57,625 nt of DNA, taken from positions 1 to 57,625 of IMG/VR virus record IMGVR_UViG_3300034062_003011. One strand, written 5' to 3'. Shown here piece after piece: positions 1-57,625 of the stretch. The DNA is from a virus. A program made the translations under genes and the position numbers. The notes beneath the pieces are model-generated. The model was not told the origin of the DNA, did not search any database, and saw only the letters and a program-made list of their open reading frames with translations. Every line of letters starts with the position of its first letter. Positions within the stretch are counted from its first letter, which is position 1.

Positions 1-642
1 ATTAGTTCCATTTAACATCGACTTTAATGTACTATGCTTGTACCCATATACAAAAGATGCTTCTTTGCAAGATTGATAATAAACTCCGTTTTGAAGATTT
101 AAAACAAGTTTAGATAATGATACCCCATTAACATTTTTTAAGCCTTTATTCCAAGCAACCCAACCTTTTTTAGCTTTTGATAATTTTATATTCGCACCTG
201 TTTTTAAGCCTTTATTCCAAGCAACCTTCCCAATATTTTTTAATCTTATTTGCTCTATTAATTCTTTAGAATGAGATTTATTATACATTGGATTACCTTT
301 CCCACTAACTCTTTCGCTATTTTTTTTTCTTGTTTTTTCACTAACAATTATTCCAAGAGTACCATCGCCGCCATCAGTTAAATTGGATAATATCCCATTG
401 CCATTGTCTATTCTTCCATATAATTTAATGAACTCAATCTCTTTTTCACAAGCATTATCCCAACTTAACCCATCCAGCATTATCTCTACTTCTATTTCAG
501 ACTTTGATGCTATTCTAGACCAAACAATATTCCTTCTATCTTTTTTTATTTCATATGCTCTATTGTAATTAGAATCACTCCCAATACCAATATAAAATGG
601 TTCATTTTTATCTAACCTAATATGTCGGTATAAATATGCCAT
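1..642 (-). CDS. GIY-YIG homing endonuclease with NUMOD motifs, cut by the window edge
   Basis: Open for 214 codons on the minus strand from an ATG at 640-642 and runs off position 1 without a stop. The N-terminus (YRHIRLDKNEPFYIGIGSD) is the GIY-YIG variant seen in phage homing enzymes; the middle holds repeated NUMOD3-like Gly-Asn-Pro-Met-Tyr and Ala-Trp-Asn-Lys-Gly-Leu-Lys motifs, and the end has a NUMOD1-like stretch (VLNLQNGVYYQSCKEAS). It would nick or cut a specific site to spread its own gene. The N-terminus is clearly related to the gene at 8439-9170. Its ATG overlaps the stop of the upstream peptidase gene (TAATG), so it is translationally coupled. If the molecule is circular, reading continues for four codons from the window end to a TAG at 57611-57613. 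Confidence 0.8.
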   Translation of the reverse strand, partial: MAYLYRHIRLDKNEPFYIGIGSDSNYNRAYEIKKDRRNIVWSRIASKSEIEVEIMLDGLSWDNACEKEIEFIKLYGRIDNGNGILSNLTDGGDGTLGIIVSEKTRKKNSERVSGKGNPMYNKSHSKELIEQIRLKNIGKVAWNKGLKTGANIKLSKAKKGWVAWNKGLKNVNGVSLSKLVLNLQNGVYYQSCKEASFVYGYKHSTLKSMLNGTN

Positions 643-1106
643 TAATATTTTGAATATGTCATTTTACCATTAACTTTTGTAGCCCTTAAAACTTCTTTTT
701 TAAGATTACTTTCATCGTAACTTACATGAACCCAATCCGGCTCTTGTTCCGTACCACCTTCCCAGATTAATTGCTTGAAATTTAAATTATCTTTAATATA
801 ATCAAACACTTCTTTATTAGTTATGCCATGACTATGCCCTTGTTGGTCTAGGTCAAGCGCACGACCAAAACAATGGTCTGATGTTTTAGATGCCCCCGGC
901 GTACAAGCATTAAGTTCTTTGCTTCTGTATCCCGAACTAATGTGGATAGGACAACGGAAATGATTCCTTACTTTTTCAAATACATTTTCTGCTAACAATT
1001 TAAAGTTAGCTATGTGTTCTTCTGTTGGCATATTTGAAATGCCATGACGCTTTGCAGTTTCGCTACGGATGACTTCTGATAAATCTAAATGTTCTGAAAT
1101 TTTCAT
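642..1106 (-). CDS. M15-family peptidase (endolysin-like)
   Basis: 154 residues, the usual size of the Peptidase_M15_3 family of zinc D-Ala-D-Ala carboxypeptidase/endopeptidases that cut peptidoglycan cross-links. Visible signatures are SSGYRS near residue 57, SDHCFGRALD near residues 76-85 (His and Asp zinc ligands) and DWVHVSYD near residue 127 (third zinc ligand His). There is no signal peptide, so it would need a holin to reach the wall. It is the distal enzyme of a minus-strand lysis cassette whose other members are small membrane proteins. Role as the phage endolysin is inferred from family and context; it is one of two wall-active candidates here, the other being at 56065-56778. Confidence 0.85.
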   Translation of the reverse strand: MKISEHLDLSEVIRSETAKRHGISNMPTEEHIANFKLLAENVFEKVRNHFRCPIHISSGYRSKELNACTPGASKTSDHCFGRALDLDQQGHSHGITNKEVFDYIKDNLNFKQLIWEGGTEQEPDWVHVSYDESNLKKEVLRATKVNGKMTYSKY

Positions 1107-1109
1107 ATA

Positions 1110-1334
1110 TTATGATTTTGGTTCTTCTTTTTTAAATATCTTTTCTGCTGTAGTTAATCCAAGACATCCAAAAGCCAAACTAGCAACCGCATAAACTAAT
1201 GCTTCACTAGGTGCTTTACTTAACTCACTAAATGAATTGTGATACATTGTAATGCATAACGCTACAACGCATAATAAACCACATAAACGCTTCATTGATA
1301 ACCTACCATTATCTTCAGTGAAAAATTGCTTCAT
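1110..1334 (-). CDS. Small holin-like membrane protein
   Basis: 74 residues with two hydrophobic segments, roughly residues 16-32 and 46-62, separated by a short polar loop, and a charged C-terminus (KIFKKEEPKS). This is class II holin topology. It sits 3 bases upstream of the M15 peptidase gene and belongs to the same minus-strand set, so a role in releasing that enzyme is likely. No specific holin family was recognised. A second two-segment protein at 2466-2651 is an alternative holin. Confidence 0.6.
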   Translation of the reverse strand: MKQFFTEDNGRLSMKRLCGLLCVVALCITMYHNSFSELSKAPSEALVYAVASLAFGCLGLTTAEKIFKKEEPKS

Positions 1335-1335
1335 C

Positions 1336-1659
1336 TTAATTAGTTGTATCAGTTTTAGTCTTACCCCAAAAATTCTTTTTCTCTTTAATCAGGATTGTAT
1401 CGTGAATGTAGATTGTATCAACTTTAAATTGACTTATCTCACTCTTTAGTTCACTAATTTCGCTTTTCATTTGAGTAATGGTTGCAACTGCATTTGTAAC
1501 TAATTGTTTTTCCTTTTTAGTTGCCTTTGCAAGAACTGTTGCAGATTTTACATTAGTTGCATCTACTTGCTTCATTAATTCCTCAAACTCAATATCCTTG
1601 TCAATCTTTTGAGCAGATACCCCGCAACCAAATAAGAATAAAATAAATAAATATTTCAT
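1336..1659 (-). CDS. Lipoprotein with coiled coil (outer-membrane spanin candidate)
   Basis: 107 residues. The N-terminus is a short hydrophobic signal ending in a lipobox-like LFGC at about residues 9-12, so the mature protein would begin at a lipid-modified cysteine. A long heptad-patterned segment (about residues 45-78, rich in Lys, Glu, Ser and Ile) predicts a coiled coil, followed by an IYIHDTILIKE segment. It overlaps the upstream gene by one base (TAATG). Its pairing with an N-terminally anchored coiled-coil protein directly upstream resembles an inner/outer spanin pair that would fuse the two membranes at lysis. The spanin role is inferred; no sequence family was recognised. Confidence 0.5.
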   Translation of the reverse strand: MKYLFILFLFGCGVSAQKIDKDIEFEELMKQVDATNVKSATVLAKATKKEKQLVTNAVATITQMKSEISELKSEISQFKVDTIYIHDTILIKEKKNFWGKTKTDTTN

Positions 1660-1925
1660 TAGTTAATTTTTTGAATTTTACCTAATTGCTCCAAAGTAGA
1701 AAGTTTGGTACTTGCTGCTGCTAAACTTGAATCACATTTGCGTAAAGCATTTGTAACCACATCCAGCCTAGTTTCTAGTTTCTCAATCTTTACATCTTGA
1801 TTTTTAGCCTGACCTTGAAAGGTAGAACGCACATCAACATATAAATAGCCAATGGCTACTAAAACCACAAACAAAGTACCCACGACAGGGTTGGATGCAA
1901 ACTCCTTAAATTTAATTGGTATCAT
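1659..1925 (-). CDS. Membrane-anchored coiled-coil protein (inner-membrane spanin candidate)
   Basis: 88 residues. One transmembrane segment at about residues 14-31 is followed by a periplasm-facing charged helix with heptad spacing (about residues 40-80). This topology, a type II anchor plus coiled coil, is that of i-spanins, and the next gene downstream encodes a lipoprotein with its own coiled coil, the expected o-spanin partner. It lies 2 bases after the 183-residue gene upstream. The function is inferred from topology and position only. Confidence 0.5.
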   Translation of the reverse strand: MIPIKFKEFASNPVVGTLFVVLVAIGYLYVDVRSTFQGQAKNQDVKIEKLETRLDVVTNALRKCDSSLAAASTKLSTLEQLGKIQKIN

Positions 1926-1927
1926 AT

Positions 1928-2479
1928 TTAAAATAATTTTTTATATAAGCCTACGCTTATGTGATTGGTTGTATAATTAAATGTATATCCCTCTTTTTGC
2001 TTCTTGTAAATAACCCCTACTCCAACTCCTAACTTCCCATCAAGCCTTGTGTAATCGCCTATTAATCCCAAAAACAATTCATTTTTAGGCTTGTGGTAAA
2101 TGTCGTTCTTTATTGTGATTGTTTTTTGTACAAAATGTCCGCCATAACCTCTGCCTAAAATTTTGTTTTGGCTAATAGTGTCGCTCACATAAACATATTG
2201 TACGGAATCTATTTTTAGCGTATCGTAATACGCATATGTGCGGCTATAATCGGATATAATTTTGATTGTATCGTGAATCTCATCTACTTGGTAGATTGTG
2301 TCTAAAACGACAAAAGGAATGTCTTTCCCTTTCTTATATTTGTATATTGTAGTGTCCTTTATTAAGGTATCTACCCTTGTTATTATGTGGTCGTCTTTTA
2401 TGTAAGTGGAATCACCTACTACAAAAAAAAGTAAAACTAATACTAATAAAAGTATTAAAATGTTTTTAGCTGTTGCCAT
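1928..2479 (-). CDS. Membrane-anchored hypothetical protein of the lysis cassette
   Basis: 183 residues. A strongly hydrophobic segment at residues 6-22 is followed by an extracytoplasmic domain rich in short beta repeats of the DTIYQ/DTIKI/DTLKI kind, and a C-terminal half with alternating hydrophobic residues ending in GLYKKLF, suggesting beta structure or an outer-membrane-type barrel end. Similar proteins (tentatively the DUF6808 group) are common next to lysis genes in Bacteroidetes phages. It overlaps the upstream holin-like gene by 14 bases. Function unknown. Confidence 0.55.
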   Translation of the reverse strand: MATAKNILILLLVLVLLFFVVGDSTYIKDDHIITRVDTLIKDTTIYKYKKGKDIPFVVLDTIYQVDEIHDTIKIISDYSRTYAYYDTLKIDSVQYVYVSDTISQNKILGRGYGGHFVQKTITIKNDIYHKPKNELFLGLIGDYTRLDGKLGVGVGVIYKKQKEGYTFNYTTNHISVGLYKKLF

Positions 2480-2651
2480 CTTTTTTTACATCTTTGGTTT
2501 TCCAATAGTAGTACCTTATTGCAAAAATACCCGAAACAATAGCAACCAATCCAGCAGTTAAGCTTACAAATGGCTGAATGGAACTAATAGTAACGACTGC
2601 CGATAGTATGCTTATAGATGCCGATGTGTCCGCTAAATTATGTTGAGTCAT
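2466..2651 (-). CDS. Small two-segment membrane protein (holin-like)
   Basis: 61 residues with hydrophobic segments at about 10-27 and 30-48, then a basic tail (YYYWKTKDVKKDG). It is the first gene of the minus-strand lysis cassette and has a Bacteroidetes-type promoter directly upstream. Size and topology fit a holin or antiholin. With the 74-residue protein at 1110-1334 the cassette carries two such candidates, one of which may be an antiholin; sequence alone does not say which. Confidence 0.5.
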   Translation of the reverse strand: MTQHNLADTSASISILSAVVTISSIQPFVSLTAGLVAIVSGIFAIRYYYWKTKDVKKDGNS

Positions 2652-2664
2652 GTCAATTTTTTAT

Positions 2665-2697
2665 CAAATATAATTAATATTCAATTATATTTACCAA
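2665..2697 (-). promoter_or_regulatory. Promoter of the lysis cassette
   Basis: On the minus strand TATATTTG (2665-2672) matches the Bacteroidetes -7 consensus TAnnTTTG, and a TTG (2695-2697) lies 22 bases upstream. The start codon of the first lysis gene is 13 bases downstream of the -7 box, so the leader would be very short. Confidence 0.5.
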
Positions 2698-2707
2698 TTT
2701 TCACATT

Positions 2708-3079
2708 TTATTTATATGACTTCTCTTCTACCAATTCAGAGCCGTATTTCATATTAATTTGTTTTTTAATAATAGCTCTCACATCATTTAATTGGTACAC
2801 TTCTCGTGCCAACTCCACAAATCTCTCTCCAAAGTAACTTTTATGCTCGCAATCCCGTAGGTCATCTTCCACCTTCCATAGCTTTTTGTTTATGTCGTAA
2901 AGCTCTTGGGTTAATGGCTCGACTAATGTTTCTGGATACTTTCTTGATAGGGCGGATTTTATTATTTTCCACTCCTTATCTACATTTGCTAACTTTTCGC
3001 TATCATGTATGAATAGCTTTTTGATGGTTAGAATGGTATATTTGTCTACCACTTCCCCTATGCTTACTTCTATTTTCAT
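2708..3079 (-). CDS. DUF6165-like protein
   Basis: 123 residues beginning KIEVSIGEVVDKYTILTIK, which I recognise as the start of the DUF6165 family; the later ELYDINKKLWKVEDDLRDCE segment is also typical. Members are small helical proteins usually encoded beside glycosyltransferases and LPS or capsule genes; no activity is established as far as I know. Here it is divergent from, and 50 bases away from, the fused methyltransferase-glycosyltransferase at 3130, which fits that association. It is mostly charged helix with no membrane segment. Family call moderately sure; function unknown. Confidence 0.55.
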   Translation of the reverse strand: MKIEVSIGEVVDKYTILTIKKLFIHDSEKLANVDKEWKIIKSALSRKYPETLVEPLTQELYDINKKLWKVEDDLRDCEHKSYFGERFVELAREVYQLNDVRAIIKKQINMKYGSELVEEKSYK

Positions 3080-3111
3080 GTAATAAAGATAATTTAATTA
3101 AATTAATTATA

Positions 3112-3119
3112 TAACTTTG
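3112..3119 (+). promoter_or_regulatory. Promoter -7 box for the two-gene glycosylation operon
   Basis: TAACTTTG matches TAnnTTTG. The ATG of the first gene is at 3130, only 10 bases further, so the transcript would be almost leaderless. No clear -33 TTG is present in the AT-only stretch upstream. Confidence 0.45.
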
Positions 3120-3129
3120 CTCAAAAAAT

Positions 3130-4482
3130 ATGCCAACAAGTTATCAATTATACAAAGATTCAATAAAAAATTGGATATTACAGAATGTATCTTTAGATGC
3201 TAAAATATTAGATATTGGTGCAGGATGCGGAACTTATAGTAATTTATTACGAGATTATGGGTATAAAATGGATGCTATAGAAATATGGGAACCATATATA
3301 AAAAAGTATAATCTTAAAGATAAATATGATGTTGTAATGGAAATGGATGTGCTTGATGTATATGCACCTACTCTTCAGAACTATGATATGTGCATACTTG
3401 GAGATATTTTAGAGCATTTAAACATTGAAGATGGTCAAAGATTAATAAAAGATATATCTAAACATTGTAAATATTTTATTGTAGCAATCCCATATCAAAT
3501 GGAACAAGGAGAGCATGAGGGGAATATCTATGAAACCCACTTACAACCTGACCTTTCGCATGAAATAATGGGACAAAGATATCCAGAATTGGAGCTTTTG
3601 TATGGCAATGAGTATTACGGCTATTATATAAACAAAAAACCAAAATATGAAAAAGCTTTTATCCTTTACGCTGATGATTCCTATTTTGACCTTGTGGATG
3701 CTTGTTGTCGTTCTATTAGAAATAGCAATGATATTCCTATATTGGTTTATATGCTTAATTCAGATAAGAAAGTAAGTGTCATGAATACCATTACAATAAG
3801 ATGGGATTGTGATGTAATACATTTAAACAAAAGAAAAGATTTTATTGATAGGGAAGATAAGCAGATATATAAATTACTTATTGAACGCCCCAAAATAATA
3901 CATCATGCACTTGAAAACTATGCTGAATTGGTGGCTTATATAGACACTGATAGTGTAGCTACAAAAAATGTAGATTCAATCTTTGATTATTTTGATGTTG
4001 ATTCTGCCTATCCTTACTTTACAGAAGGGATATATGAATACTTATTGGTTAATGGCAGAGGTGGAGCTGATAGTAGAGATGATTTAAGTGGCACATTGGA
4101 AGCCCCGGCTTGTGAATTATTTGGCATAAATCAGCAGAATCGTGGAATGTATAAACAAACTGGTTATTTTGTAGCGGGACAGAATTGTTTGGATTGGTTG
4201 GCAGAATGGTCATGGATGTGCCAACACCCTTCCATAATGAGGAATAATGGTTGGTACGCCCCATTTAACGAAGAAACAATAGCCAACTGCCTTCTTTGGA
4301 AATACAAGCAATACAAAGGATTACCCTATTGCTACATTAATGGGTTAAGGAAGAATTTAATATTTACAGGATATGATAATTTGATTTCAGATTGGGTAAA
4401 AATACCTGCTACAGAAAGACAATTATTATTCTTTCATGGAGAAAAAAATATTGAAAAAATTAATGAATTTATAAAACTATGA
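3130..4482 (+). CDS. Fused SAM methyltransferase - glycosyltransferase
   Basis: 450 residues in two domains. Residues about 20-165 are a class I SAM-dependent methyltransferase: glycine-rich SAM loop LDIGAGCG at 27-34, acidic residue after strand 2 (DAIEIWE, 48-54) and a GDILEHL motif near 91-97. Residues about 174-450 look like a GT-A glycosyltransferase: a new strand start at KAFILYADDSYFD and an IDTDS motif at 271-275 that would be the metal-binding DxD. A sugar-methylating and sugar-transferring bifunctional enzyme is inferred. It overlaps the next gene by 4 bases (ATGA), forming a plus-strand two-gene unit between minus-strand modules, as expected for an acquired cassette. Confidence 0.75.
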   Translation: MPTSYQLYKDSIKNWILQNVSLDAKILDIGAGCGTYSNLLRDYGYKMDAIEIWEPYIKKYNLKDKYDVVMEMDVLDVYAPTLQNYDMCILGDILEHLNIEDGQRLIKDISKHCKYFIVAIPYQMEQGEHEGNIYETHLQPDLSHEIMGQRYPELELLYGNEYYGYYINKKPKYEKAFILYADDSYFDLVDACCRSIRNSNDIPILVYMLNSDKKVSVMNTITIRWDCDVIHLNKRKDFIDREDKQIYKLLIERPKIIHHALENYAELVAYIDTDSVATKNVDSIFDYFDVDSAYPYFTEGIYEYLLVNGRGGADSRDDLSGTLEAPACELFGINQQNRGMYKQTGYFVAGQNCLDWLAEWSWMCQHPSIMRNNGWYAPFNEETIANCLLWKYKQYKGLPYCYINGLRKNLIFTGYDNLISDWVKIPATERQLLFFHGEKNIEKINEFIKL

Positions 4483-6488
4483 GGATATTATTTTTAGCAC
4501 CACACTTATCAACAGGTGGATGCCCGCAATTTATACTTAAAAGAATCCAAAGTCTTAAAGAATATACTGATAATGAGTATTATGTAGTAGAATATCAATG
4601 TCATAGCTTGGATTTTGTAGTTCAACGCAATGCTATAAAAGAAATAATTGGTAGTAATTTTACTACCCTTTATGAGAATAAAATGGAGCTATTCAAAGTC
4701 ATTGAAGAATGGCAACCCGATATTATCCATATAGATGAACCATCAGAAAGATTGGATAGGGAGATGATTAAAAAGCTTTATAGTTCTGATAGGAAATACA
4801 GAATTGTAGAAACTTGCCATGATATTATATTCAATCCAGATAACGAAAAAATATTTCATCCAGACTTATATTCTTTTTGTACTCCATATCACGAGCAAAC
4901 ATTTGCCAATATGGAATCTAAATTTGTTACAATAGAATATCCAATAGATAAAAAAGAAAGTTTTGCTATAAGGGAAGGCAAGCATGTTCTAAATGTAGGA
5001 CTATGGACTCCGGGCAAGAATCAAGGTGAGGGACTTGAAATTGCTCGTAGATACCCAGATATGACATTCCATTTTGTTGGTAATCAAGCTATGAATTTTG
5101 CTGATTATTGGGTACCGCTTATGAAAGATATTCCTGAAAATGTTAAAATATGGGGAGAAAGAAAAGACATAGATACTTTTATGGAAATGGCTGATATATT
5201 TATGTTCAATAGTACTTGGGAATGTAACCCATTAGTCTTGCGTGAAGCGATTAGTTATGGATTACCTATTATAGCTAGGAATCTACCTCAATATGGCGAT
5301 ATGTTTACCGATTATTTACAGCCAATTGATAGTGATTTATATATCATTAAAGCTAATTACGAAATACCAACGGATAATACCGCCCCAATATTTGCCTTTA
5401 AACACGAAGAAGCTTATAGGAAATTATTACAAATGCCTGCACAAACACAAAAGATATCCATTAACCAACATTTCGTAGATGGTGCTTTTTTGGAAATCAA
5501 GGGGGAGTCGGATAGTGATTTTAAGGTTAAATTTTATGATGAACAAGGTAAATGCCACTACGAAAACACTATTAAATCTAATTCTTGGGTGCGCTTAAAT
5601 AGGCAATATTTTACCAAATGGACTGCAAAGGTTTGGCAAGATGGTCATCTCATCTACAAAAACACCCTAAATTTGGCAAATAAGACCGTTTTTATAGTAT
5701 TGGATAGTAAATCACTAGGAGATTCAATTGCATGGACAGGATACGCCCTAGAATTCCAAAAGAAGCATGATTGTAAAGTTGTTTTATCTACCTATTGGAA
5801 CCATATATTAGATTATCCAGAATTAGAATTGGTGGAGCCGGGGACTACGGTAAATTGCTATGCCCTTTATAGAATAGGATGGAAGTGGGATGAGAATAAA
5901 GAACCTGTGCTATGTAATACCATCCCTTTACAACAAGCAGCTACTAATATATTAGGTTTAGAATTTAAAGAAATTAAGCCTAAACTTAAAAATATATATG
6001 AAATACTTGGCAACAGACCTGCTTATGTTGCTATTGCTACTAATTCAACAATGGAATGTAAATTTTGGACAAGAGAGGGATGGCAAGAAGTAATAAATTA
6101 TATGCATGGATTAGGTTACGATGTATATAATGTTTCAAAAGAAGATAACCCATTTGATAATTGCACCAAAATAACCAATACTGATATTAGAAATACAATG
6201 GATGTAATCGCAGGAGCTAAACTATTTATAGGATTATCTAGTGGTTTGTCTTGGCTAGCCTATGCTTTAAATCAAAAAATAGTTATGATTTCTAACTTTA
6301 CAGAATCAGACCATGAGTTTGAATGTTATAGAATAACCAAACCAGATGTCTGTCATGGATGTTGGAATGACCCAAATATTAAATTAGACCCGCATTGGTT
6401 GTTTTGTCCTAGAAATAAAGACTTTGAATGTCAAAGGACAATACCCGCTAGTATGGTTATAGACGCAATAAAAAAAGCAGGTATTTAA
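4479..6488 (+). CDS. Fused GT-B glycosyltransferase - autotransporter heptosyltransferase-like protein
   Basis: 669 residues. The N-terminal half (about 1-300) is a GT-B enzyme: FLAPHLSTGGCPQF start, GLWTPGKNQ near 165, and FMFNSTWECNPLVLREAISYG near 245, the nucleotide-sugar site of GT4-type enzymes. The C-terminal half (about 400-669) resembles bacterial autotransporter O-heptosyltransferases (Aah/TibC type): VLDSKSLGDSIAW, FIGLSSGLSWLAYAL, and a cysteine cluster at C616, C625, C628, C643 and C651; in TibC four cysteines hold an iron ion. Those enzymes add heptose to serines of repetitive adhesins. A Ser/Thr-repeat acceptor in this phage would be the tail fibre; that link is inference. Confidence 0.75.
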   Translation: MRILFLAPHLSTGGCPQFILKRIQSLKEYTDNEYYVVEYQCHSLDFVVQRNAIKEIIGSNFTTLYENKMELFKVIEEWQPDIIHIDEPSERLDREMIKKLYSSDRKYRIVETCHDIIFNPDNEKIFHPDLYSFCTPYHEQTFANMESKFVTIEYPIDKKESFAIREGKHVLNVGLWTPGKNQGEGLEIARRYPDMTFHFVGNQAMNFADYWVPLMKDIPENVKIWGERKDIDTFMEMADIFMFNSTWECNPLVLREAISYGLPIIARNLPQYGDMFTDYLQPIDSDLYIIKANYEIPTDNTAPIFAFKHEEAYRKLLQMPAQTQKISINQHFVDGAFLEIKGESDSDFKVKFYDEQGKCHYENTIKSNSWVRLNRQYFTKWTAKVWQDGHLIYKNTLNLANKTVFIVLDSKSLGDSIAWTGYALEFQKKHDCKVVLSTYWNHILDYPELELVEPGTTVNCYALYRIGWKWDENKEPVLCNTIPLQQAATNILGLEFKEIKPKLKNIYEILGNRPAYVAIATNSTMECKFWTREGWQEVINYMHGLGYDVYNVSKEDNPFDNCTKITNTDIRNTMDVIAGAKLFIGLSSGLSWLAYALNQKIVMISNFTESDHEFECYRITKPDVCHGCWNDPNIKLDPHWLFCPRNKDFECQRTIPASMVIDAIKKAGI

Positions 6489-6503
6489 GCCTGCTTGTTT
6501 TTA
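6475..6503 (+). terminator. Rho-independent terminator after the plus-strand glycosylation operon
   Basis: Stem AAGCAGG (6475-6481) pairs with CCTGCTT (6490-6496), followed by GTTTTTAT. The 5' arm lies inside the last codons of the fused heptosyltransferase-like gene. It separates this operon from the convergent minus-strand gene ending at 6524. Confidence 0.75.
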
Positions 6504-6523
6504 TCTTTTGGGGGAAAAATTGC

Positions 6524-6865
6524 CTATTTGTCAAATTCGTTATGTATTTCAATAATCGTCTTTGATACCACCCCCCATTTCATCTCTTTGAATAACTCTT
6601 TTAGTTTAGTATAGTCAGCATCTTCTAGTTCCAATGTGGCTTTTCTTTCTAACAAGGAGTCATCAAATTTACCCTCTTCTATTTCAAATGTAGACTTATA
6701 CTTATCCACCTCGTTTAATAAACGAAGTCTTTTAGTCATTTCATCTACATTAAATCCTCCTTGAGTTGGATTGTTAATAGCTGATTTTAATAAATCATAA
6801 GTGGTTAAAAAAGTGTCCCTTCCGCTAATGTTTTCTTTAGCTACTTTTAATTCAATTGATTTCAT
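6524..6865 (-). CDS. Hypothetical protein, 113 residues
   Basis: Soluble, charged, mostly helical protein with no recognised motif; the segment GGFNVDEMTKRLRLLNEVDKY in the middle and MKWGVVSKTIIEIHNEF at the end look like helices of a small phage accessory or assembly protein. It has its own strong promoter (TTG-N19-TAATTTTG) and terminates convergently with the glycosylation operon, so it is expressed separately from the tail genes upstream. Function not known. Confidence 0.55.
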   Translation of the reverse strand: MKSIELKVAKENISGRDTFLTTYDLLKSAINNPTQGGFNVDEMTKRLRLLNEVDKYKSTFEIEEGKFDDSLLERKATLELEDADYTKLKELFKEMKWGVVSKTIIEIHNEFDK

Positions 6866-6881
6866 AATTTATAATTTTTAA

Positions 6882-6911
6882 CAAAATTAGATTAATTAAA
6901 TTAATTAACAA
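6882..6911 (-). promoter_or_regulatory. Bacteroidetes-type promoter
   Basis: Minus strand TTG (6909-6911), 19-base spacer, TAATTTTG (6882-6889): a full match to the Bacteroidetes consensus, placed 16 bases before the ATG of the 113-residue gene. Confidence 0.65.
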
Positions 6912-6913
6912 AA

Positions 6914-7276
6914 TTATATTGTAGGAGCTTCAGTGGTCGTAGTGGGAGCTTCAGTGGTAGTGGTGGTTTCTACAGGAGCTTCCGTTGTGGTGGTAGTAGT
7001 GGTGGGAGGTACATAATCGCCTGTAATGGTCAAATTAAGCACTTCTGGTGATGCTGCCCAAAGCCACGCATACTCATCGTCATTACCCCAACCTGCATAA
7101 GCTTCGCCACTCATGGTTAAATTACCTTGTGCTACGGCAGCTAAATTGCTGTCTAATAACGAATAATAAAATGATGCAGAAGAGCCTAATACGCCCCCAA
7201 TTACATACAAGTTAAAAACTGTTGCCGTCACTGATTGTCCATTTATCCAACTTTGGATAGGTGAAATTGTTTTCAT
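6914..7276 (-). CDS. Virion protein with Thr-rich mucin-like tail
   Basis: 120 residues. Residues 1 to about 88 form a compact beta-rich domain with several Trp and Tyr (WINGQSV, AWLWAASPEVLNLTI). Residues about 89-120 are a low-complexity tail of threonine runs separated by EAP (TTTTEAP repeats). The gene lies with tail genes on the minus strand, so a small structural or decoration protein is likely. The tail would be extended and is a textbook-looking acceptor for O-glycans, which matters because of the many glycosyltransferases here; modification is inferred, not shown. Confidence 0.55.
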   Translation of the reverse strand: MKTISPIQSWINGQSVTATVFNLYVIGGVLGSSASFYYSLLDSNLAAVAQGNLTMSGEAYAGWGNDDEYAWLWAASPEVLNLTITGDYVPPTTTTTTTEAPVETTTTTEAPTTTTEAPTI

Positions 7277-7291
7277 TTTTTTTTATTTTTA

Positions 7292-7299
7292 CAAATATA
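7292..7299 (-). promoter_or_regulatory. Promoter -7 box
   Basis: Minus strand TATATTTG, 15 bases before the ATG of the Thr-rich protein gene. No well-spaced TTG is visible, so this is weaker than the promoter at 6882-6911. Confidence 0.4.
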
Positions 7300-7307
7300 T
7301 TAATTTT

Positions 7308-7790
7308 TTAACAAGAAACAGGTGTTGTGTTTATTGTTGATGATGTTGTATCTACTCTTGCTCTGCTATATACTGAAGGTACGTTTGTATCTGATTGAAT
7401 TTTTATATGTGGACCTGTATATGCAGTAAAATCATATATGGTTGTTAAATAAAGGTCTGCATATATAACAGCACCAAATGTCGGAGTACTTGCTATTAGA
7501 TATGCAGTACATGCCGTACTTAATGCACAAGCACCCCCCGATACTGCCGCCCCATCGCAAGATATATCAAATGGTTGCCCTGCTGAAGAAACCAAATTAC
7601 TTTTAACGGGTAGCCTACTTGATGAGCCTCCTATGGCATTTATATATACGTGATATTCTGCTTCAGCTACGGTAACCATTTCGCTGCTTGATGTAATAGC
7701 ATTTTTTAAACCAAAAAAACTATTAGTAACAGCATTTTGTAATGTAGTAAAGCTAAAGCATTGATTTCCATCTACATCTGTCCAATTCAT
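7308..7790 (-). CDS. Hypothetical structural protein
   Basis: 160 residues starting WTDVDGNQCFSFTTLQNAV, rich in Ser, Thr and small residues, with a central cysteine group (SCDGAAV, ACALSTACTAY). The composition matches virion surface proteins and its gene lies between tail-fibre-associated genes. It overlaps the upstream glycosyltransferase by 4 bases (ATGA), so the two are translated together. No family recognised; the Ser/Thr content makes it another possible glycosylation substrate. Confidence 0.5.
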   Translation of the reverse strand: MNWTDVDGNQCFSFTTLQNAVTNSFFGLKNAITSSSEMVTVAEAEYHVYINAIGGSSSRLPVKSNLVSSAGQPFDISCDGAAVSGGACALSTACTAYLIASTPTFGAVIYADLYLTTIYDFTAYTGPHIKIQSDTNVPSVYSRARVDTTSSTINTTPVSC

Positions 7791-8437
7791 AATATTATCA
7801 TTTTTTCGTGTCCTACTATAATATTTGGGTTTACTATTACATTAAACCCTTGTTTCTTTGCTTTTAAACAAAACCCAATATCCTCGCTAGTGTATTCAAA
7901 TATACCATCTCCAAAATCAAACGGCAAAGCCTCAAAATATGGATATTGCAAGGTCTCAAATACTCCTTTTTTAACTAACATAAATCCCATACCTGCATAG
8001 CTAACTTCAAATGGTTCTTTATAATTTTGTATATCTGTAATATTAATGTATTTAAAGCCATAATTTTCTTTAAAATAGGCTTCATCCCAAACCTCAACTG
8101 CTGAAAAGTTTCGTTTATCTTGCATTAAATACAAGCCACTAACTATATCGCCATCAGTATTAAATAAATTTTCTAAATTTTCTACACTCCAAACAGTATC
8201 GCAATCAATCCATAGGATATAATCATAATCTATTTCACCATTAAATGGCTTTTGATTTCTACCCCTTGATATATGCGTTCCTAAAACTAAATTTCTAACT
8301 AAAAAAACATTAGAACATTCTCTTCTACTAACTACAAAATTAATATTTTTTCTATTTAGATATAACAAAGTTTGTGTCCAACAATCTAAAAAGTTACCAC
8401 TAAACCTATTTCCTGTCAAACAGATGATAATGGTCAT
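7787..8437 (-). CDS. GT-A glycosyltransferase in the tail-fibre operon
   Basis: 216 residues. IICLTGNRFSGNFLDCW at the N-terminus, WIDCDTVWS near residue 88 (DxD metal site), a SGLYLM segment, AGMGFMLVKKGVF, and YTSEDIGFCLKAKKQGF near residue 190 (acidic catalytic-site motif) followed by NPNIIVGHEK with a conserved-looking His. This order is that of Anp1/GT2-like GT-A enzymes. It is embedded between tail protein genes and overlaps the downstream structural gene, so it is co-expressed with virion proteins, which suggests it modifies them. Confidence 0.75.
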   Translation of the reverse strand: MTIIICLTGNRFSGNFLDCWTQTLLYLNRKNINFVVSRRECSNVFLVRNLVLGTHISRGRNQKPFNGEIDYDYILWIDCDTVWSVENLENLFNTDGDIVSGLYLMQDKRNFSAVEVWDEAYFKENYGFKYINITDIQNYKEPFEVSYAGMGFMLVKKGVFETLQYPYFEALPFDFGDGIFEYTSEDIGFCLKAKKQGFNVIVNPNIIVGHEKMIIL

Positions 8438-8438
8438 A

Positions 8439-9170
8439 TTAATTCATTTTAGCTTTTAGTTCTTTAATCTCTTGTTCTAAAGCGTAGATAAATTTTAACC
8501 CTTTAGCATTATCTCTTTTACCTAAACAACACATAGAAATTGCTGACCTTTCTACATTTAGTTGCCTTCCAGCTTCTGCACAACTTCTATATGTAACACC
8601 ATTATCTAGACACAAAACTTTTTTGCAATTAGGTTGATTTTTTCTTTTTTCAATTAGTTCTGAATTTAGCATAATAGATTTACTCATATTTTCCTTAAAT
8701 TCTTTAGATTTTGGAATACCCCTTTGCCAAGCTGCTAATCTCTCACATTGAATAGGTGTTCTTTTTTTACCTCTCATTGAATTTGCCCTTTTCTCAATAA
8801 TTTCAGGGGTATTTAACATTGCAGTACCTCTAATTTTAGCGGCTTCACTCATTTTTAATTTAGTTTCAGGAGTAGCTTTCCAACCATTAATTCCATCCCC
8901 CCCATTTGTTTGATTACATAGTGTACCTGTTCCCAAATCTATCCTTCCGTATAATGATATAAATTCCTTTTCTTTTTCTTTAGCAAAATCTATGGTTACA
9001 TTTTCAAATAGAATATCAACTGAATATCCGTATTTATTAACTATATTATTCCACCATTGACTTCTTCTTTTTTTTGTTTCATAGGCTCGTTTAGGTATAT
9101 CATCAAGACCTATACCAACATAAAATGGTTCGTTTTTGTCAAGCCTAATATGTCTATAAATATGGGGCAT
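8439..9170 (-). CDS. GIY-YIG homing endonuclease with NUMOD motifs
   Basis: 243 residues. The N-terminal IYRHIRLDKNEPFYVGIGLDD is the GIY-YIG-like core, followed by KEKEFISLYGRID, then NUMOD3-like repeats (SEAAKIRGTAML, RANSMRGKKR) and a C-terminal NUMOD1/helix-turn-helix-like segment (LDNGVTYRSCAEAGRQLNVERSAISMCCLGK) for site recognition, ending in a coiled-coil-like ELKAKMN tail. Related to the partial gene at 1-642. Its ATG overlaps the stop of the tail-fibre gene (TAATG). The last residues resemble the last residues of the fibre (IRELKAKI), which may reflect recombination at this junction. Confidence 0.8.
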   Translation of the reverse strand: MPHIYRHIRLDKNEPFYVGIGLDDIPKRAYETKKRRSQWWNNIVNKYGYSVDILFENVTIDFAKEKEKEFISLYGRIDLGTGTLCNQTNGGDGINGWKATPETKLKMSEAAKIRGTAMLNTPEIIEKRANSMRGKKRTPIQCERLAAWQRGIPKSKEFKENMSKSIMLNSELIEKRKNQPNCKKVLCLDNGVTYRSCAEAGRQLNVERSAISMCCLGKRDNAKGLKFIYALEQEIKELKAKMN

Positions 9171-12100
9171 TAATTATTTATTTTTGCTTTCAACTCTCTT
9201 ATTTCCTTTTGCAAATTAGCAATTAAAATCGTATGCACATCTAAATATTTTACCGCAGTTACATCCTTGTCAGTAAGTTCAGGCATTAATGAGTGTATTT
9301 GCTCTGCTGAATAACCATATCTAATATCTTTACTTTCATCACTTTTCCTTGTATATTTTATTACATCAATGTCTAATGCAAGTAATGGGTTAGTAGCTAT
9401 AATATCTTTACCCTTAATTGAAGAACTTTCAAAAAATGATGTTGCGGTAACTGAACTTACAAATGTTGCAGCACCATTTGAATCTAATGTTGACCTAATA
9501 AACCAAGCAGAACCCGTCCAAAATGAATAATTTAAAGTAGCGGAACCTTCCGAACCCGAAGAATACGCTCTTAATTTTCTATTGCTACTAACACCTCCAT
9601 AGTATAACTCTCCAATCATTGTAATACTATCTCCGGAATTAATTGTGCCGCCCGAAGATATTGTATTACTAAATGTAGCTGCCCCTGTGGATGCTAATGT
9701 TATGGCATTAATACTATTTACTCCTAAAACTACTTGATGCGGAGTAGTATTACCTGGTCCATTTAATGTAAGATATGAACTTGTATCACTATTACTTACT
9801 ACTAATCTTCCACTTGCAGTTGCATTTCCACCTAATAACCTTGAATCAGTTGCGGATAGTGTTACACTACTACTAAAAGTTGCGGCATTAGTTGTACTAA
9901 ATATTAAACCTCTTGCACTATTTGCACCTAATTCTAATGTTCCTATTCTTGAAACTATTGCAAAATCATTTGTAGTACCAGCTAATATTGATGAAGAACA
10001 ACCAACATACCCATAAACAGTACCACTTGCTTTCATTTGTAAAAATCCACCACCAACATAAGTTGAATTTATAGTAGCAATAGCATTTGTACCTGAACTA
10101 ATATTTAATATAGTAGCATCTAACTGCCCACTAAACCTTCCTGTACCATTAACATCTAGCTTGTAGCCTGAATCGGTAGTAGTTCCTATTAATACATTGC
10201 CTCCTGTTATACCAAAACTAGAAGATAAAGCAAGTTGACTTAAAGTCGTGCTTAATGTTCCACTTGTATATCCTCTTAAACTATCAACATATAAAATACC
10301 ACCTGTTCTTATATAAACAGTTCCGTTTACATCTAATTTGGCAGTAGGTGTTACTCCTATACCCACATCTCCACTAAATGTAGCTGCTCCTGTTGTAGCA
10401 ATAGTAAGACCTTTTGTGTCATCTGCATCAACTCTAAATTTCATAGCAGCACCTGCCGTTCCTGCTAATGTTACATAACCTGCTTGAGCACCATACCAAG
10501 TTGTTGTACTATTATCACCGCTTGTTAAATATCCACCTTTACCTGTTGAACTTAAAACAAGTAAACCACCATAAGAAGTATTAGCACCTGAATTACTATA
10601 TGCTCGTATTTGCTCACCACCCAATGATGGAGCAGAAGTAAATGTACCTTTTGTTGCATCAACACTACTAGAGAATGTAGCAGCTCCTGTTGATGCTATA
10701 TTGAATTTTACTGAACCATTATACCAAAAATCTATACCATTAGAAGCGTTTAATTGTTGATACCATAATTGAGAAACCGCAGCATTTGCTAATAAAAAAT
10801 AAGGTCCTGAACCTTGTGTATTAGAACCATTTTTTGCTACATAAATTCCACCACTTGCACCAAACTCTACTGCCGTTACACTACTAGAGAAACTTGCACT
10901 TGTTCCACTCAATGCACCTGTGAAGTTAGCAGTACCTGATACATCTAGCTTGTAGGTATCATTGCTGTTACCAACAGATAAGTTACCTGAAGCGTTTAAC
11001 CGCATTAGTGGACTTGCAGATTGATTGAAGAATATAAATGGAACTGAAGCATCAGCACCAAAATAACTCCTAACAGTGCCATTAGTTTTTAATTCTATTA
11101 AGGCAGTTCCTGCACCCGTTCTGTCTAAACTTAATACAGTTGTACTTGTTGAAATTGAAACTGTACTTCCATTATCATATACTAAACTATTCCCTATTGT
11201 ACTTGCACTTGTAAATTTAACAACATAGTTAGTAGTTCCAGATACAGCTACTGATGTTCCACTAGTACCTGCTGTACCACTTGTGCCTGAAGTTCCTGTA
11301 GTTCCGCTTGTAGCACTTGAACCGCTAGTTCCGCTTGTCCCCGTAGTTCCGCTTGTTGCACTAGAACCACTTGTTCCACTAGAGCCAGAAGTACCCGTAG
11401 TACCCGAAGAACCGCTTGTTCCATTAATACCGCTAGTACCACTAGTACCCGTTGTTCCTGCTGTTCCGCTACTTCCACTAGTTCCTGAACTACCCGATGT
11501 TCCTGTTGTTCCGCTAGAACCTGAAGTGCCTGAAAGACCACTTGTTCCGCTAGAACCTGATAAACCTGAAGTGCCTGATGTACCACTTAAGCCGCTAGTA
11601 CCACTAGTTCCCGAAGTACCACCCGTTCCATTTGTGCCGCTTGTTCCTGAAGTTCCCGAAGAACCGCTAGAACCACTTAAGCCACTAGTACCAGAGCTTC
11701 CGCTAGTTCCCGTAGTTCCTGAAGAACCGCTAGTTCCTGTTGAGCCTGAAGTACCTGATGTTCCACCTGTACCATTTGTACCACTCGTACCGCTTGTTCC
11801 TGAAGAACCGCTTGTTCCAGTAGTTCCTGATGTGCCGCTTAAACCACTTGTACCCGAAGTACCAGTAGTACCGCTTGTGCCAGATGTACCACTTAATCCT
11901 GAAGTTCCCGATGTGCCACTTAATCCACTTGTTCCAGAGGTCCCTGAAGAACCATCACCACCACTAGCACCATCTAGGTTAACTGTCCATGCAGAATAAG
12001 TTCCACTACCTACAGTTCTTGTTGGAGCTGCAAATTGTAAAGCACCTGTTCCACTATTATATGAAATAACCTCGCACTCTTGGAAGTTTGAAGCATTATA

Positions 12101-13792
12101 AACTACGATTATTGATTGAGCAGGAGAGTAAGCCAACCCTGTTCCAACTGTTAAAGTTCCTGCATTACCAAGAGTAAAAGTTGTTGTTGATGTTGTATAA
12201 TATTTATCTCCTGAATATCCTGATGTACCGCTAGTGCCACTAGTTCCTGAAGTACCAGAAGTACCAGAGCTACCAGATGAACCAGCACTACCGCTTGTTC
12301 CTGAAGTTGTACCTACAGCTATACCTACTTGTTTTGTTACAACAATAATAGATGGAGCTGCTGGATGAATGTATGGCACTGTTTGAGCAGGCACTCCTGT
12401 TACTTGAACTGCTGCACTTGTAGAACAAAATAATACTTCTAAATAATCATTAGCCGCTAATTGGAAAATATTAGAAACAAATGGTAGTGCTTTTGCATTA
12501 TTACTATTTATCGCTAAAATAGAATCTGTTCTAACAATATCTGTACCATTTAATCTTAAAAATATATCTACATCAACAGCACTTCCTCCACTTGTTCTTT
12601 CTATTTGCAATGAATATCCTATTTCATATACCCCTGCATGCTGATATTGTATTTGAGAACCACTTATTGCTATACCATTAGATATTTCAACAGTGTTATA
12701 AGTTATTGCTGTTGGAGTATTTGCCGCTGTAATTACTTGTGTTGTACTATCAGAAAAAGAACCATACCAGTTAGCAATAGAAGCACCTGAAGTACCATCT
12801 ATACCATTACGACCTGATGTACCCGCTGTTCCTGCTGTACCACTTGTACCAGCACTTCCATTTGTTCCTGAAGTTCCTGAACTACCTGATGTACCACTTG
12901 TGCCGCTTGTTCCAGTCGTTCCTGAAGTGCCAGAGGTTCCGCTAGTACCACTAATTCCTGCTGTACCCGAAGTACCACTTGTTCCGTTCGTTCCGTTAGC
13001 ACCTGAAGTGCCAGAAGTTCCCGAAATGCCGCTTGTTCCATTTGTACCATTAACGCCGCTTGTTCCATTTGTACCATTTAATCCGCTTGTTCCTGAAGAG
13101 CCACTAGTACCTGTGGTTCCTGAAGTTCCTGTTGTACCACTCGTTCCGCTTGAACCTGAAGTTCCGCTTGAACCAGAAGTTCCTGTTGTTCCGGATGTTC
13201 CACTTGTCCCGTCTATACCACTTGTTCCGCTTGTTCCTGTCGTCCCCGAAGTTCCAGAGCTACCACTAGTACCACTGCTTCCAGATGTTCCTGTTGTGCC
13301 GCTCGTTCCGCTTGTTGCTGAAGTACCACTCGTTCCGCTCGTTCCTGTTGTACCCGAAGTACCACTAGTTCCACTAGTACCAGAAGTTCCGCTCGTACCT
13401 GAAGTTCCTGTAGTTCCGCTAGTACCAGAAGTCCCTGTTGTACCACTCGTTCCACTAGTCCCTGATGTCCCCGATGTGCCTGTAGTTCCGCTAGTCCCAG
13501 AAGTGCCTGTTGTTCCGCTCGTACCTGTAGTTCCACTAGTTCCTGAAGTACTTGAGCTACCAGAGCTACCACTTGTTCCCGAAGTACCGCTAGTTCCTGA
13601 AGTACCTGTTGTTCCAGAAGTGCCTGTTGTTCCACTTGTTCCCGTTGTGCCACTTGTTCCACTCGTTCCGGCACTTCCTGAAGTTCCTATAGTTCCTGAA
13701 GTATCGGCTGCTACTATACCATTAACGGCAACTAAAACTCCGTTTTCATTTCTTATTTTTATATCGCCTGTAATGAGTGATTGAATAGCCAT
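9170..13792 (-). CDS. Tail fibre with Gly-Thr-Ser repeats, C1q-like domain and S74 chaperone
   Basis: 1540 residues. In order: a short N-terminal anchor (1-32); a collagen-like Gly-X-Y block, mostly Gly-Thr-Ser (about 33-336); a C1q/TNF-like beta domain (about 338-495); a short second repeat block (495-526); a DKYYTTST...WTVNLDG beta domain (about 527-605) common in Bacteroidetes phage fibres; a third repeat block (about 606-855); many ATFSSSV/ATFSGDV beta repeats (856-1455); and a Peptidase_S74-type intramolecular chaperone (about 1455-1540, with SSIKGKDI and RYGYSAEQIHSLMPEL) that would trimerise and then be cleaved. Receptor binding is the likely role. The Ser/Thr repeats are candidate glycan acceptors. 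Confidence 0.85.
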   Translation of the reverse strand: MAIQSLITGDIKIRNENGVLVAVNGIVAADTSGTIGTSGSAGTSGTSGTTGTSGTTGTSGTTGTSGTSGTSGTSGSSGSSSTSGTSGTTGTSGTTGTSGTSGTTGTSGTSGTSGTSGTTGTSGTSGTTGTSGTSGTSGTSGTSGTSGTTGTSGTSGTSATSGTSGTTGTSGSSGTSGSSGTSGTTGTSGTSGIDGTSGTSGTTGTSGSSGTSGSSGTSGTTGTSGTTGTSGSSGTSGLNGTNGTSGVNGTNGTSGISGTSGTSGANGTNGTSGTSGTAGISGTSGTSGTSGTTGTSGTSGTSGSSGTSGTNGSAGTSGTAGTAGTSGRNGIDGTSGASIANWYGSFSDSTTQVITAANTPTAITYNTVEISNGIAISGSQIQYQHAGVYEIGYSLQIERTSGGSAVDVDIFLRLNGTDIVRTDSILAINSNNAKALPFVSNIFQLAANDYLEVLFCSTSAAVQVTGVPAQTVPYIHPAAPSIIVVTKQVGIAVGTTSGTSGSAGSSGSSGTSGTSGTSGTSGTSGYSGDKYYTTSTTTFTLGNAGTLTVGTGLAYSPAQSIIVVYNASNFQECEVISYNSGTGALQFAAPTRTVGSGTYSAWTVNLDGASGGDGSSGTSGTSGLSGTSGTSGLSGTSGTSGTTGTSGTSGLSGTSGTTGTSGSSGTSGTSGTNGTGGTSGTSGSTGTSGSSGTTGTSGSSGTSGLSGSSGSSGTSGTSGTNGTGGTSGTSGTSGLSGTSGTSGLSGSSGTSGLSGTSGSSGTTGTSGSSGTSGSSGTAGTTGTSGTSGINGTSGSSGTTGTSGSSGTSGSSATSGTTGTSGTSGSSATSGTTGTSGTSGTAGTSGTSVAVSGTTNYVVKFTSASTIGNSLVYDNGSTVSISTSTTVLSLDRTGAGTALIELKTNGTVRSYFGADASVPFIFFNQSASPLMRLNASGNLSVGNSNDTYKLDVSGTANFTGALSGTSASFSSSVTAVEFGASGGIYVAKNGSNTQGSGPYFLLANAAVSQLWYQQLNASNGIDFWYNGSVKFNIASTGAATFSSSVDATKGTFTSAPSLGGEQIRAYSNSGANTSYGGLLVLSSTGKGGYLTSGDNSTTTWYGAQAGYVTLAGTAGAAMKFRVDADDTKGLTIATTGAATFSGDVGIGVTPTAKLDVNGTVYIRTGGILYVDSLRGYTSGTLSTTLSQLALSSSFGITGGNVLIGTTTDSGYKLDVNGTGRFSGQLDATILNISSGTNAIATINSTYVGGGFLQMKASGTVYGYVGCSSSILAGTTNDFAIVSRIGTLELGANSARGLIFSTTNAATFSSSVTLSATDSRLLGGNATASGRLVVSNSDTSSYLTLNGPGNTTPHQVVLGVNSINAITLASTGAATFSNTISSGGTINSGDSITMIGELYYGGVSSNRKLRAYSSGSEGSATLNYSFWTGSAWFIRSTLDSNGAATFVSSVTATSFFESSSIKGKDIIATNPLLALDIDVIKYTRKSDESKDIRYGYSAEQIHSLMPELTDKDVTAVKYLDVHTILIANLQKEIRELKAKINN
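11230..11975 (-). repeat. Gly-Thr-Ser coding repeat, block 3
   Basis: About 250 codons of degenerate 9-base units encoding Gly-X-Y triplets within the fibre gene. Synonymous codons vary from unit to unit, so the protein repeat is conserved more than the DNA. The block also leaves long open antisense frames rich in Val-Pro-Leu, which are by-products. Confidence 0.85.
12785..13695 (-). repeat. Gly-Thr-Ser coding repeat, block 1
   Basis: About 300 codons of Gly-X-Y triplets, mainly Gly-Thr-Ser, Gly-Thr-Thr and Gly-Ser-Ser, with a few Asn and Ala. The same antisense Val-Pro-rich frames occur here. Such blocks can expand or shrink by slippage. Confidence 0.85.
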
Positions 13793-13806
13793 TTAAATTT
13801 TTTTTC

Positions 13807-14322
13807 TTAATAAACTAAAATTCTAACAAATTCTCCAGTTGAAAAAGGAACCGTAGACGCAACTGTCAATGTACCTGTTGTACTATCCCATCTAATATCA
13901 TTTCCGGTAGGCGTGCCAACAAAAATAATTTCTCCAATTCCCTGCGCTCCTCTTGTAGCAGAAAGTAAAGATTTATTAATTGCTTGAGAAAATGTAATTG
14001 AAGTATTTCCAGTACCTGCATATTGCCCCAATGGTATTGGAACTCTTGCGCCACCTGATGCCGGATTGACAACGATACCACCTGTACCAATTAATCCTTC
14101 TGCTTGATAAGCATATCCTCCACACATTCCATAAACATAGTTAGTAAAACCATCTATATCTATTCCGGTATAATTATTTGAATACGCCCATTCAAGCAAA
14201 TAAGATTCAGTAGACAACTTTTTAGGAAGACTTAAATCATTTTCTTGTTGGTTTTCAATAGCTTTAATAACTAAAGATATTGAAACCTTTGCTATCTCTA
14301 TAACATCTGCTGTGCTTGGCAT
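13807..14322 (-). CDS. Hypothetical tail-associated protein
   Basis: 171 residues. The N-terminal 60 residues are helical (ADVIEIAKVSISLVIKAIENQQ), the rest is glycine-rich and beta-like (GLIGTGGIVVNPASGGARVPIPLGQY, FSTGEFVRILVY), as in small phage tail or baseplate-like proteins. It lies directly upstream of the fibre gene (14 bases) and overlaps the preceding gene by one base. An adaptor for the fibre is possible; no family recognised. Confidence 0.55.
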   Translation of the reverse strand: MPSTADVIEIAKVSISLVIKAIENQQENDLSLPKKLSTESYLLEWAYSNNYTGIDIDGFTNYVYGMCGGYAYQAEGLIGTGGIVVNPASGGARVPIPLGQYAGTGNTSITFSQAINKSLLSATRGAQGIGEIIFVGTPTGNDIRWDSTTGTLTVASTVPFSTGEFVRILVY

Positions 14323-14858
14323 TAGAATACAAGTTTAGGGTTGTCAATAATAAATTTCGCCTTATTTAAAGATAATTGCGCAATTGTTATACCAGCCCCT
14401 AATAAAACAGCATCATCGGCTGCTCTAATATAAGTTGTCAATGCAAATTTTGTAGATAGCCAATTATCTCCATCTAATAAAGATGGGCTTGAAACTTGAG
14501 CTTTAGATAATTTTACATCATATATTTTTGAGTAAGTTGAAAAACAATAATCAACTGTCTTACTATGTAGTACAACAAAATCTCCAATTGTAGAAGTAAC
14601 ACTTCCCCACTCTACAGTAATAGTTAATGCGTAATCTTTATCAAGAACATCATAACTAATTGTATTACCACTTGCCAAAGGAAATAGTTCATAATTTGTA
14701 GTATTTCCTGCTTCAACAAGATATGTTCCATCTGATTTTTGCATATATACTCTTCTGCTAGTAATAGCAGCATCTGTACCCGTACTTGTATCATCAAATA
14801 CAATCAAATTAGGCACTGAAATATATTGCGTTGCGGTAAAATTCTCTATAAATGGCAT
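14322..14858 (-). CDS. Hypothetical structural protein
   Basis: 178 residues from the ATG at 14856-14858 (MPFIENFTATQYISV). An upstream ATG at 14885 would add nine residues but lies at or before the predicted transcription start, so I prefer the shorter form. The protein is beta-rich (LIVFDDTSTGTDAAITSRRVYMQ, YALTITVEWGSV) and ends with a helix; it looks like a tail or neck component. First gene of the unit that continues into the fibre gene. Confidence 0.55.
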   Translation of the reverse strand: MPFIENFTATQYISVPNLIVFDDTSTGTDAAITSRRVYMQKSDGTYLVEAGNTTNYELFPLASGNTISYDVLDKDYALTITVEWGSVTSTIGDFVVLHSKTVDYCFSTYSKIYDVKLSKAQVSSPSLLDGDNWLSTKFALTTYIRAADDAVLLGAGITIAQLSLNKAKFIIDNPKLVF

Positions 14859-14873
14859 AATATAAACTTTTAC

Positions 14874-14881
14874 CAAAAATA
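14874..14881 (-). promoter_or_regulatory. Promoter -7 box of the tail-fibre operon
   Basis: Minus strand TATTTTTG matches TAnnTTTG, 15 bases before the chosen ATG (14858). It decides the start of the downstream gene. Confidence 0.5.
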
Positions 14882-14906
14882 CCAAAAAATAATAGTATTA
14901 TAAATA

Positions 14907-14939
14907 AAAAGCTCCTACTTTTTTTAAGTAAGAGCTTTT
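14907..14939 (-). terminator. Terminator between head and tail-fibre units
   Basis: Arms 14907-14918 (AAAAGCTCCTAC) and 14928-14939 (GTAAGAGCTTTT) pair with one mismatch, loop of nine T/A bases. On the minus strand the 3' arm runs into TTTTTATTTATAA. It ends transcription of the 300-residue gene and separates it from the tail promoter immediately after. Confidence 0.75.
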
Positions 14940-14960
14940 CTTATAATAATTAAATTAATT

Positions 14961-15863
14961 CTATACCACTTCTGGTTCAGTTAATTGTTTATTGATATTA
15001 TCTAAAACTTGTTTACCATTCTTTGCAGAATTAATAAATTGAGTTAAAGCTTCTGTAACATTTCCTCTATCCTCTTTTGATATGGTTGTTATTTCTTGAG
15101 AACCAAGAGTAACTTTTCCTGTTGCAATATCAAATTTAAGAACATCAGAATCTAATGCTTTTCTAACAGATGCTTTAATTGGTTTATTAGGGTCATTATA
15201 AACTCTTAAAAACTCTTCAGGTTTAGTACGAGCTAAATCAGCTACTTGAGCTAAAATAACTTCATCATCAGTAAATTCATTCCAATTTAATGATGCACCA
15301 ATTTGACGAGCTTCGGAAGGTTTTAATTTGGTAACAATATTGATTGCCTCTTTTAATGTGTTAAAGCCAGTCATAACTTTTTGACTTGTAACTTTTTGAT
15401 TAATAACCTTGCACATAGGAGCTTTGCTTTTATCTCTTCCTCCTTCTCCTATAATACTATCTTGATTCCAATTTGAAATCATCAAAAACTCATACAACTC
15501 TTCATCTCTTTGGTTTCCACCGGTTAATGAAAACTTACCTCCGAATTTAAAATCTCCAGAGCCATCACTAATCCCCGGCATAAAAAATCTTTCTCTAGGA
15601 TTATCATCTCTATCCCATGAATCAGCAACTACTATATCTACCCAAGAGCTTCCTTCTTTTATATAAGGGTCTTTAATTCTATCCCTTAAAGGAATATTTG
15701 CTTTAGGATAAAGCATAGGATTTTTTTGTCTTTCTTTTTCATCAGGGTCATTGTTCTTTTGACCGGTAAGCATTTCAAATGTGATTGTTTGACCAACCTC
15801 TAACGCAGGAATTTGCTTTTTTAATTCCTCTGAAATCGCGTTGAATTTTCCAACTACTTGCAT
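14961..15863 (-). CDS. Hypothetical head-region protein
   Basis: 300 residues, acidic and soluble. Features are a polar stretch at about 52-75 (GQKNNDPDEKERQKNPMLYP), a beta-like segment with SSWVDIVVADSWD, a helical C-terminal half and a last region ending in QLTEPEVV. It lies downstream of the capsid gene, separated only by a homing endonuclease gene. Position suggests a virion protein (possibly decoration or connector), but no family was recognised. Confidence 0.5.
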   Translation of the reverse strand: MQVVGKFNAISEELKKQIPALEVGQTITFEMLTGQKNNDPDEKERQKNPMLYPKANIPLRDRIKDPYIKEGSSWVDIVVADSWDRDDNPRERFFMPGISDGSGDFKFGGKFSLTGGNQRDEELYEFLMISNWNQDSIIGEGGRDKSKAPMCKVINQKVTSQKVMTGFNTLKEAINIVTKLKPSEARQIGASLNWNEFTDDEVILAQVADLARTKPEEFLRVYNDPNKPIKASVRKALDSDVLKFDIATGKVTLGSQEITTISKEDRGNVTEALTQFINSAKNGKQVLDNINKQLTEPEVV

Positions 15864-15887
15864 ATTGTGTGTTTTTTTGTTATGAAA

Positions 15888-16448
15888 TTAGGCTACGTGC
15901 GCCCATTTAGTTCCGTTTATAATTCCTTGAATTGTTGTTTTTCCAATATCAAACATATTTGCTAGTTTCCAATGAGAAAACTTTCCTGTTTTATAGAGCA
16001 ATTTTATTGCCAAAACCTTATCCTCATTCAATATGGCAGTACTTCTTTGCGTTCCTCTTGTTATCTTTAATTTACCTGCCTCAATTGCGTGTTTTGCATT
16101 TCTACTATGGTCGCACCATTCTAAATTTTCAACTCTATTATCCGCTCTATCGCTATTTAAATGATTTACAATTTTAAATTTATCAGGATTATGATTTTTA
16201 ATAAATGCTCGCGCAACTAATATGTGGACATCTATTGTTTTTTTAATTCCATCCTTTTTAAAAGAAACTGTTTTATAACCATGCCTATTACAACCTTCAA
16301 CAATTTTTTCTTTTGAAACCCTTATCCCTTTACTATGCCTTAATAATCTTGGAAGCATTTTTATTCTACCTAAATTACTTACCTCATAATAACCATCATA
16401 TAAATTATCTTTTACGCCAATTACCGGCTTCCAAAATTCTTGTTGCAT
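15888..16448 (-). CDS. HNH homing endonuclease with NUMOD4
   Basis: 186 residues. NUMOD4 start (EFWKPVIGVKDNLYDGYYEVSNLGRIKML), HNH core (DVHILVARAFIKN ... VNHLNSDRADNRVENLEWCDHSRNAKHA, with the His, Asn and His of the metal site) and a C-terminal helix-turn-helix (HWKLANMFDIGKTTIQGIINGTKW) for DNA binding. It sits between the capsid gene and the next head gene with its own -7 box, typical of a free-standing mobile gene inserted in an intergenic gap. Confidence 0.9.
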   Translation of the reverse strand: MQQEFWKPVIGVKDNLYDGYYEVSNLGRIKMLPRLLRHSKGIRVSKEKIVEGCNRHGYKTVSFKKDGIKKTIDVHILVARAFIKNHNPDKFKIVNHLNSDRADNRVENLEWCDHSRNAKHAIEAGKLKITRGTQRSTAILNEDKVLAIKLLYKTGKFSHWKLANMFDIGKTTIQGIINGTKWAHVA

Positions 16449-16463
16449 TGATTATAGTTTATG

Positions 16464-16471
16464 CAAAGATA
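16464..16471 (-). promoter_or_regulatory. Promoter -7 box of the HNH gene
   Basis: Minus strand TATCTTTG, 15 bases before the ATG at 16448. It follows directly after the capsid-gene terminator. Confidence 0.5.
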
Positions 16472-16472
16472 A

Positions 16473-16503
16473 TAAAAGGGGATGGAAAACCCACCCCCCT
16501 TAT
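16473..16503 (-). terminator. Terminator after the major capsid gene
   Basis: A GC-rich hairpin in AT-rich DNA: AAAGGGGATGG (from 16476) pairs imperfectly with CCCACCCCCCTT (to about 16502). On the minus strand it runs into TTTTATTATC. It would end the abundant capsid message before the endonuclease gene. Confidence 0.6.
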
Positions 16504-16511
16504 CATTAAAA

Positions 16512-17864
16512 TTACGACAAAACTTGTTGACGTAAAAAGTGCTGGACTCCAAGGCACTCTAAACCCTGCGCAGTTGTCCAAGAACATGTCCAGTTCATCG
16601 CATCTCCGTTAGGATTAACAGGAGATAATGCTCCTGTATGGATTTCACCAATCATGTCATTACCATACTTGGTTTGAGCAGGTACGTATCTTACACGCAT
16701 TGCTGAATCATAACCACCGCCTTCAACTTTAACTCTATTGTTATAAGGAATGTAGTAAACACTCTTATTGATAGTAGTTTGGCTGAATAATACCGGTTGG
16801 TCTTGAATTGGCATTGCCATGTAATGTAAATCAAATCCACCGTAGCTAACTTTGTCTACAGTCAAATCTAATTCTTTACCATCAACTACAATACGTACTG
16901 ATTGAACACCAGAAGAACCTAAAGCCTTCCAATATGTATCATGCGCACGCTTTGCAGCAGAAGAACCAAATACTAAATAATCTTTAGGAGAGCGTTGAGA
17001 AATCAACACATCTAAAGCGTTATCAATATTTGTTTGTTGTACTGTACCTAAAGTACCATTTACTAATGTAGAACCATACATTTCAATGTATTTGTTCAAT
17101 CCACGAGTAGTTTGTACCGGTCCACCACCATCTCCGCCAGAAGTGTTAGCATCAGTCAAGATAGGGTTGCTATCGCTGAAAGTTGTAACTGACATATCAC
17201 CTGCAATATAAGCAGCATTGATTTGTCCTTTTAAACGGATTGCTTTCTCTAAATGGTCTTTAACGATAAACTTGTTTTGTCCGTTAAATTCTACCTCGAT
17301 TGTAGCAGCGTTTTGTACATCTGTGATTTTAGAGATTTCTCTAAAGATTTGATACTTGTTAGTGTAACGAGTCAAACCGAAACGTAAGTTGCTTTGAGAA
17401 ACAGAATTCTCACCAACTGCTACAGAGAATAAAGATAATTTATCACCAGCAGTTAAAGTAGCGTTAGCTCCAGAAACTGTCTTAATGTAAACTGTATCAA
17501 TACCTGAAGTAGATACTACGTTTGTAACGATAGCAGAAATAGCACCAGTAGGAACTAACACTAAATCATCTTTACGAGCTTGACCTGAAGTCGCTGCTGT
17601 ACAAGTGAAGTTTAATGAAGTTGTACCTGTACCATTAACTGTACCACCTGTTGTATCTAACAATTTAAATAAACTTTCGTTTACAAATGTGTAGTACAAA
17701 GGTTGACCTGTTGCGATTGGTTTTTTTCTATCTCCCAACCATAAAATGTCGGTTAACGCATCTTCGTTTTGGATGTCGGTAACTAATTTGTTAATCTCTC
17801 TCGTGTCAAGCACTGGGTCAATAGCGCTGACGTAGGCTTTGGTTATATTTCCAATATTTGCCAT
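16512..17864 (-). CDS. Major capsid protein (HK97-like)
   Basis: 450 residues. A helical N-arm (DTREINKLVTDIQNEDALTDILWLG), a beta-rich inserted region at about 65-150, a spine-helix region around 190-220 (NGQNKFIVKDHLEKAIRLKGQINAAYIAG begins here), and an A-domain end (YGGFDLHYMAMPIQDQPVLF, VYYIPYNNRVKVEGGGYDSAMRVRYV) are consistent with HK97-fold major capsid proteins. Position after a scaffold-like gene and the portal supports it. No N-terminal protease domain is fused. Confidence 0.8.
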   Translation of the reverse strand: MANIGNITKAYVSAIDPVLDTREINKLVTDIQNEDALTDILWLGDRKKPIATGQPLYYTFVNESLFKLLDTTGGTVNGTGTTSLNFTCTAATSGQARKDDLVLVPTGAISAIVTNVVSTSGIDTVYIKTVSGANATLTAGDKLSLFSVAVGENSVSQSNLRFGLTRYTNKYQIFREISKITDVQNAATIEVEFNGQNKFIVKDHLEKAIRLKGQINAAYIAGDMSVTTFSDSNPILTDANTSGGDGGGPVQTTRGLNKYIEMYGSTLVNGTLGTVQQTNIDNALDVLISQRSPKDYLVFGSSAAKRAHDTYWKALGSSGVQSVRIVVDGKELDLTVDKVSYGGFDLHYMAMPIQDQPVLFSQTTINKSVYYIPYNNRVKVEGGGYDSAMRVRYVPAQTKYGNDMIGEIHTGALSPVNPNGDAMNWTCSWTTAQGLECLGVQHFLRQQVLS

Positions 17865-17894
17865 TTTGTTTTGTTTTTAAGGGTAAAATAAATT

Positions 17895-19037
17895 CTACCT
17901 GCCTAGTGTGCTTACTTTAGCTCTTGTTTTAATAGCTTCAGCAAACGATTCATTGGGTTGGGCAGGCGTATTACCTATTGGTCTTCGTGCGTTTTGCCCT
18001 TCTTCCACAATAGCTTTCAGCCCCAATGATTTACCATAGTTCACTAAATCTCTCTCGTAGTTTGGATTCATTGCCACTAATGCAATTTTTTGCAATTTAG
18101 CGACATCTGGAATAAGCTTGCTCACATCTGCCTCTTGCGGATTTACTGATATTGCTCTTTGCCATTTTTCCGAATCTAACGCTACTGACATTAGATTTTC
18201 AGGTTTATCAATATTGAAATTGAATTTACCATTATCACCCAAATCAATAGCAACTCTCTTGCTTTGATATAAGTTTTTAGTGGCTTCGTGTTCCTGAAAA
18301 AATTGAATAATCTTTTGTGATTGGTCTATTTCTAACTTCCGCTGCTCCTCATACATTGCCTGTGTATTTGCCTCTTGCATTCTTGCAGGCTCTGGTATTT
18401 GGAATTGCTTCTGTTCGGTAACTCTTTTTTGTCTTACAAGTTCTGCATCTGCTTCTAATTGAATTAATCCAATTTCTCTATCTTCATCAGATGCCATATC
18501 TGATTGCTTGTATTTAGACTGATATAATCTTTCAACCTTATCTTCAGTTAGATGGGGGTATTGCGATTTTAATTCATCTAAAATCAAATCCTGATGCGAT
18601 ACAGTATCCCAATCAAATGCTCTTGCTTCTAAATACTTATACGCATCTCCTCCATTCTTTCTATACTCTGCAAATTCCGCTAAAAAATCATCATACCCTA
18701 ATTCCTTTAGAATATCTTTTGGATTTGCTTTTTTTAACTCTTCCTTCCAGTCGCCAATTGTTGCGCTTGCTGAATTAGCTTCTTCTCCATCTGTTCCATC
18801 AAGTAATGGCATTGTGAATGAAGATGCATTTTCTTCAGGTGGCGTATTGTCAATAGCTGCGGGACTCTCATTTTGAACAGTTTGAGTTTGCGTTTCTACC
18901 TGCGCTTCGTTTCCCTCGGCTTTAAAGTTATGACTTTCGGCTTCTCTGTAATCATCTACGCTTGGGATACCCGTACTAGCTTTGTAAACCGGTTTTGTTT
19001 CTTCTTGTGTTGTTTGTTGATTTTGTTCTTCTGACAT
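17895..19037 (-). CDS. Scaffolding-like protein
   Basis: 380 residues, very rich in Glu, Gln and Asp, with a disordered N-terminus (about 1-95), a central helical region with coiled-coil character (about 125-260) and a C-terminal helix plus basic end (SFAEAIKTRAKVSTLGR). Gene order portal, ferritin-like, this protein, capsid puts it where scaffold genes lie. It starts 30 bases upstream of the capsid gene on the same strand. No protease motif is visible. Scaffold is inferred from composition and position. Confidence 0.65.
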   Translation of the reverse strand: MSEEQNQQTTQEETKPVYKASTGIPSVDDYREAESHNFKAEGNEAQVETQTQTVQNESPAAIDNTPPEENASSFTMPLLDGTDGEEANSASATIGDWKEELKKANPKDILKELGYDDFLAEFAEYRKNGGDAYKYLEARAFDWDTVSHQDLILDELKSQYPHLTEDKVERLYQSKYKQSDMASDEDREIGLIQLEADAELVRQKRVTEQKQFQIPEPARMQEANTQAMYEEQRKLEIDQSQKIIQFFQEHEATKNLYQSKRVAIDLGDNGKFNFNIDKPENLMSVALDSEKWQRAISVNPQEADVSKLIPDVAKLQKIALVAMNPNYERDLVNYGKSLGLKAIVEEGQNARRPIGNTPAQPNESFAEAIKTRAKVSTLGR

Positions 19038-19066
19038 GTTTGTGTTTTTTCGTTACGAAATTATAT

Positions 19067-19561
19067 TTAAGGAACATCGTTGATATGTTGGTCGAATTCT
19101 AATATCTCTTTAGTTGCTTCAGCTGTTTCATATTTTGCAAGCAAATCACCATAATGACCTACTGCTTTTCTTTGTATTTCCAAAAATTGTAATAAAAATT
19201 GTCCTACAACGCAATCCTCATCTTCTGCCTTCTTGTAAAACTCTTTATATTTATTATACACTTCAAGCTCCATTTCGTAACCTATTTCTAAAGATTCTCC
19301 AATAGTCTTTACCTTATCTTTAATAGCTTCAATTGATGGCATATCAGCACAATCACCCATATCATTTTGGAACTCAACATGTATTTGATAATGCGTTAAT
19401 TCTTCAGCGCTTTCTGTTAAAAAATATTTTTGTGTACCAAAGAAGCCATATTGTTGCATTTGGTTAGCCAAAGCTTTCCAAAGATTAGATTGATATAACT
19501 CTAGATATAACGCCTCTTGCAAGACGCTTTTCATACTTTTAGATAATAAGGATTTTACCAT
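19067..19561 (-). CDS. Ferritin-like four-helix protein
   Basis: 164 residues aligning well by eye with bacterial ferritins: LELY at 20-23 (E21), the long helix A, EELTHY with E54 and H57 (the ExxH iron motif), a GDCADMPSIEAI loop where ferritins have their BC loop, and another Glu-bearing helix around residue 100. The fourth helix (FLEIQRKAVGHYGDLL) lacks the Glu pair that bacterial ferritins carry there, so one half of the di-iron site may be altered. It is encoded between portal and scaffold genes, 2 bases after the portal gene, so it may be packaged with or near the virion. Role unknown. Confidence 0.7.
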   Translation of the reverse strand: MVKSLLSKSMKSVLQEALYLELYQSNLWKALANQMQQYGFFGTQKYFLTESAEELTHYQIHVEFQNDMGDCADMPSIEAIKDKVKTIGESLEIGYEMELEVYNKYKEFYKKAEDEDCVVGQFLLQFLEIQRKAVGHYGDLLAKYETAEATKEILEFDQHINDVP

Positions 19562-19562
19562 T

Positions 19563-21929
19563 TTATTTTGTTTTCATTGTTTGTACTTGTTTCCTGTCGC
19601 TTACCGCTATTCTAGCGTCTGCTGCTATTCTTTGAGCGATAACTTTTGCTTCTTTTTGTATTTCAGCTTCTTGAATATCTTTATCCTTCTTACCCATTTG
19701 AATAATATATTCCCATTGTTTTTCAGCATTAATTTTAGCTATATCTGCATTTAATTGGTCTTGCAATGTGATACGTTTTTCTTGTTCTGCTGCTTGAGTC
19801 GCCATTACATTACCTTGAGAAGCCTCTCTTACCTTTTGCAATTCAAACTCTTGCATCTTCTCTCTACGCTTCTTAATCTTATACGCAAGTATCATTGATG
19901 CCATTTTTAAATTACGGCAACTCATTACAAGTATTTTATCTTCCGGCTCAATTAATCCTTGAGAATCTCTAATATTTAATTCTTGTATTAATTGTTGTCT
20001 TTCGTAATCAGACGGGCTATCTTCAATAAATATACCAAATTCATGAATAGACAAATCAGGATTGATTTGAAAAAATTTAACGGTTTCCGTACCTAATGCT
20101 CTACCATAACCTTCTACCTTGCCTAATTTAACAGCTATTTGCACTTTTGCAACAATAGCGTCTGCAACATTTTGCACTAATTGTTTGTCTGCAAAACTTA
20201 ATAAGTATAAAGCATTATTAGTACTTTCCATTGCAGCATTTGCAACTGGAACTAATGTTTTTGAATTAGGAGTAGAGCCATCTGTCAATTCATTTAATCC
20301 TGATATTTGACGCATCATATCAATAGTGTTTTGCAACTCTTGATACAATTGACCAAATACAGCTAATTGCCCTGAAGCTTCAATGCTTACTGGCTTGTAG
20401 TTTGGATTTTGACTTAATAAATCAGTTGAACGATAAGGTACAACAAAATTAGAAAATATAAAATCCATAACCTTTGTCGGGTTCATCTTATCACCACCAC
20501 CACCAAAATCAACTCCTTCTAATGCATTTAAATCTATATTTATTAAATACGGAATTAATTTATTAGACATATTTTGAAGCCTGAACCAAGCTAAACACGC
20601 TTTATCTTCTAATGGAATTAATCTTTCTGTAATACCTGCAAAACGCATCTTATAGAAATTCCATGAGTATAATTGGATGTTTAATTTTGTATCCCACCAA
20701 GACGAAGGTTGTCTAATTTGATTTTCAGACATACCCCAATCATACATATAATCAGTTTGAATTAACCATTTACACTTATAAACAACCTTTTTAGTAACAG
20801 GCATATATACAGGCTCGGCTTGTCCTTTGCTCTTTGAGTCAACTAAACTAGGTACAGAACCTGCGTAGTCAAACTTTTCAATCGTTCCCTTCTCATTAAC
20901 CGCCAAATCCATCTTGCTTGAATCCTGATACTTTGTTTTACCAAAGCGAGCATTACCTCTGTTATCTATTTCTTCTTTATAAGTGTAATCATTCCATGAT
21001 AGGAATTCAAAATCTAAAATAAGCACCTTAAAACGATTCCAATACTTTGAATAGTCTGTGCCATACATAAAGTTAGATGGGTTACCAAAGCGTCCGGCTA
21101 CAGATTGAACTATCAAATTTAATTGGTCGGGGGAAAAATAAGGTGCCAAGTCCCCTACATATACTTCTCTAACTTCTCCGAAATGTACTAAATCGGAAAA
21201 GTCATTTTTTGCGCAATATGATAATACTAAATTTTCAGGATTAACCTCTCTTACATTCACCGCACCATTCTCATCTATATATTCAGTATATCCACCAATA
21301 CCAAAATCAAATAAATTTTCAATAGTTCTTTTTCTTTTCTCGTCAAATTTATTTTTATACATTGTTAAAGCAATAGCACATTCTGCTTCCATTGCCATAA
21401 CATGTTTGTAACCAAATTGTTGTTCCATTAACAACTGCTCCATATCTTCAGGCTCGCCTTCCATTGGTTTCAAAACAGGGCTATTAGCCAATTCTTCATT
21501 ACCTGCCTTTATTGCAGCCTCACGCATCATCACTTTAACTTTCATTTCATTAAAGCGCTCGTCTTCTTCACTTTTAGCTAAAGGGTCAACTGCAAATGCT
21601 TGCAAATCATAACGCCTTTGAACAAGTTTTGAAATAGCTATCTCTCTATACTTTGTTAAAAATGAAGGTGGAGTCCAATCCGTATTAAGCCATGTTTTAT
21701 CTGTTTGCTCATCTACATTCAAAAGTTTTTTATACTTTGTAGTGCTTTGTCTTCCTAATGCATACTCTCTTATTTCATTCATTTTAGACTGACCAAAGTT
21801 CAACATATTATTCGGCACATAACCACGGGAATCACCCCATGCCGCTTTGCAATATTGAAGTATCCAATCATATCCTTTTTCCCTTGGGTCAATCTGTTGA
21901 TTAGGGTATGTATTTGTAGCTTGTTGCAT
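19563..21929 (-). CDS. Portal protein
   Basis: 788 residues, near the size of portal proteins of crAss-like and related podoviruses. N-terminal KGYDWILQYCKAAWGD and YREIAISKLVQRRYDL, a central region with repeated aromatic beta strands (VLILDFEFLSWNDYTY, WLIQTDYMYDWG), GINE-like GLNELTDGSTPNS near 565 (portal stem region), and a long helical, Gln- and Glu-rich C-terminus (about 690-788) that would form the barrel. The gene has its own promoter. It would form the dodecameric DNA channel at one capsid vertex. Confidence 0.75.
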   Translation of the reverse strand: MQQATNTYPNQQIDPREKGYDWILQYCKAAWGDSRGYVPNNMLNFGQSKMNEIREYALGRQSTTKYKKLLNVDEQTDKTWLNTDWTPPSFLTKYREIAISKLVQRRYDLQAFAVDPLAKSEEDERFNEMKVKVMMREAAIKAGNEELANSPVLKPMEGEPEDMEQLLMEQQFGYKHVMAMEAECAIALTMYKNKFDEKRKRTIENLFDFGIGGYTEYIDENGAVNVREVNPENLVLSYCAKNDFSDLVHFGEVREVYVGDLAPYFSPDQLNLIVQSVAGRFGNPSNFMYGTDYSKYWNRFKVLILDFEFLSWNDYTYKEEIDNRGNARFGKTKYQDSSKMDLAVNEKGTIEKFDYAGSVPSLVDSKSKGQAEPVYMPVTKKVVYKCKWLIQTDYMYDWGMSENQIRQPSSWWDTKLNIQLYSWNFYKMRFAGITERLIPLEDKACLAWFRLQNMSNKLIPYLINIDLNALEGVDFGGGGDKMNPTKVMDFIFSNFVVPYRSTDLLSQNPNYKPVSIEASGQLAVFGQLYQELQNTIDMMRQISGLNELTDGSTPNSKTLVPVANAAMESTNNALYLLSFADKQLVQNVADAIVAKVQIAVKLGKVEGYGRALGTETVKFFQINPDLSIHEFGIFIEDSPSDYERQQLIQELNIRDSQGLIEPEDKILVMSCRNLKMASMILAYKIKKRREKMQEFELQKVREASQGNVMATQAAEQEKRITLQDQLNADIAKINAEKQWEYIIQMGKKDKDIQEAEIQKEAKVIAQRIAADARIAVSDRKQVQTMKTK

Positions 21930-21950
21930 TAACTAAATAAAATTTATTAC

Positions 21951-21982
21951 CAAAATTAATTAAAAGTAAATAAAAAAAACAA
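21951..21982 (-). promoter_or_regulatory. Promoter of the portal-capsid unit
   Basis: Minus strand TTG (21980-21982), 21-base spacer, TAATTTTG (21951-21958), 22 bases before the portal ATG. The surrounding 70 bases are almost pure A/T. Confidence 0.6.
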
Positions 21983-22002
21983 AATATATTTTATTAATTA
22001 AA

Positions 22003-22548
22003 TTAATATAATTCTCTTCCTATCAAAAGGTCATCGTAATTCATTTCCATTTTTGTATTATAGGAAAATCCATTGTGTTGAATTGCTATAAAAGGGCTAG
22101 ATACATAATACTTTCCAAGACCTGCCAATGCCCTGTCAATGTGAGCATCATCCGGTAAGGATAAGTAAGTTTCATAGAATTTTTTATTTACAATGTAGCA
22201 ATGAAATCCGGAAAACTCTTTTACTGAATTATCCTTTAAAATCTCTCCTAAATAAATACCACTTAAATATACATCAAAATCTTCAGGTTTATGCTCTAAA
22301 AAATAAGAAAAACTATTTTTGTTAGTAAAACGAACATCGTCTTCCATTATGCATATTTCAGGCAAATTATTATCTAAAGCATACCTGACGCATTGTTTGT
22401 GTGCTAAATTTATAGCTTTCTTAACCGAATGACTATCATGAACTGCCGGAAAAAATTTAAAATCTCTTATGCCTTGAGTCTTAAATTCCTGCATTAACAT
22501 ATCAAATCTAGTAGCTGAATCAAAATTATGGATTACTGCTATTTGCAT
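22003..22548 (-). CDS. GT25-like glycosyltransferase
   Basis: 181 residues. IAVIHNFDSATRFDMLMQEF at the N-terminus, FFPAVHDSHS, and ICIMEDDVRFT near residue 72 (the EDD motif of the LPS-modifying GT25 family), then YLSGIYLGEI and HCYIVNKKFYETYL. It is shorter than typical GT25 enzymes but keeps the order of motifs. Last gene of an eight-gene glycan island; its start overlaps the exostosin-like gene by 23 bases. Confidence 0.7.
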   Translation of the reverse strand: MQIAVIHNFDSATRFDMLMQEFKTQGIRDFKFFPAVHDSHSVKKAINLAHKQCVRYALDNNLPEICIMEDDVRFTNKNSFSYFLEHKPEDFDVYLSGIYLGEILKDNSVKEFSGFHCYIVNKKFYETYLSLPDDAHIDRALAGLGKYYVSSPFIAIQHNGFSYNTKMEMNYDDLLIGRELY

Positions 22549-23344
22549 TTAGAATGTTTTTAATCTTGTTAAAAGCCCCTTCGTATGTATAATATTCATT
22601 GTATATCTCCTTGATTTTTAACTGCTTATCTACTATCTGTAAATCAGTGTAGCTTTTTAAAATTTCCTCTATTTTACTTGAATCCTTTTCTTCTATTATA
22701 ATTCCATAGTCTTCAAAATTAGCATCAAAGCAACTAATAAATTCATCTGAAATATATACAGGGATGGTTTCGTATTGCATACATTCTGCTATTCTAAAAC
22801 TATTCAATCCATACCCCCTTGGACATAATCCGAATAATGAATGAGAGATTATATCGCAAAATGATTGTATGTCATGCTGCTTATCGGAAATATAAAAATC
22901 CTTATTCTGTATGTTAAATACATTTTCCCTAATTGGATGCGTATGTGTGCCAATAAATGATGCAAATATTGACTTGCTATGATTCCACTCGTATGAATGT
23001 GGCTTACACAATAACGGTATTTCCACCCCCGTCTTTTTGCTCATACTAAAAACCAAGATATCCAAATCTTTAAAATCAGTCATTACCCCGTCATCATATT
23101 GGCAAATAGTCCAATATTTTAAATCTTTAGGCAACTTATCTACATAGTCTTGTAATTGCTTTCTTGCTACAGGATTATTACCATAATTATTATTTACATG
23201 ATATGCTGTCCATTGAATTGGAAGGTAATGCCTTTCAGTGTTTGGGATATGCTCGTGTGAAACCCAATCTTCAAATATAATATCATTTTCCCAAGGATAT
23301 ACTGTATTTATTGTTGGAATAAATTCTTCTGGTATATGTATCAT
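22526..23344 (-). CDS. Exostosin-like (GT47) glycosyltransferase
   Basis: 272 residues. The N-terminal half has FEDWVSHEHIP and YLPIQWTAYHVNNNYG; the second half has the family signature region HSLFGLCPRGYGLNSFRIAECMQYETIPVYISDEF, which is the nucleotide-sugar binding end of exostosin-type GT-B enzymes, then a helical tail. Exostosin-like proteins occur in bacterial capsule and LPS loci. It overlaps the FkbM gene by 4 bases (ATGA), so the two are co-translated. Donor sugar cannot be read from sequence. Confidence 0.75.
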   Translation of the reverse strand: MIHIPEEFIPTINTVYPWENDIIFEDWVSHEHIPNTERHYLPIQWTAYHVNNNYGNNPVARKQLQDYVDKLPKDLKYWTICQYDDGVMTDFKDLDILVFSMSKKTGVEIPLLCKPHSYEWNHSKSIFASFIGTHTHPIRENVFNIQNKDFYISDKQHDIQSFCDIISHSLFGLCPRGYGLNSFRIAECMQYETIPVYISDEFISCFDANFEDYGIIIEEKDSSKIEEILKSYTDLQIVDKQLKIKEIYNEYYTYEGAFNKIKNILNANSSNP

Positions 23345-23982
23345 ATTTTGTATTTACGGATATATAATGCGTCTGTCCATGTTTCAGCTACCCACTCCCC
23401 CGTTTCAACTCTTTCAAATCCTCTTTGTAGCATGAAATAATCAAGCTCCTCTACCAACATGCACCCTTTATACGTTTCTTTCATATTCACCTCAAGCAAT
23501 GCGTAGTCAATATTTTTAATCAAATCGCCCATCCCCTCTATTGCTAAATGCTCCGCACCTTGTAAGTCTACATTCAGAAAATTAATAGTAGATACATCTA
23601 CATCTTTTAGCAATGTATCTACTCTTTGTGTTTTCATAGCTATTTGTTCTACATAATGCACTTCAGGATGAATTAATGCATGAACTCCTAATTCCAAAAT
23701 TGATGAACTTTGGCTTTCATTATTTGAAACATTAAATACAACCTCATCGCCATCCACATTGCTCAAGCAAACATTATATGCTGTTTGTTGTGGGTATGGT
23801 TTTATATTATGCTGGAGGTCTAAATAAACTTTAGGTATAGCCTCTACCCATATAACTTTCCCCTTGCAATAATTGTCATAGGCATCTCTTTCCTGTCCGG
23901 TAGAAGCCCCTAAATGCAATACCCCCCTTATATCCAATTTGTGTTTGTCGACTAGATAGTCAAATGATATCATCATATACAT
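23341..23982 (-). CDS. FkbM-family methyltransferase
   Basis: 213 residues. HLGASTGQERDAYD near 22 is the SAM-binding loop, VIWVEAIPKVY the strand-2 acidic residue, INFLNVDLQGAEHLAIEGMGDLI the FkbM motif with its NVDLQGAE core, and LLEVNMKETYKG follows. Such enzymes O-methylate sugars and are common in glycan clusters. It overlaps the epimerase gene by 10 bases and the next gene by 4. Confidence 0.85.
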   Translation of the reverse strand: MYMMISFDYLVDKHKLDIRGVLHLGASTGQERDAYDNYCKGKVIWVEAIPKVYLDLQHNIKPYPQQTAYNVCLSNVDGDEVVFNVSNNESQSSSILELGVHALIHPEVHYVEQIAMKTQRVDTLLKDVDVSTINFLNVDLQGAEHLAIEGMGDLIKNIDYALLEVNMKETYKGCMLVEELDYFMLQRGFERVETGEWVAETWTDALYIRKYKI

Positions 23983-24980
23983 GCGTTTTTATTAACTTGA
24001 TTATCTATCCAAACATATAAATTTTCTAATCCTTTTTTTAAAGGCTTTGATGGTCGCCACCCTAAAACTTCTTGTATTAACTCATTATTTGAATTTCTTC
24101 CTCTTACGCCTATTGCGTTAGATTCTATATTTTTAATTTTTATATTTTTACCCGAAATGCTAATTACTAATTTAGCTAAATCGTTAATAGATATAATTTC
24201 ATCAGAACCAATATTAACTGGTTTTCTATAATCAGATTCAAGCAATCTCATTACACCTTCTATACATTCATCAATGTATAAAAAAGACCTTGTTTGCAAT
24301 CCATCTCCCCATATTTCTATTTCCCCTCCATCCTCTGTTTCGCATACCTTTCTAGTAACAGCAGCTGGAGCCTTTTCTTTGCCTCCAACCCAAGTACCCT
24401 CTTCACCAAATATATTATGGAATCTAGCTATTCTTATATCAAGACCATAATTTCTATAAAAAGAATCAAATAGTATTTCGCTAAATATCTTTTCCCATCC
24501 ATACGGGCTATCTGGGTTAGCTGGAAAACAATCGCTTTCTTTTAAACCTTTGTTATCTGTAGACTCTTGTATTTCTTGTGGGTATGCGCAAGCGCTTGAT
24601 GAAAAGAATAATTTTTTAACGCCACATTTGGAAGCATAAAATGCAATATTTAAATTTACCAATGCAGAATTATGCATAACATTTGCATCATTATCTCCTG
24701 AAAAAATATACCCTGCGCCCCCCATATCCGCCGCCATTTGAATTACTAAATCAAATGCATTATCCTTATCTAATAAATTATGTTGTTTTGGCGACCATAA
24801 AACCCTGCTAACTAATTGCTCATCTCTTAAATCCCCAACGATAAATTCATCTGCTTTTGTTTCAGAATGTTCTGGGTATTTCAAATCTACGCCTCTAACC
24901 CAATAACCATCTTTTTTTAATCTTTTAACCATATGGCTACCTATAAATCCACCTGCGCCACAAACTAAAGCTGTTTTCAT
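23973..24980 (-). CDS. gme: GDP-mannose 3,5-epimerase
   Basis: 335 residues, a short-chain dehydrogenase-fold epimerase. NAD loop GAGGFIG at 8-14, then a sequence strikingly like plant GME: AADMGGAGYIFSGDN, FFSSSACAYP (C131), SPYGWEK (Y160, K164), RFHNIFGEEGTWVGGKEKAPAA (K203), EIWGDGLQTRSFLYIDECIEG, VNIGSDEIISIND and GVRGRNSNN. The Cys and Lys that act as acid/base in C5 and C3 epimerisation are present. The product would be GDP-L-galactose or GDP-L-gulose from GDP-D-mannose, a donor for one of the neighbouring transferases. Alternatives (other GDP-sugar epimerases) fit the motifs less well. Confidence 0.88.
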   Translation of the reverse strand: MKTALVCGAGGFIGSHMVKRLKKDGYWVRGVDLKYPEHSETKADEFIVGDLRDEQLVSRVLWSPKQHNLLDKDNAFDLVIQMAADMGGAGYIFSGDNDANVMHNSALVNLNIAFYASKCGVKKLFFSSSACAYPQEIQESTDNKGLKESDCFPANPDSPYGWEKIFSEILFDSFYRNYGLDIRIARFHNIFGEEGTWVGGKEKAPAAVTRKVCETEDGGEIEIWGDGLQTRSFLYIDECIEGVMRLLESDYRKPVNIGSDEIISINDLAKLVISISGKNIKIKNIESNAIGVRGRNSNNELIQEVLGWRPSKPLKKGLENLYVWIDNQVNKNACI

Positions 24981-24982
24981 AA

Positions 24983-25582
24983 TTATTTATTTAATTTTAA
25001 ATACCATTGTTTCTTTAACCACCATAAACCCCATTCATTTAAAGTATCTTCAGAATGTAACACAATTTCTGGATTAAAACTTTGCTCGTTAACATCATCT
25101 CTTACAAATGCTTTCGGAACAATCTCATCAACCGCTTTTCTTACATCAGAAGCATTGTAATCATGCCCTGCTAATATACTTTCGTCTTTTACTTTTGGAT
25201 ACCAAGCTTTTATTTCTTTTTTAGTTTCCTCGTAAGTATGTGACGAATCAATAAAGCAAAAATCAAGGTAACCATCATTGAATAATTTTACTGATTCTAA
25301 ACTTGCAAACGGAACTACTTCAATAAACTCTCCTAAACCGCTTTTTATAATATTTTGGTAAATAGTCTTCATTTGCAGATAACCACCATAATCCATGTTA
25401 TCTACCATATACAACTTAAATTTCTTGCCAAGTCTATTTATTTCTTGTGCTAGGTAAATGGCACTATCGCCATCAGCAACACCAACTTCACAAACTTTGC
25501 AATCATCTGGAAGCTCTTTTGCAATCCTTTGATAGAAATGCTGAAAATCAAACATAGTTAATTGAATCATAATTTTATCCAT
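24983..25582 (-). CDS. Class I SAM methyltransferase (Methyltransf_24 type)
   Basis: 199 residues. KVCEVGVADGDSAIYLAQ near 29-46 is the SAM loop, LYMVDNMDYGGY the strand-2 region, and YLDFCFIDSSHTYEETKKEIKAWYPKVKDESILAGHDYNASDVRKAV the characteristic C-terminal half of this family, with FIDSSHTY and AGHDY motifs. These enzymes methylate sugars or small molecules in cell-surface glycan loci. It overlaps the GT11 gene by 16 bases and lies 2 bases before the epimerase gene. Confidence 0.8.
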   Translation of the reverse strand: MDKIMIQLTMFDFQHFYQRIAKELPDDCKVCEVGVADGDSAIYLAQEINRLGKKFKLYMVDNMDYGGYLQMKTIYQNIIKSGLGEFIEVVPFASLESVKLFNDGYLDFCFIDSSHTYEETKKEIKAWYPKVKDESILAGHDYNASDVRKAVDEIVPKAFVRDDVNEQSFNPEIVLHSEDTLNEWGLWWLKKQWYLKLNK

Positions 25583-26304
25583 TCAGGGTTTACAATATCG
25601 CTTGTATCTAATCCGCACCATCCTGCACTAAACCAAAATTGCGGGAATATTACTTTTTTATTTTCGTTTCTATTTAAATAAGCTCCCCACCATGAAAATG
25701 TTGAAGGCGAACATATTTGATGCTCACACCAACTCATTTCTATTAAATCACTTTGTTCATCTGTGTTTCCGGAATACTCGCAATCATTTCTATGCTTAAA
25801 CGCATCCATACACCAAGCAATGTCATCAGAAAAAAACTTGAATTTATAATTAGGAAACATAGCCATAGCTTTTTCATACCATTCAATAGTAACTTCAGGA
25901 TGCTTTTCTCTTAAAGTAACATAATCTCCTCGTCTAACATGAACTGCAACATATCCCTCTTTCTTTACCCAGTCAAATTTTAACAAATATAAAATCTCAC
26001 TTCTGTATTCATCAAAGTATTTTGCAGTTTGCCTGTAACCTTCAACTATTATATTTTTATCTCTCCAAGATTCTTCAAAAGGCAACTCTTCATACGAGTG
26101 CTTCCCTTCCCATAATTGTATTTTTTCAATATCAGGATTGTAACTAGAGTTTACTAAATGTAAACAATAAATAGGATTCCATTTTGGATTGCTGCTTACA
26201 TTTGGAACAGTAAAATCTAAATCATGCTTTAAAGCGTAAGCCATTGCTGTAGCCGCTTCAAAAAGCCAATTACCCATTCTCCCTGCGTTTGTAAAAGATA
26301 CCAT
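25567..26304 (-). CDS. GT11 fucosyltransferase-like glycosyltransferase
   Basis: 245 residues, within the family's range. GRMGNWLFEAATAMAYA at 8-24 (GDP-sugar site start), VHVRRGDYV at 121-129 (the HxRRGDY motif that holds the GDP-sugar), FFSDDIAWC near 157, and SPSTFSWWGAYLNRN near 198. Family members transfer L-fucose from GDP-L-fucose, usually alpha-1,2. No GDP-fucose synthase (Fcl) is encoded here, but a GDP-mannose 3,5-epimerase is two genes away; GDP-L-galactose is the 6-hydroxy analogue of GDP-L-fucose, so L-galactose transfer is a reasonable guess. Confidence 0.82.
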   Translation of the reverse strand: MVSFTNAGRMGNWLFEAATAMAYALKHDLDFTVPNVSSNPKWNPIYCLHLVNSSYNPDIEKIQLWEGKHSYEELPFEESWRDKNIIVEGYRQTAKYFDEYRSEILYLLKFDWVKKEGYVAVHVRRGDYVTLREKHPEVTIEWYEKAMAMFPNYKFKFFSDDIAWCMDAFKHRNDCEYSGNTDEQSDLIEMSWCEHQICSPSTFSWWGAYLNRNENKKVIFPQFWFSAGWCGLDTSDIVNPEWIKL

Positions 26305-26321
26305 AAGTAAAATTAATTAAT

Positions 26322-27017
26322 TTAATTTAATTTCCTAATCTTTTCTATTAATATTTCTCTAAAATCACCTGTTCTTTGAACATTATTTATATAGTGAGAT
26401 TGATTGTGAACTAAATGCTCATACCTTAACCCGTGAACAATATGAATATACTTACCTGACATTAGCCAATTATAATTTTGGAATAAGCTATCACTTGTTA
26501 CGGGGTCTGTTGTAGCATCCCAAACATCACAATAAGTATTTTTGTTTACAAAATAATTCATACAATTTAAACAAGTTTCAAACATTGGCTTATCTATATA
26601 TTCTTTTAAGTTGTCTTTACTGACTATTAAATCTGAATACTCTGTATAATTAAATGTTGGTTTTGCCCAATCTGGAGCTAAAATCATATCTTCCGCCCAT
26701 TCTTGTTCAAAAATCTTATCAAGATATAGTGTATCTATTTGATTATCAGAGTCTAATATAATGCAATAGTTGGTAGGGGATAAGCTAATAGAAACATACT
26801 TATTAGCATAACAATCTCTATTAGTCAAATTTCTATATAATTTAACTTTAGATAATTTATCGCACTCTTCTTTTAATTTGTTATAAATATGCTCATCGCT
26901 TGCATCATCTACGATAACAATAGCTTCTACTCTATCATCATTGTAAACTTCCTTAAAACTATTTAATGTCATTTCTACTCTATTCCAAGTAGGTATGCAG
27001 ATTGATAATGTTCTCAT
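26322..27017 (-). CDS. GT2-family glycosyltransferase
   Basis: 231 residues. LSICIPTWNRVEMTLNSFKEV start and IVIVDDASDE (nucleotide-binding Asp pair), CIILDSDNQIDT (DxD at about 88-90) and DSLFQNYNWLM in the acceptor half with HIVHGLRYEHLVHNQSHY near the end. Standard GT-A fold family 2 order. It overlaps the GT25 gene upstream by 4 bases (ATGA). Donor and acceptor unknown. Confidence 0.85.
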   Translation of the reverse strand: MRTLSICIPTWNRVEMTLNSFKEVYNDDRVEAIVIVDDASDEHIYNKLKEECDKLSKVKLYRNLTNRDCYANKYVSISLSPTNYCIILDSDNQIDTLYLDKIFEQEWAEDMILAPDWAKPTFNYTEYSDLIVSKDNLKEYIDKPMFETCLNCMNYFVNKNTYCDVWDATTDPVTSDSLFQNYNWLMSGKYIHIVHGLRYEHLVHNQSHYINNVQRTGDFREILIEKIRKLN

Positions 27018-27640
27018 GGTTGTATTTCTCCTAGTTTTTGATAGTATCTATTTTCTATGAATGGTCGCCAGTCTATAAATTGACCGCCTATATCAGACAT
27101 CCCTTCTTTCTGTGTGCAAAGTAACGGATATGTTATGTAAGTCTGTCCGATTGGTTGAATTTTTTCTACTATGCAATTATCTATTGGAGCATATAAGCCT
27201 TGCGCCAATATCTCTTTCATCCCCTGCAATGACAAAGCCCATGCGTGGGTTGCAAAAGCCTTCTCTACTCGTAATAAATTAGGGGAAGTTCTGGCTCTAA
27301 AACCACCAGTAACTTGCGCTCCTAATAGTAATATATGCCAAGCTTCGGGTAGTTGTTTTACTACCTTTTCCATTGTTTCATTAGGGTTGCCACACGATTC
27401 AACAAACATTGCGTCATCTTCAAAAATCAATACTGAATCCCATTTATTTTCAACAGCTTTTTCAAATATACCCTGCACTGTAAGGCGTAGTCCTTCTGCT
27501 CCTTTTTCATGCTTAATAGCATTAACTAGTTCATACGGAATACTCCATTTATCTAATTCTCCGGCTACATCTAATAACCTATCAGTCCTTTCGGGTAAAT
27601 TTATAACGAATATTTTCGTAAAAAAGTCAGTCCACGCCAT
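27014..27640 (-). CDS. GT25-family glycosyltransferase
   Basis: 208 residues. KIFVINLPERTDRLLDVAGEL is the classical GT25 start, SVLIFEDDAMFVESC carries the EDD motif near residue 73, followed by WHILLLGAQVTGGF and ATHAWALSLQGMKEIL, where family members have the His-x-Tyr/Ala region. Family members add galactose or glucose to LPS or proteins. First gene of the glycan island, sharing one base with the terminase gene, so it is expressed from the head-gene transcript. Confidence 0.85.
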   Translation of the reverse strand: MAWTDFFTKIFVINLPERTDRLLDVAGELDKWSIPYELVNAIKHEKGAEGLRLTVQGIFEKAVENKWDSVLIFEDDAMFVESCGNPNETMEKVVKQLPEAWHILLLGAQVTGGFRARTSPNLLRVEKAFATHAWALSLQGMKEILAQGLYAPIDNCIVEKIQPIGQTYITYPLLCTQKEGMSDIGGQFIDWRPFIENRYYQKLGEIQP

Positions 27641-29688
27641 TATGCTATTTTTGTTTGTTTAAAAAAGTCTGTTATCTTAATCCTATCTTCTGATTTCTTA
27701 AAAATTGCTCGTTTAAAATAGTCGGCAACAAGCGTCCATCCTCCTCCCATTACAAGGTCACTTACTTCGGTTTCATTCACATTGAATTTAAGAAGCCCAT
27801 CGTACTTGTCATCTATTAATTCCGGATATATCAACTTACCTTCCTTGCCATGCGTTAATATATACTGCTCCCATAGGTTTACCATAAGTGCTTTATTATC
27901 GGCATTAGGGTCAATACCATAATTTGCTTTATCGGGCAATCTCATCAGGAAGGCTTCGCAGTTATTATCTATAAAAAACTTACGCAAGCCGCCATCCATT
28001 TTAGCCTCTATCAATATCTGTCCGCCATAAGCAAAGCATTGTAAAACCATATCCATATGGAATAACTCTACCATTCTAGGTCTTGCGTGATACTTGCTAA
28101 TAAACATCATGTTATATACAGGGTCATTATTGCCTATGTCATATCTATTTAGTACCAAGCTTGTGGCTTTAGAACCTTCGCCATATTCCACAACTGAATT
28201 CTGAAATGGGTCACATCCCATAATAAATTGAACAGGATTTTTAGGCAAAAATAAAGACCCTCTAGTTATATATGTTTCACCTTCAGGTCGCTTAAAGTTT
28301 TTAGCTATAGTCCATCTACCATTCTCTTTTGTTGTAGGATGCCATTCAGCCTCTGTAAAAGGCTTGCCATCTTTCCACATCCAATTGCCATATTCCAATA
28401 CTTCCTTTTCGTTTATTTTAGATATTTCATACAAATCGTTAAGTAATACAGCATCAAAATGACAATTATTATTCCGAAGCATAAACATCTCCCTTTCATC
28501 AAAGGGGTTCATCCTTATCTCTTCTTCTAATTGTACGCTTTCTAAAATTTTTCTTTTTTCTTTTAAATATTCTTTTGCGCCTAATTTAATATCTTCTTCA
28601 TTAAGGTCACCTGCGCCTACATAATTATCAACTAAAAATTTATATTGCTCTTCGTTTGGCGGGTCAATAACACTCATCCCGTATCTATCTATAAAACCCA
28701 AGTACCCGTCATAAGCCGGAGAAAAGTATTTAGCAAGTCTATTAGGAGTTTTTAGGTATTTAGTATGGTCTGCGTTATCCCAAACAATCTTAAATTCTTC
28801 TCCTCCACTAGTCATTGAATTGGATGTTGATGGACATTCTATAAATCCCACCCTTTTAGCACCCTTTACAAGTGTCTTGCTTACAATTGATATAAATGTC
28901 GAGAATGGGTTTTCTTTTGCCCATTTTCCGCCTTCATCAAATAGTCCACGACTTAACCTTCCGGAGTCATAAGAGTTCAAGGAAGGCGCTCTATAATCGA
29001 TTTTAGACCTATGTCCGGTATCTGTGTCAATTGTACTTCCTTTTCCACCTTTTACCTCTACAGACTTATGCGCAAATACAAGTTCACTTACGCTGTCTTT
29101 GTTATTTAATTGCTTTGGCTTTAAGAACACGGGTAATTGCCTATACCCAAAAGAAATCATGTTTGTAAATGCAGCTTTAGCATCTATCTGCGTTTTGCTT
29201 GTTAATCCGCAAAAGCTATTTTTATAAAAGATACACTCATAAACGATATTTGATGTCGCCTGCGAGGTTGCACCCTCTCTACGCTTTTTACCTCTAACAA
29301 CACCTAGACACCAAGGAGTCTTTTCCCAATGGTCTAGAAACAAAAAATAACGCCTATCTGCATCCCTGAAATCACCATAAATATCATCCTCTAGCTTCCA
29401 CCATTGAAGATAAAAATAGTGTTTACCTGTAAGAAAAGTTGGCACTCCATTGTTATAAAACCAAAACCCCTTTCTACATCTATCTACCTCTCTTGCTGCA
29501 AAATCAGATTGCTCTAAATCCAATAGCGCATTACCTTCTTTATCGTATTCTACCGATTCAAAAAATTTAGGCAATTCTTTTCTTCTCCAATACTGCTCAC
29601 TAGCAATATCAGTTCCCCAATTCTCAACCTCATCAGGGACGGGAGGTAGATTAATTTCTACCCCGTATATTTTTATTTTATCAAACAT
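27640..29688 (-). CDS. terL: Terminase large subunit
   Basis: 682 residues. ATPase: a Walker A-like GKKRREGATS at 133-142, SRGLFDEGG as Walker B with the catalytic Glu at about 250, and a CPSTSNSM coupling segment. Nuclease: FIMGCDPFQNS near 490 (first metal Asp), GGQILIEAKMDGGLRKFF, and MGGGWTLVADYFKRA near the end (late Asp). The long N-terminal part with aromatic residues (LTGKHYFYLQWWK) is typical of the Bacteroidetes phage TerL group. It packages DNA into the prohead with the portal, which here lies 5.7 kb downstream instead of next to it. Confidence 0.9.
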   Translation of the reverse strand: MFDKIKIYGVEINLPPVPDEVENWGTDIASEQYWRRKELPKFFESVEYDKEGNALLDLEQSDFAAREVDRCRKGFWFYNNGVPTFLTGKHYFYLQWWKLEDDIYGDFRDADRRYFLFLDHWEKTPWCLGVVRGKKRREGATSQATSNIVYECIFYKNSFCGLTSKTQIDAKAAFTNMISFGYRQLPVFLKPKQLNNKDSVSELVFAHKSVEVKGGKGSTIDTDTGHRSKIDYRAPSLNSYDSGRLSRGLFDEGGKWAKENPFSTFISIVSKTLVKGAKRVGFIECPSTSNSMTSGGEEFKIVWDNADHTKYLKTPNRLAKYFSPAYDGYLGFIDRYGMSVIDPPNEEQYKFLVDNYVGAGDLNEEDIKLGAKEYLKEKRKILESVQLEEEIRMNPFDEREMFMLRNNNCHFDAVLLNDLYEISKINEKEVLEYGNWMWKDGKPFTEAEWHPTTKENGRWTIAKNFKRPEGETYITRGSLFLPKNPVQFIMGCDPFQNSVVEYGEGSKATSLVLNRYDIGNNDPVYNMMFISKYHARPRMVELFHMDMVLQCFAYGGQILIEAKMDGGLRKFFIDNNCEAFLMRLPDKANYGIDPNADNKALMVNLWEQYILTHGKEGKLIYPELIDDKYDGLLKFNVNETEVSDLVMGGGWTLVADYFKRAIFKKSEDRIKITDFFKQTKIA

Positions 29689-29999
29689 TATTTTCTTGAC
29701 TCTGCTATAGTTTCAACAAATGGTTTTTTGACTACATCTTTCTGTTCATCCCCAGTAACGCCCGCTGAAATGCCTAATTCCTTAATGGCTGCGGAAATAC
29801 TAGCGCTGTCGTTCCAGATAACTTTTAGTCTTTCAAATGTTTTGTCTTTAGGGTCATCAAGTAACAAATTGCTTATATTGGTTTTATTCAATAAATCAGC
29901 CATTTCATTCGCCTTCCTATTTAAAGCGTAAAATAATTTGGCTGCGCCATTTTGTTCATAAAGTGAAAGTTTGTGTTTTAGTTCTTCTAGTGTTTCCAT
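29688..29999 (-). CDS. Conserved small phage protein upstream of terL (small terminase candidate)
   Basis: 103 residues. LYEQNGAAKLFYALNRKANEMADLLNK, KTFERLKVIWNDSASISAAIKELG and KKPFVETIAESRK are motifs I recognise from a conserved family encoded just before terL in Bacteroidetes and crAss-like phages. It overlaps terL by one base. Mostly helical with a charged C-terminus. Small terminase subunit is inferred from position only; no helix-turn-helix is obvious. Confidence 0.6.
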   Translation of the reverse strand: METLEELKHKLSLYEQNGAAKLFYALNRKANEMADLLNKTNISNLLLDDPKDKTFERLKVIWNDSASISAAIKELGISAGVTGDEQKDVVKKPFVETIAESRK

Positions 30000-30012
30000 G
30001 TTTCATTTTTAG

Positions 30013-33000
30013 TTATTTTTCATCATCCTCTTCTTCGTTATTTGAATTAAATTTTGATTTAGATTCTGTTGTTGCTTGCCTTTTTGCTTTTATAATAGCT
30101 GCTGTAATTTCTTCAGGTGTTGATTTTGTAATAGGCACATATTTTTCTTCCCTATTATCATATATACCTTCTTTATATAATTTGGTAATTTTTTCTTCAA
30201 TTAATTTATCACGCATTTCTGCATATTCCTTAAACTCTTTCATAGTCATCCCTTTCTTAATTGTTTCAGGATTTAATTCATCACTATTTTTAGCCATTTC
30301 TATTGTTTCATCCATAGGCTTCATGGTTTTATCTGAATAATAACTAGAAAAACCTACTCCCAAAATATTAGGCATTAATACAGTTAATAATGATACCATT
30401 CCATCTTCTTTAACTGCATTGTAAACATCATCTGCATACATTGGATATATTTGGAATACTTCCATTGGATTAAAATCTTGACCTATTGTATTTTTACCAA
30501 CATAAGCATTAACTGCATAAGAATAATTTGGAGATAATTTATTTCTAAAAAAATTAAGAACACTATTTGAAGCAAAATCTCTTGATTTACGAGCTTCAAA
30601 TTTGCTTGTATACCCTAAAACTTGACTGCCAGTTGCACCAAATGCTTCTATTATTCTTAAAAATGTTCTAATATATGGAGCTTGACCAGCAGTAAGGTCG
30701 TAAACTTTTTTCCCAAATCTAACTTGTAAAAATTCAGGGTCATCTGGGTCCATAGATACAGTACCACCAGCCGCCGCCAAGGCTAATGTTGACATAATCA
30801 CTGTAGATGTATATGCAGCCATATCTTTCCATGCCATTTCTCTTACTTCAGAAGGCATTTTTACATAATAAGCTAAATTTAATGTATTAAAATTTGCTGC
30901 CATTAATCTAGCACCATAAAACAAAGTTCCTGCGGTTTCCTGTCCTGCTTTTGATTCTAATAATTTTAACATATTTCCACTACCAGTGCTATTCATTACC
31001 CATTTAGCCATTCCTTCATAAACTTTAGGGTCGCTTTCTCTTGTAATACCCTTACTCAATAAAACTTTTTGATATTTTTGATAAAGTTCATATCTGGCGA
31101 CATTCATAGAAGCATCAGCTATTCTTTGAGATGCAACCATTAAATTTCTAATAATAGGTATTTTATAAACAATACTTTGAGGATTTGTAAATTCATTTAC
31201 ATTTTTAGAATCAATTGCATTTAAATCATTAAATCTAATCCCTTCTTTAACCATATTTTTAAAATCAGGAGATTGCTGTATTCCATACATTAATCTATCA
31301 TAATTTTTTTGACTAAATACTGATTGAGACCCGGCATATAAAAATTTTGCAGCAATATCCCACTTTCTAGGGTTTAATGTCACTTTTGCTAATTGTCTAA
31401 ACCAAATAGAGGCATCAAGCGCAGTTTGAACTATCCTTCTTATACCGGTGATGTTTTTTACCGTTTCCCATGCTTTTTGCCACTTATTTAATTTACTGTA
31501 TTGCTCTTTATACCTTTCTATAGCAAGTTCTTTTTCAAGCTCAATAACCCTATCCATCTTTTGCTTTGTCTTTTTAGAAATTGTATATTTAGGAGTTTCT
31601 TTTGTTTCTTTATCGTAGTTCTTATTTTCTAAATCACTTTCTAATTCTGCAATTTTTTTATCTAAAAATTTTTGTCTTTTTTTATTGTATTCAGTATCTG
31701 TTAAATTTTCTTTAAAAGCTTCAGTAACTCCTTCTTCTGATAATTCTTTTGCTTTATATAATTTTTTAACCTCTTTTATTTTAGCTTCTAATTCCTGAAT
31801 CCTTTTTCCTTTTTCTTGAATTTGGGCTTCAGATTTAGCTTCCTCTTGACCAAGTCTTGCTTTTTCAAGTAAACCTAATAATTCAGCTTCTCTGCGCAAC
31901 ATTCTAATACCTGCACTTATATCATTAGCTGTTTTCTTTTTAAGATTATATTTACCTGCAATCACATCTATTACATCTCTTTTTGTTAATCCTTCAATTA
32001 ATCCAGAAAATTCTTTATGTACTTCAGTAACAATATCATCTAATTTAGAAACACCTTCGGCAAATAAACTTCTAACATATTTATTCATATGAGGAGCTAC
32101 TGCAAATAATTGAGGTAATCCCGGTGCAGAAGCCATCAATCCGCCACCGCCTTTGTTAACTTTTTTTACCGCTTCTCTTGCAGCTGCTAATGCATCATTT
32201 CTTTCTTTTACAAATTCTTCATGAGATTTTTTAGCTTTTGTTTTATTTTCTTTTTTTGACTCCATTTCAACCTCTGCTTTCAATTGCTCTTGAATATCAT
32301 TGTCAACAGATTCTTGTAATTGCTCCTTTGCTTCTTGTATTTTTTCAAATTTAGCAGTTTCTTCTATCATCATTTTAGGAGTCAATGGATATCCTTTATC
32401 TTCTTGTCTACTTAATAAAAAGTTTGATAATGTGTTAGCTTCGTTAAGCTTTTTTATTATTTTTAAACTTTCTAATGCCTTACCAGTTTGAGATGCACTT
32501 TGTTGGAATATATCAGCAAATTCAGTAATCTTGGCTAATAATTCTGGAGAAGGATTATTTTTTAATTCCAAATCTAATGCAGCTCTATATTCAGCCATAA
32601 ATGCATTTTCGTAATTAGTTAAAATCTTTCCTAATTTTATTTTATCATACAAAGATTCAACGCTTACACCTTTTTTAATCATCTCTTGAGCTGCTTCTCT
32701 TAACATTTCATGAGTTTCAAGAGGTAATCCTTTATATGGTGGAAGCCCAAGACTTTTTCTTAATTCACCTATATCTGCTGCTGTTATTCTAACATAATCT
32801 ACATCACCATTATCCAATCCTACATTTTCAATTTCTTCTGGGATTTCCGTAGTACTTTCGGGCTGTGTTGCTTCTGTGCCTGCACCCTCTTCGGTAGTTG
32901 TTTCCCCTTCGACTCTTGGTTCCATTCGTTTACGTCCACCCCCTGATTCTCCATCTTCTCCTTGTTTTGGTTGAAGTATTTTCTCTGTGCTTCGCTCTTG

Positions 33001-36000
33001 TACGGCATCTTTTATATTTTTAAATGTTGGTAAATCAAATTCTGACTTTGCGATTTCAATTAAATCCTGTTCTGTAAAATCAAGTTCATCTATCGTTTTT
33101 TTATCTTCTTCATTTTTTAAATTATCCTTTATGAAATTCTTTTTATTTTTAAAGCTTTTTATTCCTTTTAGCTTATCAACTGCTGCTACTTGTTCTTCTT
33201 GACTAACAATATCTGCAACTACTTTTTTAGAAAATTCATCTAATGTCATATTAGATATTTGTTCAGCATTCATATTTTTAATTCCAAAATGAATTGCAAT
33301 TGTATCCCATAAATCTTTTAACCATTGTTTAAAATCAGCTTTTTGTGCAGCAGTTACAAATTTTTCTCCATTATCACCTATAGCTTTTGCAAGAGCTTCT
33401 GATTTAAAATAATTTTCTCTTTCTGATTCAGGCAATTTAGATGCATTTTCTTGGTAAACTGGATTATTCTTAACATCGGAAAGATATTTAGAACCTTCTA
33501 TTTTAGCCATCCCAGCATCATGCAAATCTTCTCTATTTTCTTTAGCCCAACTTAACCATAAATGACCTGCTTCATGGAATGGAGTATTACCATTCATTAC
33601 ATCAGCATTTAATACAATTTTGCCATTTTGCTCAAAACCATAAATCGTTCCTGTAGCATCTGTCATCATATTAACACCACTAGGATGTTCAGAAGCTGGT
33701 TTAACTACTCCTTTAGCCATCCCAATTTGATTACTACCAAATTTACCCGCCCCTCCCTTTTTATCTACAGCATTATTATTTGCATCATTTAATATATCTG
33801 TAACGTGTTGAGATTCTTTTAATACATTTAATACCGGTTTAACTTTATTGCCATTTTCATCAAATTGTTGCAAATGAAATGGATAACTTTCATGACCTTC
33901 TTCTTTACCACTTAAATCAACAACTTTTACTGGATGTTTTATTTCAATAGTTGCATATGCTTCACTATTTTTTACTCCAACGGTCATGTTGTCTGATAGT
34001 AAATGACCAATAGCATCAATTATACCTTCTTTAGCAAAACTAATCTCTCCTGTTTTTCTTTCTGTTGATTGTGGTAAAGCTTCAGTATTAAGTAATTCTC
34101 TTATTTTACCAATATTTTCTTTAGCGCTTTTACTATTTTTAGCTAAATGGTCAATAATATCTTGTACAAAAAAACCTCTTTTTGAAAATGTAGAATCATT
34201 TACACCAAAAAATTTTTTAGATATATCATCGTGAATAGCTTTAGCATCTAATCTACCATCAAAATCTATATTATATTTTTTACCAACTTCAGTTAATGCT
34301 TTTCTAAAATCAGATAAAGAAACTAATTTTTTATCTACAAAATATTCTAAAACTTTCATTGCAGCTTTAGCACCTGTATGAGATGTTAAAGATTTTGATA
34401 AATCCCCTTTTGTAACAACAACATGAATTGTACCATTTCCACCAGCATCAATGTCCTTTTGTCTTGCTTCATTTATATATTTAGCTAAAGTATTAGCTGT
34501 AGCATTATCAGAAGATGCCCAAACATCACCAAATTTAGTAACAAAGTTTATACCACCATTACCATCTACAATAGGGTTACCATTTTTTGTAATGACTTCT
34601 CCCGTAAGCATATTATCAGGATTAATAACTACTACTGGTTTTCCTTCTAATCCTTTTATGTCAAAATTTAATTTAACAGTACCATCATCAATTAATTTTT
34701 TCCATTGAGGTGATTCTTCAAATCCTTTTTTCTCAAATCCGCCCCAAGATTGTAAATTAGCCCCACCTGTTTTAACAGCATCTTCTAATGCTTTTGCAAA
34801 GTTTTTACCCTTTAAGACACTTATTTTAGCTTTATCACTTAATTTTTGAATACCCTTTCTTATTTTATCAACTATAGGATTATATACCTCTTTTGGTATT
34901 TCAACAGGTTTTGTTTCTTCAGCTACTTCAGTTGGTTTATAAGCCAATAATTGGTCAGGAGTGTAACTCCTTAACATTTCAACAGAAGTGACTTCTACAG
35001 GTTCTTCATCTTGTTCTGTTACTGCAAATATTCTTTCTCCATTACTACGTCTTCTTTCAGCTTCTAATGTGCTTCCTATTGGTTCACCTTTTTCTTCTAA
35101 ATCAAGTGGTATTTCTACTACTTCAACTGGCTCAACTTCTTCTTTTACTTCAACAAACGGTTCAACATTTTCTGTTGCTTGCATTGGTTCTTCAACAACT
35201 GTTGTTTCTACTTCTGCTTTAGGCTCATTTTTACTTTTTTCTTTCAAGTTTATTTGATAAGCTATATCTTCAGCTATACTTCCCTTAAATGTTCTTTTTT
35301 TACCATCAGCTGTTTCTAGATTAACGGAAACTATATTTCCATTCTCATCCTTATTAATTGCTTTTAATGGATTTGAGTATCTGTTTATATAAGGCTTTTG
35401 TCTTACATTTATATTCCCTTTATCGTCAACTGAAACCAAAGACTCATCGTATTTAACATCAAATTCAGATGCCGGTTTTTCTTGTATTTCAGATGCTTTG
35501 CCTATTTCATATTTTTCTCCTGAAGTCTCGTTCTCAAATACAATGCTATCCCCATCCTGCAAGAATGTTCCTTTTTGCCCTTTGTATGTACCTTTTTTAT
35601 CTACAACTTCAGCTATTGTAATATCTTTTTCTACTGGCGGATTTATAGCCTCTATAAAAGATGCTTCTGTACCCATTTCATTTTCAGCAATTTCTCCTGT
35701 TTCTTTGTACTTTTGCGCTCTCTTGTATAAATCAGGAAGGTAGTTAGGGTCGCTATCTATTTTCTTATTAAATTCTTCAAATGAATTAGGAAAATCAAAT
35801 TCTGGATTATTTGATTTTACACCATATAATATATCAAATTGCTCTACTCTTCTGCGTCTATTTTCGTCAACAGGAGCTTTCTTTCTGCTATCTTCTTTCT
35901 TAATTGCTTTAGCTAAATCATAACGAGCTTGACTTATTGGAGTTTTATCTCCATTTTCATTAACTTTATAATAAGTAGTTTCTTCTCCTTTTTTACCATC

Positions 36001-37593
36001 TCTTTTTACATATCTTGGCTTCTTTCCTGTTGCAAGACCTTCTAAATAATCGCCCGTTTCATCTATTTTAGCTTGTATTAAATCAATTTGGTCTTGCTTT
36101 TCTTTTCTAAATATAGGGTCAACTTCCATCATCTCTTCACGAGCTTTTTGCAAATCTTGTTGTAAGCTATTTCTTTGTGAAATACCACCTATAATTTTAT
36201 ACTTATCTTCTTTTGATACTGTTGTAGGAATCTTCCCTGCAATTTCTGCGTATTGTTGTGCAGTAATGTTTGCTGCTTCTGCTTCTTCTGGGGTTAAGTT
36301 ACCTTCTTCTACTTGTTTGTTGATTTGGTCTTGTATATTTTGTAAATCAGTGGTAACCTTCTTGTTACCTGTAGATTGACTAAACTCATTTTCTGTTACT
36401 TCTTTATCATCAACATAAAACTTCTTTTCACCTGTTGCATTAGCAATCTCTTGTCTAATCGCTTTGTCAGTACTATTTAAGCCTTGTAACCCTGCTCCCG
36501 TTACGCCACCCATTGCAGCACCCATAACGGCATTATTAACAACATTTTTCCAAAAGTTTTTATTTATATCTTCTTCATTAAAAACTTCTTTTTCTGCTAT
36601 TTTATTAGTTGCTACTTTTATAGCATCCGAAGCCGCTTGCTGAATACCTTCTGTACTTCCTTCCACAAAAGCACTTTCTACTCCTTTTATACCTACATTT
36701 TTTAATTTAGTAGATATTTTAGCTGCCTTTTTAACCATCTCATCTTGAACCTCTTTTGCAGTAGCTTTTATGCCTTTTTGAGCAAATCCTTCAATAACCT
36801 CTGCGGTAATTTTCTTTTGTATACTTTTAGCTAACCCTGTATTTTTTAATATTTTATCTATAGAAAATTTTTCAAGAGCTGCTTGAGCCGCTGCTTGTGC
36901 AAATAAATATCCTACTTTTTGAACATCGGTTAATTTTTTACCTTCCCCGCTTTCCTCTAATTCTTTTGCATTATCATTAAATGATTGTTGAGCAAATGTT
37001 AAACCACCAGACATACTTCCGGCAGCCATTTCTAACAATGTTTTAGGTGCTTGAAACGCCAACCCTCTAACATCCTCCCAGTCTACCCCACTCATTAAAC
37101 CACCACCCTCTGTTGGGCTAACATCAAATTCACTTTGTTGTTGCTCAAATTCTTTGCTTGACCTTGATGAGCGAGCTTGTTCTATAAAATTAACGGCTTT
37201 CTTCCTATCTGCTTCCGCAGTTGCAACCCTTACATTTAAAGGCATATAAGGTTGAGCGCCAAGTATATCAGCCATATAAGTAAATCCGCCCGAAATTGAT
37301 GCTAAACTTCCAACTAATGTATTATATACTCCGGCTACATTACTACCTTTAATTTTATCTTTCTGAATAGCTTTACCTATTGGACTTTTATATCCAATAG
37401 TAGACACTTCTTCTCCTATATCAAATTTATCTTGAGATGGTAATGGTGTAACCGAATATCCTGAACGTGTAGGTTGGTCTTTTTTTTTTACATCTTCATC
37501 TAACGTAAATCCACTTGGCAATTTTATATCTGTGTCCAAAGATTCATCTAACGTAAATCCTTTAGGCAATTGTATTTTATCGTTATCTGGCAT
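30013..37593 (-). CDS. Giant polyvalent virion protein with zinc-peptidase motif
   Basis: 2526 residues. N-terminus with two KLPxGFTLDE-type repeats (about 7-32); membrane-like segment near 90; large charged disordered middle; a metallopeptidase domain with HEAGHLWLSW at about 1340 and a likely third ligand Glu some 50 residues later, followed by KQWLKDLWDTIAIHFGI typical of large polyvalent proteins; a long coiled-coil (about 1800-2030); and a C-terminal LPD38-like region with hydrophobic helices (YTSTVIMSTLALAAAGG). It fits an internal protein ejected with the DNA, acting on the wall or inside the host. Not an RNA polymerase as far as I can see. Confidence 0.7.
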   Translation of the reverse strand: MPDNDKIQLPKGFTLDESLDTDIKLPSGFTLDEDVKKKDQPTRSGYSVTPLPSQDKFDIGEEVSTIGYKSPIGKAIQKDKIKGSNVAGVYNTLVGSLASISGGFTYMADILGAQPYMPLNVRVATAEADRKKAVNFIEQARSSRSSKEFEQQQSEFDVSPTEGGGLMSGVDWEDVRGLAFQAPKTLLEMAAGSMSGGLTFAQQSFNDNAKELEESGEGKKLTDVQKVGYLFAQAAAQAALEKFSIDKILKNTGLAKSIQKKITAEVIEGFAQKGIKATAKEVQDEMVKKAAKISTKLKNVGIKGVESAFVEGSTEGIQQAASDAIKVATNKIAEKEVFNEEDINKNFWKNVVNNAVMGAAMGGVTGAGLQGLNSTDKAIRQEIANATGEKKFYVDDKEVTENEFSQSTGNKKVTTDLQNIQDQINKQVEEGNLTPEEAEAANITAQQYAEIAGKIPTTVSKEDKYKIIGGISQRNSLQQDLQKAREEMMEVDPIFRKEKQDQIDLIQAKIDETGDYLEGLATGKKPRYVKRDGKKGEETTYYKVNENGDKTPISQARYDLAKAIKKEDSRKKAPVDENRRRRVEQFDILYGVKSNNPEFDFPNSFEEFNKKIDSDPNYLPDLYKRAQKYKETGEIAENEMGTEASFIEAINPPVEKDITIAEVVDKKGTYKGQKGTFLQDGDSIVFENETSGEKYEIGKASEIQEKPASEFDVKYDESLVSVDDKGNINVRQKPYINRYSNPLKAINKDENGNIVSVNLETADGKKRTFKGSIAEDIAYQINLKEKSKNEPKAEVETTVVEEPMQATENVEPFVEVKEEVEPVEVVEIPLDLEEKGEPIGSTLEAERRRSNGERIFAVTEQDEEPVEVTSVEMLRSYTPDQLLAYKPTEVAEETKPVEIPKEVYNPIVDKIRKGIQKLSDKAKISVLKGKNFAKALEDAVKTGGANLQSWGGFEKKGFEESPQWKKLIDDGTVKLNFDIKGLEGKPVVVINPDNMLTGEVITKNGNPIVDGNGGINFVTKFGDVWASSDNATANTLAKYINEARQKDIDAGGNGTIHVVVTKGDLSKSLTSHTGAKAAMKVLEYFVDKKLVSLSDFRKALTEVGKKYNIDFDGRLDAKAIHDDISKKFFGVNDSTFSKRGFFVQDIIDHLAKNSKSAKENIGKIRELLNTEALPQSTERKTGEISFAKEGIIDAIGHLLSDNMTVGVKNSEAYATIEIKHPVKVVDLSGKEEGHESYPFHLQQFDENGNKVKPVLNVLKESQHVTDILNDANNNAVDKKGGAGKFGSNQIGMAKGVVKPASEHPSGVNMMTDATGTIYGFEQNGKIVLNADVMNGNTPFHEAGHLWLSWAKENREDLHDAGMAKIEGSKYLSDVKNNPVYQENASKLPESERENYFKSEALAKAIGDNGEKFVTAAQKADFKQWLKDLWDTIAIHFGIKNMNAEQISNMTLDEFSKKVVADIVSQEEQVAAVDKLKGIKSFKNKKNFIKDNLKNEEDKKTIDELDFTEQDLIEIAKSEFDLPTFKNIKDAVQERSTEKILQPKQGEDGESGGGRKRMEPRVEGETTTEEGAGTEATQPESTTEIPEEIENVGLDNGDVDYVRITAADIGELRKSLGLPPYKGLPLETHEMLREAAQEMIKKGVSVESLYDKIKLGKILTNYENAFMAEYRAALDLELKNNPSPELLAKITEFADIFQQSASQTGKALESLKIIKKLNEANTLSNFLLSRQEDKGYPLTPKMMIEETAKFEKIQEAKEQLQESVDNDIQEQLKAEVEMESKKENKTKAKKSHEEFVKERNDALAAAREAVKKVNKGGGGLMASAPGLPQLFAVAPHMNKYVRSLFAEGVSKLDDIVTEVHKEFSGLIEGLTKRDVIDVIAGKYNLKKKTANDISAGIRMLRREAELLGLLEKARLGQEEAKSEAQIQEKGKRIQELEAKIKEVKKLYKAKELSEEGVTEAFKENLTDTEYNKKRQKFLDKKIAELESDLENKNYDKETKETPKYTISKKTKQKMDRVIELEKELAIERYKEQYSKLNKWQKAWETVKNITGIRRIVQTALDASIWFRQLAKVTLNPRKWDIAAKFLYAGSQSVFSQKNYDRLMYGIQQSPDFKNMVKEGIRFNDLNAIDSKNVNEFTNPQSIVYKIPIIRNLMVASQRIADASMNVARYELYQKYQKVLLSKGITRESDPKVYEGMAKWVMNSTGSGNMLKLLESKAGQETAGTLFYGARLMAANFNTLNLAYYVKMPSEVREMAWKDMAAYTSTVIMSTLALAAAGGTVSMDPDDPEFLQVRFGKKVYDLTAGQAPYIRTFLRIIEAFGATGSQVLGYTSKFEARKSRDFASNSVLNFFRNKLSPNYSYAVNAYVGKNTIGQDFNPMEVFQIYPMYADDVYNAVKEDGMVSLLTVLMPNILGVGFSSYYSDKTMKPMDETIEMAKNSDELNPETIKKGMTMKEFKEYAEMRDKLIEEKITKLYKEGIYDNREEKYVPITKSTPEEITAAIIKAKRQATTESKSKFNSNNEEEDDEK

Positions 37594-39137
37594 TATTGTA
37601 TTTTTTTACCGTTTGCATCAACCCAATTTACACCATCTTGTGAAAATATCTTAATTCCACCTTTTCCTGTTGCTGTAAATTTAGCATTATTTTTTGTTTC
37701 TAAATCGTTTAAATCTTTAATTTCAGCAGCAGTTTCACTACCTGAAATTTTTTGATAAACTCCTCCTAATTTAGATTTAAAATTTTTGTCTTTTACATCT
37801 AAAGTTTCATATTTTATACCATCTTTATCTTTCAATCCAATTATAATTTGAGAAATTTTACCGTCTTTATCAGGAACTACTTTTACTCCATCATACTCAT
37901 ATTTACCTCCTTTCAACCCATAAAACTTATCAAAAGCATTTGTTATATCATCTTCATTACCAGAAAGACTCGCATTTTTTAACGTATCAAGGTATTTACC
38001 AATAATAACAGCTCTTTTTTCTCCTTCTGTTGCTCTTGGACCAGCATATGATGGAGGAGGATTATACGAGCTTTCGGATAAACCCACGAACCCTTCTTTA
38101 TCTTTATCTTTTAAAAATTTATATAAAGCATTTCTATTAGCAAACCCTTTTTCTTGTGGGCTAAATTTTTTGTACGCTTCTGGAGTAAATTGCTTTTGCG
38201 CTAATGAAACAATTTCAGATTGAGCATTATTTCCACCTTCGGTTAAAAATTTATCATATACACTTTGAGGAATCATATCTAATGGCTCATCAATCTTCTT
38301 GCCATCAACCATACTTAACGAATTAGCTGGAAGCGGTTCGTTTGCTATTTCAACTCCTCCATATGTCAAAGATGGAATCTTTCCACCTTTTTTTATAAAT
38401 CCGCTAGGTTCAACTTCAAATGTTGGCTTATTCCAAAAACCCATTTTACCTGAATAGGTAGTATAGGATTGAGGAGTACCAAGTTTAGCCTCTATATTAC
38501 GAGAAGATTGTTTACCTTTTATTATATTATCTAGTGCATTATATTCTGTAATATATGGTGATAAATTTTCTGGGTTTGATAGTTCACCAATAAGCGCAGA
38601 ATCTTCTACTTGATTTGGGTCAACAAATTGCCCTTCTTTAATTCTCCTATTCCGAACATCATCTCTTAATTTATTTTTAAGTTTTACGATATCTATTGAT
38701 GGATTATCTTTCGCTACTGTATCTGCAAATTTATCAACTTCATTATGTTCTAAAATAAATGTATTTGATGCCTTTGTAATGCCCTTCATGCCCTCGTTTA
38801 TTTCAGTCTGCAATGCAATGGGGTCAATTGATTTATTATTTAATTTAGATATTAAATTAGATTGCAACTTTGACAAAGCATCTTGTGATACTATATAAGC
38901 TTGGTCATCAACAGGCATCCTGTCTAACCTAACTCCAGATTGAATTTGCGACAATCCTCTTTGTCTAGCTTGAGCTTCTCGTTCAGCTCTCCTTTCGTCT
39001 AGCTCACCTTTTTTTAATTCAAACTCTTGGTCATAACGAGCTTGCTCTTCGTTTTTTCTATCTAATGCTGCTTGACTTTCTCTAATTTGTTTAGAGTAAT
39101 CCGGTAAAGCAAAACCATAACTTGCATCTGCTGCCAT
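37593..39137 (-). CDS. Putative internal virion protein
   Basis: 514 residues, highly charged. An N-terminal coiled coil (about 15-65, Glu/Arg/Gln-rich) is followed by mixed helical regions and a beta-like C-terminus (KYEYDGVKVVPDKDGKISQIIIGL, GIKIFSQDGVNWVDANGKKI). It overlaps the giant protein gene by one base and follows another alanine/glutamine-rich protein gene, an arrangement like the ejection proteins of podoviruses. No family recognised; function inferred from context. Confidence 0.5.
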   Translation of the reverse strand: MAADASYGFALPDYSKQIRESQAALDRKNEEQARYDQEFELKKGELDERRAEREAQARQRGLSQIQSGVRLDRMPVDDQAYIVSQDALSKLQSNLISKLNNKSIDPIALQTEINEGMKGITKASNTFILEHNEVDKFADTVAKDNPSIDIVKLKNKLRDDVRNRRIKEGQFVDPNQVEDSALIGELSNPENLSPYITEYNALDNIIKGKQSSRNIEAKLGTPQSYTTYSGKMGFWNKPTFEVEPSGFIKKGGKIPSLTYGGVEIANEPLPANSLSMVDGKKIDEPLDMIPQSVYDKFLTEGGNNAQSEIVSLAQKQFTPEAYKKFSPQEKGFANRNALYKFLKDKDKEGFVGLSESSYNPPPSYAGPRATEGEKRAVIIGKYLDTLKNASLSGNEDDITNAFDKFYGLKGGKYEYDGVKVVPDKDGKISQIIIGLKDKDGIKYETLDVKDKNFKSKLGGVYQKISGSETAAEIKDLNDLETKNNAKFTATGKGGIKIFSQDGVNWVDANGKKIQ

Positions 39138-39159
39138 AATATATTTTTTTTAAATTGCT

Positions 39160-39957
39160 TTATTGTCCCCAAGGTGTTATCGGATTCCAATTTTGCCCAA
39201 ATGAACCCATAGGAATTCCTCTATAATTAGGGGATATATTTGCCGGCATTGGTCTTCTATTCCCAGTATTCCCATTTGTAAAATCTTGAGTTGCCAATCC
39301 GGGACTCGCCCCGACTCTTTGCTGCTGATTTGCAATATTACTATTCATCCCTCTTAATGCAGCATATTGGTCTTTTTGACCGCTGTCATCACCATCTTTA
39401 TCTTTAAAAAATCCCTGAAGTCCTCCAATAGTTGCACCAAGTTCGCTCCACGCACTACCCATGTTCTGATATCCCCCTTGTCTTAATGCCGCTTTATTAG
39501 CTTTATCTTCAAAATATTTTTGTTGTGCGCTAATGTTTTCTTTATCTCCTTCGTTAATAGACATAGCAAAAGCTCTACTTAAATTATCTAAAAGACCTGC
39601 TTGTTGTCCAGATTCTTGACCGGCTAAATTTGATAAAGCAGATTGAGTTTGACCAGCAGCTCCTGCTCCTGTTGCTAATAAGGTAGATGAATCTGTTGCA
39701 TTTCTTTGAGCATTTGACATTTGGTTTGATTGCGCTTGTCTGATATTAGCCTCTGCTTGTGTAAATGCACGATTTTTCCCGTAAAATAAATTTTGGGCAG
39801 CCCCTAAATTTTGGGCAGCCAATGGGTTTTTGCTATACTTATTCCATTCAGGATTAATCTCATCTGCCATTTTATTTTGGCTCTGACCTAACTTTAACTT
39901 TTTAACAGACCCTAATAAATTCATCCCTGTTGATATAGCCGTCATTAATGGGAACAT
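39160..39957 (-). CDS. Putative ejection protein, Ala/Gln/Asn-rich
   Basis: 265 residues. Hydrophobic N-terminus (MTAISTGMNLLGSV), then Ala-, Gln- and Asn-rich helices (NLGAAQNLFYG, AEANIRQAQSNQMSNAQRNA, LATGAGAAGQTQSALSNLAGQ) and a Gly/Pro/Asn-rich C-terminus ending NWNPITPWGQ. Composition resembles P22 gp7-like and T7 internal proteins that leave the virion with DNA. It sits between the hub protein gene and two other putative ejected proteins. Confidence 0.55.
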   Translation of the reverse strand: MFPLMTAISTGMNLLGSVKKLKLGQSQNKMADEINPEWNKYSKNPLAAQNLGAAQNLFYGKNRAFTQAEANIRQAQSNQMSNAQRNATDSSTLLATGAGAAGQTQSALSNLAGQESGQQAGLLDNLSRAFAMSINEGDKENISAQQKYFEDKANKAALRQGGYQNMGSAWSELGATIGGLQGFFKDKDGDDSGQKDQYAALRGMNSNIANQQQRVGASPGLATQDFTNGNTGNRRPMPANISPNYRGIPMGSFGQNWNPITPWGQ

Positions 39958-39983
39958 AATATTTTTATTTAAAATTAAACAAT

Positions 39984-42900
39984 TTATTGATTTCCTAGAA
40001 TAAAATTTTGTCCTCTTGATAAATTAAACCCTACATCAACAAAATTAACATAAATTATTGATTCGTAAGATTGAAATTCAGTCATAATTTGAGGGATTTG
40101 AGAAAGTACAACATCTCCGGTATTAAGCTTTTGGTCTGCCGTTCCTGTTGTATTTGGCGATAACCTGTCCCTTAATATTCTAGCATATAAAATACCTTCT
40201 TGATTTGTAAAATCAGAACTTGTCAAATCTGTAATTTGCGTATTAGGCAATGTTGTATAAATAACTGTAAAATCAGGCGCTTGACTGCCTTCTATTACAA
40301 TTTCAGCCATATCCTTTAATCCGCTCAATGGCTTATTTAAAACCCAGCATATTCTTACAGGATATTGTTGTCCAAACCAAGTGTTCCACGTAGAGCTATT
40401 TGTATTAAATTCATATAAAGCGCCATTTTTCCACCCAAACATTCTATTGTCAAAGTAATCATATTGTTCTGCAATGAATTGATAATCACTTACCCATTTG
40501 TTTTCTTGAATATTAAAAGTCACGGTTTTAGCTAACCCATCAGACATATCAAATCTATTAATAATAGAAGATGCGTAAGATGGGACTGAAGAATAACTAG
40601 GTAATGTATCAGCATAATTTTCATAAATTAATCCCGGCAATGTCACACCAAGTTCTTTGTGATAAGGGTCAACGTATGTTGGTATATGATGAAATCCATT
40701 GATATTATCTAAATTACCCTCGCTTGCTGCTAAATAACCTTTTGCGTAATTCTTAAATAACTTCTCTTGCTTATAAGAACTTACCGGGAATAGCCCGTTT
40801 GAGCTATATTGAACAATAGTTCCATTATTTAAATCATACCAAAATATTACACCCAAATATTCAACTACCGTTTCTGGAGCGGTAGTTCCAAACATTCCTT
40901 TTAATACATTAATTGTACCTATTACAGCAGTATCTTGAACTAAAGATGAATTAGAAGAAGAACCAACTAATTGAACTTCACCCAAGTAACATGATGCAGT
41001 TTGGAAAGAGCCAATGGATAACATTACAACACCCTGTTCTGTTGTTTTTGAAGCTAATTGTAGTTTTTGTATGCTACCTGTACCTAATGGAATTGTTTTA
41101 TAATTCAAAGCCTCAAATGTACTTAATCCATTATTTTCAGTTCCGGCTGTAAACACATTAGAATATCTAATTTCGTGTTCATTTCTATTTTGCCCTAATA
41201 AAATAACAAAATTAACAAACCCTTCGTCAGTAAACCAATTTCTAAAAAAAAGGTCATTTGGCGACATTGCTTCTACATAATAATATACGCTATTATTAAA
41301 TTGTCTTTGAAATACAAAAATATCACCTATTAAACTACCAGACAATGTAGAATATTGCCTATTAACAGTTCCCGCATTTGTTATTGCGTATGTATTACCA
41401 ACCTCGTAAAAGGGTTCATTTTCTCCCCTTATGTATGGAGTATATATTTCGTATATGTACGGAATATTTAATAATGAGTTTACTAAATAGGCTGATTTTA
41501 ATAATATATACGCTCCATCTTGACCTATAACCGGCAACTCATACCTTACACTACTGCTATTAATAAGCACACACACATCACCTTCTGTATAATTATACCC
41601 TAATCCGGATTGTAATAATACAGTTGTATCTATTGCTATCGCATTGGTTGTAGTAGCGTCCCAAGTATCCGAATAAGTATAAGTAGCAAAGTTAGGAGAT
41701 GTTAATGATAAGCTTTTAGATGCATATTTGTTAGTGCTACTATAAGAATCTATAAAATATCTTGTTTTTAAATTTCCTGTTCTTAAAATAGAATAATAAT
41801 AAGCCCAACTAGGTATTTCATTTAATGTATTGTTATTATTTAATGCCCAATTAAGTGTTAACACATTGCTTGATGCGGTACTAGTTGATGCTATTGTAAA
41901 AGGTGAGCCGCCATAACATTCCAATTCACAAATACCCGCACTTATAAATTGAACTTGAAATACATCACCAATTGTTATAGCATAATTGTTTAAAGTCAAG
42001 GTAGAATTAAAATAATATGGCAACCCCATTGATGCTGTATCAAAAAATTGTTCTGCAATAGCCGGTAAGCCATAATTTTTTATTATTCTTATTCTAAACA
42101 CTGTAAATCCGGGCGATAACGCTGTTACATTACCAATTATATTTACAGACATATCAGCAGTAAAAGAGGATGTAGCTGTAAATGAAGTTCCATTTCCGGG
42201 TGCGCCTCCGCTTGCGGTAAAATTACCCAATTGCACAACATCAAATTCAAAATTATTATCAACAGCAAAGTCGTAATTTGCTATTATAGGAATTACATTA
42301 AAATTACTATTTGGAGTATACACTTTTTCTGGAGTAGTCCTAATGTTATCATTTTTTGTTATAACACCTGACTTTCTTCTTGCTTTATCATAAAAAGCAA
42401 CACCTAATTGATAAGAAGATTCACTTTTAAAGAACCTTTTATTAGCACCGGCTATTGCCGTTGTTTCAGATACAGTTAATGATGTTGTAGTTGGGGTATC
42501 ATAACCGGACAGGTTATTACCCAAAAACATTCTATTAGACGCACTTTCTATTGTAGTTGAAAGTAGGGGAACGCTATCAAATGGCTTTGAAGCAATTGAA
42601 CTAGGAATAGTAGCTCCTGTTACATCTCCGTAATAATCAAAATAAAGCTGTGTTGCTCCGCTGTTATGAGCTATAAATGGTTGTTCGTCTATTAATTTAT
42701 CAAATGTCTTAATTACATTTGCCGAATTGGTAAGTTCATCTTTAGCAACAAGTCTTATTATTCTTGCAGTTTGTGGTATTTTTTCTAATAGATTTAAAGT
42801 ACAATATATATGATTATATAACTCTGGCACACCTAACTCTACTAGATTTAACATAGAAGCAACTGAAAATTCACCAAGAACGCTTTCTTCTCCATCAAAA

Positions 42901-43541
42901 TAAACATATTGCCACGCAAATAACCAAGAACGATTTGCTATAAAATTATTTATAAATTGGTTGTCGTATTGCTTTACTATTGAAGGAGCGTACACGGGCG
43001 GTCTTCTTATTAACATAATCTCATAAGAGTCAGTTAAACTTGTGTAGGCTCTAGCATCAGTATTATATGACGGGTAATTTAATTTTATACCGCTATCAAT
43101 ATTAATCTTTTTAGGTTCGTTATAATTATCTGTCCAATAAAGTAACCCTTGATTAACCTTGCAATTTTTATCAATCCTGTAATTTTTATTAAAATTTAAT
43201 CCGCCCTGAACCTGACTATCATATAATACAGCATATGTCGTAGAAGTTGCAAAATCAAATGCATAAATTCCATGGTCATCAAATGTATTATATACAAACC
43301 AAATTAATCTTTGACCTTCAATGTCTACACAGCTTCCTATACATATATTTGTTCCATAAGGAGGATACACCGATTGCGTTATGGAGGTAGTTCCGGGTAC
43401 GCCTTCTACACGGTAATTTTTACCATATTGAGTAATCCCAACACGCCCGTTCATTAGCCTCAAGTATTGAGCATCATCCAATAAATGCAATGAGTCATCT
43501 TGATTCGTTCCGCCAGTAAATAATTTTTTATCTCTTAACAT
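39984..43541 (-). CDS. Tail hub / stabilisation-like protein
   Basis: 1185 residues, beta-rich throughout. KKLFTGGTNQDDSLHLLDDAQYLRLMNGRVG at the start, followed by repeated blade-like segments (GSCVDIEGQRLIWFVYNTFDDHGIYAFD, GLLYWTDNYNEPKKINID) and a late FHHIPTYVDPYHKELGVTLPGLIYENY. The first 200 residues resemble the stabilisation/tail-nozzle proteins of crAss-like podoviruses (P22 gp10-like function): closing the connector and carrying fibres. Call based on general resemblance and on its place between connector and ejection genes. Confidence 0.6.
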   Translation of the reverse strand: MLRDKKLFTGGTNQDDSLHLLDDAQYLRLMNGRVGITQYGKNYRVEGVPGTTSITQSVYPPYGTNICIGSCVDIEGQRLIWFVYNTFDDHGIYAFDFATSTTYAVLYDSQVQGGLNFNKNYRIDKNCKVNQGLLYWTDNYNEPKKINIDSGIKLNYPSYNTDARAYTSLTDSYEIMLIRRPPVYAPSIVKQYDNQFINNFIANRSWLFAWQYVYFDGEESVLGEFSVASMLNLVELGVPELYNHIYCTLNLLEKIPQTARIIRLVAKDELTNSANVIKTFDKLIDEQPFIAHNSGATQLYFDYYGDVTGATIPSSIASKPFDSVPLLSTTIESASNRMFLGNNLSGYDTPTTTSLTVSETTAIAGANKRFFKSESSYQLGVAFYDKARRKSGVITKNDNIRTTPEKVYTPNSNFNVIPIIANYDFAVDNNFEFDVVQLGNFTASGGAPGNGTSFTATSSFTADMSVNIIGNVTALSPGFTVFRIRIIKNYGLPAIAEQFFDTASMGLPYYFNSTLTLNNYAITIGDVFQVQFISAGICELECYGGSPFTIASTSTASSNVLTLNWALNNNNTLNEIPSWAYYYSILRTGNLKTRYFIDSYSSTNKYASKSLSLTSPNFATYTYSDTWDATTTNAIAIDTTVLLQSGLGYNYTEGDVCVLINSSSVRYELPVIGQDGAYILLKSAYLVNSLLNIPYIYEIYTPYIRGENEPFYEVGNTYAITNAGTVNRQYSTLSGSLIGDIFVFQRQFNNSVYYYVEAMSPNDLFFRNWFTDEGFVNFVILLGQNRNEHEIRYSNVFTAGTENNGLSTFEALNYKTIPLGTGSIQKLQLASKTTEQGVVMLSIGSFQTASCYLGEVQLVGSSSNSSLVQDTAVIGTINVLKGMFGTTAPETVVEYLGVIFWYDLNNGTIVQYSSNGLFPVSSYKQEKLFKNYAKGYLAASEGNLDNINGFHHIPTYVDPYHKELGVTLPGLIYENYADTLPSYSSVPSYASSIINRFDMSDGLAKTVTFNIQENKWVSDYQFIAEQYDYFDNRMFGWKNGALYEFNTNSSTWNTWFGQQYPVRICWVLNKPLSGLKDMAEIVIEGSQAPDFTVIYTTLPNTQITDLTSSDFTNQEGILYARILRDRLSPNTTGTADQKLNTGDVVLSQIPQIMTEFQSYESIIYVNFVDVGFNLSRGQNFILGNQ

Positions 43542-43546
43542 TTCTA

Positions 43547-44341
43547 TTATGATTTAGGCGCTGCCATTGTATTCTTTTGTACAATCCTCTTAATTTTTTC
43601 AACACTCCAATCAGCTTTTCTTGCTCTCAATATCTTTCTTTCACGAATGTATTCATTTTGCGATAATTGCTTTTCACCCATATTATAATTTCTATTATGA
43701 GCCTTCAATTGAGAGTCAATATATGCTTGAATTGTTTTTATTGCATAAGGGTCTACTAATGTTGCAGCATCTGCTGACTGACCATCTGAAATATATTGTA
43801 ATACTACATTTTCAACATATAATTTTTGGTCTATTTGGATTTGATTTCTTTCTTTAAAAACTTGAAAAGTATCTTCTTGATACCCTGCACCTAAACCAAA
43901 AAATCTACCAATATTTTCACCAAAATCATTATAATGAACCGTAAACCATTGAGCATACGGCAATGCGCCATAATACAATTGAGCTTGTCCGTTGTTTGAA
44001 TCCGGAGGCGTTAAGTTATCTGTCCAATCTTGTGGGTTAAAATTGCTATTTGTATCTAAACTTGTTAATGGGTTTAATGTTAAAGTAGGCACTAATGGTC
44101 GTATTCTTTGCCCAACCATAACGCTAACATTAACATAATCCTGATAATCTTCAGGTAATTCTGCTGTATTAATAGCCTGATTTACCGGAAGTATTTTTGT
44201 ATTTATAACACGCAAATCGTCAAATGTTATATCACGAAGACAATCTGATGCGTAAACCATAAATTGCATATACCAATGCAATGGGTATCCTTTTTTTAAA
44301 AGGAAATTTTTAACTATATAATCTAAACTTGCTGTAGTCAT
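43547..44341 (-). CDS. Head-tail connector/ring-like protein
   Basis: 264 residues. The motif TAELPEDYQDYVNVSVMVG near residues 58-76 is shared with connector-type proteins of Bacteroidetes podoviruses, where a short loop touches the portal. The C-terminal part is helical and basic (RERKILRARKADWSVEKIKRIVQK), as expected for a DNA-channel-facing ring. It lies 5 bases upstream of the hub gene. Ring function inferred. Confidence 0.5.
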   Translation of the reverse strand: MTTASLDYIVKNFLLKKGYPLHWYMQFMVYASDCLRDITFDDLRVINTKILPVNQAINTAELPEDYQDYVNVSVMVGQRIRPLVPTLTLNPLTSLDTNSNFNPQDWTDNLTPPDSNNGQAQLYYGALPYAQWFTVHYNDFGENIGRFFGLGAGYQEDTFQVFKERNQIQIDQKLYVENVVLQYISDGQSADAATLVDPYAIKTIQAYIDSQLKAHNRNYNMGEKQLSQNEYIRERKILRARKADWSVEKIKRIVQKNTMAAPKS

Positions 44342-44343
44342 TT

Positions 44344-44985
44344 CTAATTAATTTTTTGTGTTGCTGAACTATAATTGTTAACTATGCCCGTTTCAGGAAT
44401 GACTGTAGCAAATTTAGCAAACGCTTTCTCTACAATTTCTTCTTCCATACTTGCAGGTATTGGTAATGGGTCAGTGTTTGAGTACAATGATATATCCATT
44501 ACAATCAAATACATATTCACCGTATCAATGCCAAGCAATAAAATATCTTTTGAAAAAATAACAATGTTTTTTCTTATTTCAAACCAAACATTTCCCAACA
44601 AATCGTTCAATAACTTATCAGCCCTCAACAATGCTCCTTGCCCTAATGGGACAGGAATAAAATCATTATCTTTATCGTCTGTAACTCTATAAACACCCAT
44701 ATTTCTTGGTAAAGAAATTGGAATAATTGGTAGTTCGGCTTGCGATTTATCGCCAAGAGTTGTTACAGGTATATTTTCATAAAAAGCTATCATTAAATTA
44801 TCTGGAATAGTTTCTCCTGTTGGCAATGTAGCATTGTAATACTGCATTTGAAACATAGAGTTGATAATTTGTTCTATCGCTTTAACTATATCTACATTTT
44901 GTACAGGTTGACTTGCATCCCTGAATCCGCCGGCTAGTCGGGTTTGTACTTGTTCAGCCAAAAGGTATTTAGTGCTATTAGCCAT
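44344..44985 (-). CDS. Connector-region structural protein
   Basis: 213 residues. TKYLLAEQVQTRLAGGFRDASQPVQNVDIVKAIEQIINSMF at the N-terminus, a beta-rich middle (AELPIIPISLPRNMGVYRVTDD) and KNIVIFSKDILLLGI. It resembles in layout the small ring proteins coded in series in crAss-like phages. Genes are spaced by 2 bases on both sides. Precise role unknown. Confidence 0.45.
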   Translation of the reverse strand: MANSTKYLLAEQVQTRLAGGFRDASQPVQNVDIVKAIEQIINSMFQMQYYNATLPTGETIPDNLMIAFYENIPVTTLGDKSQAELPIIPISLPRNMGVYRVTDDKDNDFIPVPLGQGALLRADKLLNDLLGNVWFEIRKNIVIFSKDILLLGIDTVNMYLIVMDISLYSNTDPLPIPASMEEEIVEKAFAKFATVIPETGIVNNYSSATQKIN

Positions 44986-44987
44986 TT

Positions 44988-45629
44988 TTATTTAGTTTCT
45001 TGCGTTTGATTTTGTGCAAATGCCTGTATGTCTTGTTCAGCCATATTAATGCCCCAAAACTTTAATGCTATTGAAATAATATTATTAATATAAACATCCG
45101 TAAATTCTAATTGTGTACTTGTAGCGTTGTCGTAATTTATTGTTCTTCCAGAAGTGGTATATCCATAAACAGGCTTTAACGGTCTTCTCAAGTAATTATA
45201 AAAACCGGTTTGAGTAACTTGTGGATATATTTGGAATCCGGTTGCCGTATCCTTTGCTATTGGTAACGATGTGCTTACAGGTCTTAATTGACTTTTTAAA
45301 GCTAATGCTATTTCGTCTTCGTTTACAAATCTTACTGGATTTACACTACTCCCTGTAACGGTATATGCGCCCCCAATCATATGTAAATAATCAGAAGCGA
45401 AATCAACCTGCCCGTCTGACGCAGAAGTAAATTGAACTTGTGAACGAAGCTTTCTAATTGCGTCATGAATCTTTTGCGTTGCGCCATACTGCTCAAACCA
45501 GCCTGATACAGCTTCTATTTGTGCGTTATCAAGTGTTGACTCAAATTCCGGTATTGTAACAAATACACCTCTTTCTTTACGCACAATAAAGACCATGAAA
45601 TTATATATCTCGTTTAAATTGTATGCCAT
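44988..45629 (-). CDS. Connector-region structural protein
   Basis: 213 residues. Helical start (NLNEIYNFMVFIVRKERGVFVTIPEFESTLDNAQIEAVSGWFEQYG), then beta strands (YLHMIGGAYTVTGSS, YLRRPLKPVYGYTTSG). The Arg-Arg-Pro-x-Lys-Pro-x-Tyr segment is found in head-tail adaptor proteins of related phages as far as I recall. Adjacent to two other connector candidates. Function inferred from context. Confidence 0.45.
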   Translation of the reverse strand: MAYNLNEIYNFMVFIVRKERGVFVTIPEFESTLDNAQIEAVSGWFEQYGATQKIHDAIRKLRSQVQFTSASDGQVDFASDYLHMIGGAYTVTGSSVNPVRFVNEDEIALALKSQLRPVSTSLPIAKDTATGFQIYPQVTQTGFYNYLRRPLKPVYGYTTSGRTINYDNATSTQLEFTDVYINNIISIALKFWGINMAEQDIQAFAQNQTQETK

Positions 45630-45630
45630 A

Positions 45631-46479
45631 TTAATTTTCCTCCCAAATTCCCAATGCTCTATGGGATTTTATTAAATAATAAGATTTATCTCCGTATTCG
45701 TATTTCTCAAGATATTGTGGTTCAAAACCAATTATATCTCCTTTTTTTAAGTTAGAATCATCTGGCGCTGACAAAACTTTTGCCCTATCCCCCAGTCTAA
45801 CTTTTGCTTCAATAGTATCAACAATACCCATTTGCTTAATTACATCTTTTGGTATGTTTTCATCAATTGGTTCTAAAATAACCCTATCCCCAACTGTTAT
45901 AAGTTCATCCTTAACTATTTTAGCATAAATGTCCCTGTAGTCAGCCTTCCAAACATCTTTATCGTTTATGTCAATTAAGTTTTTAAATAAGAACTTTTGC
46001 GTTTCTCCAAAACTAAATTGAGACTTCCATCTACTTAAATCATGTTCAGAACCTTGACATCCGTCAACAAAATTACCTCTTTTATCATGCAATGTGCCTA
46101 CCCAAATATGAGTTATCTTCCCCGGCATTGCTACAATAAGTAATCTTTCTCCTTTGCCATTTGTAAACTTTTGATAATAAGGGCTATCTTTTGTTATTTC
46201 CGTAAAACTTCCTCCATCTGATTCAAATTTTCTTTCTGCAACTACGGAATAATCAAATAAAACTTTATCTCCATTTTTTAATTTAGAAACAACTTTGGAA
46301 TTATCTCCTTTTGGATTTTTTGGCAATCCATAAATTTCACCTACTACTGTAGCGTTCCATTCAGGTCTATACGACCCGTCAAGGTATAACTCTAAATCAC
46401 CTACTTTAATTGTATCTTGAATAGGCTTTGTTAAACTTAAAAAAATATGATTTACCGGTTGTGCTTGCATATATGGCAT
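45631..46479 (-). CDS. Protein resembling two fused GroES units
   Basis: 282 residues. The N-terminal part (about 8-95: NHIFLSLTKP, a YRPEWNATVVGEIYGLP strand pair, KLKNGDKVLFDYSVV) and the C-terminal part (about 190-282: VGDRVILEPIDENIP, GDRAKVLSAPDDSNLKKGDIIGFEP, YYLIKSHRALGI) each follow the GroES order: N-strand, G-x-V strand, K-x-GD-x-(I/V)-x-F, end strand. They are joined by about 95 residues with no motif. A true GroES is encoded 67 bases upstream on the same strand. It could be a divergent double co-chaperonin for GroEL or a virion protein reusing the fold. Confidence 0.5.
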   Translation of the reverse strand: MPYMQAQPVNHIFLSLTKPIQDTIKVGDLELYLDGSYRPEWNATVVGEIYGLPKNPKGDNSKVVSKLKNGDKVLFDYSVVAERKFESDGGSFTEITKDSPYYQKFTNGKGERLLIVAMPGKITHIWVGTLHDKRGNFVDGCQGSEHDLSRWKSQFSFGETQKFLFKNLIDINDKDVWKADYRDIYAKIVKDELITVGDRVILEPIDENIPKDVIKQMGIVDTIEAKVRLGDRAKVLSAPDDSNLKKGDIIGFEPQYLEKYEYGDKSYYLIKSHRALGIWEEN

Positions 46480-46509
46480 AAAATTAGACTTTTTTATTTA
46501 TTAAAAATT

Positions 46510-46540
46510 AAAATGCCCCCAAAAATTTTGAAGGCATTTT
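46510..46540 (-). terminator. Terminator after the GroES gene
   Basis: AAAATGCC (46510-46517) pairs with GGCATTTT (46533-46540). The loop contains AAAAATTTT. On the minus strand it is followed by AATTTTTAATAAATAAAA. It may attenuate read-through into the virion genes. Confidence 0.65.
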
Positions 46541-46546
46541 TTTAAA

Positions 46547-46807
46547 TTAAATCACAGCGTCAATATAACTTTCGTCTGGGATTAGCCTTAACTTCTCCCC
46601 ATCTACTTCAATATCTACCCCTACGCTATGGGCAAACATTATTCTATCGCCTTCTTTAACAAGCGCAGCTTCAGTTCCAACAGCAATTACCTTGCCTGTT
46701 GAAAAATCATTTTGAGCTGTTTGCGGAAGATAGATTCCCGCATCTGTTTGCATTTTTGCTTCGTCAAGCTTTACTAATACCCTTTTGTTTAATGGTTTAA
46801 ATTTCAT
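46547..46807 (-). CDS. groES: GroES-like co-chaperonin
   Basis: 86 residues, close to the 95 of host GroES. KFKPLNKRVLVKLDEAKMQTDAGIYLP gives the N-strand and the mobile loop (MQTDAGIYLPQ) that docks on GroEL; STGKVIAVGTE, VKEGDRIMF and LRLIPDESYIDAVI complete the fold. A phage version, like T4 gp31, would retune host GroEL, usually for folding the capsid protein. The roof loop is short. Confidence 0.9.
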   Translation of the reverse strand: MKFKPLNKRVLVKLDEAKMQTDAGIYLPQTAQNDFSTGKVIAVGTEAALVKEGDRIMFAHSVGVDIEVDGEKLRLIPDESYIDAVI

Positions 46808-46838
46808 TTTTAATTTAATTTTTGTGTTTTTTAATTAA

Positions 46839-46958
46839 TTAACGCCCTTGACCTCGGTAAGCCTTTGGTCTTGGATTACTTTTATTGTAAGATTTTTTTG
46901 CTCTCCCTGATTTTTTTGTTCCAAATGTAACTTTGGATGAATTGGTTAGTTTTGCCAT
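46839..46958 (-). CDS. Small basic conserved phage protein
   Basis: 39 residues from the ATG at 46956-46958 to the TAA at 46839-46841. Sequence begins MAKLTNSSKVTFGTKKSG and ends PRPKAYRGQGR. About a quarter of the residues are Lys or Arg. The KVTFG-x-(K/R)-(K/R)-x-G start and the YRGQGR end recur in tiny proteins of Bacteroidetes phages, which supports a real gene. Its ATG overlaps the stop of the upstream gene (TAATG). Nucleic-acid binding is likely from charge; function unknown. Confidence 0.65.
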   Translation of the reverse strand: MAKLTNSSKVTFGTKKSGRAKKSYNKSNPRPKAYRGQGR

Positions 46959-47182
46959 TATTTTTTGTTTTTGAAATAATCTTTATCTAATTCCCCGCCG
47001 TCCATTTTATTGGGGTAAACAAGTATGTCTGTGTCGTAAAAGTTCCTAACCATACCGTTGTGCTGTAATATGACTTTCCAAACAGTGTTGATTTCGGTTC
47101 CGTAGTCAATCCAAGCGATTGCTTTTCCTTTACCAAGAGGGGTTTCGACATCTATAATATTTTTAAGTTCGTGAATATACAT
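46958..47182 (-). CDS. Hypothetical protein, 74 residues
   Basis: ETPLGKGKAIAWIDYGTEINTVWKVILQHNGMVRNFYDTDILVY is a beta-barrel-like stretch with a basic/acidic tail (GGELDKDYFKNKK). Similar small proteins with a PLG-x-G-x-A start and a DTDILVY-type end occur in replication modules of Bacteroidetes phages. Overlaps SSB upstream and the 39-residue gene downstream by one base each. Function unknown. Confidence 0.55.
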   Translation of the reverse strand: MYIHELKNIIDVETPLGKGKAIAWIDYGTEINTVWKVILQHNGMVRNFYDTDILVYPNKMDGGELDKDYFKNKK

Positions 47183-47523
47183 TAAAAATTGTTTTCTTCT
47201 TTATTACTACTTGATAATAATTGTATTGTTGATACTCTACAATGTAATTGAGGAACGGTTTCGTTTGTCTTATTGTTTTGATAAGACTTTGCTTCAGGCT
47301 TACCTTCTGTATAAACTAGCGTTCCTTTCTTTAAATAGTTGGATACATTAAGTTTATCTGTCCAGTAGGCGCAAGAAACCCAAGTTGTTCTTTCGGTATC
47401 TTCTCCTTGTTGGTTTTTAAATTTTTCACTGTAAGCTACTGAAAAATTAATTACACTTTTACCATTGACATTGTTTACGACTGCGTCTTGTCCTAATCTT
47501 CCGATTACAGAAATTCTAATCAT
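47182..47523 (-). CDS. ssb: Single-stranded DNA-binding protein
   Basis: 113 residues. RISVIGRLGQDAVVNNVNGKSVINFSVAYSEKF, TTWVSCAYWTDKLNVSNYLKKGTLVYTEGKPEAKSY and LHCRVSTIQLL follow the OB-fold of bacterial SSB closely. The C-terminal tail is very short (NKEENNF) and lacks the usual acidic DDDIPF end, although the final Phe after acidic residues may partly mimic it. Immediately downstream of the primase-helicase gene. Confidence 0.93.
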   Translation of the reverse strand: MIRISVIGRLGQDAVVNNVNGKSVINFSVAYSEKFKNQQGEDTERTTWVSCAYWTDKLNVSNYLKKGTLVYTEGKPEAKSYQNNKTNETVPQLHCRVSTIQLLSSSNKEENNF

Positions 47524-47539
47524 TGTTTTTGTTTTTATA

Positions 47540-49399
47540 TTAAAAATTTACATCTTCTCCGTTGTCATCCTTATAAGGTACCCAATTATCAAATGTCTTT
47601 TGAACTGCCACATCTGGTCTTAAAATTATATTTTTATCGTTTATAATCTTCTGCAATGAATCTAATCCATTAAATAAAAACCTTCTAGTTTGGAAAAACA
47701 TTTGGAACAAAATAAAGCCTTTTTTACCAACAATCTTTTGCCTTCTTATTTTTTTACTATGAAATTCACATGATGGGTTTTGCGGGTCTGTTTGCGCAAA
47801 TGGTCTATGATACACAAGGATATTATCCATCTTATTATTCCACATAGCTCCATCGGTTAAATCAAATACATCAGGACATGGATAGTTACCATCGGCTGCT
47901 TTTTGCATTTTTGTTGGATGCGCAATTATCCAAAAGAAAATATTGTTTATTTGAGAAAATCTTGAAAACACTGACAATACCCACTCCAAATACTTATCAC
48001 TTCTTTGAAACTTTTGATATTCGTTTGTCAATTGGTTAAACGGGTCAATATCAACACCATCAACATTCTCCTTGACAATTAATTCTAAAAATACTTCCAT
48101 TATGTATTGAGGAGTAGGTGACACATCCTTTGGGTAAACATAAAATACATGATGACAAACTAAATCGTAAACATACTCATACACTTGCTTACTTGGTCTG
48201 TGTGGATTGGCAGGACTACAATCACATCCTAATATTATCTCAACAAAGTCGTGGTAATATTCTTCAGGCGGATTATCTTCTGGCGAGAATGTAGCAAACT
48301 TCTCCCCGTACAACATTATCCTCATAGCTTGATACCATTTTTTAAATGAAGATTTACCATAGTTTCCTATTCCTGTAAGTACGGTAATTTCCCCTCTCTT
48401 TGGTTTAAATCTTTCATCTAATTCAGGAACTCCAATACCATCAACTCTAGCATACCCTTCATCATAAATTTTTAAAGCTTGCTCCTTTACATCAATTCCG
48501 TAAATAACATCTTTCAACTTTAACCCTTCATCAAATACTGCTTTTTCAACTTCAACTTCCCTCCTTGAAACCTTATCTACCAATATTTCTTTATCAAAAG
48601 ATGCGCTACCAAAATTACCCGAATTAGCTTTGTATGCCGAACGGATTGCCCTATTAGCCTCATTTTTTGTAAATTCAGAATTAGTCAAAAACTCGCTATG
48701 AATCATTGAATTAGCGGTCATTTCATTAATTCCAAAACGGCAACAAGCGGATGCTAATTTAAAAATGAAATTATTTCTTTCTCCGGTTACAAAAGCCTCA
48801 TTTTTATTTGAAAGCCAAGTGACAATATTTTTAAAAATCTTTTCGTCATCATCATTCTTTTCATAAACGACAACCTTCTCTGTTTTCTTAATTTTCTTAA
48901 ATACTTCAGCATTTTCGTTTATGTAAATTTCGGTGTCATAACTCTCATAACAAACTCGGCTTACATTAATCCCGCTTCGGTCAATTTCGGGAAAAACTTC
49001 TTGTAAAGCTTGAAAGTGTTCTCTATGCTTTGCCCCATTAGCTATTTTTACCAATGCCTTCAATCCATTTCCAGAAGGGCTAATCCAACAAGCATAAACA
49101 AAGGGATTTGATATGATTTCAGTTTGCTTTTCCCTTAATTCAAAGATATTGTCAAAATCAAGCACAACAAAACCGCTATGCTGAATTAATTGGGCATCAG
49201 TTCTATCTGCTCCAAATTTTCCACTAAAGCAAATAGACGGAAGGTTTAATTTTATCTTATTTGCTTTCTCCTTATCAATCGTTTTTCTAATTTCCTCTAC
49301 GGTTGTTTTACTTTTACCCTGCTGTATTCTTTTTAACGCAGCTTCAACAGAAATGTAATTTGGTTCCTTGGAAAAAATGTTCTTAAAAATGGTAATCAT
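47540..49399 (-). CDS. Primase-helicase (VirE-N-like plus DnaB/RecA-like domain)
   Basis: 619 residues. Residues about 1-170 match the VirE N-terminal/BT4734 domain (LPSICFSGKFG, SGFVVLDFDNI, ACWISPSGNGLKALVKI, SRVCYES), related to archaeo-eukaryotic primases. A linker helix region follows (about 190-270). Residues about 320-600 are a RecA-fold helicase: VLTGIGNYGKSSFKKWYQ (Walker A near 340), FATFSPEDNPPE, VDGVDIDPFNQLTNEYQ (Walker B) and IFFWIIAHPTKMQKA (H-motif). It is the phage replicative helicase, probably with priming activity. Confidence 0.85.
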   Translation of the reverse strand: MITIFKNIFSKEPNYISVEAALKRIQQGKSKTTVEEIRKTIDKEKANKIKLNLPSICFSGKFGADRTDAQLIQHSGFVVLDFDNIFELREKQTEIISNPFVYACWISPSGNGLKALVKIANGAKHREHFQALQEVFPEIDRSGINVSRVCYESYDTEIYINENAEVFKKIKKTEKVVVYEKNDDDEKIFKNIVTWLSNKNEAFVTGERNNFIFKLASACCRFGINEMTANSMIHSEFLTNSEFTKNEANRAIRSAYKANSGNFGSASFDKEILVDKVSRREVEVEKAVFDEGLKLKDVIYGIDVKEQALKIYDEGYARVDGIGVPELDERFKPKRGEITVLTGIGNYGKSSFKKWYQAMRIMLYGEKFATFSPEDNPPEEYYHDFVEIILGCDCSPANPHRPSKQVYEYVYDLVCHHVFYVYPKDVSPTPQYIMEVFLELIVKENVDGVDIDPFNQLTNEYQKFQRSDKYLEWVLSVFSRFSQINNIFFWIIAHPTKMQKAADGNYPCPDVFDLTDGAMWNNKMDNILVYHRPFAQTDPQNPSCEFHSKKIRRQKIVGKKGFILFQMFFQTRRFLFNGLDSLQKIINDKNIILRPDVAVQKTFDNWVPYKDDNGEDVNF

Positions 49400-49402
49400 C
49401 GT

Positions 49403-50101
49403 TTATATTGGTTTAAAGGCGTTTCTAGCGGTTTCTAATTCGTTCTGATACTTATTACCAATCTTGGGAGAAGCTGTCTTATTTTGCTTTAAAATGGCAT
49501 CTACGACCCATCTCTTGATAGTTAGGTAATCTGATTTTGTTTTATACGATTTTTCTATTTTATACGCTGCCAAGTATTCATAAAAATCAGTTACATGCTT
49601 TTCGCCAAATTCTGCAACAAGCTGTAAATGTTCTTTTTGTGTCAATAAAATATTTTCTTTAAATTTTACTTTTTTTTCTGCTTTAACCATATCCTTATCC
49701 ATATCCTTAACCATATCCATATCCATAGACCCTTCCGAGGGGCTTATAAGGGGCTTATCTTTAGATATTCTTAAATTATATTTTTCAAGCAATATGATTA
49801 CAGAGTTATGCGCTCTATTGTCTGAATTTAAACCAGATGGGTACTGAAATTCTAAAAAAGATGGTATAAACCACTTATTGCCTTTATCAATAATTATAAT
49901 TTTTTCATCAAAACTTTTAATTGCTTCTTTTATATCTATTTTTTCACCAATTCTTATTGCAGCAACTTCCATATCAACTTGCCAAATACCTGCATGGTCA
50001 CAGTCATCACAGATATATAACCAAAGGAGCTTATAAGCCCCTTGTAAGCCCCTTATAAAGGGCTTCTTCCACTTTTCAGTGTCGGTAAATCTTTTAGCCA
50101 T
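49403..50101 (-). CDS. Replication initiator-like protein carrying DNA repeats
   Basis: 232 residues. N-terminal winged-helix-like region (KWKKPFIRGLQGAYKLLWLYICDDCDHAGIWQVDMEVAAIRIGEKIDIKE begins here; kept under review), a middle with a repeated Asp-Met-Val-Lys-Asp pattern (about 125-142), and a DnaD-like helical C-terminus (LQLVAEFGEKHVTDFYEYLAAY, YLTIKRWVVDAILKQ). Proteins of this shape lie just before the replicative helicase in many Bacteroidetes phages and are taken as initiators or helicase loaders. Five copies of an 11-base motif lie inside the gene. Confidence 0.6.
   Translation of the reverse strand: MAKRFTDTEKWKKPFIRGLQGAYKLLWLYICDDCDHAGIWQVDMEVAAIRIGEKIDIKEAIKSFDEKIIIIDKGNKWFIPSFLEFQYPSGLNSDNRAHNSVIILLEKYNLRISKDKPLISPSEGSMDMDMVKDMDKDMVKAEKKVKFKENILLTQKEHLQLVAEFGEKHVTDFYEYLAAYKIEKSYKTKSDYLTIKRWVVDAILKQNKTASPKIGNKYQNELETARNAFKPI
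49739..49760 (-). repeat. Iteron-like motif, downstream pair
   Basis: Two head-to-tail copies of GGGGCTTATAA/GGGGCTTATCT (plus strand 49739-49749 and 49750-49760). They are read in different codon phases, so the repetition is in DNA, not in protein. Candidate initiator-binding sites. Confidence 0.6.
50026..50067 (-). repeat. Iteron-like motif, upstream cluster
   Basis: TTATAAGCCCC (50031-50041), TTGTAAGCCCC (50042-50052) and the inverted TTATAAAGGGCTT (from 50053), preceded by GGAGC that makes the first copy a near palindrome. The first two are reverse-oriented copies of the motif at 49739. Confidence 0.6.
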
Positions 50102-50111
50102 CTTTTTGTAA

Positions 50112-50309
50112 TTAATCGTTAATAAAATCAGTGTCTAACACTTTGTTAATTGTAGCCAAATTTTTATCAGAAAGGTTCATTATCCTTTGAATAAAAATTG
50201 AATAAAGTGTTGGATATGGTATTTCTGTTTTCCTTGAAAGCCAAGCTAATGGTCGTTCTTCCTGTTCAAGATAGAGAAGAATCTCGTCTTTGACATTTGA
50301 GTTTTTCAT
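50112..50309 (-). CDS. Xre/Cro-like helix-turn-helix protein
   Basis: 65 residues. LAWLSRKTEIPYPTLYSIFIQRIMNLSDKNLATINKVL is a Xre-type helix-turn-helix at about residues 22-59. It is the first gene of the long minus-strand operon that runs through initiator, helicase, SSB and GroES, and it faces the plus-strand early promoter across a 121-base gap, the classical position of a phage transcription switch. It may repress either promoter. No integrase was found, so lysogeny is not implied. Confidence 0.75.
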   Translation of the reverse strand: MKNSNVKDEILLYLEQEERPLAWLSRKTEIPYPTLYSIFIQRIMNLSDKNLATINKVLDTDFIND

Positions 50310-50329
50310 AAATAATTTTGATTGAAAGG

Positions 50330-50359
50330 CAAAGTAATGAACTTTATTTTTAATTGCAA
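50330..50359 (-). promoter_or_regulatory. Promoter of the repressor-replication operon
   Basis: Minus strand TTG (50357-50359), 19-base spacer, TTACTTTG (50330-50337; one mismatch to TAnnTTTG), 21 bases before the repressor ATG. It mirrors the divergent box at 50406. Confidence 0.5.
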
Positions 50360-50405
50360 AATTTATTTTTTGAAAAATATTTTTTATTTATTTAATTATA
50401 TTAAT

Positions 50406-50413
50406 TACTTTTG
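50406..50413 (+). promoter_or_regulatory. Early promoter -7 box (plus strand)
   Basis: TACTTTTG matches TAnnTTTG and lies 17 bases before the ATG at 50431. With the reverse copy at 50330 (CAAAGTAAT facing ATTACTTTTG) it makes a symmetric divergent promoter pair. Confidence 0.5.
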
Positions 50414-50430
50414 CATATAACACATAACTT

Positions 50431-50820
50431 ATGAAATACTCATCTAGTTTTACGCACGATTTAAACTTTGGAGAAAAAGCCGAAGATTGGGTAAATGAAT
50501 TGTTTTCTAATGGTAAACTTATAGAAGTAAAAAATGATAGAATGATACATAAGACAGGAAATTTATTTATTGAATACGAGTCAAGAGATAAACCTAGTGG
50601 ACTAGCAACCACCACTGCAGACTATTGGATTTACAGAATGAGCGAACTTGATTCGTCATTAATATTTCCAACTAAAGCCTTAAAGGATGTTTGTAGGGTT
50701 TATTTTAAACAAAACTTATTCCTTAAAAATGGAGGTGATAATAATACTTCCAAAGGATTTTTAATACCATTAACAAGATTACTAAACGATATAGCAAATA
50801 ACAAACAAAATGGCATATAG
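50431..50820 (+). CDS. PD-(D/E)XK-like nuclease
   Basis: 129 residues. NFGEKAEDWVNELF (helix with the first Glu), KLIEVKNDRMIHKTGNLFIEYESRDKPSGLATTTADYWIY: the E-V-K and T-G-N-x-(F)-I-E-Y-E strand pair followed by the SG-(I/L)-x-T-T-x-A-D-Y-W segment is the pattern of small phage PD-(D/E)XK endonucleases. It may process recombination or packaging intermediates, or degrade host DNA. First plus-strand early gene; overlaps the HNH gene by 11 bases. Confidence 0.7.
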   Translation: MKYSSSFTHDLNFGEKAEDWVNELFSNGKLIEVKNDRMIHKTGNLFIEYESRDKPSGLATTTADYWIYRMSELDSSLIFPTKALKDVCRVYFKQNLFLKNGGDNNTSKGFLIPLTRLLNDIANNKQNGI

Positions 50821-51319
50821 CACAATAATAGTTAAGAAAAAACAACTAAAATGTGGTTGTTATGATTATAATTTTAGCAAGAGCAGGTGTAAAAAACACG
50901 CAACGCTTGAGGATACGGCTAATAGAATTATAAAACATAGGCACGAAAATATAAAAGAAGATAAAGAGCAATTATGGGATTGGTTTAAGGAAAGAAGAAA
51001 AGAAATGAAGGGTGTATGTTCTAATTGCAATAATCCATCATCAAAAAAAGATGATGAAAAGTTTCATTATAGCATAGCACATATATTGCCAAAAAGATTA
51101 TTCCCTTCAGTAGCCACGCATCCAGACAATTGGGTTGAGCTTTGTTTTTGGGGTAATAGTTGCCATACTAATTTTGATAATAGTGTTATTGACCTTATAG
51201 ATATGAATTGCTTTGATGAAATAATAGAAAAATTTATAAGGATATATCCAAATGTTGCAGAAGAAGAAAAAAGAAAAATACCACAAATATTAATTGAATA
51301 CTATAACCAAAACAAATAA
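50810..51319 (+). CDS. HNH-type nuclease with zinc motif
   Basis: 169 residues. CGCYDY...CKKH near the N-terminus, CSNCNNP near 73 (CxxC), then FHYSIAHILPKRLFPSVATHPDNWVELCFWGNSCHTNFD: the S-I-A-H-I-(L/x)-P start, an Asn-Trp, a Cys and a C-H-x-x-F-D end are those of HNH nucleases with a structural zinc. Unlike the homing endonucleases it has no NUMOD motifs and sits in an early operon next to another nuclease, so a recombination or host-attack role is more likely. It ends in the tail YNQNK shared with two following genes. Confidence 0.7.
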   Translation: MAYSTIIVKKKQLKCGCYDYNFSKSRCKKHATLEDTANRIIKHRHENIKEDKEQLWDWFKERRKEMKGVCSNCNNPSSKKDDEKFHYSIAHILPKRLFPSVATHPDNWVELCFWGNSCHTNFDNSVIDLIDMNCFDEIIEKFIRIYPNVAEEEKRKIPQILIEYYNQNK

Positions 51320-51328
51320 CCTATGAAA
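51303..51328 (+). repeat. Gene-boundary repeat, copy 1
   Basis: 26 bases identical to 51531-51556, covering the last codons and stop of one gene and the start of the next (ATAACCAAAACAAATAACC then TATGAAA). A shortened copy (16 bases) ends the gene at 51987. Confidence 0.8.
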
Positions 51329-51547
51329 CAATTAGTATATAAAGATGGTAAACCAATGCGAAAAGTTAAAATAAAAGATTTAGAAGAATTGTATAAGCCA
51401 ATATTTTGCATAAATAATAAGTTGTTTTACTTTGATATTATTAAAGCTGAAGATGCTCTTTTTTCAAGGAGATATGGTTATAGAGGCAAAATAATATTTG
51501 GATATTCAATACTATTTTATATTAAAAATAATAACCAAAACAAATAA
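51323..51547 (+). CDS. Hypothetical protein, 74 residues
   Basis: Basic protein (KDGKPMRKVKIKDLEELYKP) with a hydrophobic C-terminal strand (IIFGYSILFYIKNN). Start and stop are both inside the duplicated 26-base boundary repeat, so the gene is flanked by direct repeats, as if it had been inserted or amplified as a cassette. Not recognised; no motif points to an activity. Confidence 0.5.
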   Translation: MKQLVYKDGKPMRKVKIKDLEELYKPIFCINNKLFYFDIIKAEDALFSRRYGYRGKIIFGYSILFYIKNNNQNK

Positions 51548-51556
51548 CCTATGAAA
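51531..51556 (+). repeat. Gene-boundary repeat, copy 2
   Basis: Second perfect copy of the 26-base element at 51303, again containing the stop of one gene and the ATG (51551) of the next. Confidence 0.8.
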
Positions 51557-51793
51557 ACAGCAATGCAACTAATGTTAGAAGATTTAGAATTAAGATATAA
51601 AGTACTATCTAATGCAGAAATGCTACAAGCGTGTGGTGCAATAGAAGGAACTATTGACTATGCTAAATCTTTAATTATAAAAGAAAAAGAGCAGATAGTA
51701 AAAGCATTTAATGATGGGCATCATGCGGATGTAGGACATATAGATAAAGCATGGGAGTACTACAACCAAACCTATAACAAACCAATATTATGA
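51551..51793 (+). CDS. Small helical phage protein (paralogue 1)
   Basis: 80 residues, helical: MQLMLEDLELRYKVL at the start, EKEQIVKAFNDGHHADVGHIDKAWEYYNQTYN at the end. The E-K-E-Q-I helix and the A-x-x-Y-Y-N-x-T-Y/F end are shared with the next gene and with many small Bacteroidetes phage proteins of unknown function. It overlaps the next gene by 4 bases (ATGA). Confidence 0.6.
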   Translation: MKTAMQLMLEDLELRYKVLSNAEMLQACGAIEGTIDYAKSLIIKEKEQIVKAFNDGHHADVGHIDKAWEYYNQTYNKPIL

Positions 51794-51987
51794 AAACAAT
51801 AATGATGCAATTTTTAGATGAATTAAAAAAAGATGGTTATAATATACCATTAGAACATTACAATTCTATGCTTGAAATAGAAAAAGAGCAGATAATGGAT
51901 GCAGCGAAATCTTGTAATTATATTGGTGGTGCAACAGATATAGAAGCAGAAGAATATTATAACCAAACCTATAACCAAAACAAATAA
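51790..51987 (+). CDS. Small helical phage protein (paralogue 2)
   Basis: 65 residues. MQFLDELKKDGYNIPLEHYNSMLEIEKEQIMDAAKSC and AEEYYNQTYNQNK show it is a diverged duplicate of the preceding protein. The last six residues come from the same DNA element that ends two upstream genes. Last gene of the early plus-strand unit; followed by a hairpin. Function unknown. Confidence 0.6.
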   Translation: MKTIMMQFLDELKKDGYNIPLEHYNSMLEIEKEQIMDAAKSCNYIGGATDIEAEEYYNQTYNQNK

Positions 51988-51991
51988 AAAA

Positions 51992-52009
51992 CCCTCCTAA
52001 AAAGGAGGG
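51992..52009. terminator. Bidirectional terminator hairpin
   Basis: CCCTCCT (51992-51998), AAAA loop, AGGAGGG (52003-52009). On the minus strand it is followed by TTTTTTATTTG, on the plus strand by no T-run. It therefore mainly ends the minus-strand unit that stops at 52077, and folds in both transcripts. Confidence 0.75.
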
Positions 52010-52076
52010 CTTCAACTAAAAAATCAATCAAAAAAACACAGAACTTTGTAAAAGTAGTATTTTTTTATATATTTTA

Positions 52077-52397
52077 TTACAAATTTTCAGATTTCCAAAT
52101 AATTAAATCTAGCCCTTTTAAGCCCTTTGGAGGCGTTTTTTGGTTTTCAACTGGTATTTGTTCCAATTTGGAACTAACCTCTGATTTTGGGCTGTTTTTG
52201 TCATAAGGAGGCATATTTTTAAATGGTGCGCCTCTTTTAGCTAAAACATTAGGGACGCCATATGTAAAATCAATACTTTTATACCCATCTAAAAAATAAT
52301 TTACCACCGCTTGAGGTGATGCCAAGTTTTGTTCTTTTTGGATTAATTCTAACTTTTCCAAGTCAAATCTTACTCCAATTGGTTTGCTTTTTGCCAT
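52077..52397 (-). CDS. Putative small DNA-binding protein
   Basis: 106 residues. The first 45 residues (KPIGVRFDLEKLELIQKEQNLASPQAVVNYFLDGYKS) fit the strand-helix-helix pattern of ribbon-helix-helix proteins (IGVRFD strand, two helices). The rest is Pro/Lys-rich and probably disordered. It lies 3 bases after an 88-residue gene under a triple-operator promoter, so autoregulation is possible. RHH call tentative. Confidence 0.5.
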   Translation of the reverse strand: MAKSKPIGVRFDLEKLELIQKEQNLASPQAVVNYFLDGYKSIDFTYGVPNVLAKRGAPFKNMPPYDKNSPKSEVSSKLEQIPVENQKTPPKGLKGLDLIIWKSENL

Positions 52398-52400
52398 AAA

Positions 52401-52667
52401 TTAATAAGTATTTACGAAAATGGGAGTTTGTTCGCCAACATAGGCACAAAATGTGTTGAATTCAAGAAACTCCCAAGCATCTTCTTCTGAAAGCTCTTTA
52501 TCCTCTTCTCTTAAAAGTTCAACCATAATTTCCTTTGAATAAACCAATTGCCCATTGTCAGTTAATCCTAAAATAGCCTTATCATAGCCATCAGGATTTT
52601 TTTGAGATAAATCTGGTTTAAGAGCTAAACATTCCGCTGCTGTTTGTAAAATTAATTCTAAATCCAT
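52401..52667 (-). CDS. Conserved phage hypothetical protein
   Basis: 88 residues. AILGLTDNGQLVYSKEIMVELLREEDKELSEEDAWEFLEFNTFCAYVG is a pattern I know from small proteins in many phages (GLTDDGR-x-VYS, then EEDA-x-E-(W/F), then FNT); no function is established. Very acidic. Directly controlled by the region with three TGTAGCTACA sites. Confidence 0.6.
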   Translation of the reverse strand: MDLELILQTAAECLALKPDLSQKNPDGYDKAILGLTDNGQLVYSKEIMVELLREEDKELSEEDAWEFLEFNTFCAYVGEQTPIFVNTY

Positions 52668-52691
52668 AGTGTTTTTTTTAAATTTTTAAAT

Positions 52692-52772
52692 TGTAGCTAC
52701 AAAGTTAATATAATTTTTGAATTGTAGCTACAAAATTAACATAATTTTTTTTGAAATGTAGCTACAAAATTA
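52692..52772 (-). promoter_or_regulatory. Promoter with three tandem palindromic operators
   Basis: Three copies of the perfect palindrome TGTAGCTACA at 52692-52701, 52723-52732 and 52757-52766, each overlapping CAAAGTTA or CAAAATTA, that is a minus-strand -7 box (TAACTTTG/TAATTTTG) at 52700, 52731 and 52765. The copies are 31 and 34 bases apart, about three helical turns. The proximal box lies 33 bases before the ATG at 52667. A dimeric repressor binding the palindromes would block the boxes directly. Confidence 0.65.
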
Positions 52773-53090
52773 ACTTAATACCTACATCCTTACCAATACC
52801 ATAACACCCCACATATAGCACCATATAGATAGGCTAGCACATACATAGTATACCCCATTACCCTAGGTGATAAGTGCATGGTTAATCCGCTCACTACCTT
52901 ACCACCGCCACATAGGAAACCCAATACCATACTGCTTTGCATGACACCCCGACCCTCAATCATTACTACGCCATATAAACCGAATCCGAAAACCAAAACC
53001 CGACCCCCCGTACCTTGATTTGCTTGAGTTCCCCTTTTGGTTGACCCGCCCCGTTTCTGTAGCGTTACCCCCCCTATCTCCAAGTGTTCT
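52773..53090. other. C-rich, gene-poor tract with G-runs on the minus strand
   Basis: About 320 bases clearly richer in G+C than the rest and strongly skewed: many CC and CCC on the plus strand, few G. There are runs of six C (53004-53009) and seven C (53068-53074), so the minus strand has G-runs near each other that could fold. A 97-residue minus-strand frame is open across it, but its Gly- and Val-heavy composition is what a G-rich strand gives by chance. I see no tRNA or known RNA. Confidence 0.5.
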
Positions 53091-53100
53091 GGAAAATTTT

Positions 53101-53762
53101 TTCGCTAAAGCGAATGTTTATAAGGGTTTGGCGGATTTGCGATGAAAATATCCACCATAAAGTGCATTATTTGACACTAATGAGTGCATAATGCGTCATA
53201 AAATGCACATTCTGATATGCTTTGTGCTTTATAAGGCACTTTATCGCTCAATATTGAGCCGCTTATCGCTCATTTACGGCTCATTTTGATTGATATATGA
53301 ATATTTATTGATTGAGTAAAATTACTCACTCCATTGAGTAAAGTAATAACTTGACAACAGGAAGGGGTGTTGTCAACTAATAGCTTGACTTTATAATTTA
53401 GGTACAACAAGATTTTATAATATCAAAACTTGCAGAGTTTACATTTTTTGCTATTAGGGTAGTATTATTACTACTTTGCGCCCATTTATATTCATTTGCA
53501 CCTATTTTGTAACATTTTTACCTTTTATATGTTACAAGATATAACCGAATTACCCCTTACTTTGTCACATATTTATATAAATTAGTGACACTAATTCGGA
53601 TATTGTCCGAGTTTCACTTCCGAATTTGTCAAGTTTTTAGTATCAAAAACTAGACATATATTGCCAATTTATAAACTATTGCATGAATTTTTCAGAATAT
53701 TCATGCAGATAAGAAACAAAGTTCCCGTTTTGGTAACAAAAGTTTCCCTATTAGGCAACAAA
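53101..53762. repeat. Dense array of paired inverted and direct repeats
   Basis: About 660 bases with no gene and a repeat pair nearly every 50 bases. Palindromes/hairpins: TTCGCT/AGCGAA (53101-53114), GCTCAATATTGAGC (53246-53259), GAGTAA/TTACTC (53314-53327), TTGACAACA/TGTTGTCAA (53351-53376), GTAGTA/TACTAC (53459-53474), AGTTTTT/AAAAACT (53632-53651), TGCATGAAT/ATTCATGCA (53680-53707). Pairs offset by exactly 22: AGTGCAT (53161, 53183), TTATCGCTCA (53241, 53263), TGAGCCG/CGGCTCA (53255, 53277), TTGATTGA (53286, 53308), ATTGAGTAAA (53311, 53333), TTGTAACAT/ATGTTACAA (53507, 53529), TGTCAC/GTGACA (53563, 53585), AACAAA (53735, 53757). Function unknown: operators, origin or structured RNA. Confidence 0.8.
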
Positions 53763-53802
53763 ATTAATTTAAAAATAGTTTTTTAATTTAAAATAATTAA
53801 CT

Positions 53803-53810
53803 TAACTTTG
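53803..53810 (+). promoter_or_regulatory. Promoter -7 box of the right plus-strand operon
   Basis: TAACTTTG, identical to the box at 3112, lies 16 bases before the ATG at 53827 and at the right edge of the repeat array. No TTG at the expected -33 place, suggesting help from a factor bound in the array. Confidence 0.5.
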
Positions 53811-53826
53811 TTAAAAATTATCAAAA

Positions 53827-54024
53827 ATGGCAAGACACATTAACCCAGATTCAGTTTCTAGTAAAGTTTCTACGCTAGAAGTGAATGAAATTATTGAATT
53901 TACTAACCCATATAAATCTATTGCTGTAATGGTTTCAAATCTAAAAAGAAAAAAAGAACACAAAGACAAAATCTTTAAGATAAAAGTCATTGAAAACACA
54001 ACACAAGTAATAAGAGTTAGATAG
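53827..54024 (+). CDS. Hypothetical early protein, 65 residues
   Basis: Basic protein: HINPDSVSSKVSTLEVNEIIEFTNPYKSIAVMVSNLKRKKEHKD, ending in a beta strand with TTQVIRVR. The order (N-terminal strand, NP-x-K/S turn, Lys-rich helix, final strand ending in an R-V-R-type motif) resembles small DNA-binding-like proteins common as first early genes in Bacteroidetes phages. First gene after the repeat array. Function unknown. Confidence 0.55.
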   Translation: MARHINPDSVSSKVSTLEVNEIIEFTNPYKSIAVMVSNLKRKKEHKDKIFKIKVIENTTQVIRVR

Positions 54025-54145
54025 GCTTCAACTAAAAATCAAAATCCCCTAATTGGTACGCAATTTCTACACTTAAGCTCTTTCATAAAAAAGAAAGACA
54101 ATTAATGATGAGATTGCTGCCAATTTTTTAAAACACACAACTGCT

Positions 54146-54514
54146 ATGCACATCCAAGTAATCAATTATCAAAGAACATTTAATTTAGGAAATTACGCTT
54201 CAGAAAAGATTGGCGTAGAGGTGGCTATTAACGCCGGAGAAGATGCCAAAGAAGCCCTAGAAGCTGCTAAATCATTAGTTGAAGAATATCATAAAGAAAA
54301 TGTAGCAAAACTAAAAGATTTAGGTTATTTCTATGAAGACCAAATTGAAGTAGAAACTATTCCAACCCAATCAAAGAAAACATTAACTGAAAAAACTAAA
54401 GAATTTATAGATGCTTGTAAAACAAGAGCAGAGCTAAAGTCTTGGGAGCTGATGTCAAAAAGCAATCCGGAATTACTAGAACATTATAACAAAAAACTAA
54501 AAAGCATAAAATAA
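54146..54514 (+). CDS. Hypothetical protein, possibly recombination-associated
   Basis: 122 residues. Residues 1-55 are a beta-alpha unit (IQVINYQRTFNLGNYASEKIGVEVAINAGEDAKEALEAAKSLVEEYHKE), followed by a Glu/Lys linker and a C-terminal helix pair (LTEKTKEFIDACKTRAELKSWELMSKSNPEL). It shares one base with the YqaJ-like exonuclease gene, so the two proteins are probably made together and may act together. No family named. Confidence 0.5.
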   Translation: MHIQVINYQRTFNLGNYASEKIGVEVAINAGEDAKEALEAAKSLVEEYHKENVAKLKDLGYFYEDQIEVETIPTQSKKTLTEKTKEFIDACKTRAELKSWELMSKSNPELLEHYNKKLKSIK

Positions 54515-55233
54515 TGGAATTTTTTAACACACTAATCCATTGCAGTAGCATTGGTAAATTATTAACCGAACCTATATCAAAGGCAGATAAAGAATCTGGC
54601 GAACTTTCTAAAACAGCAAAGACGCATTTGATAGAAGTGTATGCTAATAAAAAATACGGATTTAAAAAAGAGATTGATAACAAATACACAGACAAGGGTA
54701 ATACAGTAGAGCCTGAAGCAATAGATATGTTATCACTTACAATAAAAAGACCGTTAAGTAAAAATACTGAAGTATTTAGTAATGATTTTTTTATAGGTAC
54801 TCCTGATGTTATTGACGAAATAGTATATGATACAAAGTCAAGCTGGGATTGGATTACATTCCTTTCAAACATACCTGATAAATTAGATTCAACATACGAG
54901 GCGCAGGTAAATGGATATATGGATTTATTAGGATTAGATAAAGCTTGCGTTGCTTATTGCTTGATTGACACTCCGGAGCATATTAGAAATTCTGCAAAGT
55001 ATTCTTTATTAAGAAAAATGGATGTTGTTAGCGAAGAGTCACCAGAGTTTATAAAAGAATGGAACGAGAAAGAAAGAAATATGATATTCTCAAACGCTCC
55101 ATTAGAAGAAAGAATACTTTTATTTCCTGTTTATAGAAATGAAGAATTGATTGAAAAGGCAAAAGCAAAAGTTCTCAAAGCGAGAACATTTTTACAAGAA
55201 CTAGAATACAAGCATTTAAACTTTAATAAATGA
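54514..55233 (+). CDS. YqaJ/RecB-like phage exonuclease
   Basis: 239 residues of PD-(D/E)XK fold. CSSIGKLLTEPIS start, KGNTVEPEAIDMLS (motif with the first Glu), FFIGTPDVIDEIVYDTKSSWDWITF (Asp of GTPD and D-x-K, the catalytic pair) and YEAQVNGYMDLLGLDKACVAYCLI (Gln-x-x-x-Tyr/Met motif). This is the lambda-exo-like group that resects double-stranded ends for single-strand annealing. No annealing protein was recognised; SSB is at 47182. It overlaps the next gene by 4 bases. Confidence 0.8.
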   Translation: MEFFNTLIHCSSIGKLLTEPISKADKESGELSKTAKTHLIEVYANKKYGFKKEIDNKYTDKGNTVEPEAIDMLSLTIKRPLSKNTEVFSNDFFIGTPDVIDEIVYDTKSSWDWITFLSNIPDKLDSTYEAQVNGYMDLLGLDKACVAYCLIDTPEHIRNSAKYSLLRKMDVVSEESPEFIKEWNEKERNMIFSNAPLEERILLFPVYRNEELIEKAKAKVLKARTFLQELEYKHLNFNK

Positions 55234-55628
55234 ACGGAGCAAACATAGTAAGTGCTATTCAGCATCTAAAGATGGCAAAAGAACATTACGATGATTTTAT
55301 TAGACAATACCCTGAATCAAGTGGCGCTAGGTTATTTTTAAGCCATGTAAACAAGATTAATTGGATATTTAAGGATACCATAACCCATCCGCATATAACA
55401 CAATCGGTCAGAGATGGCATAAAGAAGGAGATTTTAAGCGATGTCTTTGCAGTACCCGCCATTAACGAGAAAGTTGCCCTATTGACCCCAGAACAGCGAG
55501 AAATCATAGAGGAAACAATAGACGCTATGCTTGCCGGAGAAGAAGTTGAAATAATAGACACCGGTGGAAAGCCACTTATTGATATAATTGATACAAAAAA
55601 TGAACCAAATATATTAGGAAATCCTTAA
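55230..55628 (+). CDS. Conserved hypothetical protein
   Basis: 132 residues, helical: NIVSAIQHLKMAKEHYDDFIRQYP, LFLSHVNKINWIFKDTITHPHITQSVRDGIKKEILSDVFAVPAINEKVALLTPEQREIIEETIDAMLAGEEVEI in order, with an Asp/Gly-rich C-terminus. Proteins with this layout are frequent in Bacteroidetes phages next to exonuclease genes. No catalytic motif is evident. Confidence 0.55.
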   Translation: MNGANIVSAIQHLKMAKEHYDDFIRQYPESSGARLFLSHVNKINWIFKDTITHPHITQSVRDGIKKEILSDVFAVPAINEKVALLTPEQREIIEETIDAMLAGEEVEIIDTGGKPLIDIIDTKNEPNILGNP

Positions 55629-55637
55629 TTTAGTGGT

Positions 55638-55775
55638 ATGAAAGGGAAATTAAACAAACTAGGAGTTGCGAATAGCCTTTGGAATAATATCAGAGCTAAA
55701 TCAGGTTCAGGTAAAAAGCCAACAAAAGAAATGCTTGAGCAAGAAAAAAAGATTAAAGCAAAAGAAAAAAAGTAA
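55638..55775 (+). CDS. Small Lys-rich phage protein
   Basis: 45 residues from ATG 55638 to TAA 55775: starts MKGKLNKLGVANSLWNNIRA, then KSGSGKKPTKEMLEQEKKIK and a Lys tail. The NLW-x-N-I-x-A and GSGKKPT-x-EML patterns recur in tiny proteins upstream of DUF6321-like genes in related phages, which supports it as a gene. The stop overlaps the next ATG by one base (TAATG). Confidence 0.7.
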   Translation: MKGKLNKLGVANSLWNNIRAKSGSGKKPTKEMLEQEKKIKAKEKK

Positions 55776-56065
55776 TGCGTAAGACACCAGCTTGGACAAG
55801 GGCAGAAGGCAAAAATCCGAAAGGAGGACTGAACGAAAAAGGCAGAGCATCATATAATGCCGAAACCGGAGGTAACCTAAAAGCCCCAGTAAAGTCAGGT
55901 GTCAATCCACGCAGGGTTTCTTTTGCTGCAAGATTTGCCGGAATGAAAGGCGCAATGAAAAAACCAAATGGTGAACCTACAAGGAAAGCATTAGCATTAA
56001 AAGCGTGGGGATTTAGTTCAATTGCACAAGCAAGAATGTTTGCAAATAGACATAAAAAATCTTAA
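55775..56065 (+). CDS. DUF6321-like basic protein
   Basis: 96 residues. AWTRAEGKNPKGGLNEKGRASYNAETGGNLKAPVK and RVSFAARFAGMKGAMKKPNGEPTRKALALKAWGFSS are the family's conserved blocks as I remember them. Very basic with many Gly, suggesting nucleic-acid binding. It is encoded between a tiny Lys-rich protein and a transglycosylase-like protein and shares one base with each. Function not established. Confidence 0.7.
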   Translation: MRKTPAWTRAEGKNPKGGLNEKGRASYNAETGGNLKAPVKSGVNPRRVSFAARFAGMKGAMKKPNGEPTRKALALKAWGFSSIAQARMFANRHKKS

Positions 56066-56778
56066 TGGCAGAGTTAGACGCAATATCAGAAACAATTCAT
56101 AGCGAAAACGAAGGCAATCCAATAATGGATTTTCTTAAAAAAGTATTTAGCGTTACACCTACAGCACCGGTTGCAAAGAAAGGACTTGTAATGCCAAGAG
56201 ATTACGAATTAAAAGATAATAGAAAAGTAAACGCCACAACAGGTAAAGCAATAAACCCAAACAGGGATTTAGTAAGCGGAAAGTATCCTTCAAAAGATAT
56301 ATACGGAATAGTAAAAGCAGCTAAAAGATACAATTTAGACCCATACGATTTATTATCAGTATCACTTCAGGAAACAGGGTTAAATAGAAAAGGAGAAGGA
56401 TTAGGACAAATAAAAATGTCAGATAATGAGATAATAAACGACATCCCAACAAAAATGGAAACAGAGGAAGAAGGCGTTAGTGACGAATACGATATGTTTG
56501 CGAGAGCTTATATGTCCAAGATGAAATATGCTGATAAACTAGGAATAAAAGACCCAGCATTAAGAATGCAAACGTACAACGGGTTGGGAAAAATTACACC
56601 TAATACAGAAAAGGGATATCACGGTTTTGCAATGCAAAGCATATACGGAGTTCCATTACCAAAAGAAGGTATTGACATGAGGAAGAATCCATTATACGGT
56701 AAAAGGGTTTTGGATTTGAGAGATAATGTTTTAAGAAAGGACGAACAATTAGCCAATTACATAAAGAATATCAGATAA
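56065..56778 (+). CDS. Lytic transglycosylase-like protein
   Basis: 237 residues. After a disordered N-terminus (1-75), IYGIVKAAKRYNLDPYDLLSVSLQETGLNRKGEGLGQIKMSD (catalytic Glu of the S/x-Q-E-T/S-G motif near residue 110, and the G-x-G-Q-I motif) and MQTYNGLGKI near 170 match the lysozyme-like SLT fold. It lacks a signal peptide. It could be a virion-associated wall enzyme or a second lysis protein; its early-type operon makes the former less clear. Confidence 0.7.
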   Translation: MAELDAISETIHSENEGNPIMDFLKKVFSVTPTAPVAKKGLVMPRDYELKDNRKVNATTGKAINPNRDLVSGKYPSKDIYGIVKAAKRYNLDPYDLLSVSLQETGLNRKGEGLGQIKMSDNEIINDIPTKMETEEEGVSDEYDMFARAYMSKMKYADKLGIKDPALRMQTYNGLGKITPNTEKGYHGFAMQSIYGVPLPKEGIDMRKNPLYGKRVLDLRDNVLRKDEQLANYIKNIR

Positions 56779-56802
56779 AAGTGTTCAATTTCTTATGCGA
56801 AG

Positions 56803-56827
56803 CCTCCCCTAAAAAGGAGGTTTTTTG
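56803..56827 (+). terminator. Terminator of the right plus-strand operon
   Basis: CCTCC (56803-56807) pairs with GGAGG (56816-56820) around CCTAAAAA, followed by TTTTTTG. It lies about 25 bases after the transglycosylase-like gene. Confidence 0.75.
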
Positions 56828-56853
56828 TTTCCTAATAGAAAACTTTGTAAAGC

Positions 56854-56902
56854 GTAACGTTACACTAATTATTTGGAAAATGTTATAACATGATGTATCT
56901 TG
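56854..56902 (+). promoter_or_regulatory. Promoter and operator of the RHH-RusA unit
   Basis: TTG (56873-56875), 20-base spacer, TATCTTG (56896-56902; one base short of TAnnTTTG). The 12-base perfect palindrome ATGTTATAACAT (56880-56891) lies inside the spacer, and a second palindrome GTAACGTTAC (56854-56863) lies just upstream. A repressor on the first site would cover the promoter. Confidence 0.55.
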
Positions 56903-56919
56903 CATCAAAATGATTCACT

Positions 56920-57072
56920 ATGAAGCGTACAACAATTTATTTAACCCCAGAAGTTCACGAGAAACTTGTAAAATTGGCTGAAAGAAAAAAATGGTCGGTA
57001 ACAAAGACAGTAGAATTTATTCTGTTAAAAGCTGTAAAAGATAGAACTAATGCAAAAGAAAGTAATACTTAA
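56920..57072 (+). CDS. Ribbon-helix-helix DNA-binding protein
   Basis: 50 residues from ATG 56920 to TAA 57072: a strand (KRTTIYLTPEVHEKLVKLAE begins the fold), a basic turn RKKWSVTK, second helix TVEFILLKAVKD. This is the Arc/MetJ/CopG layout: dimer-forming N-terminal strand followed by two helices. Palindromic sites directly upstream make it a likely autorepressor. It overlaps the RusA-like gene by 23 bases in another frame. Confidence 0.75.
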   Translation: MKRTTIYLTPEVHEKLVKLAERKKWSVTKTVEFILLKAVKDRTNAKESNT

Positions 57073-57511
57073 CATAACCCCTCAAACCCACGTTAGGGCA
57101 ACTCAAGGTGATTCCATATTCTTTAGAATCCCAAGAGAAAAACTACGCCCCTCCGGTTTAAGCAGACTACTCCGATTAGAAAAATACAACAAGTACAAAG
57201 TTGACCTTTTAGCCGAAGCCAAAGCCAAACAATTTATCCTTCCCCCAATAGGAGCTTCCATAACTTTTTTTATTCCAGTACCACCTTCTTGGTCAAAGAA
57301 AAAAAAGAAATTACATCACGGCAGATTCCACCAATCCAAACCTGACATAGACAACTTAACCAAAGCCGCATTAGATTCTTTAATGGTAGAAGATAAACAA
57401 ATTGCGCACTTGGAAATACAGAAAAGATGGGTTGATTTTGAATCAGGATGGATTGAGATTTTACACAAAGACTACGAAGAAGTTCTTGCTCTCCCCTCCC
57501 CCAAAGAATAG
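57050..57511 (+). CDS. RusA-family Holliday junction resolvase
   Basis: 153 residues. SITFFIPVPPSWSKKKKKLHHGRFHQSKPDIDNLTKAALDSLMVEDKQIAHLEIQKRW begins in the mid-protein: the P-x-P-P-S-W/x strand, the K-P-D-x-D-N-(L/x)-x-K motif with catalytic Asp residues, and the D-x-Q-(I/V) motif are hallmarks of RusA. It has a longer N-terminus than E. coli RusA (about 60 residues before the fold), which may be a specific extension or a too-early start. It cuts four-way junctions before packaging. Confidence 0.88.
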   Translation: MQKKVILNITPQTHVRATQGDSIFFRIPREKLRPSGLSRLLRLEKYNKYKVDLLAEAKAKQFILPPIGASITFFIPVPPSWSKKKKKLHHGRFHQSKPDIDNLTKAALDSLMVEDKQIAHLEIQKRWVDFESGWIEILHKDYEEVLALPSPKE

Positions 57512-57625
57512 ACTCTTGCCAAAGACTCTGCGTCTATGAGTATTATATACACACATACTTTATTTAACATAATATTTATTATAAGATTAAGTTAATTTAG
57601 ATTATTCTTGCTAACCTAAAATTTT
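57512..57625. other. Right-end non-coding stretch
   Basis: 114 bases, AT-rich, with GACTCT repeated at 57511 and again about 15 bases later and a weak ATAATA/TTAT inverted repeat. No promoter or gene seen. If the molecule is circular the last four codons and stop of the homing endonuclease at 1-642 lie here (57611-57625, minus strand). Confidence 0.4.

Follow-up and report, generated by a model that had tools for sequence, protein, structure and literature searches.

In poxviruses, inverted junctions are extruded as cruciforms and the A22 resolvase cuts these into hairpins, as described in the available part of PMC8956199. The locus studied here resembles the vaccinia telomeres described in that part in having long inverted terminal repeats and AT-rich palindromes at the tips, some with imperfect centres, and further resembles poxviruses in having a conserved motif near the tip and a viral gene for a Holliday-junction resolvase. 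The vaccinia elements used for comparison are the inverted terminal repeat (ITR), the concatemer resolution site and the A22 resolvase. Unlike poxviruses, however, our locus belongs to a tailed phage, a RusA-type enzyme is encoded inside each repeat, the inner edge of the repeat is G/T-rich, and the closed ends are putative. For the rudivirus SIRV2, the accessible text of PMC3157427 proposes that a viral resolvase (Hjr) resolves inverted junctions into hairpin ends. That virus is archaeal and rod-shaped and its resolvase is related to archaeal Hje/Hjc, whereas here we deal with a tailed phage and with RusA.

Hairpin telomeres on a linear replicon are also described for N15-type phages (TelN) in the available sections of three reports (PMC12624138, PMC12042878, PMC10612081). 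Our phages differ from these in the lack of ResT/TelK-type matches (0/21 records) and of Phage_integrase matches (0/15), in their long terminal inverted repeats (TIRs), and in their tips, which lie next to rusA. N15 virions have cos ends and are not known to have kilobase TIRs. To our knowledge, hairpin telomeres of tailed phages have been tied to TelN-like enzymes and to plasmid prophages that lack terminal repeats of kilobase size.

Caudoviricetes contigs from gut metagenomes are reported to include some with inverted terminal repeats (90 groups, 5%), among which the authors suspect artefacts; no telomere, resolvase or tract is described in the part of that report available (PMC9610469). Borgs are linear and have inverted terminal repeats of 1.4–2.7 kb, but unlike our phages they are archaeal elements of roughly 0.66–0.92 Mb, with tandem repeats throughout and no viral proteins detected, as far as the accessible text goes (PMC9605863). 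The literature searched, in which most subscription papers were missing, showed no tailed phage that combines long TIRs and palindromic tips with RusA.

Phage type and relatives

The window, by which we mean the whole stretch of DNA analysed (57,625 nucleotides, IMG/VR virus record IMGVR_UViG_3300034062_003011), comes from a tailed phage (Caudoviricetes). Genes for TerL, the portal and the major capsid protein were found (phrog_6681, phrog_6547 and PF17236 SU10_MCP, the last over its cut-off), and the combination of TerL, portal and an SU10-like capsid protein identifies the phage type. Relatives were collected by two neighbour-protein scans of viral contigs, which gave 29 relatives and the best 80 of 135 relatives of the gene that we call rep. 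The genes next to the region under study on its inner side are:

52,077–52,397, minus strand: 106-aa gene (rep; the name implies no function), the bait for the 80 relatives
52,401–52,667, minus strand: 88-aa gene read inward from the repeat array (phrog_13182, function unknown)

By TerL, the nearest isolates were found among 87 GenBank phage records, all below 60% identity (29% in the best 15 of the 87). These TerL relatives are nearly all Flavobacterium and Cellulophaga phages, the nearest being the Elemoviruses of Flavobacterium and related Cellulophaga phages, in whose records terL lies at many positions and on both strands among the matches listed. RusA matched 37 GenBank phage records, all remotely and none covering 80%; no Flavobacterium or Cellulophaga phage was among the 37. 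A DNA search of GenBank phages gave no match. The scan of genome contigs with RusA returned two contigs from metagenome-assembled genomes (MAGs), L253 and L254, assigned to Sphingobacteriia and Bacteroidetes, in which the RusA relatives (67% and 64%) lie near contig ends. This binning hints at Bacteroidota hosts, and Bacteroidota is probably the host group of the clade.

Elsewhere in the window, inspection by eye showed a 1,540-aa protein with long GTSGTSG-like repeats (9,170–13,792), probably a tail fibre, and genes resembling those for glycosyltransferases and sugar-nucleotide enzymes (3,130–6,488 and 22,003–27,017), many for a phage.

Inner edge of the terminal inverted repeat

The region under study lies inside a 1.16-kb gap between the inward minus-strand genes (52,077–52,667) and the outward genes that begin at 53,827. 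The features of this part of the window are:

52,681–52,779, minus strand: array of three units with TGTAGCTACA in common; it contains three TAnnTTTG words (promoter- or operator-like) and lies just inside the inner edge, on flank 1
52,784–53,100, minus strand: G/T-rich tract, innermost part of the TIR, with its outer limit set by composition and the highest |G−C| of the window
52,784–57,625, no strand assigned: one arm of the TIR, about 4,846 bp in all, with the palindrome centre just past 57,629, beyond the record
53,827–54,024, plus strand: 65-aa gene (p65), the first outward gene in the long-TIR type
54,514–55,233, plus strand: exonuclease-family gene (exo) inside the TIR (phrog_5715, 2e-45)

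Comparison of the window with L002 showed identity over 4,704 bases, from 57,487 to 52,784, after which the two run into different flanks. The same arm, in the same orientation, was found on a second flank in L148, L150 and L166 (the contigs of L023, L026 and L002), where rusA, exo and p65 are joined to that flank. Because the arms of the window and L002 split in this manner and the same arm recurs on the second flank, the tract can be placed, at the level of sequence comparison, as the innermost ~300 bp of a long TIR. Its inner edge is 52,784, the last base common to both arm copies and 11 bases from the start given in the original prediction. A single-arm invertible segment was also considered, and was dropped because L148, L150 and L166 show the second flank with the arm in unchanged orientation.

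The ends of 15 contigs of 61–70 kb were compared, the palindromic contig G027 being left out. Twelve of them (G001, G002, G005, G006, G009, G021–G026 and G032) carry an inverted end copy of 76–1,730 b at 94–100% identity. The copies are exact in G009 (first and last 1,295 bases) and G024 (1,730 bases), while in G001, G002 and G032 the inverted overlap is 123–127 b, as expected of an assembly graph with k=127. Two relatives of 66.7 kb have ends inverted over 123 and 127 bases, and the shared piece matches 52,776–52,877 of the window. In this comparison no second copy of the tract was found in G004, G010 or G011; G004 ends in the flank-2 sequence, which is found next to the repeat in G005 and G006. 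The repeat is about 1.3–2.2 kb long in most relatives measured, about 4.1 kb in G025 and ~4.8 kb in the group of the window, and in G009 the p65 and exo genes belong to the unique region, not to the repeat.

The repeat array that had been noted beside the tract is real, with three units of ~31–34 bp. The junction is no more than ~40 b away from the first unit of the array in the window, G001, G002, G005, G006, G009, G021, G023, G024, G026 and G032. It falls inside the outermost unit in G009, G002 and G001, and before that unit by 6–7 bases in G024 and G032, by about 13 in G005 and G006, and by some 25–36 in G023 and G026. No such array was present in the stretches of G022 and G025 read at the inner edge. 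At the right end of G022 (L240), repeats of a TCGTAACAA-like word were seen by eye in place of the TGTAGCTACA array.

An assembly graph of k=127 is expected to give overlaps of ~127 b and to break at repeat edges; we infer this k from the overlaps of 127 b and 63 b. In L016, L010, L019, L004 and L025 the first base of the contig coincides with the inner edge or is a few bases from it. When the first TAGCTAC was taken as the array, 36 of the 76 contigs selected by rep and having the array ended 28–167 b beyond its first unit (24 of them at 102–134 b); two others ended at 402–466 b, 24 at 0.5–2 kb and 14 at 2–5 kb. The first 6 kb of the remaining 4 of the 80 rep loci contained no array word. This clustering is as expected if a k=127 graph breaks at the repeat edge. 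Many contigs of relatives stop either at the tract or 2.1–2.7 kb past the exonuclease gene, and the latter point matches the end of the window record.

Distant relatives of a 304-aa gene of flank 2 were seen in L157–L163 and L165, where terL is nearby and the array word is absent from the locus; they are perhaps a lineage with other genome ends.

Composition of the tract

The original prediction described a C-rich stretch whose skew and G+C content set it apart from the surrounding DNA, and this was borne out. The plus strand of 52,773–53,090 contains 90 A, 109 C, 40 G and 79 T, which makes a GC content of 46.9%; the median of the window is 33%. The C-minus-G value of this stretch, 69, equals the maximum of the window (318-bp windows in 10-bp steps over 57.6 kb). 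The runs of six and seven C are present at 53,004–53,009 and 53,068–53,074.

From the relatives, 37 tracts with enough sequence were chosen, of which 20 were left after dereplication; L031 is identical to the window. On the rep-sense strand, all 20 tracts, that of the window included, contain 8–16% C and more G than C. The same bias in 20/20 dereplicated tracts indicates that it is not due to chance, and since the tracts also occupy the same place, recent foreign DNA, as had been suggested, was rejected as their source. Ranked by skew within its own locus, the tract was matched or exceeded by 1–8 windows (overlapping or other) in 16 of the 20 loci, and by 13–47 windows in L047, L057, L083 and L097. 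Pairwise identity among the tracts was 0.56; shuffled letters gave 0.52 and the rep gene 0.74. The composition is thus kept across relatives while the sequence is near-random.

The trinucleotide TGG occurs 56 times per kb in the tracts and 14 times per kb in whole loci. Its count of 287, against 252 in dinucleotide shuffles, indicates that the excess comes partly from dinucleotide content, and in the window the TGG count of the tract was equalled by 215 of 11,464 windows. GTG is depleted in the tracts. A depletion of A like that of diversity-generating retroelements was considered only and set aside.

The tract of L023 is a mosaic, which switches from window-like to L022-like sequence near 52,934. 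Positions 52,788–53,161 are identical in the window, L024 and L026, and from about 53,261 outward identity is 44–70%. Patches of low identity also occur elsewhere in the intergenic gap, which suggests that exchange is not confined to the tract.

Upstream of p65, window positions 53,147–53,818 form a mosaic of short conserved blocks whose order and orientation differ among relatives. The block at 53,240–53,283 is inverted in relatives, and the mosaic is present also where p65 sits in the unique region. This mosaic is possibly an origin or operator region.

Outer end of the repeat

The outer end of the arm carries the following features:

56,920–57,072, plus strand: ribbon-helix-helix (Arc-like) gene beside rusA (phrog_582, 1e-4; Pfam RHH models below cut-offs)
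57,050–57,511, plus strand: RusA-family Holliday-junction resolvase, the last gene before the terminus (PF05866, 2.5e-14; phrog_140, 5e-22)
57,530–57,555, plus strand: conserved sub-telomeric motif GCGTCTATGAGTATTATATAYRCACA, recurrent near contig ends
57,615–57,625, plus strand: segment from the left half of an AT-rich telomeric palindrome (CCTAAAATTTTAATT/AATTAAAATTTTAGG) that the end of the record truncates; in L025/L133 and L013/L134 the sequence continues beyond the palindrome centre

RusA was found in 12 of 21 records, always less than 200 b from a contig end and in G009 at both ends, while the 9 records without RusA all stop 29–155 b beyond the array. Among 12 further records, 11 had RusA. 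In ten it lies within ~205 b of an end (in G024 at both ends), and in G027 it occupies the palindrome centre. The twelfth record, G032, has no RusA and stops in the tract. In the scan by RusA alignment, which covered the best 80 of 136 relatives (two contigs appear twice among the 80), the contig end lies between −79 and +180 b from the end of RusA in 74 loci. The tip palindromes are AT-rich and lie about 70–125 b past rusA. The motif GCGTCTATGAGTATTATATAYRCACA is near a contig end in all 17 viral contigs that have it, with 3–99 b remaining beyond; it was not found in genome contigs.

L207, which is G027 (59,908 b), has 15-kb ends that are exact inverted copies, and its locus is perfectly palindromic about the telomere position. 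The true sequence is probably about half as long as the deposited contig.

The available part of PMC9610469 names an identical-strand record as an artefact and warns of such artefacts of assembly and amplification. The palindromic contigs and inverted ends, which are known from assembled contigs alone, are possibly artefacts too, yet they fall at one shared site across many samples. Imperfect centres were found in L191, L196 and, by eye, L254 (the contig from the Bacteroidetes MAG), and their occurrence at the shared site argues against a mirror artefact of assembly. Taken as sequence, these data strongly suggest that the genome is linear with hairpin-type ends, formed via head-to-head joined intermediates.

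We then turn to the enzyme. A TelN/ResT-type resolvase (PF16684) was found in none of 21 of the 33 records, some of which are fragments, with a match in one control genome. As no resolvase of this type was found, RusA is the candidate. Phage_integrase had no match in 15 records and matched in 14 of 14 controls. The type B DNA polymerase PF03175 was likewise not found (0/21 records), though no control matched either. Protein-primed ends as in phi29 are disfavoured because the tips read into their own complement.

According to the accessible text of PMC3485210, Escherichia coli RusA cleaves almost only 5′ of CC, where this is arranged symmetrically around the branch point. In our tips, 17 of 21 half-sites, among them several near-identical ones, have CC at 12–16 nt from the centre; the other 4 have no CC. 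The acidic motif of RusA reads PDLNN instead of PDxDN in 2 of the 14 distinct strings caught by the pattern, and this weakens the RusA model for those phages, G009 (L140:5-460) among them.

Alternative explanations

The main rival for the role of the tract is a replication origin or polar fork barrier in each TIR, acting through R-loops or G-quadruplexes of the G-rich strand between divergent promoters. We consider this unlikely. The strand asymmetry of all 20 dereplicated tracts would agree with it, as would the spacing of G, which is periodic near 6 nt, and the available text of PMC9605863 infers that Borg replication starts in the terminal repeats. The word CTTGCA recurs in the tracts (26 occurrences against 0.6 expected), but it is present in 13 of the 20 and missing from 7. 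For the G-quadruplexes of the original prediction the result is mixed: two-tetrad potential covers 78 bases against 41 in shuffles; three-tetrad structures were rejected, as their potential is below that of shuffles (2.6 against 11.7). R-loops from an inward transcript, proposed at the same time, lost ground. Outside the tract, the word TAnnTTTG, which we take to be the Bacteroidota promoter consensus, points outward in 18/20 and inward in only 3/20, and its scarcity in the inward direction weakens this reading. The window itself has neither an outward nor an inward TAnnTTTG outside the tract. Moreover, along G002, G009 and the window the cumulative skew does not clearly change direction at the tract; it seems to track gene orientation.

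Alternatively, the bias might be a by-product, the tract being a non-coding spacer at the TIR edge that drifts under strand-asymmetric mutation or repeated copying and merely spaces divergent promoters. The near-random sequence from tract to tract fits such a spacer, and so does the arrangement of the promoter words, which lie in the array on one side and point outward on the other in 18/20. We regard it as quite unlikely, however. GC is raised, not lowered, in these AT-rich genomes, the same bias is found in 20/20, and TTGG (145 against 100) and TGGT (138 against 81) exceed their counts in dinucleotide shuffles.

The inverted copies could also stem from circular DNA, either a genome containing a long palindrome internally or head-to-head dimers. 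Long perfect palindromes are usually unstable, and we consider this reading very unlikely as well. Among the 74 loci whose contigs end near RusA, 15 continue beyond the centre: four of them by exactly 63 bases, the length expected at k=127 for a giant palindrome without interruption, and one by 62. The remaining 6 of the 80 loci (best 80 of 136) lie in palindromic contigs, which are perfect palindromes folded just past RusA. In contrast, 59 of the 74 stop without passing the centre, at scattered and not fixed positions, as at a physical end, although a palindrome can also depress coverage. The imperfect centres of L191, L196 and L254 also speak against circular forms.

A fast-evolving small protein or a small RNA is highly improbable. 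The 97-aa frame (52,790–53,083, minus strand, TTG start) is uninterrupted in the window and in identical copies as well as those of 99% identity, and stop-free stretches of the G strand average 66 aa against 55 in shuffles, but the frame was rejected as a gene because it has in-frame stops in L023, L009/L070, L012/L093 and L020, its alignments to other relatives stop at residue 61–66, and it has no PHROGs match. The frame is not conserved, and the absence of a convincing gene, already noted by the original prediction, was upheld. The small RNA suggested there found no backing: no Rfam match was obtained up to E 1 within 50,000–57,000, and average folding was no better than in shuffles (25 shuffles each, n=20; mean z +0.9 for one strand and +0.5 for the other), L064 (z −2.7) being one of the single exceptions. 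A structured RNA was rejected on these two grounds.

Proposed mechanism and significance

The original prediction stands in so far as the DNA element is strand-asymmetric and has no convincing gene; what changes is the meaning, as the element is the inner edge of a TIR. The best explanation combines a TIR, hairpin-type tips, resolution by RusA and a tract that favours recombination, and we give this whole explanation a probability of roughly 0.6. In this model, the palindrome formed by joined ends would be extruded as a cruciform, and RusA, encoded beside each tip and of predicted activity, would cut the cruciform into two hairpin ends. The RusA step is modelled on A22 of poxviruses and on the proposed role of Hjr in rudiviruses. 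At the inner edge, the G/T-rich, little-folding strand of the tract may favour recombinase loading or pairing, as a DNA element dependent on composition. By such exchange the TIR copies would stay identical, and the tract would mark where exchange stops. These events at the inner edge are the weakest step. The tract would act as DNA, neither as RNA nor as protein.

A recombination-prone TIR edge is our best guess for the role of the tract. The kept composition without kept sequence, the TGG enrichment and the mosaic switch in L023 together favour a DNA element that promotes exchange. A cluster of Chi sites shielding the tip was rejected, since, given the polarity of Chi, a Chi-like site here would be in the wrong orientation to protect DNA against entry at the tip. 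So far as composition goes, the tract is compatible with a Chi element or an element preferred by RecA for pairing. TGG repeats are preferred by RecA, as stated in the available part of PMC3763553.

As a tentative statement, which we hold at somewhat less than even odds, these phages would form a tailed-phage clade with linear genomes, whose poxvirus-like hairpin telomeres are made by RusA and not by a protelomerase, and whose TIRs are kept identical via a G/T-rich tract defined by composition, without fixed sequence. If true, this would be a second, resolvase-based phage route to hairpins, convergent with those of poxviruses and rudiviruses, and would offer a bacterial model for concatemer resolution. 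It would account for the contigs that stop at the same two points, and in the tract we would have a rare element that keeps its composition and position, yet hardly its sequence.
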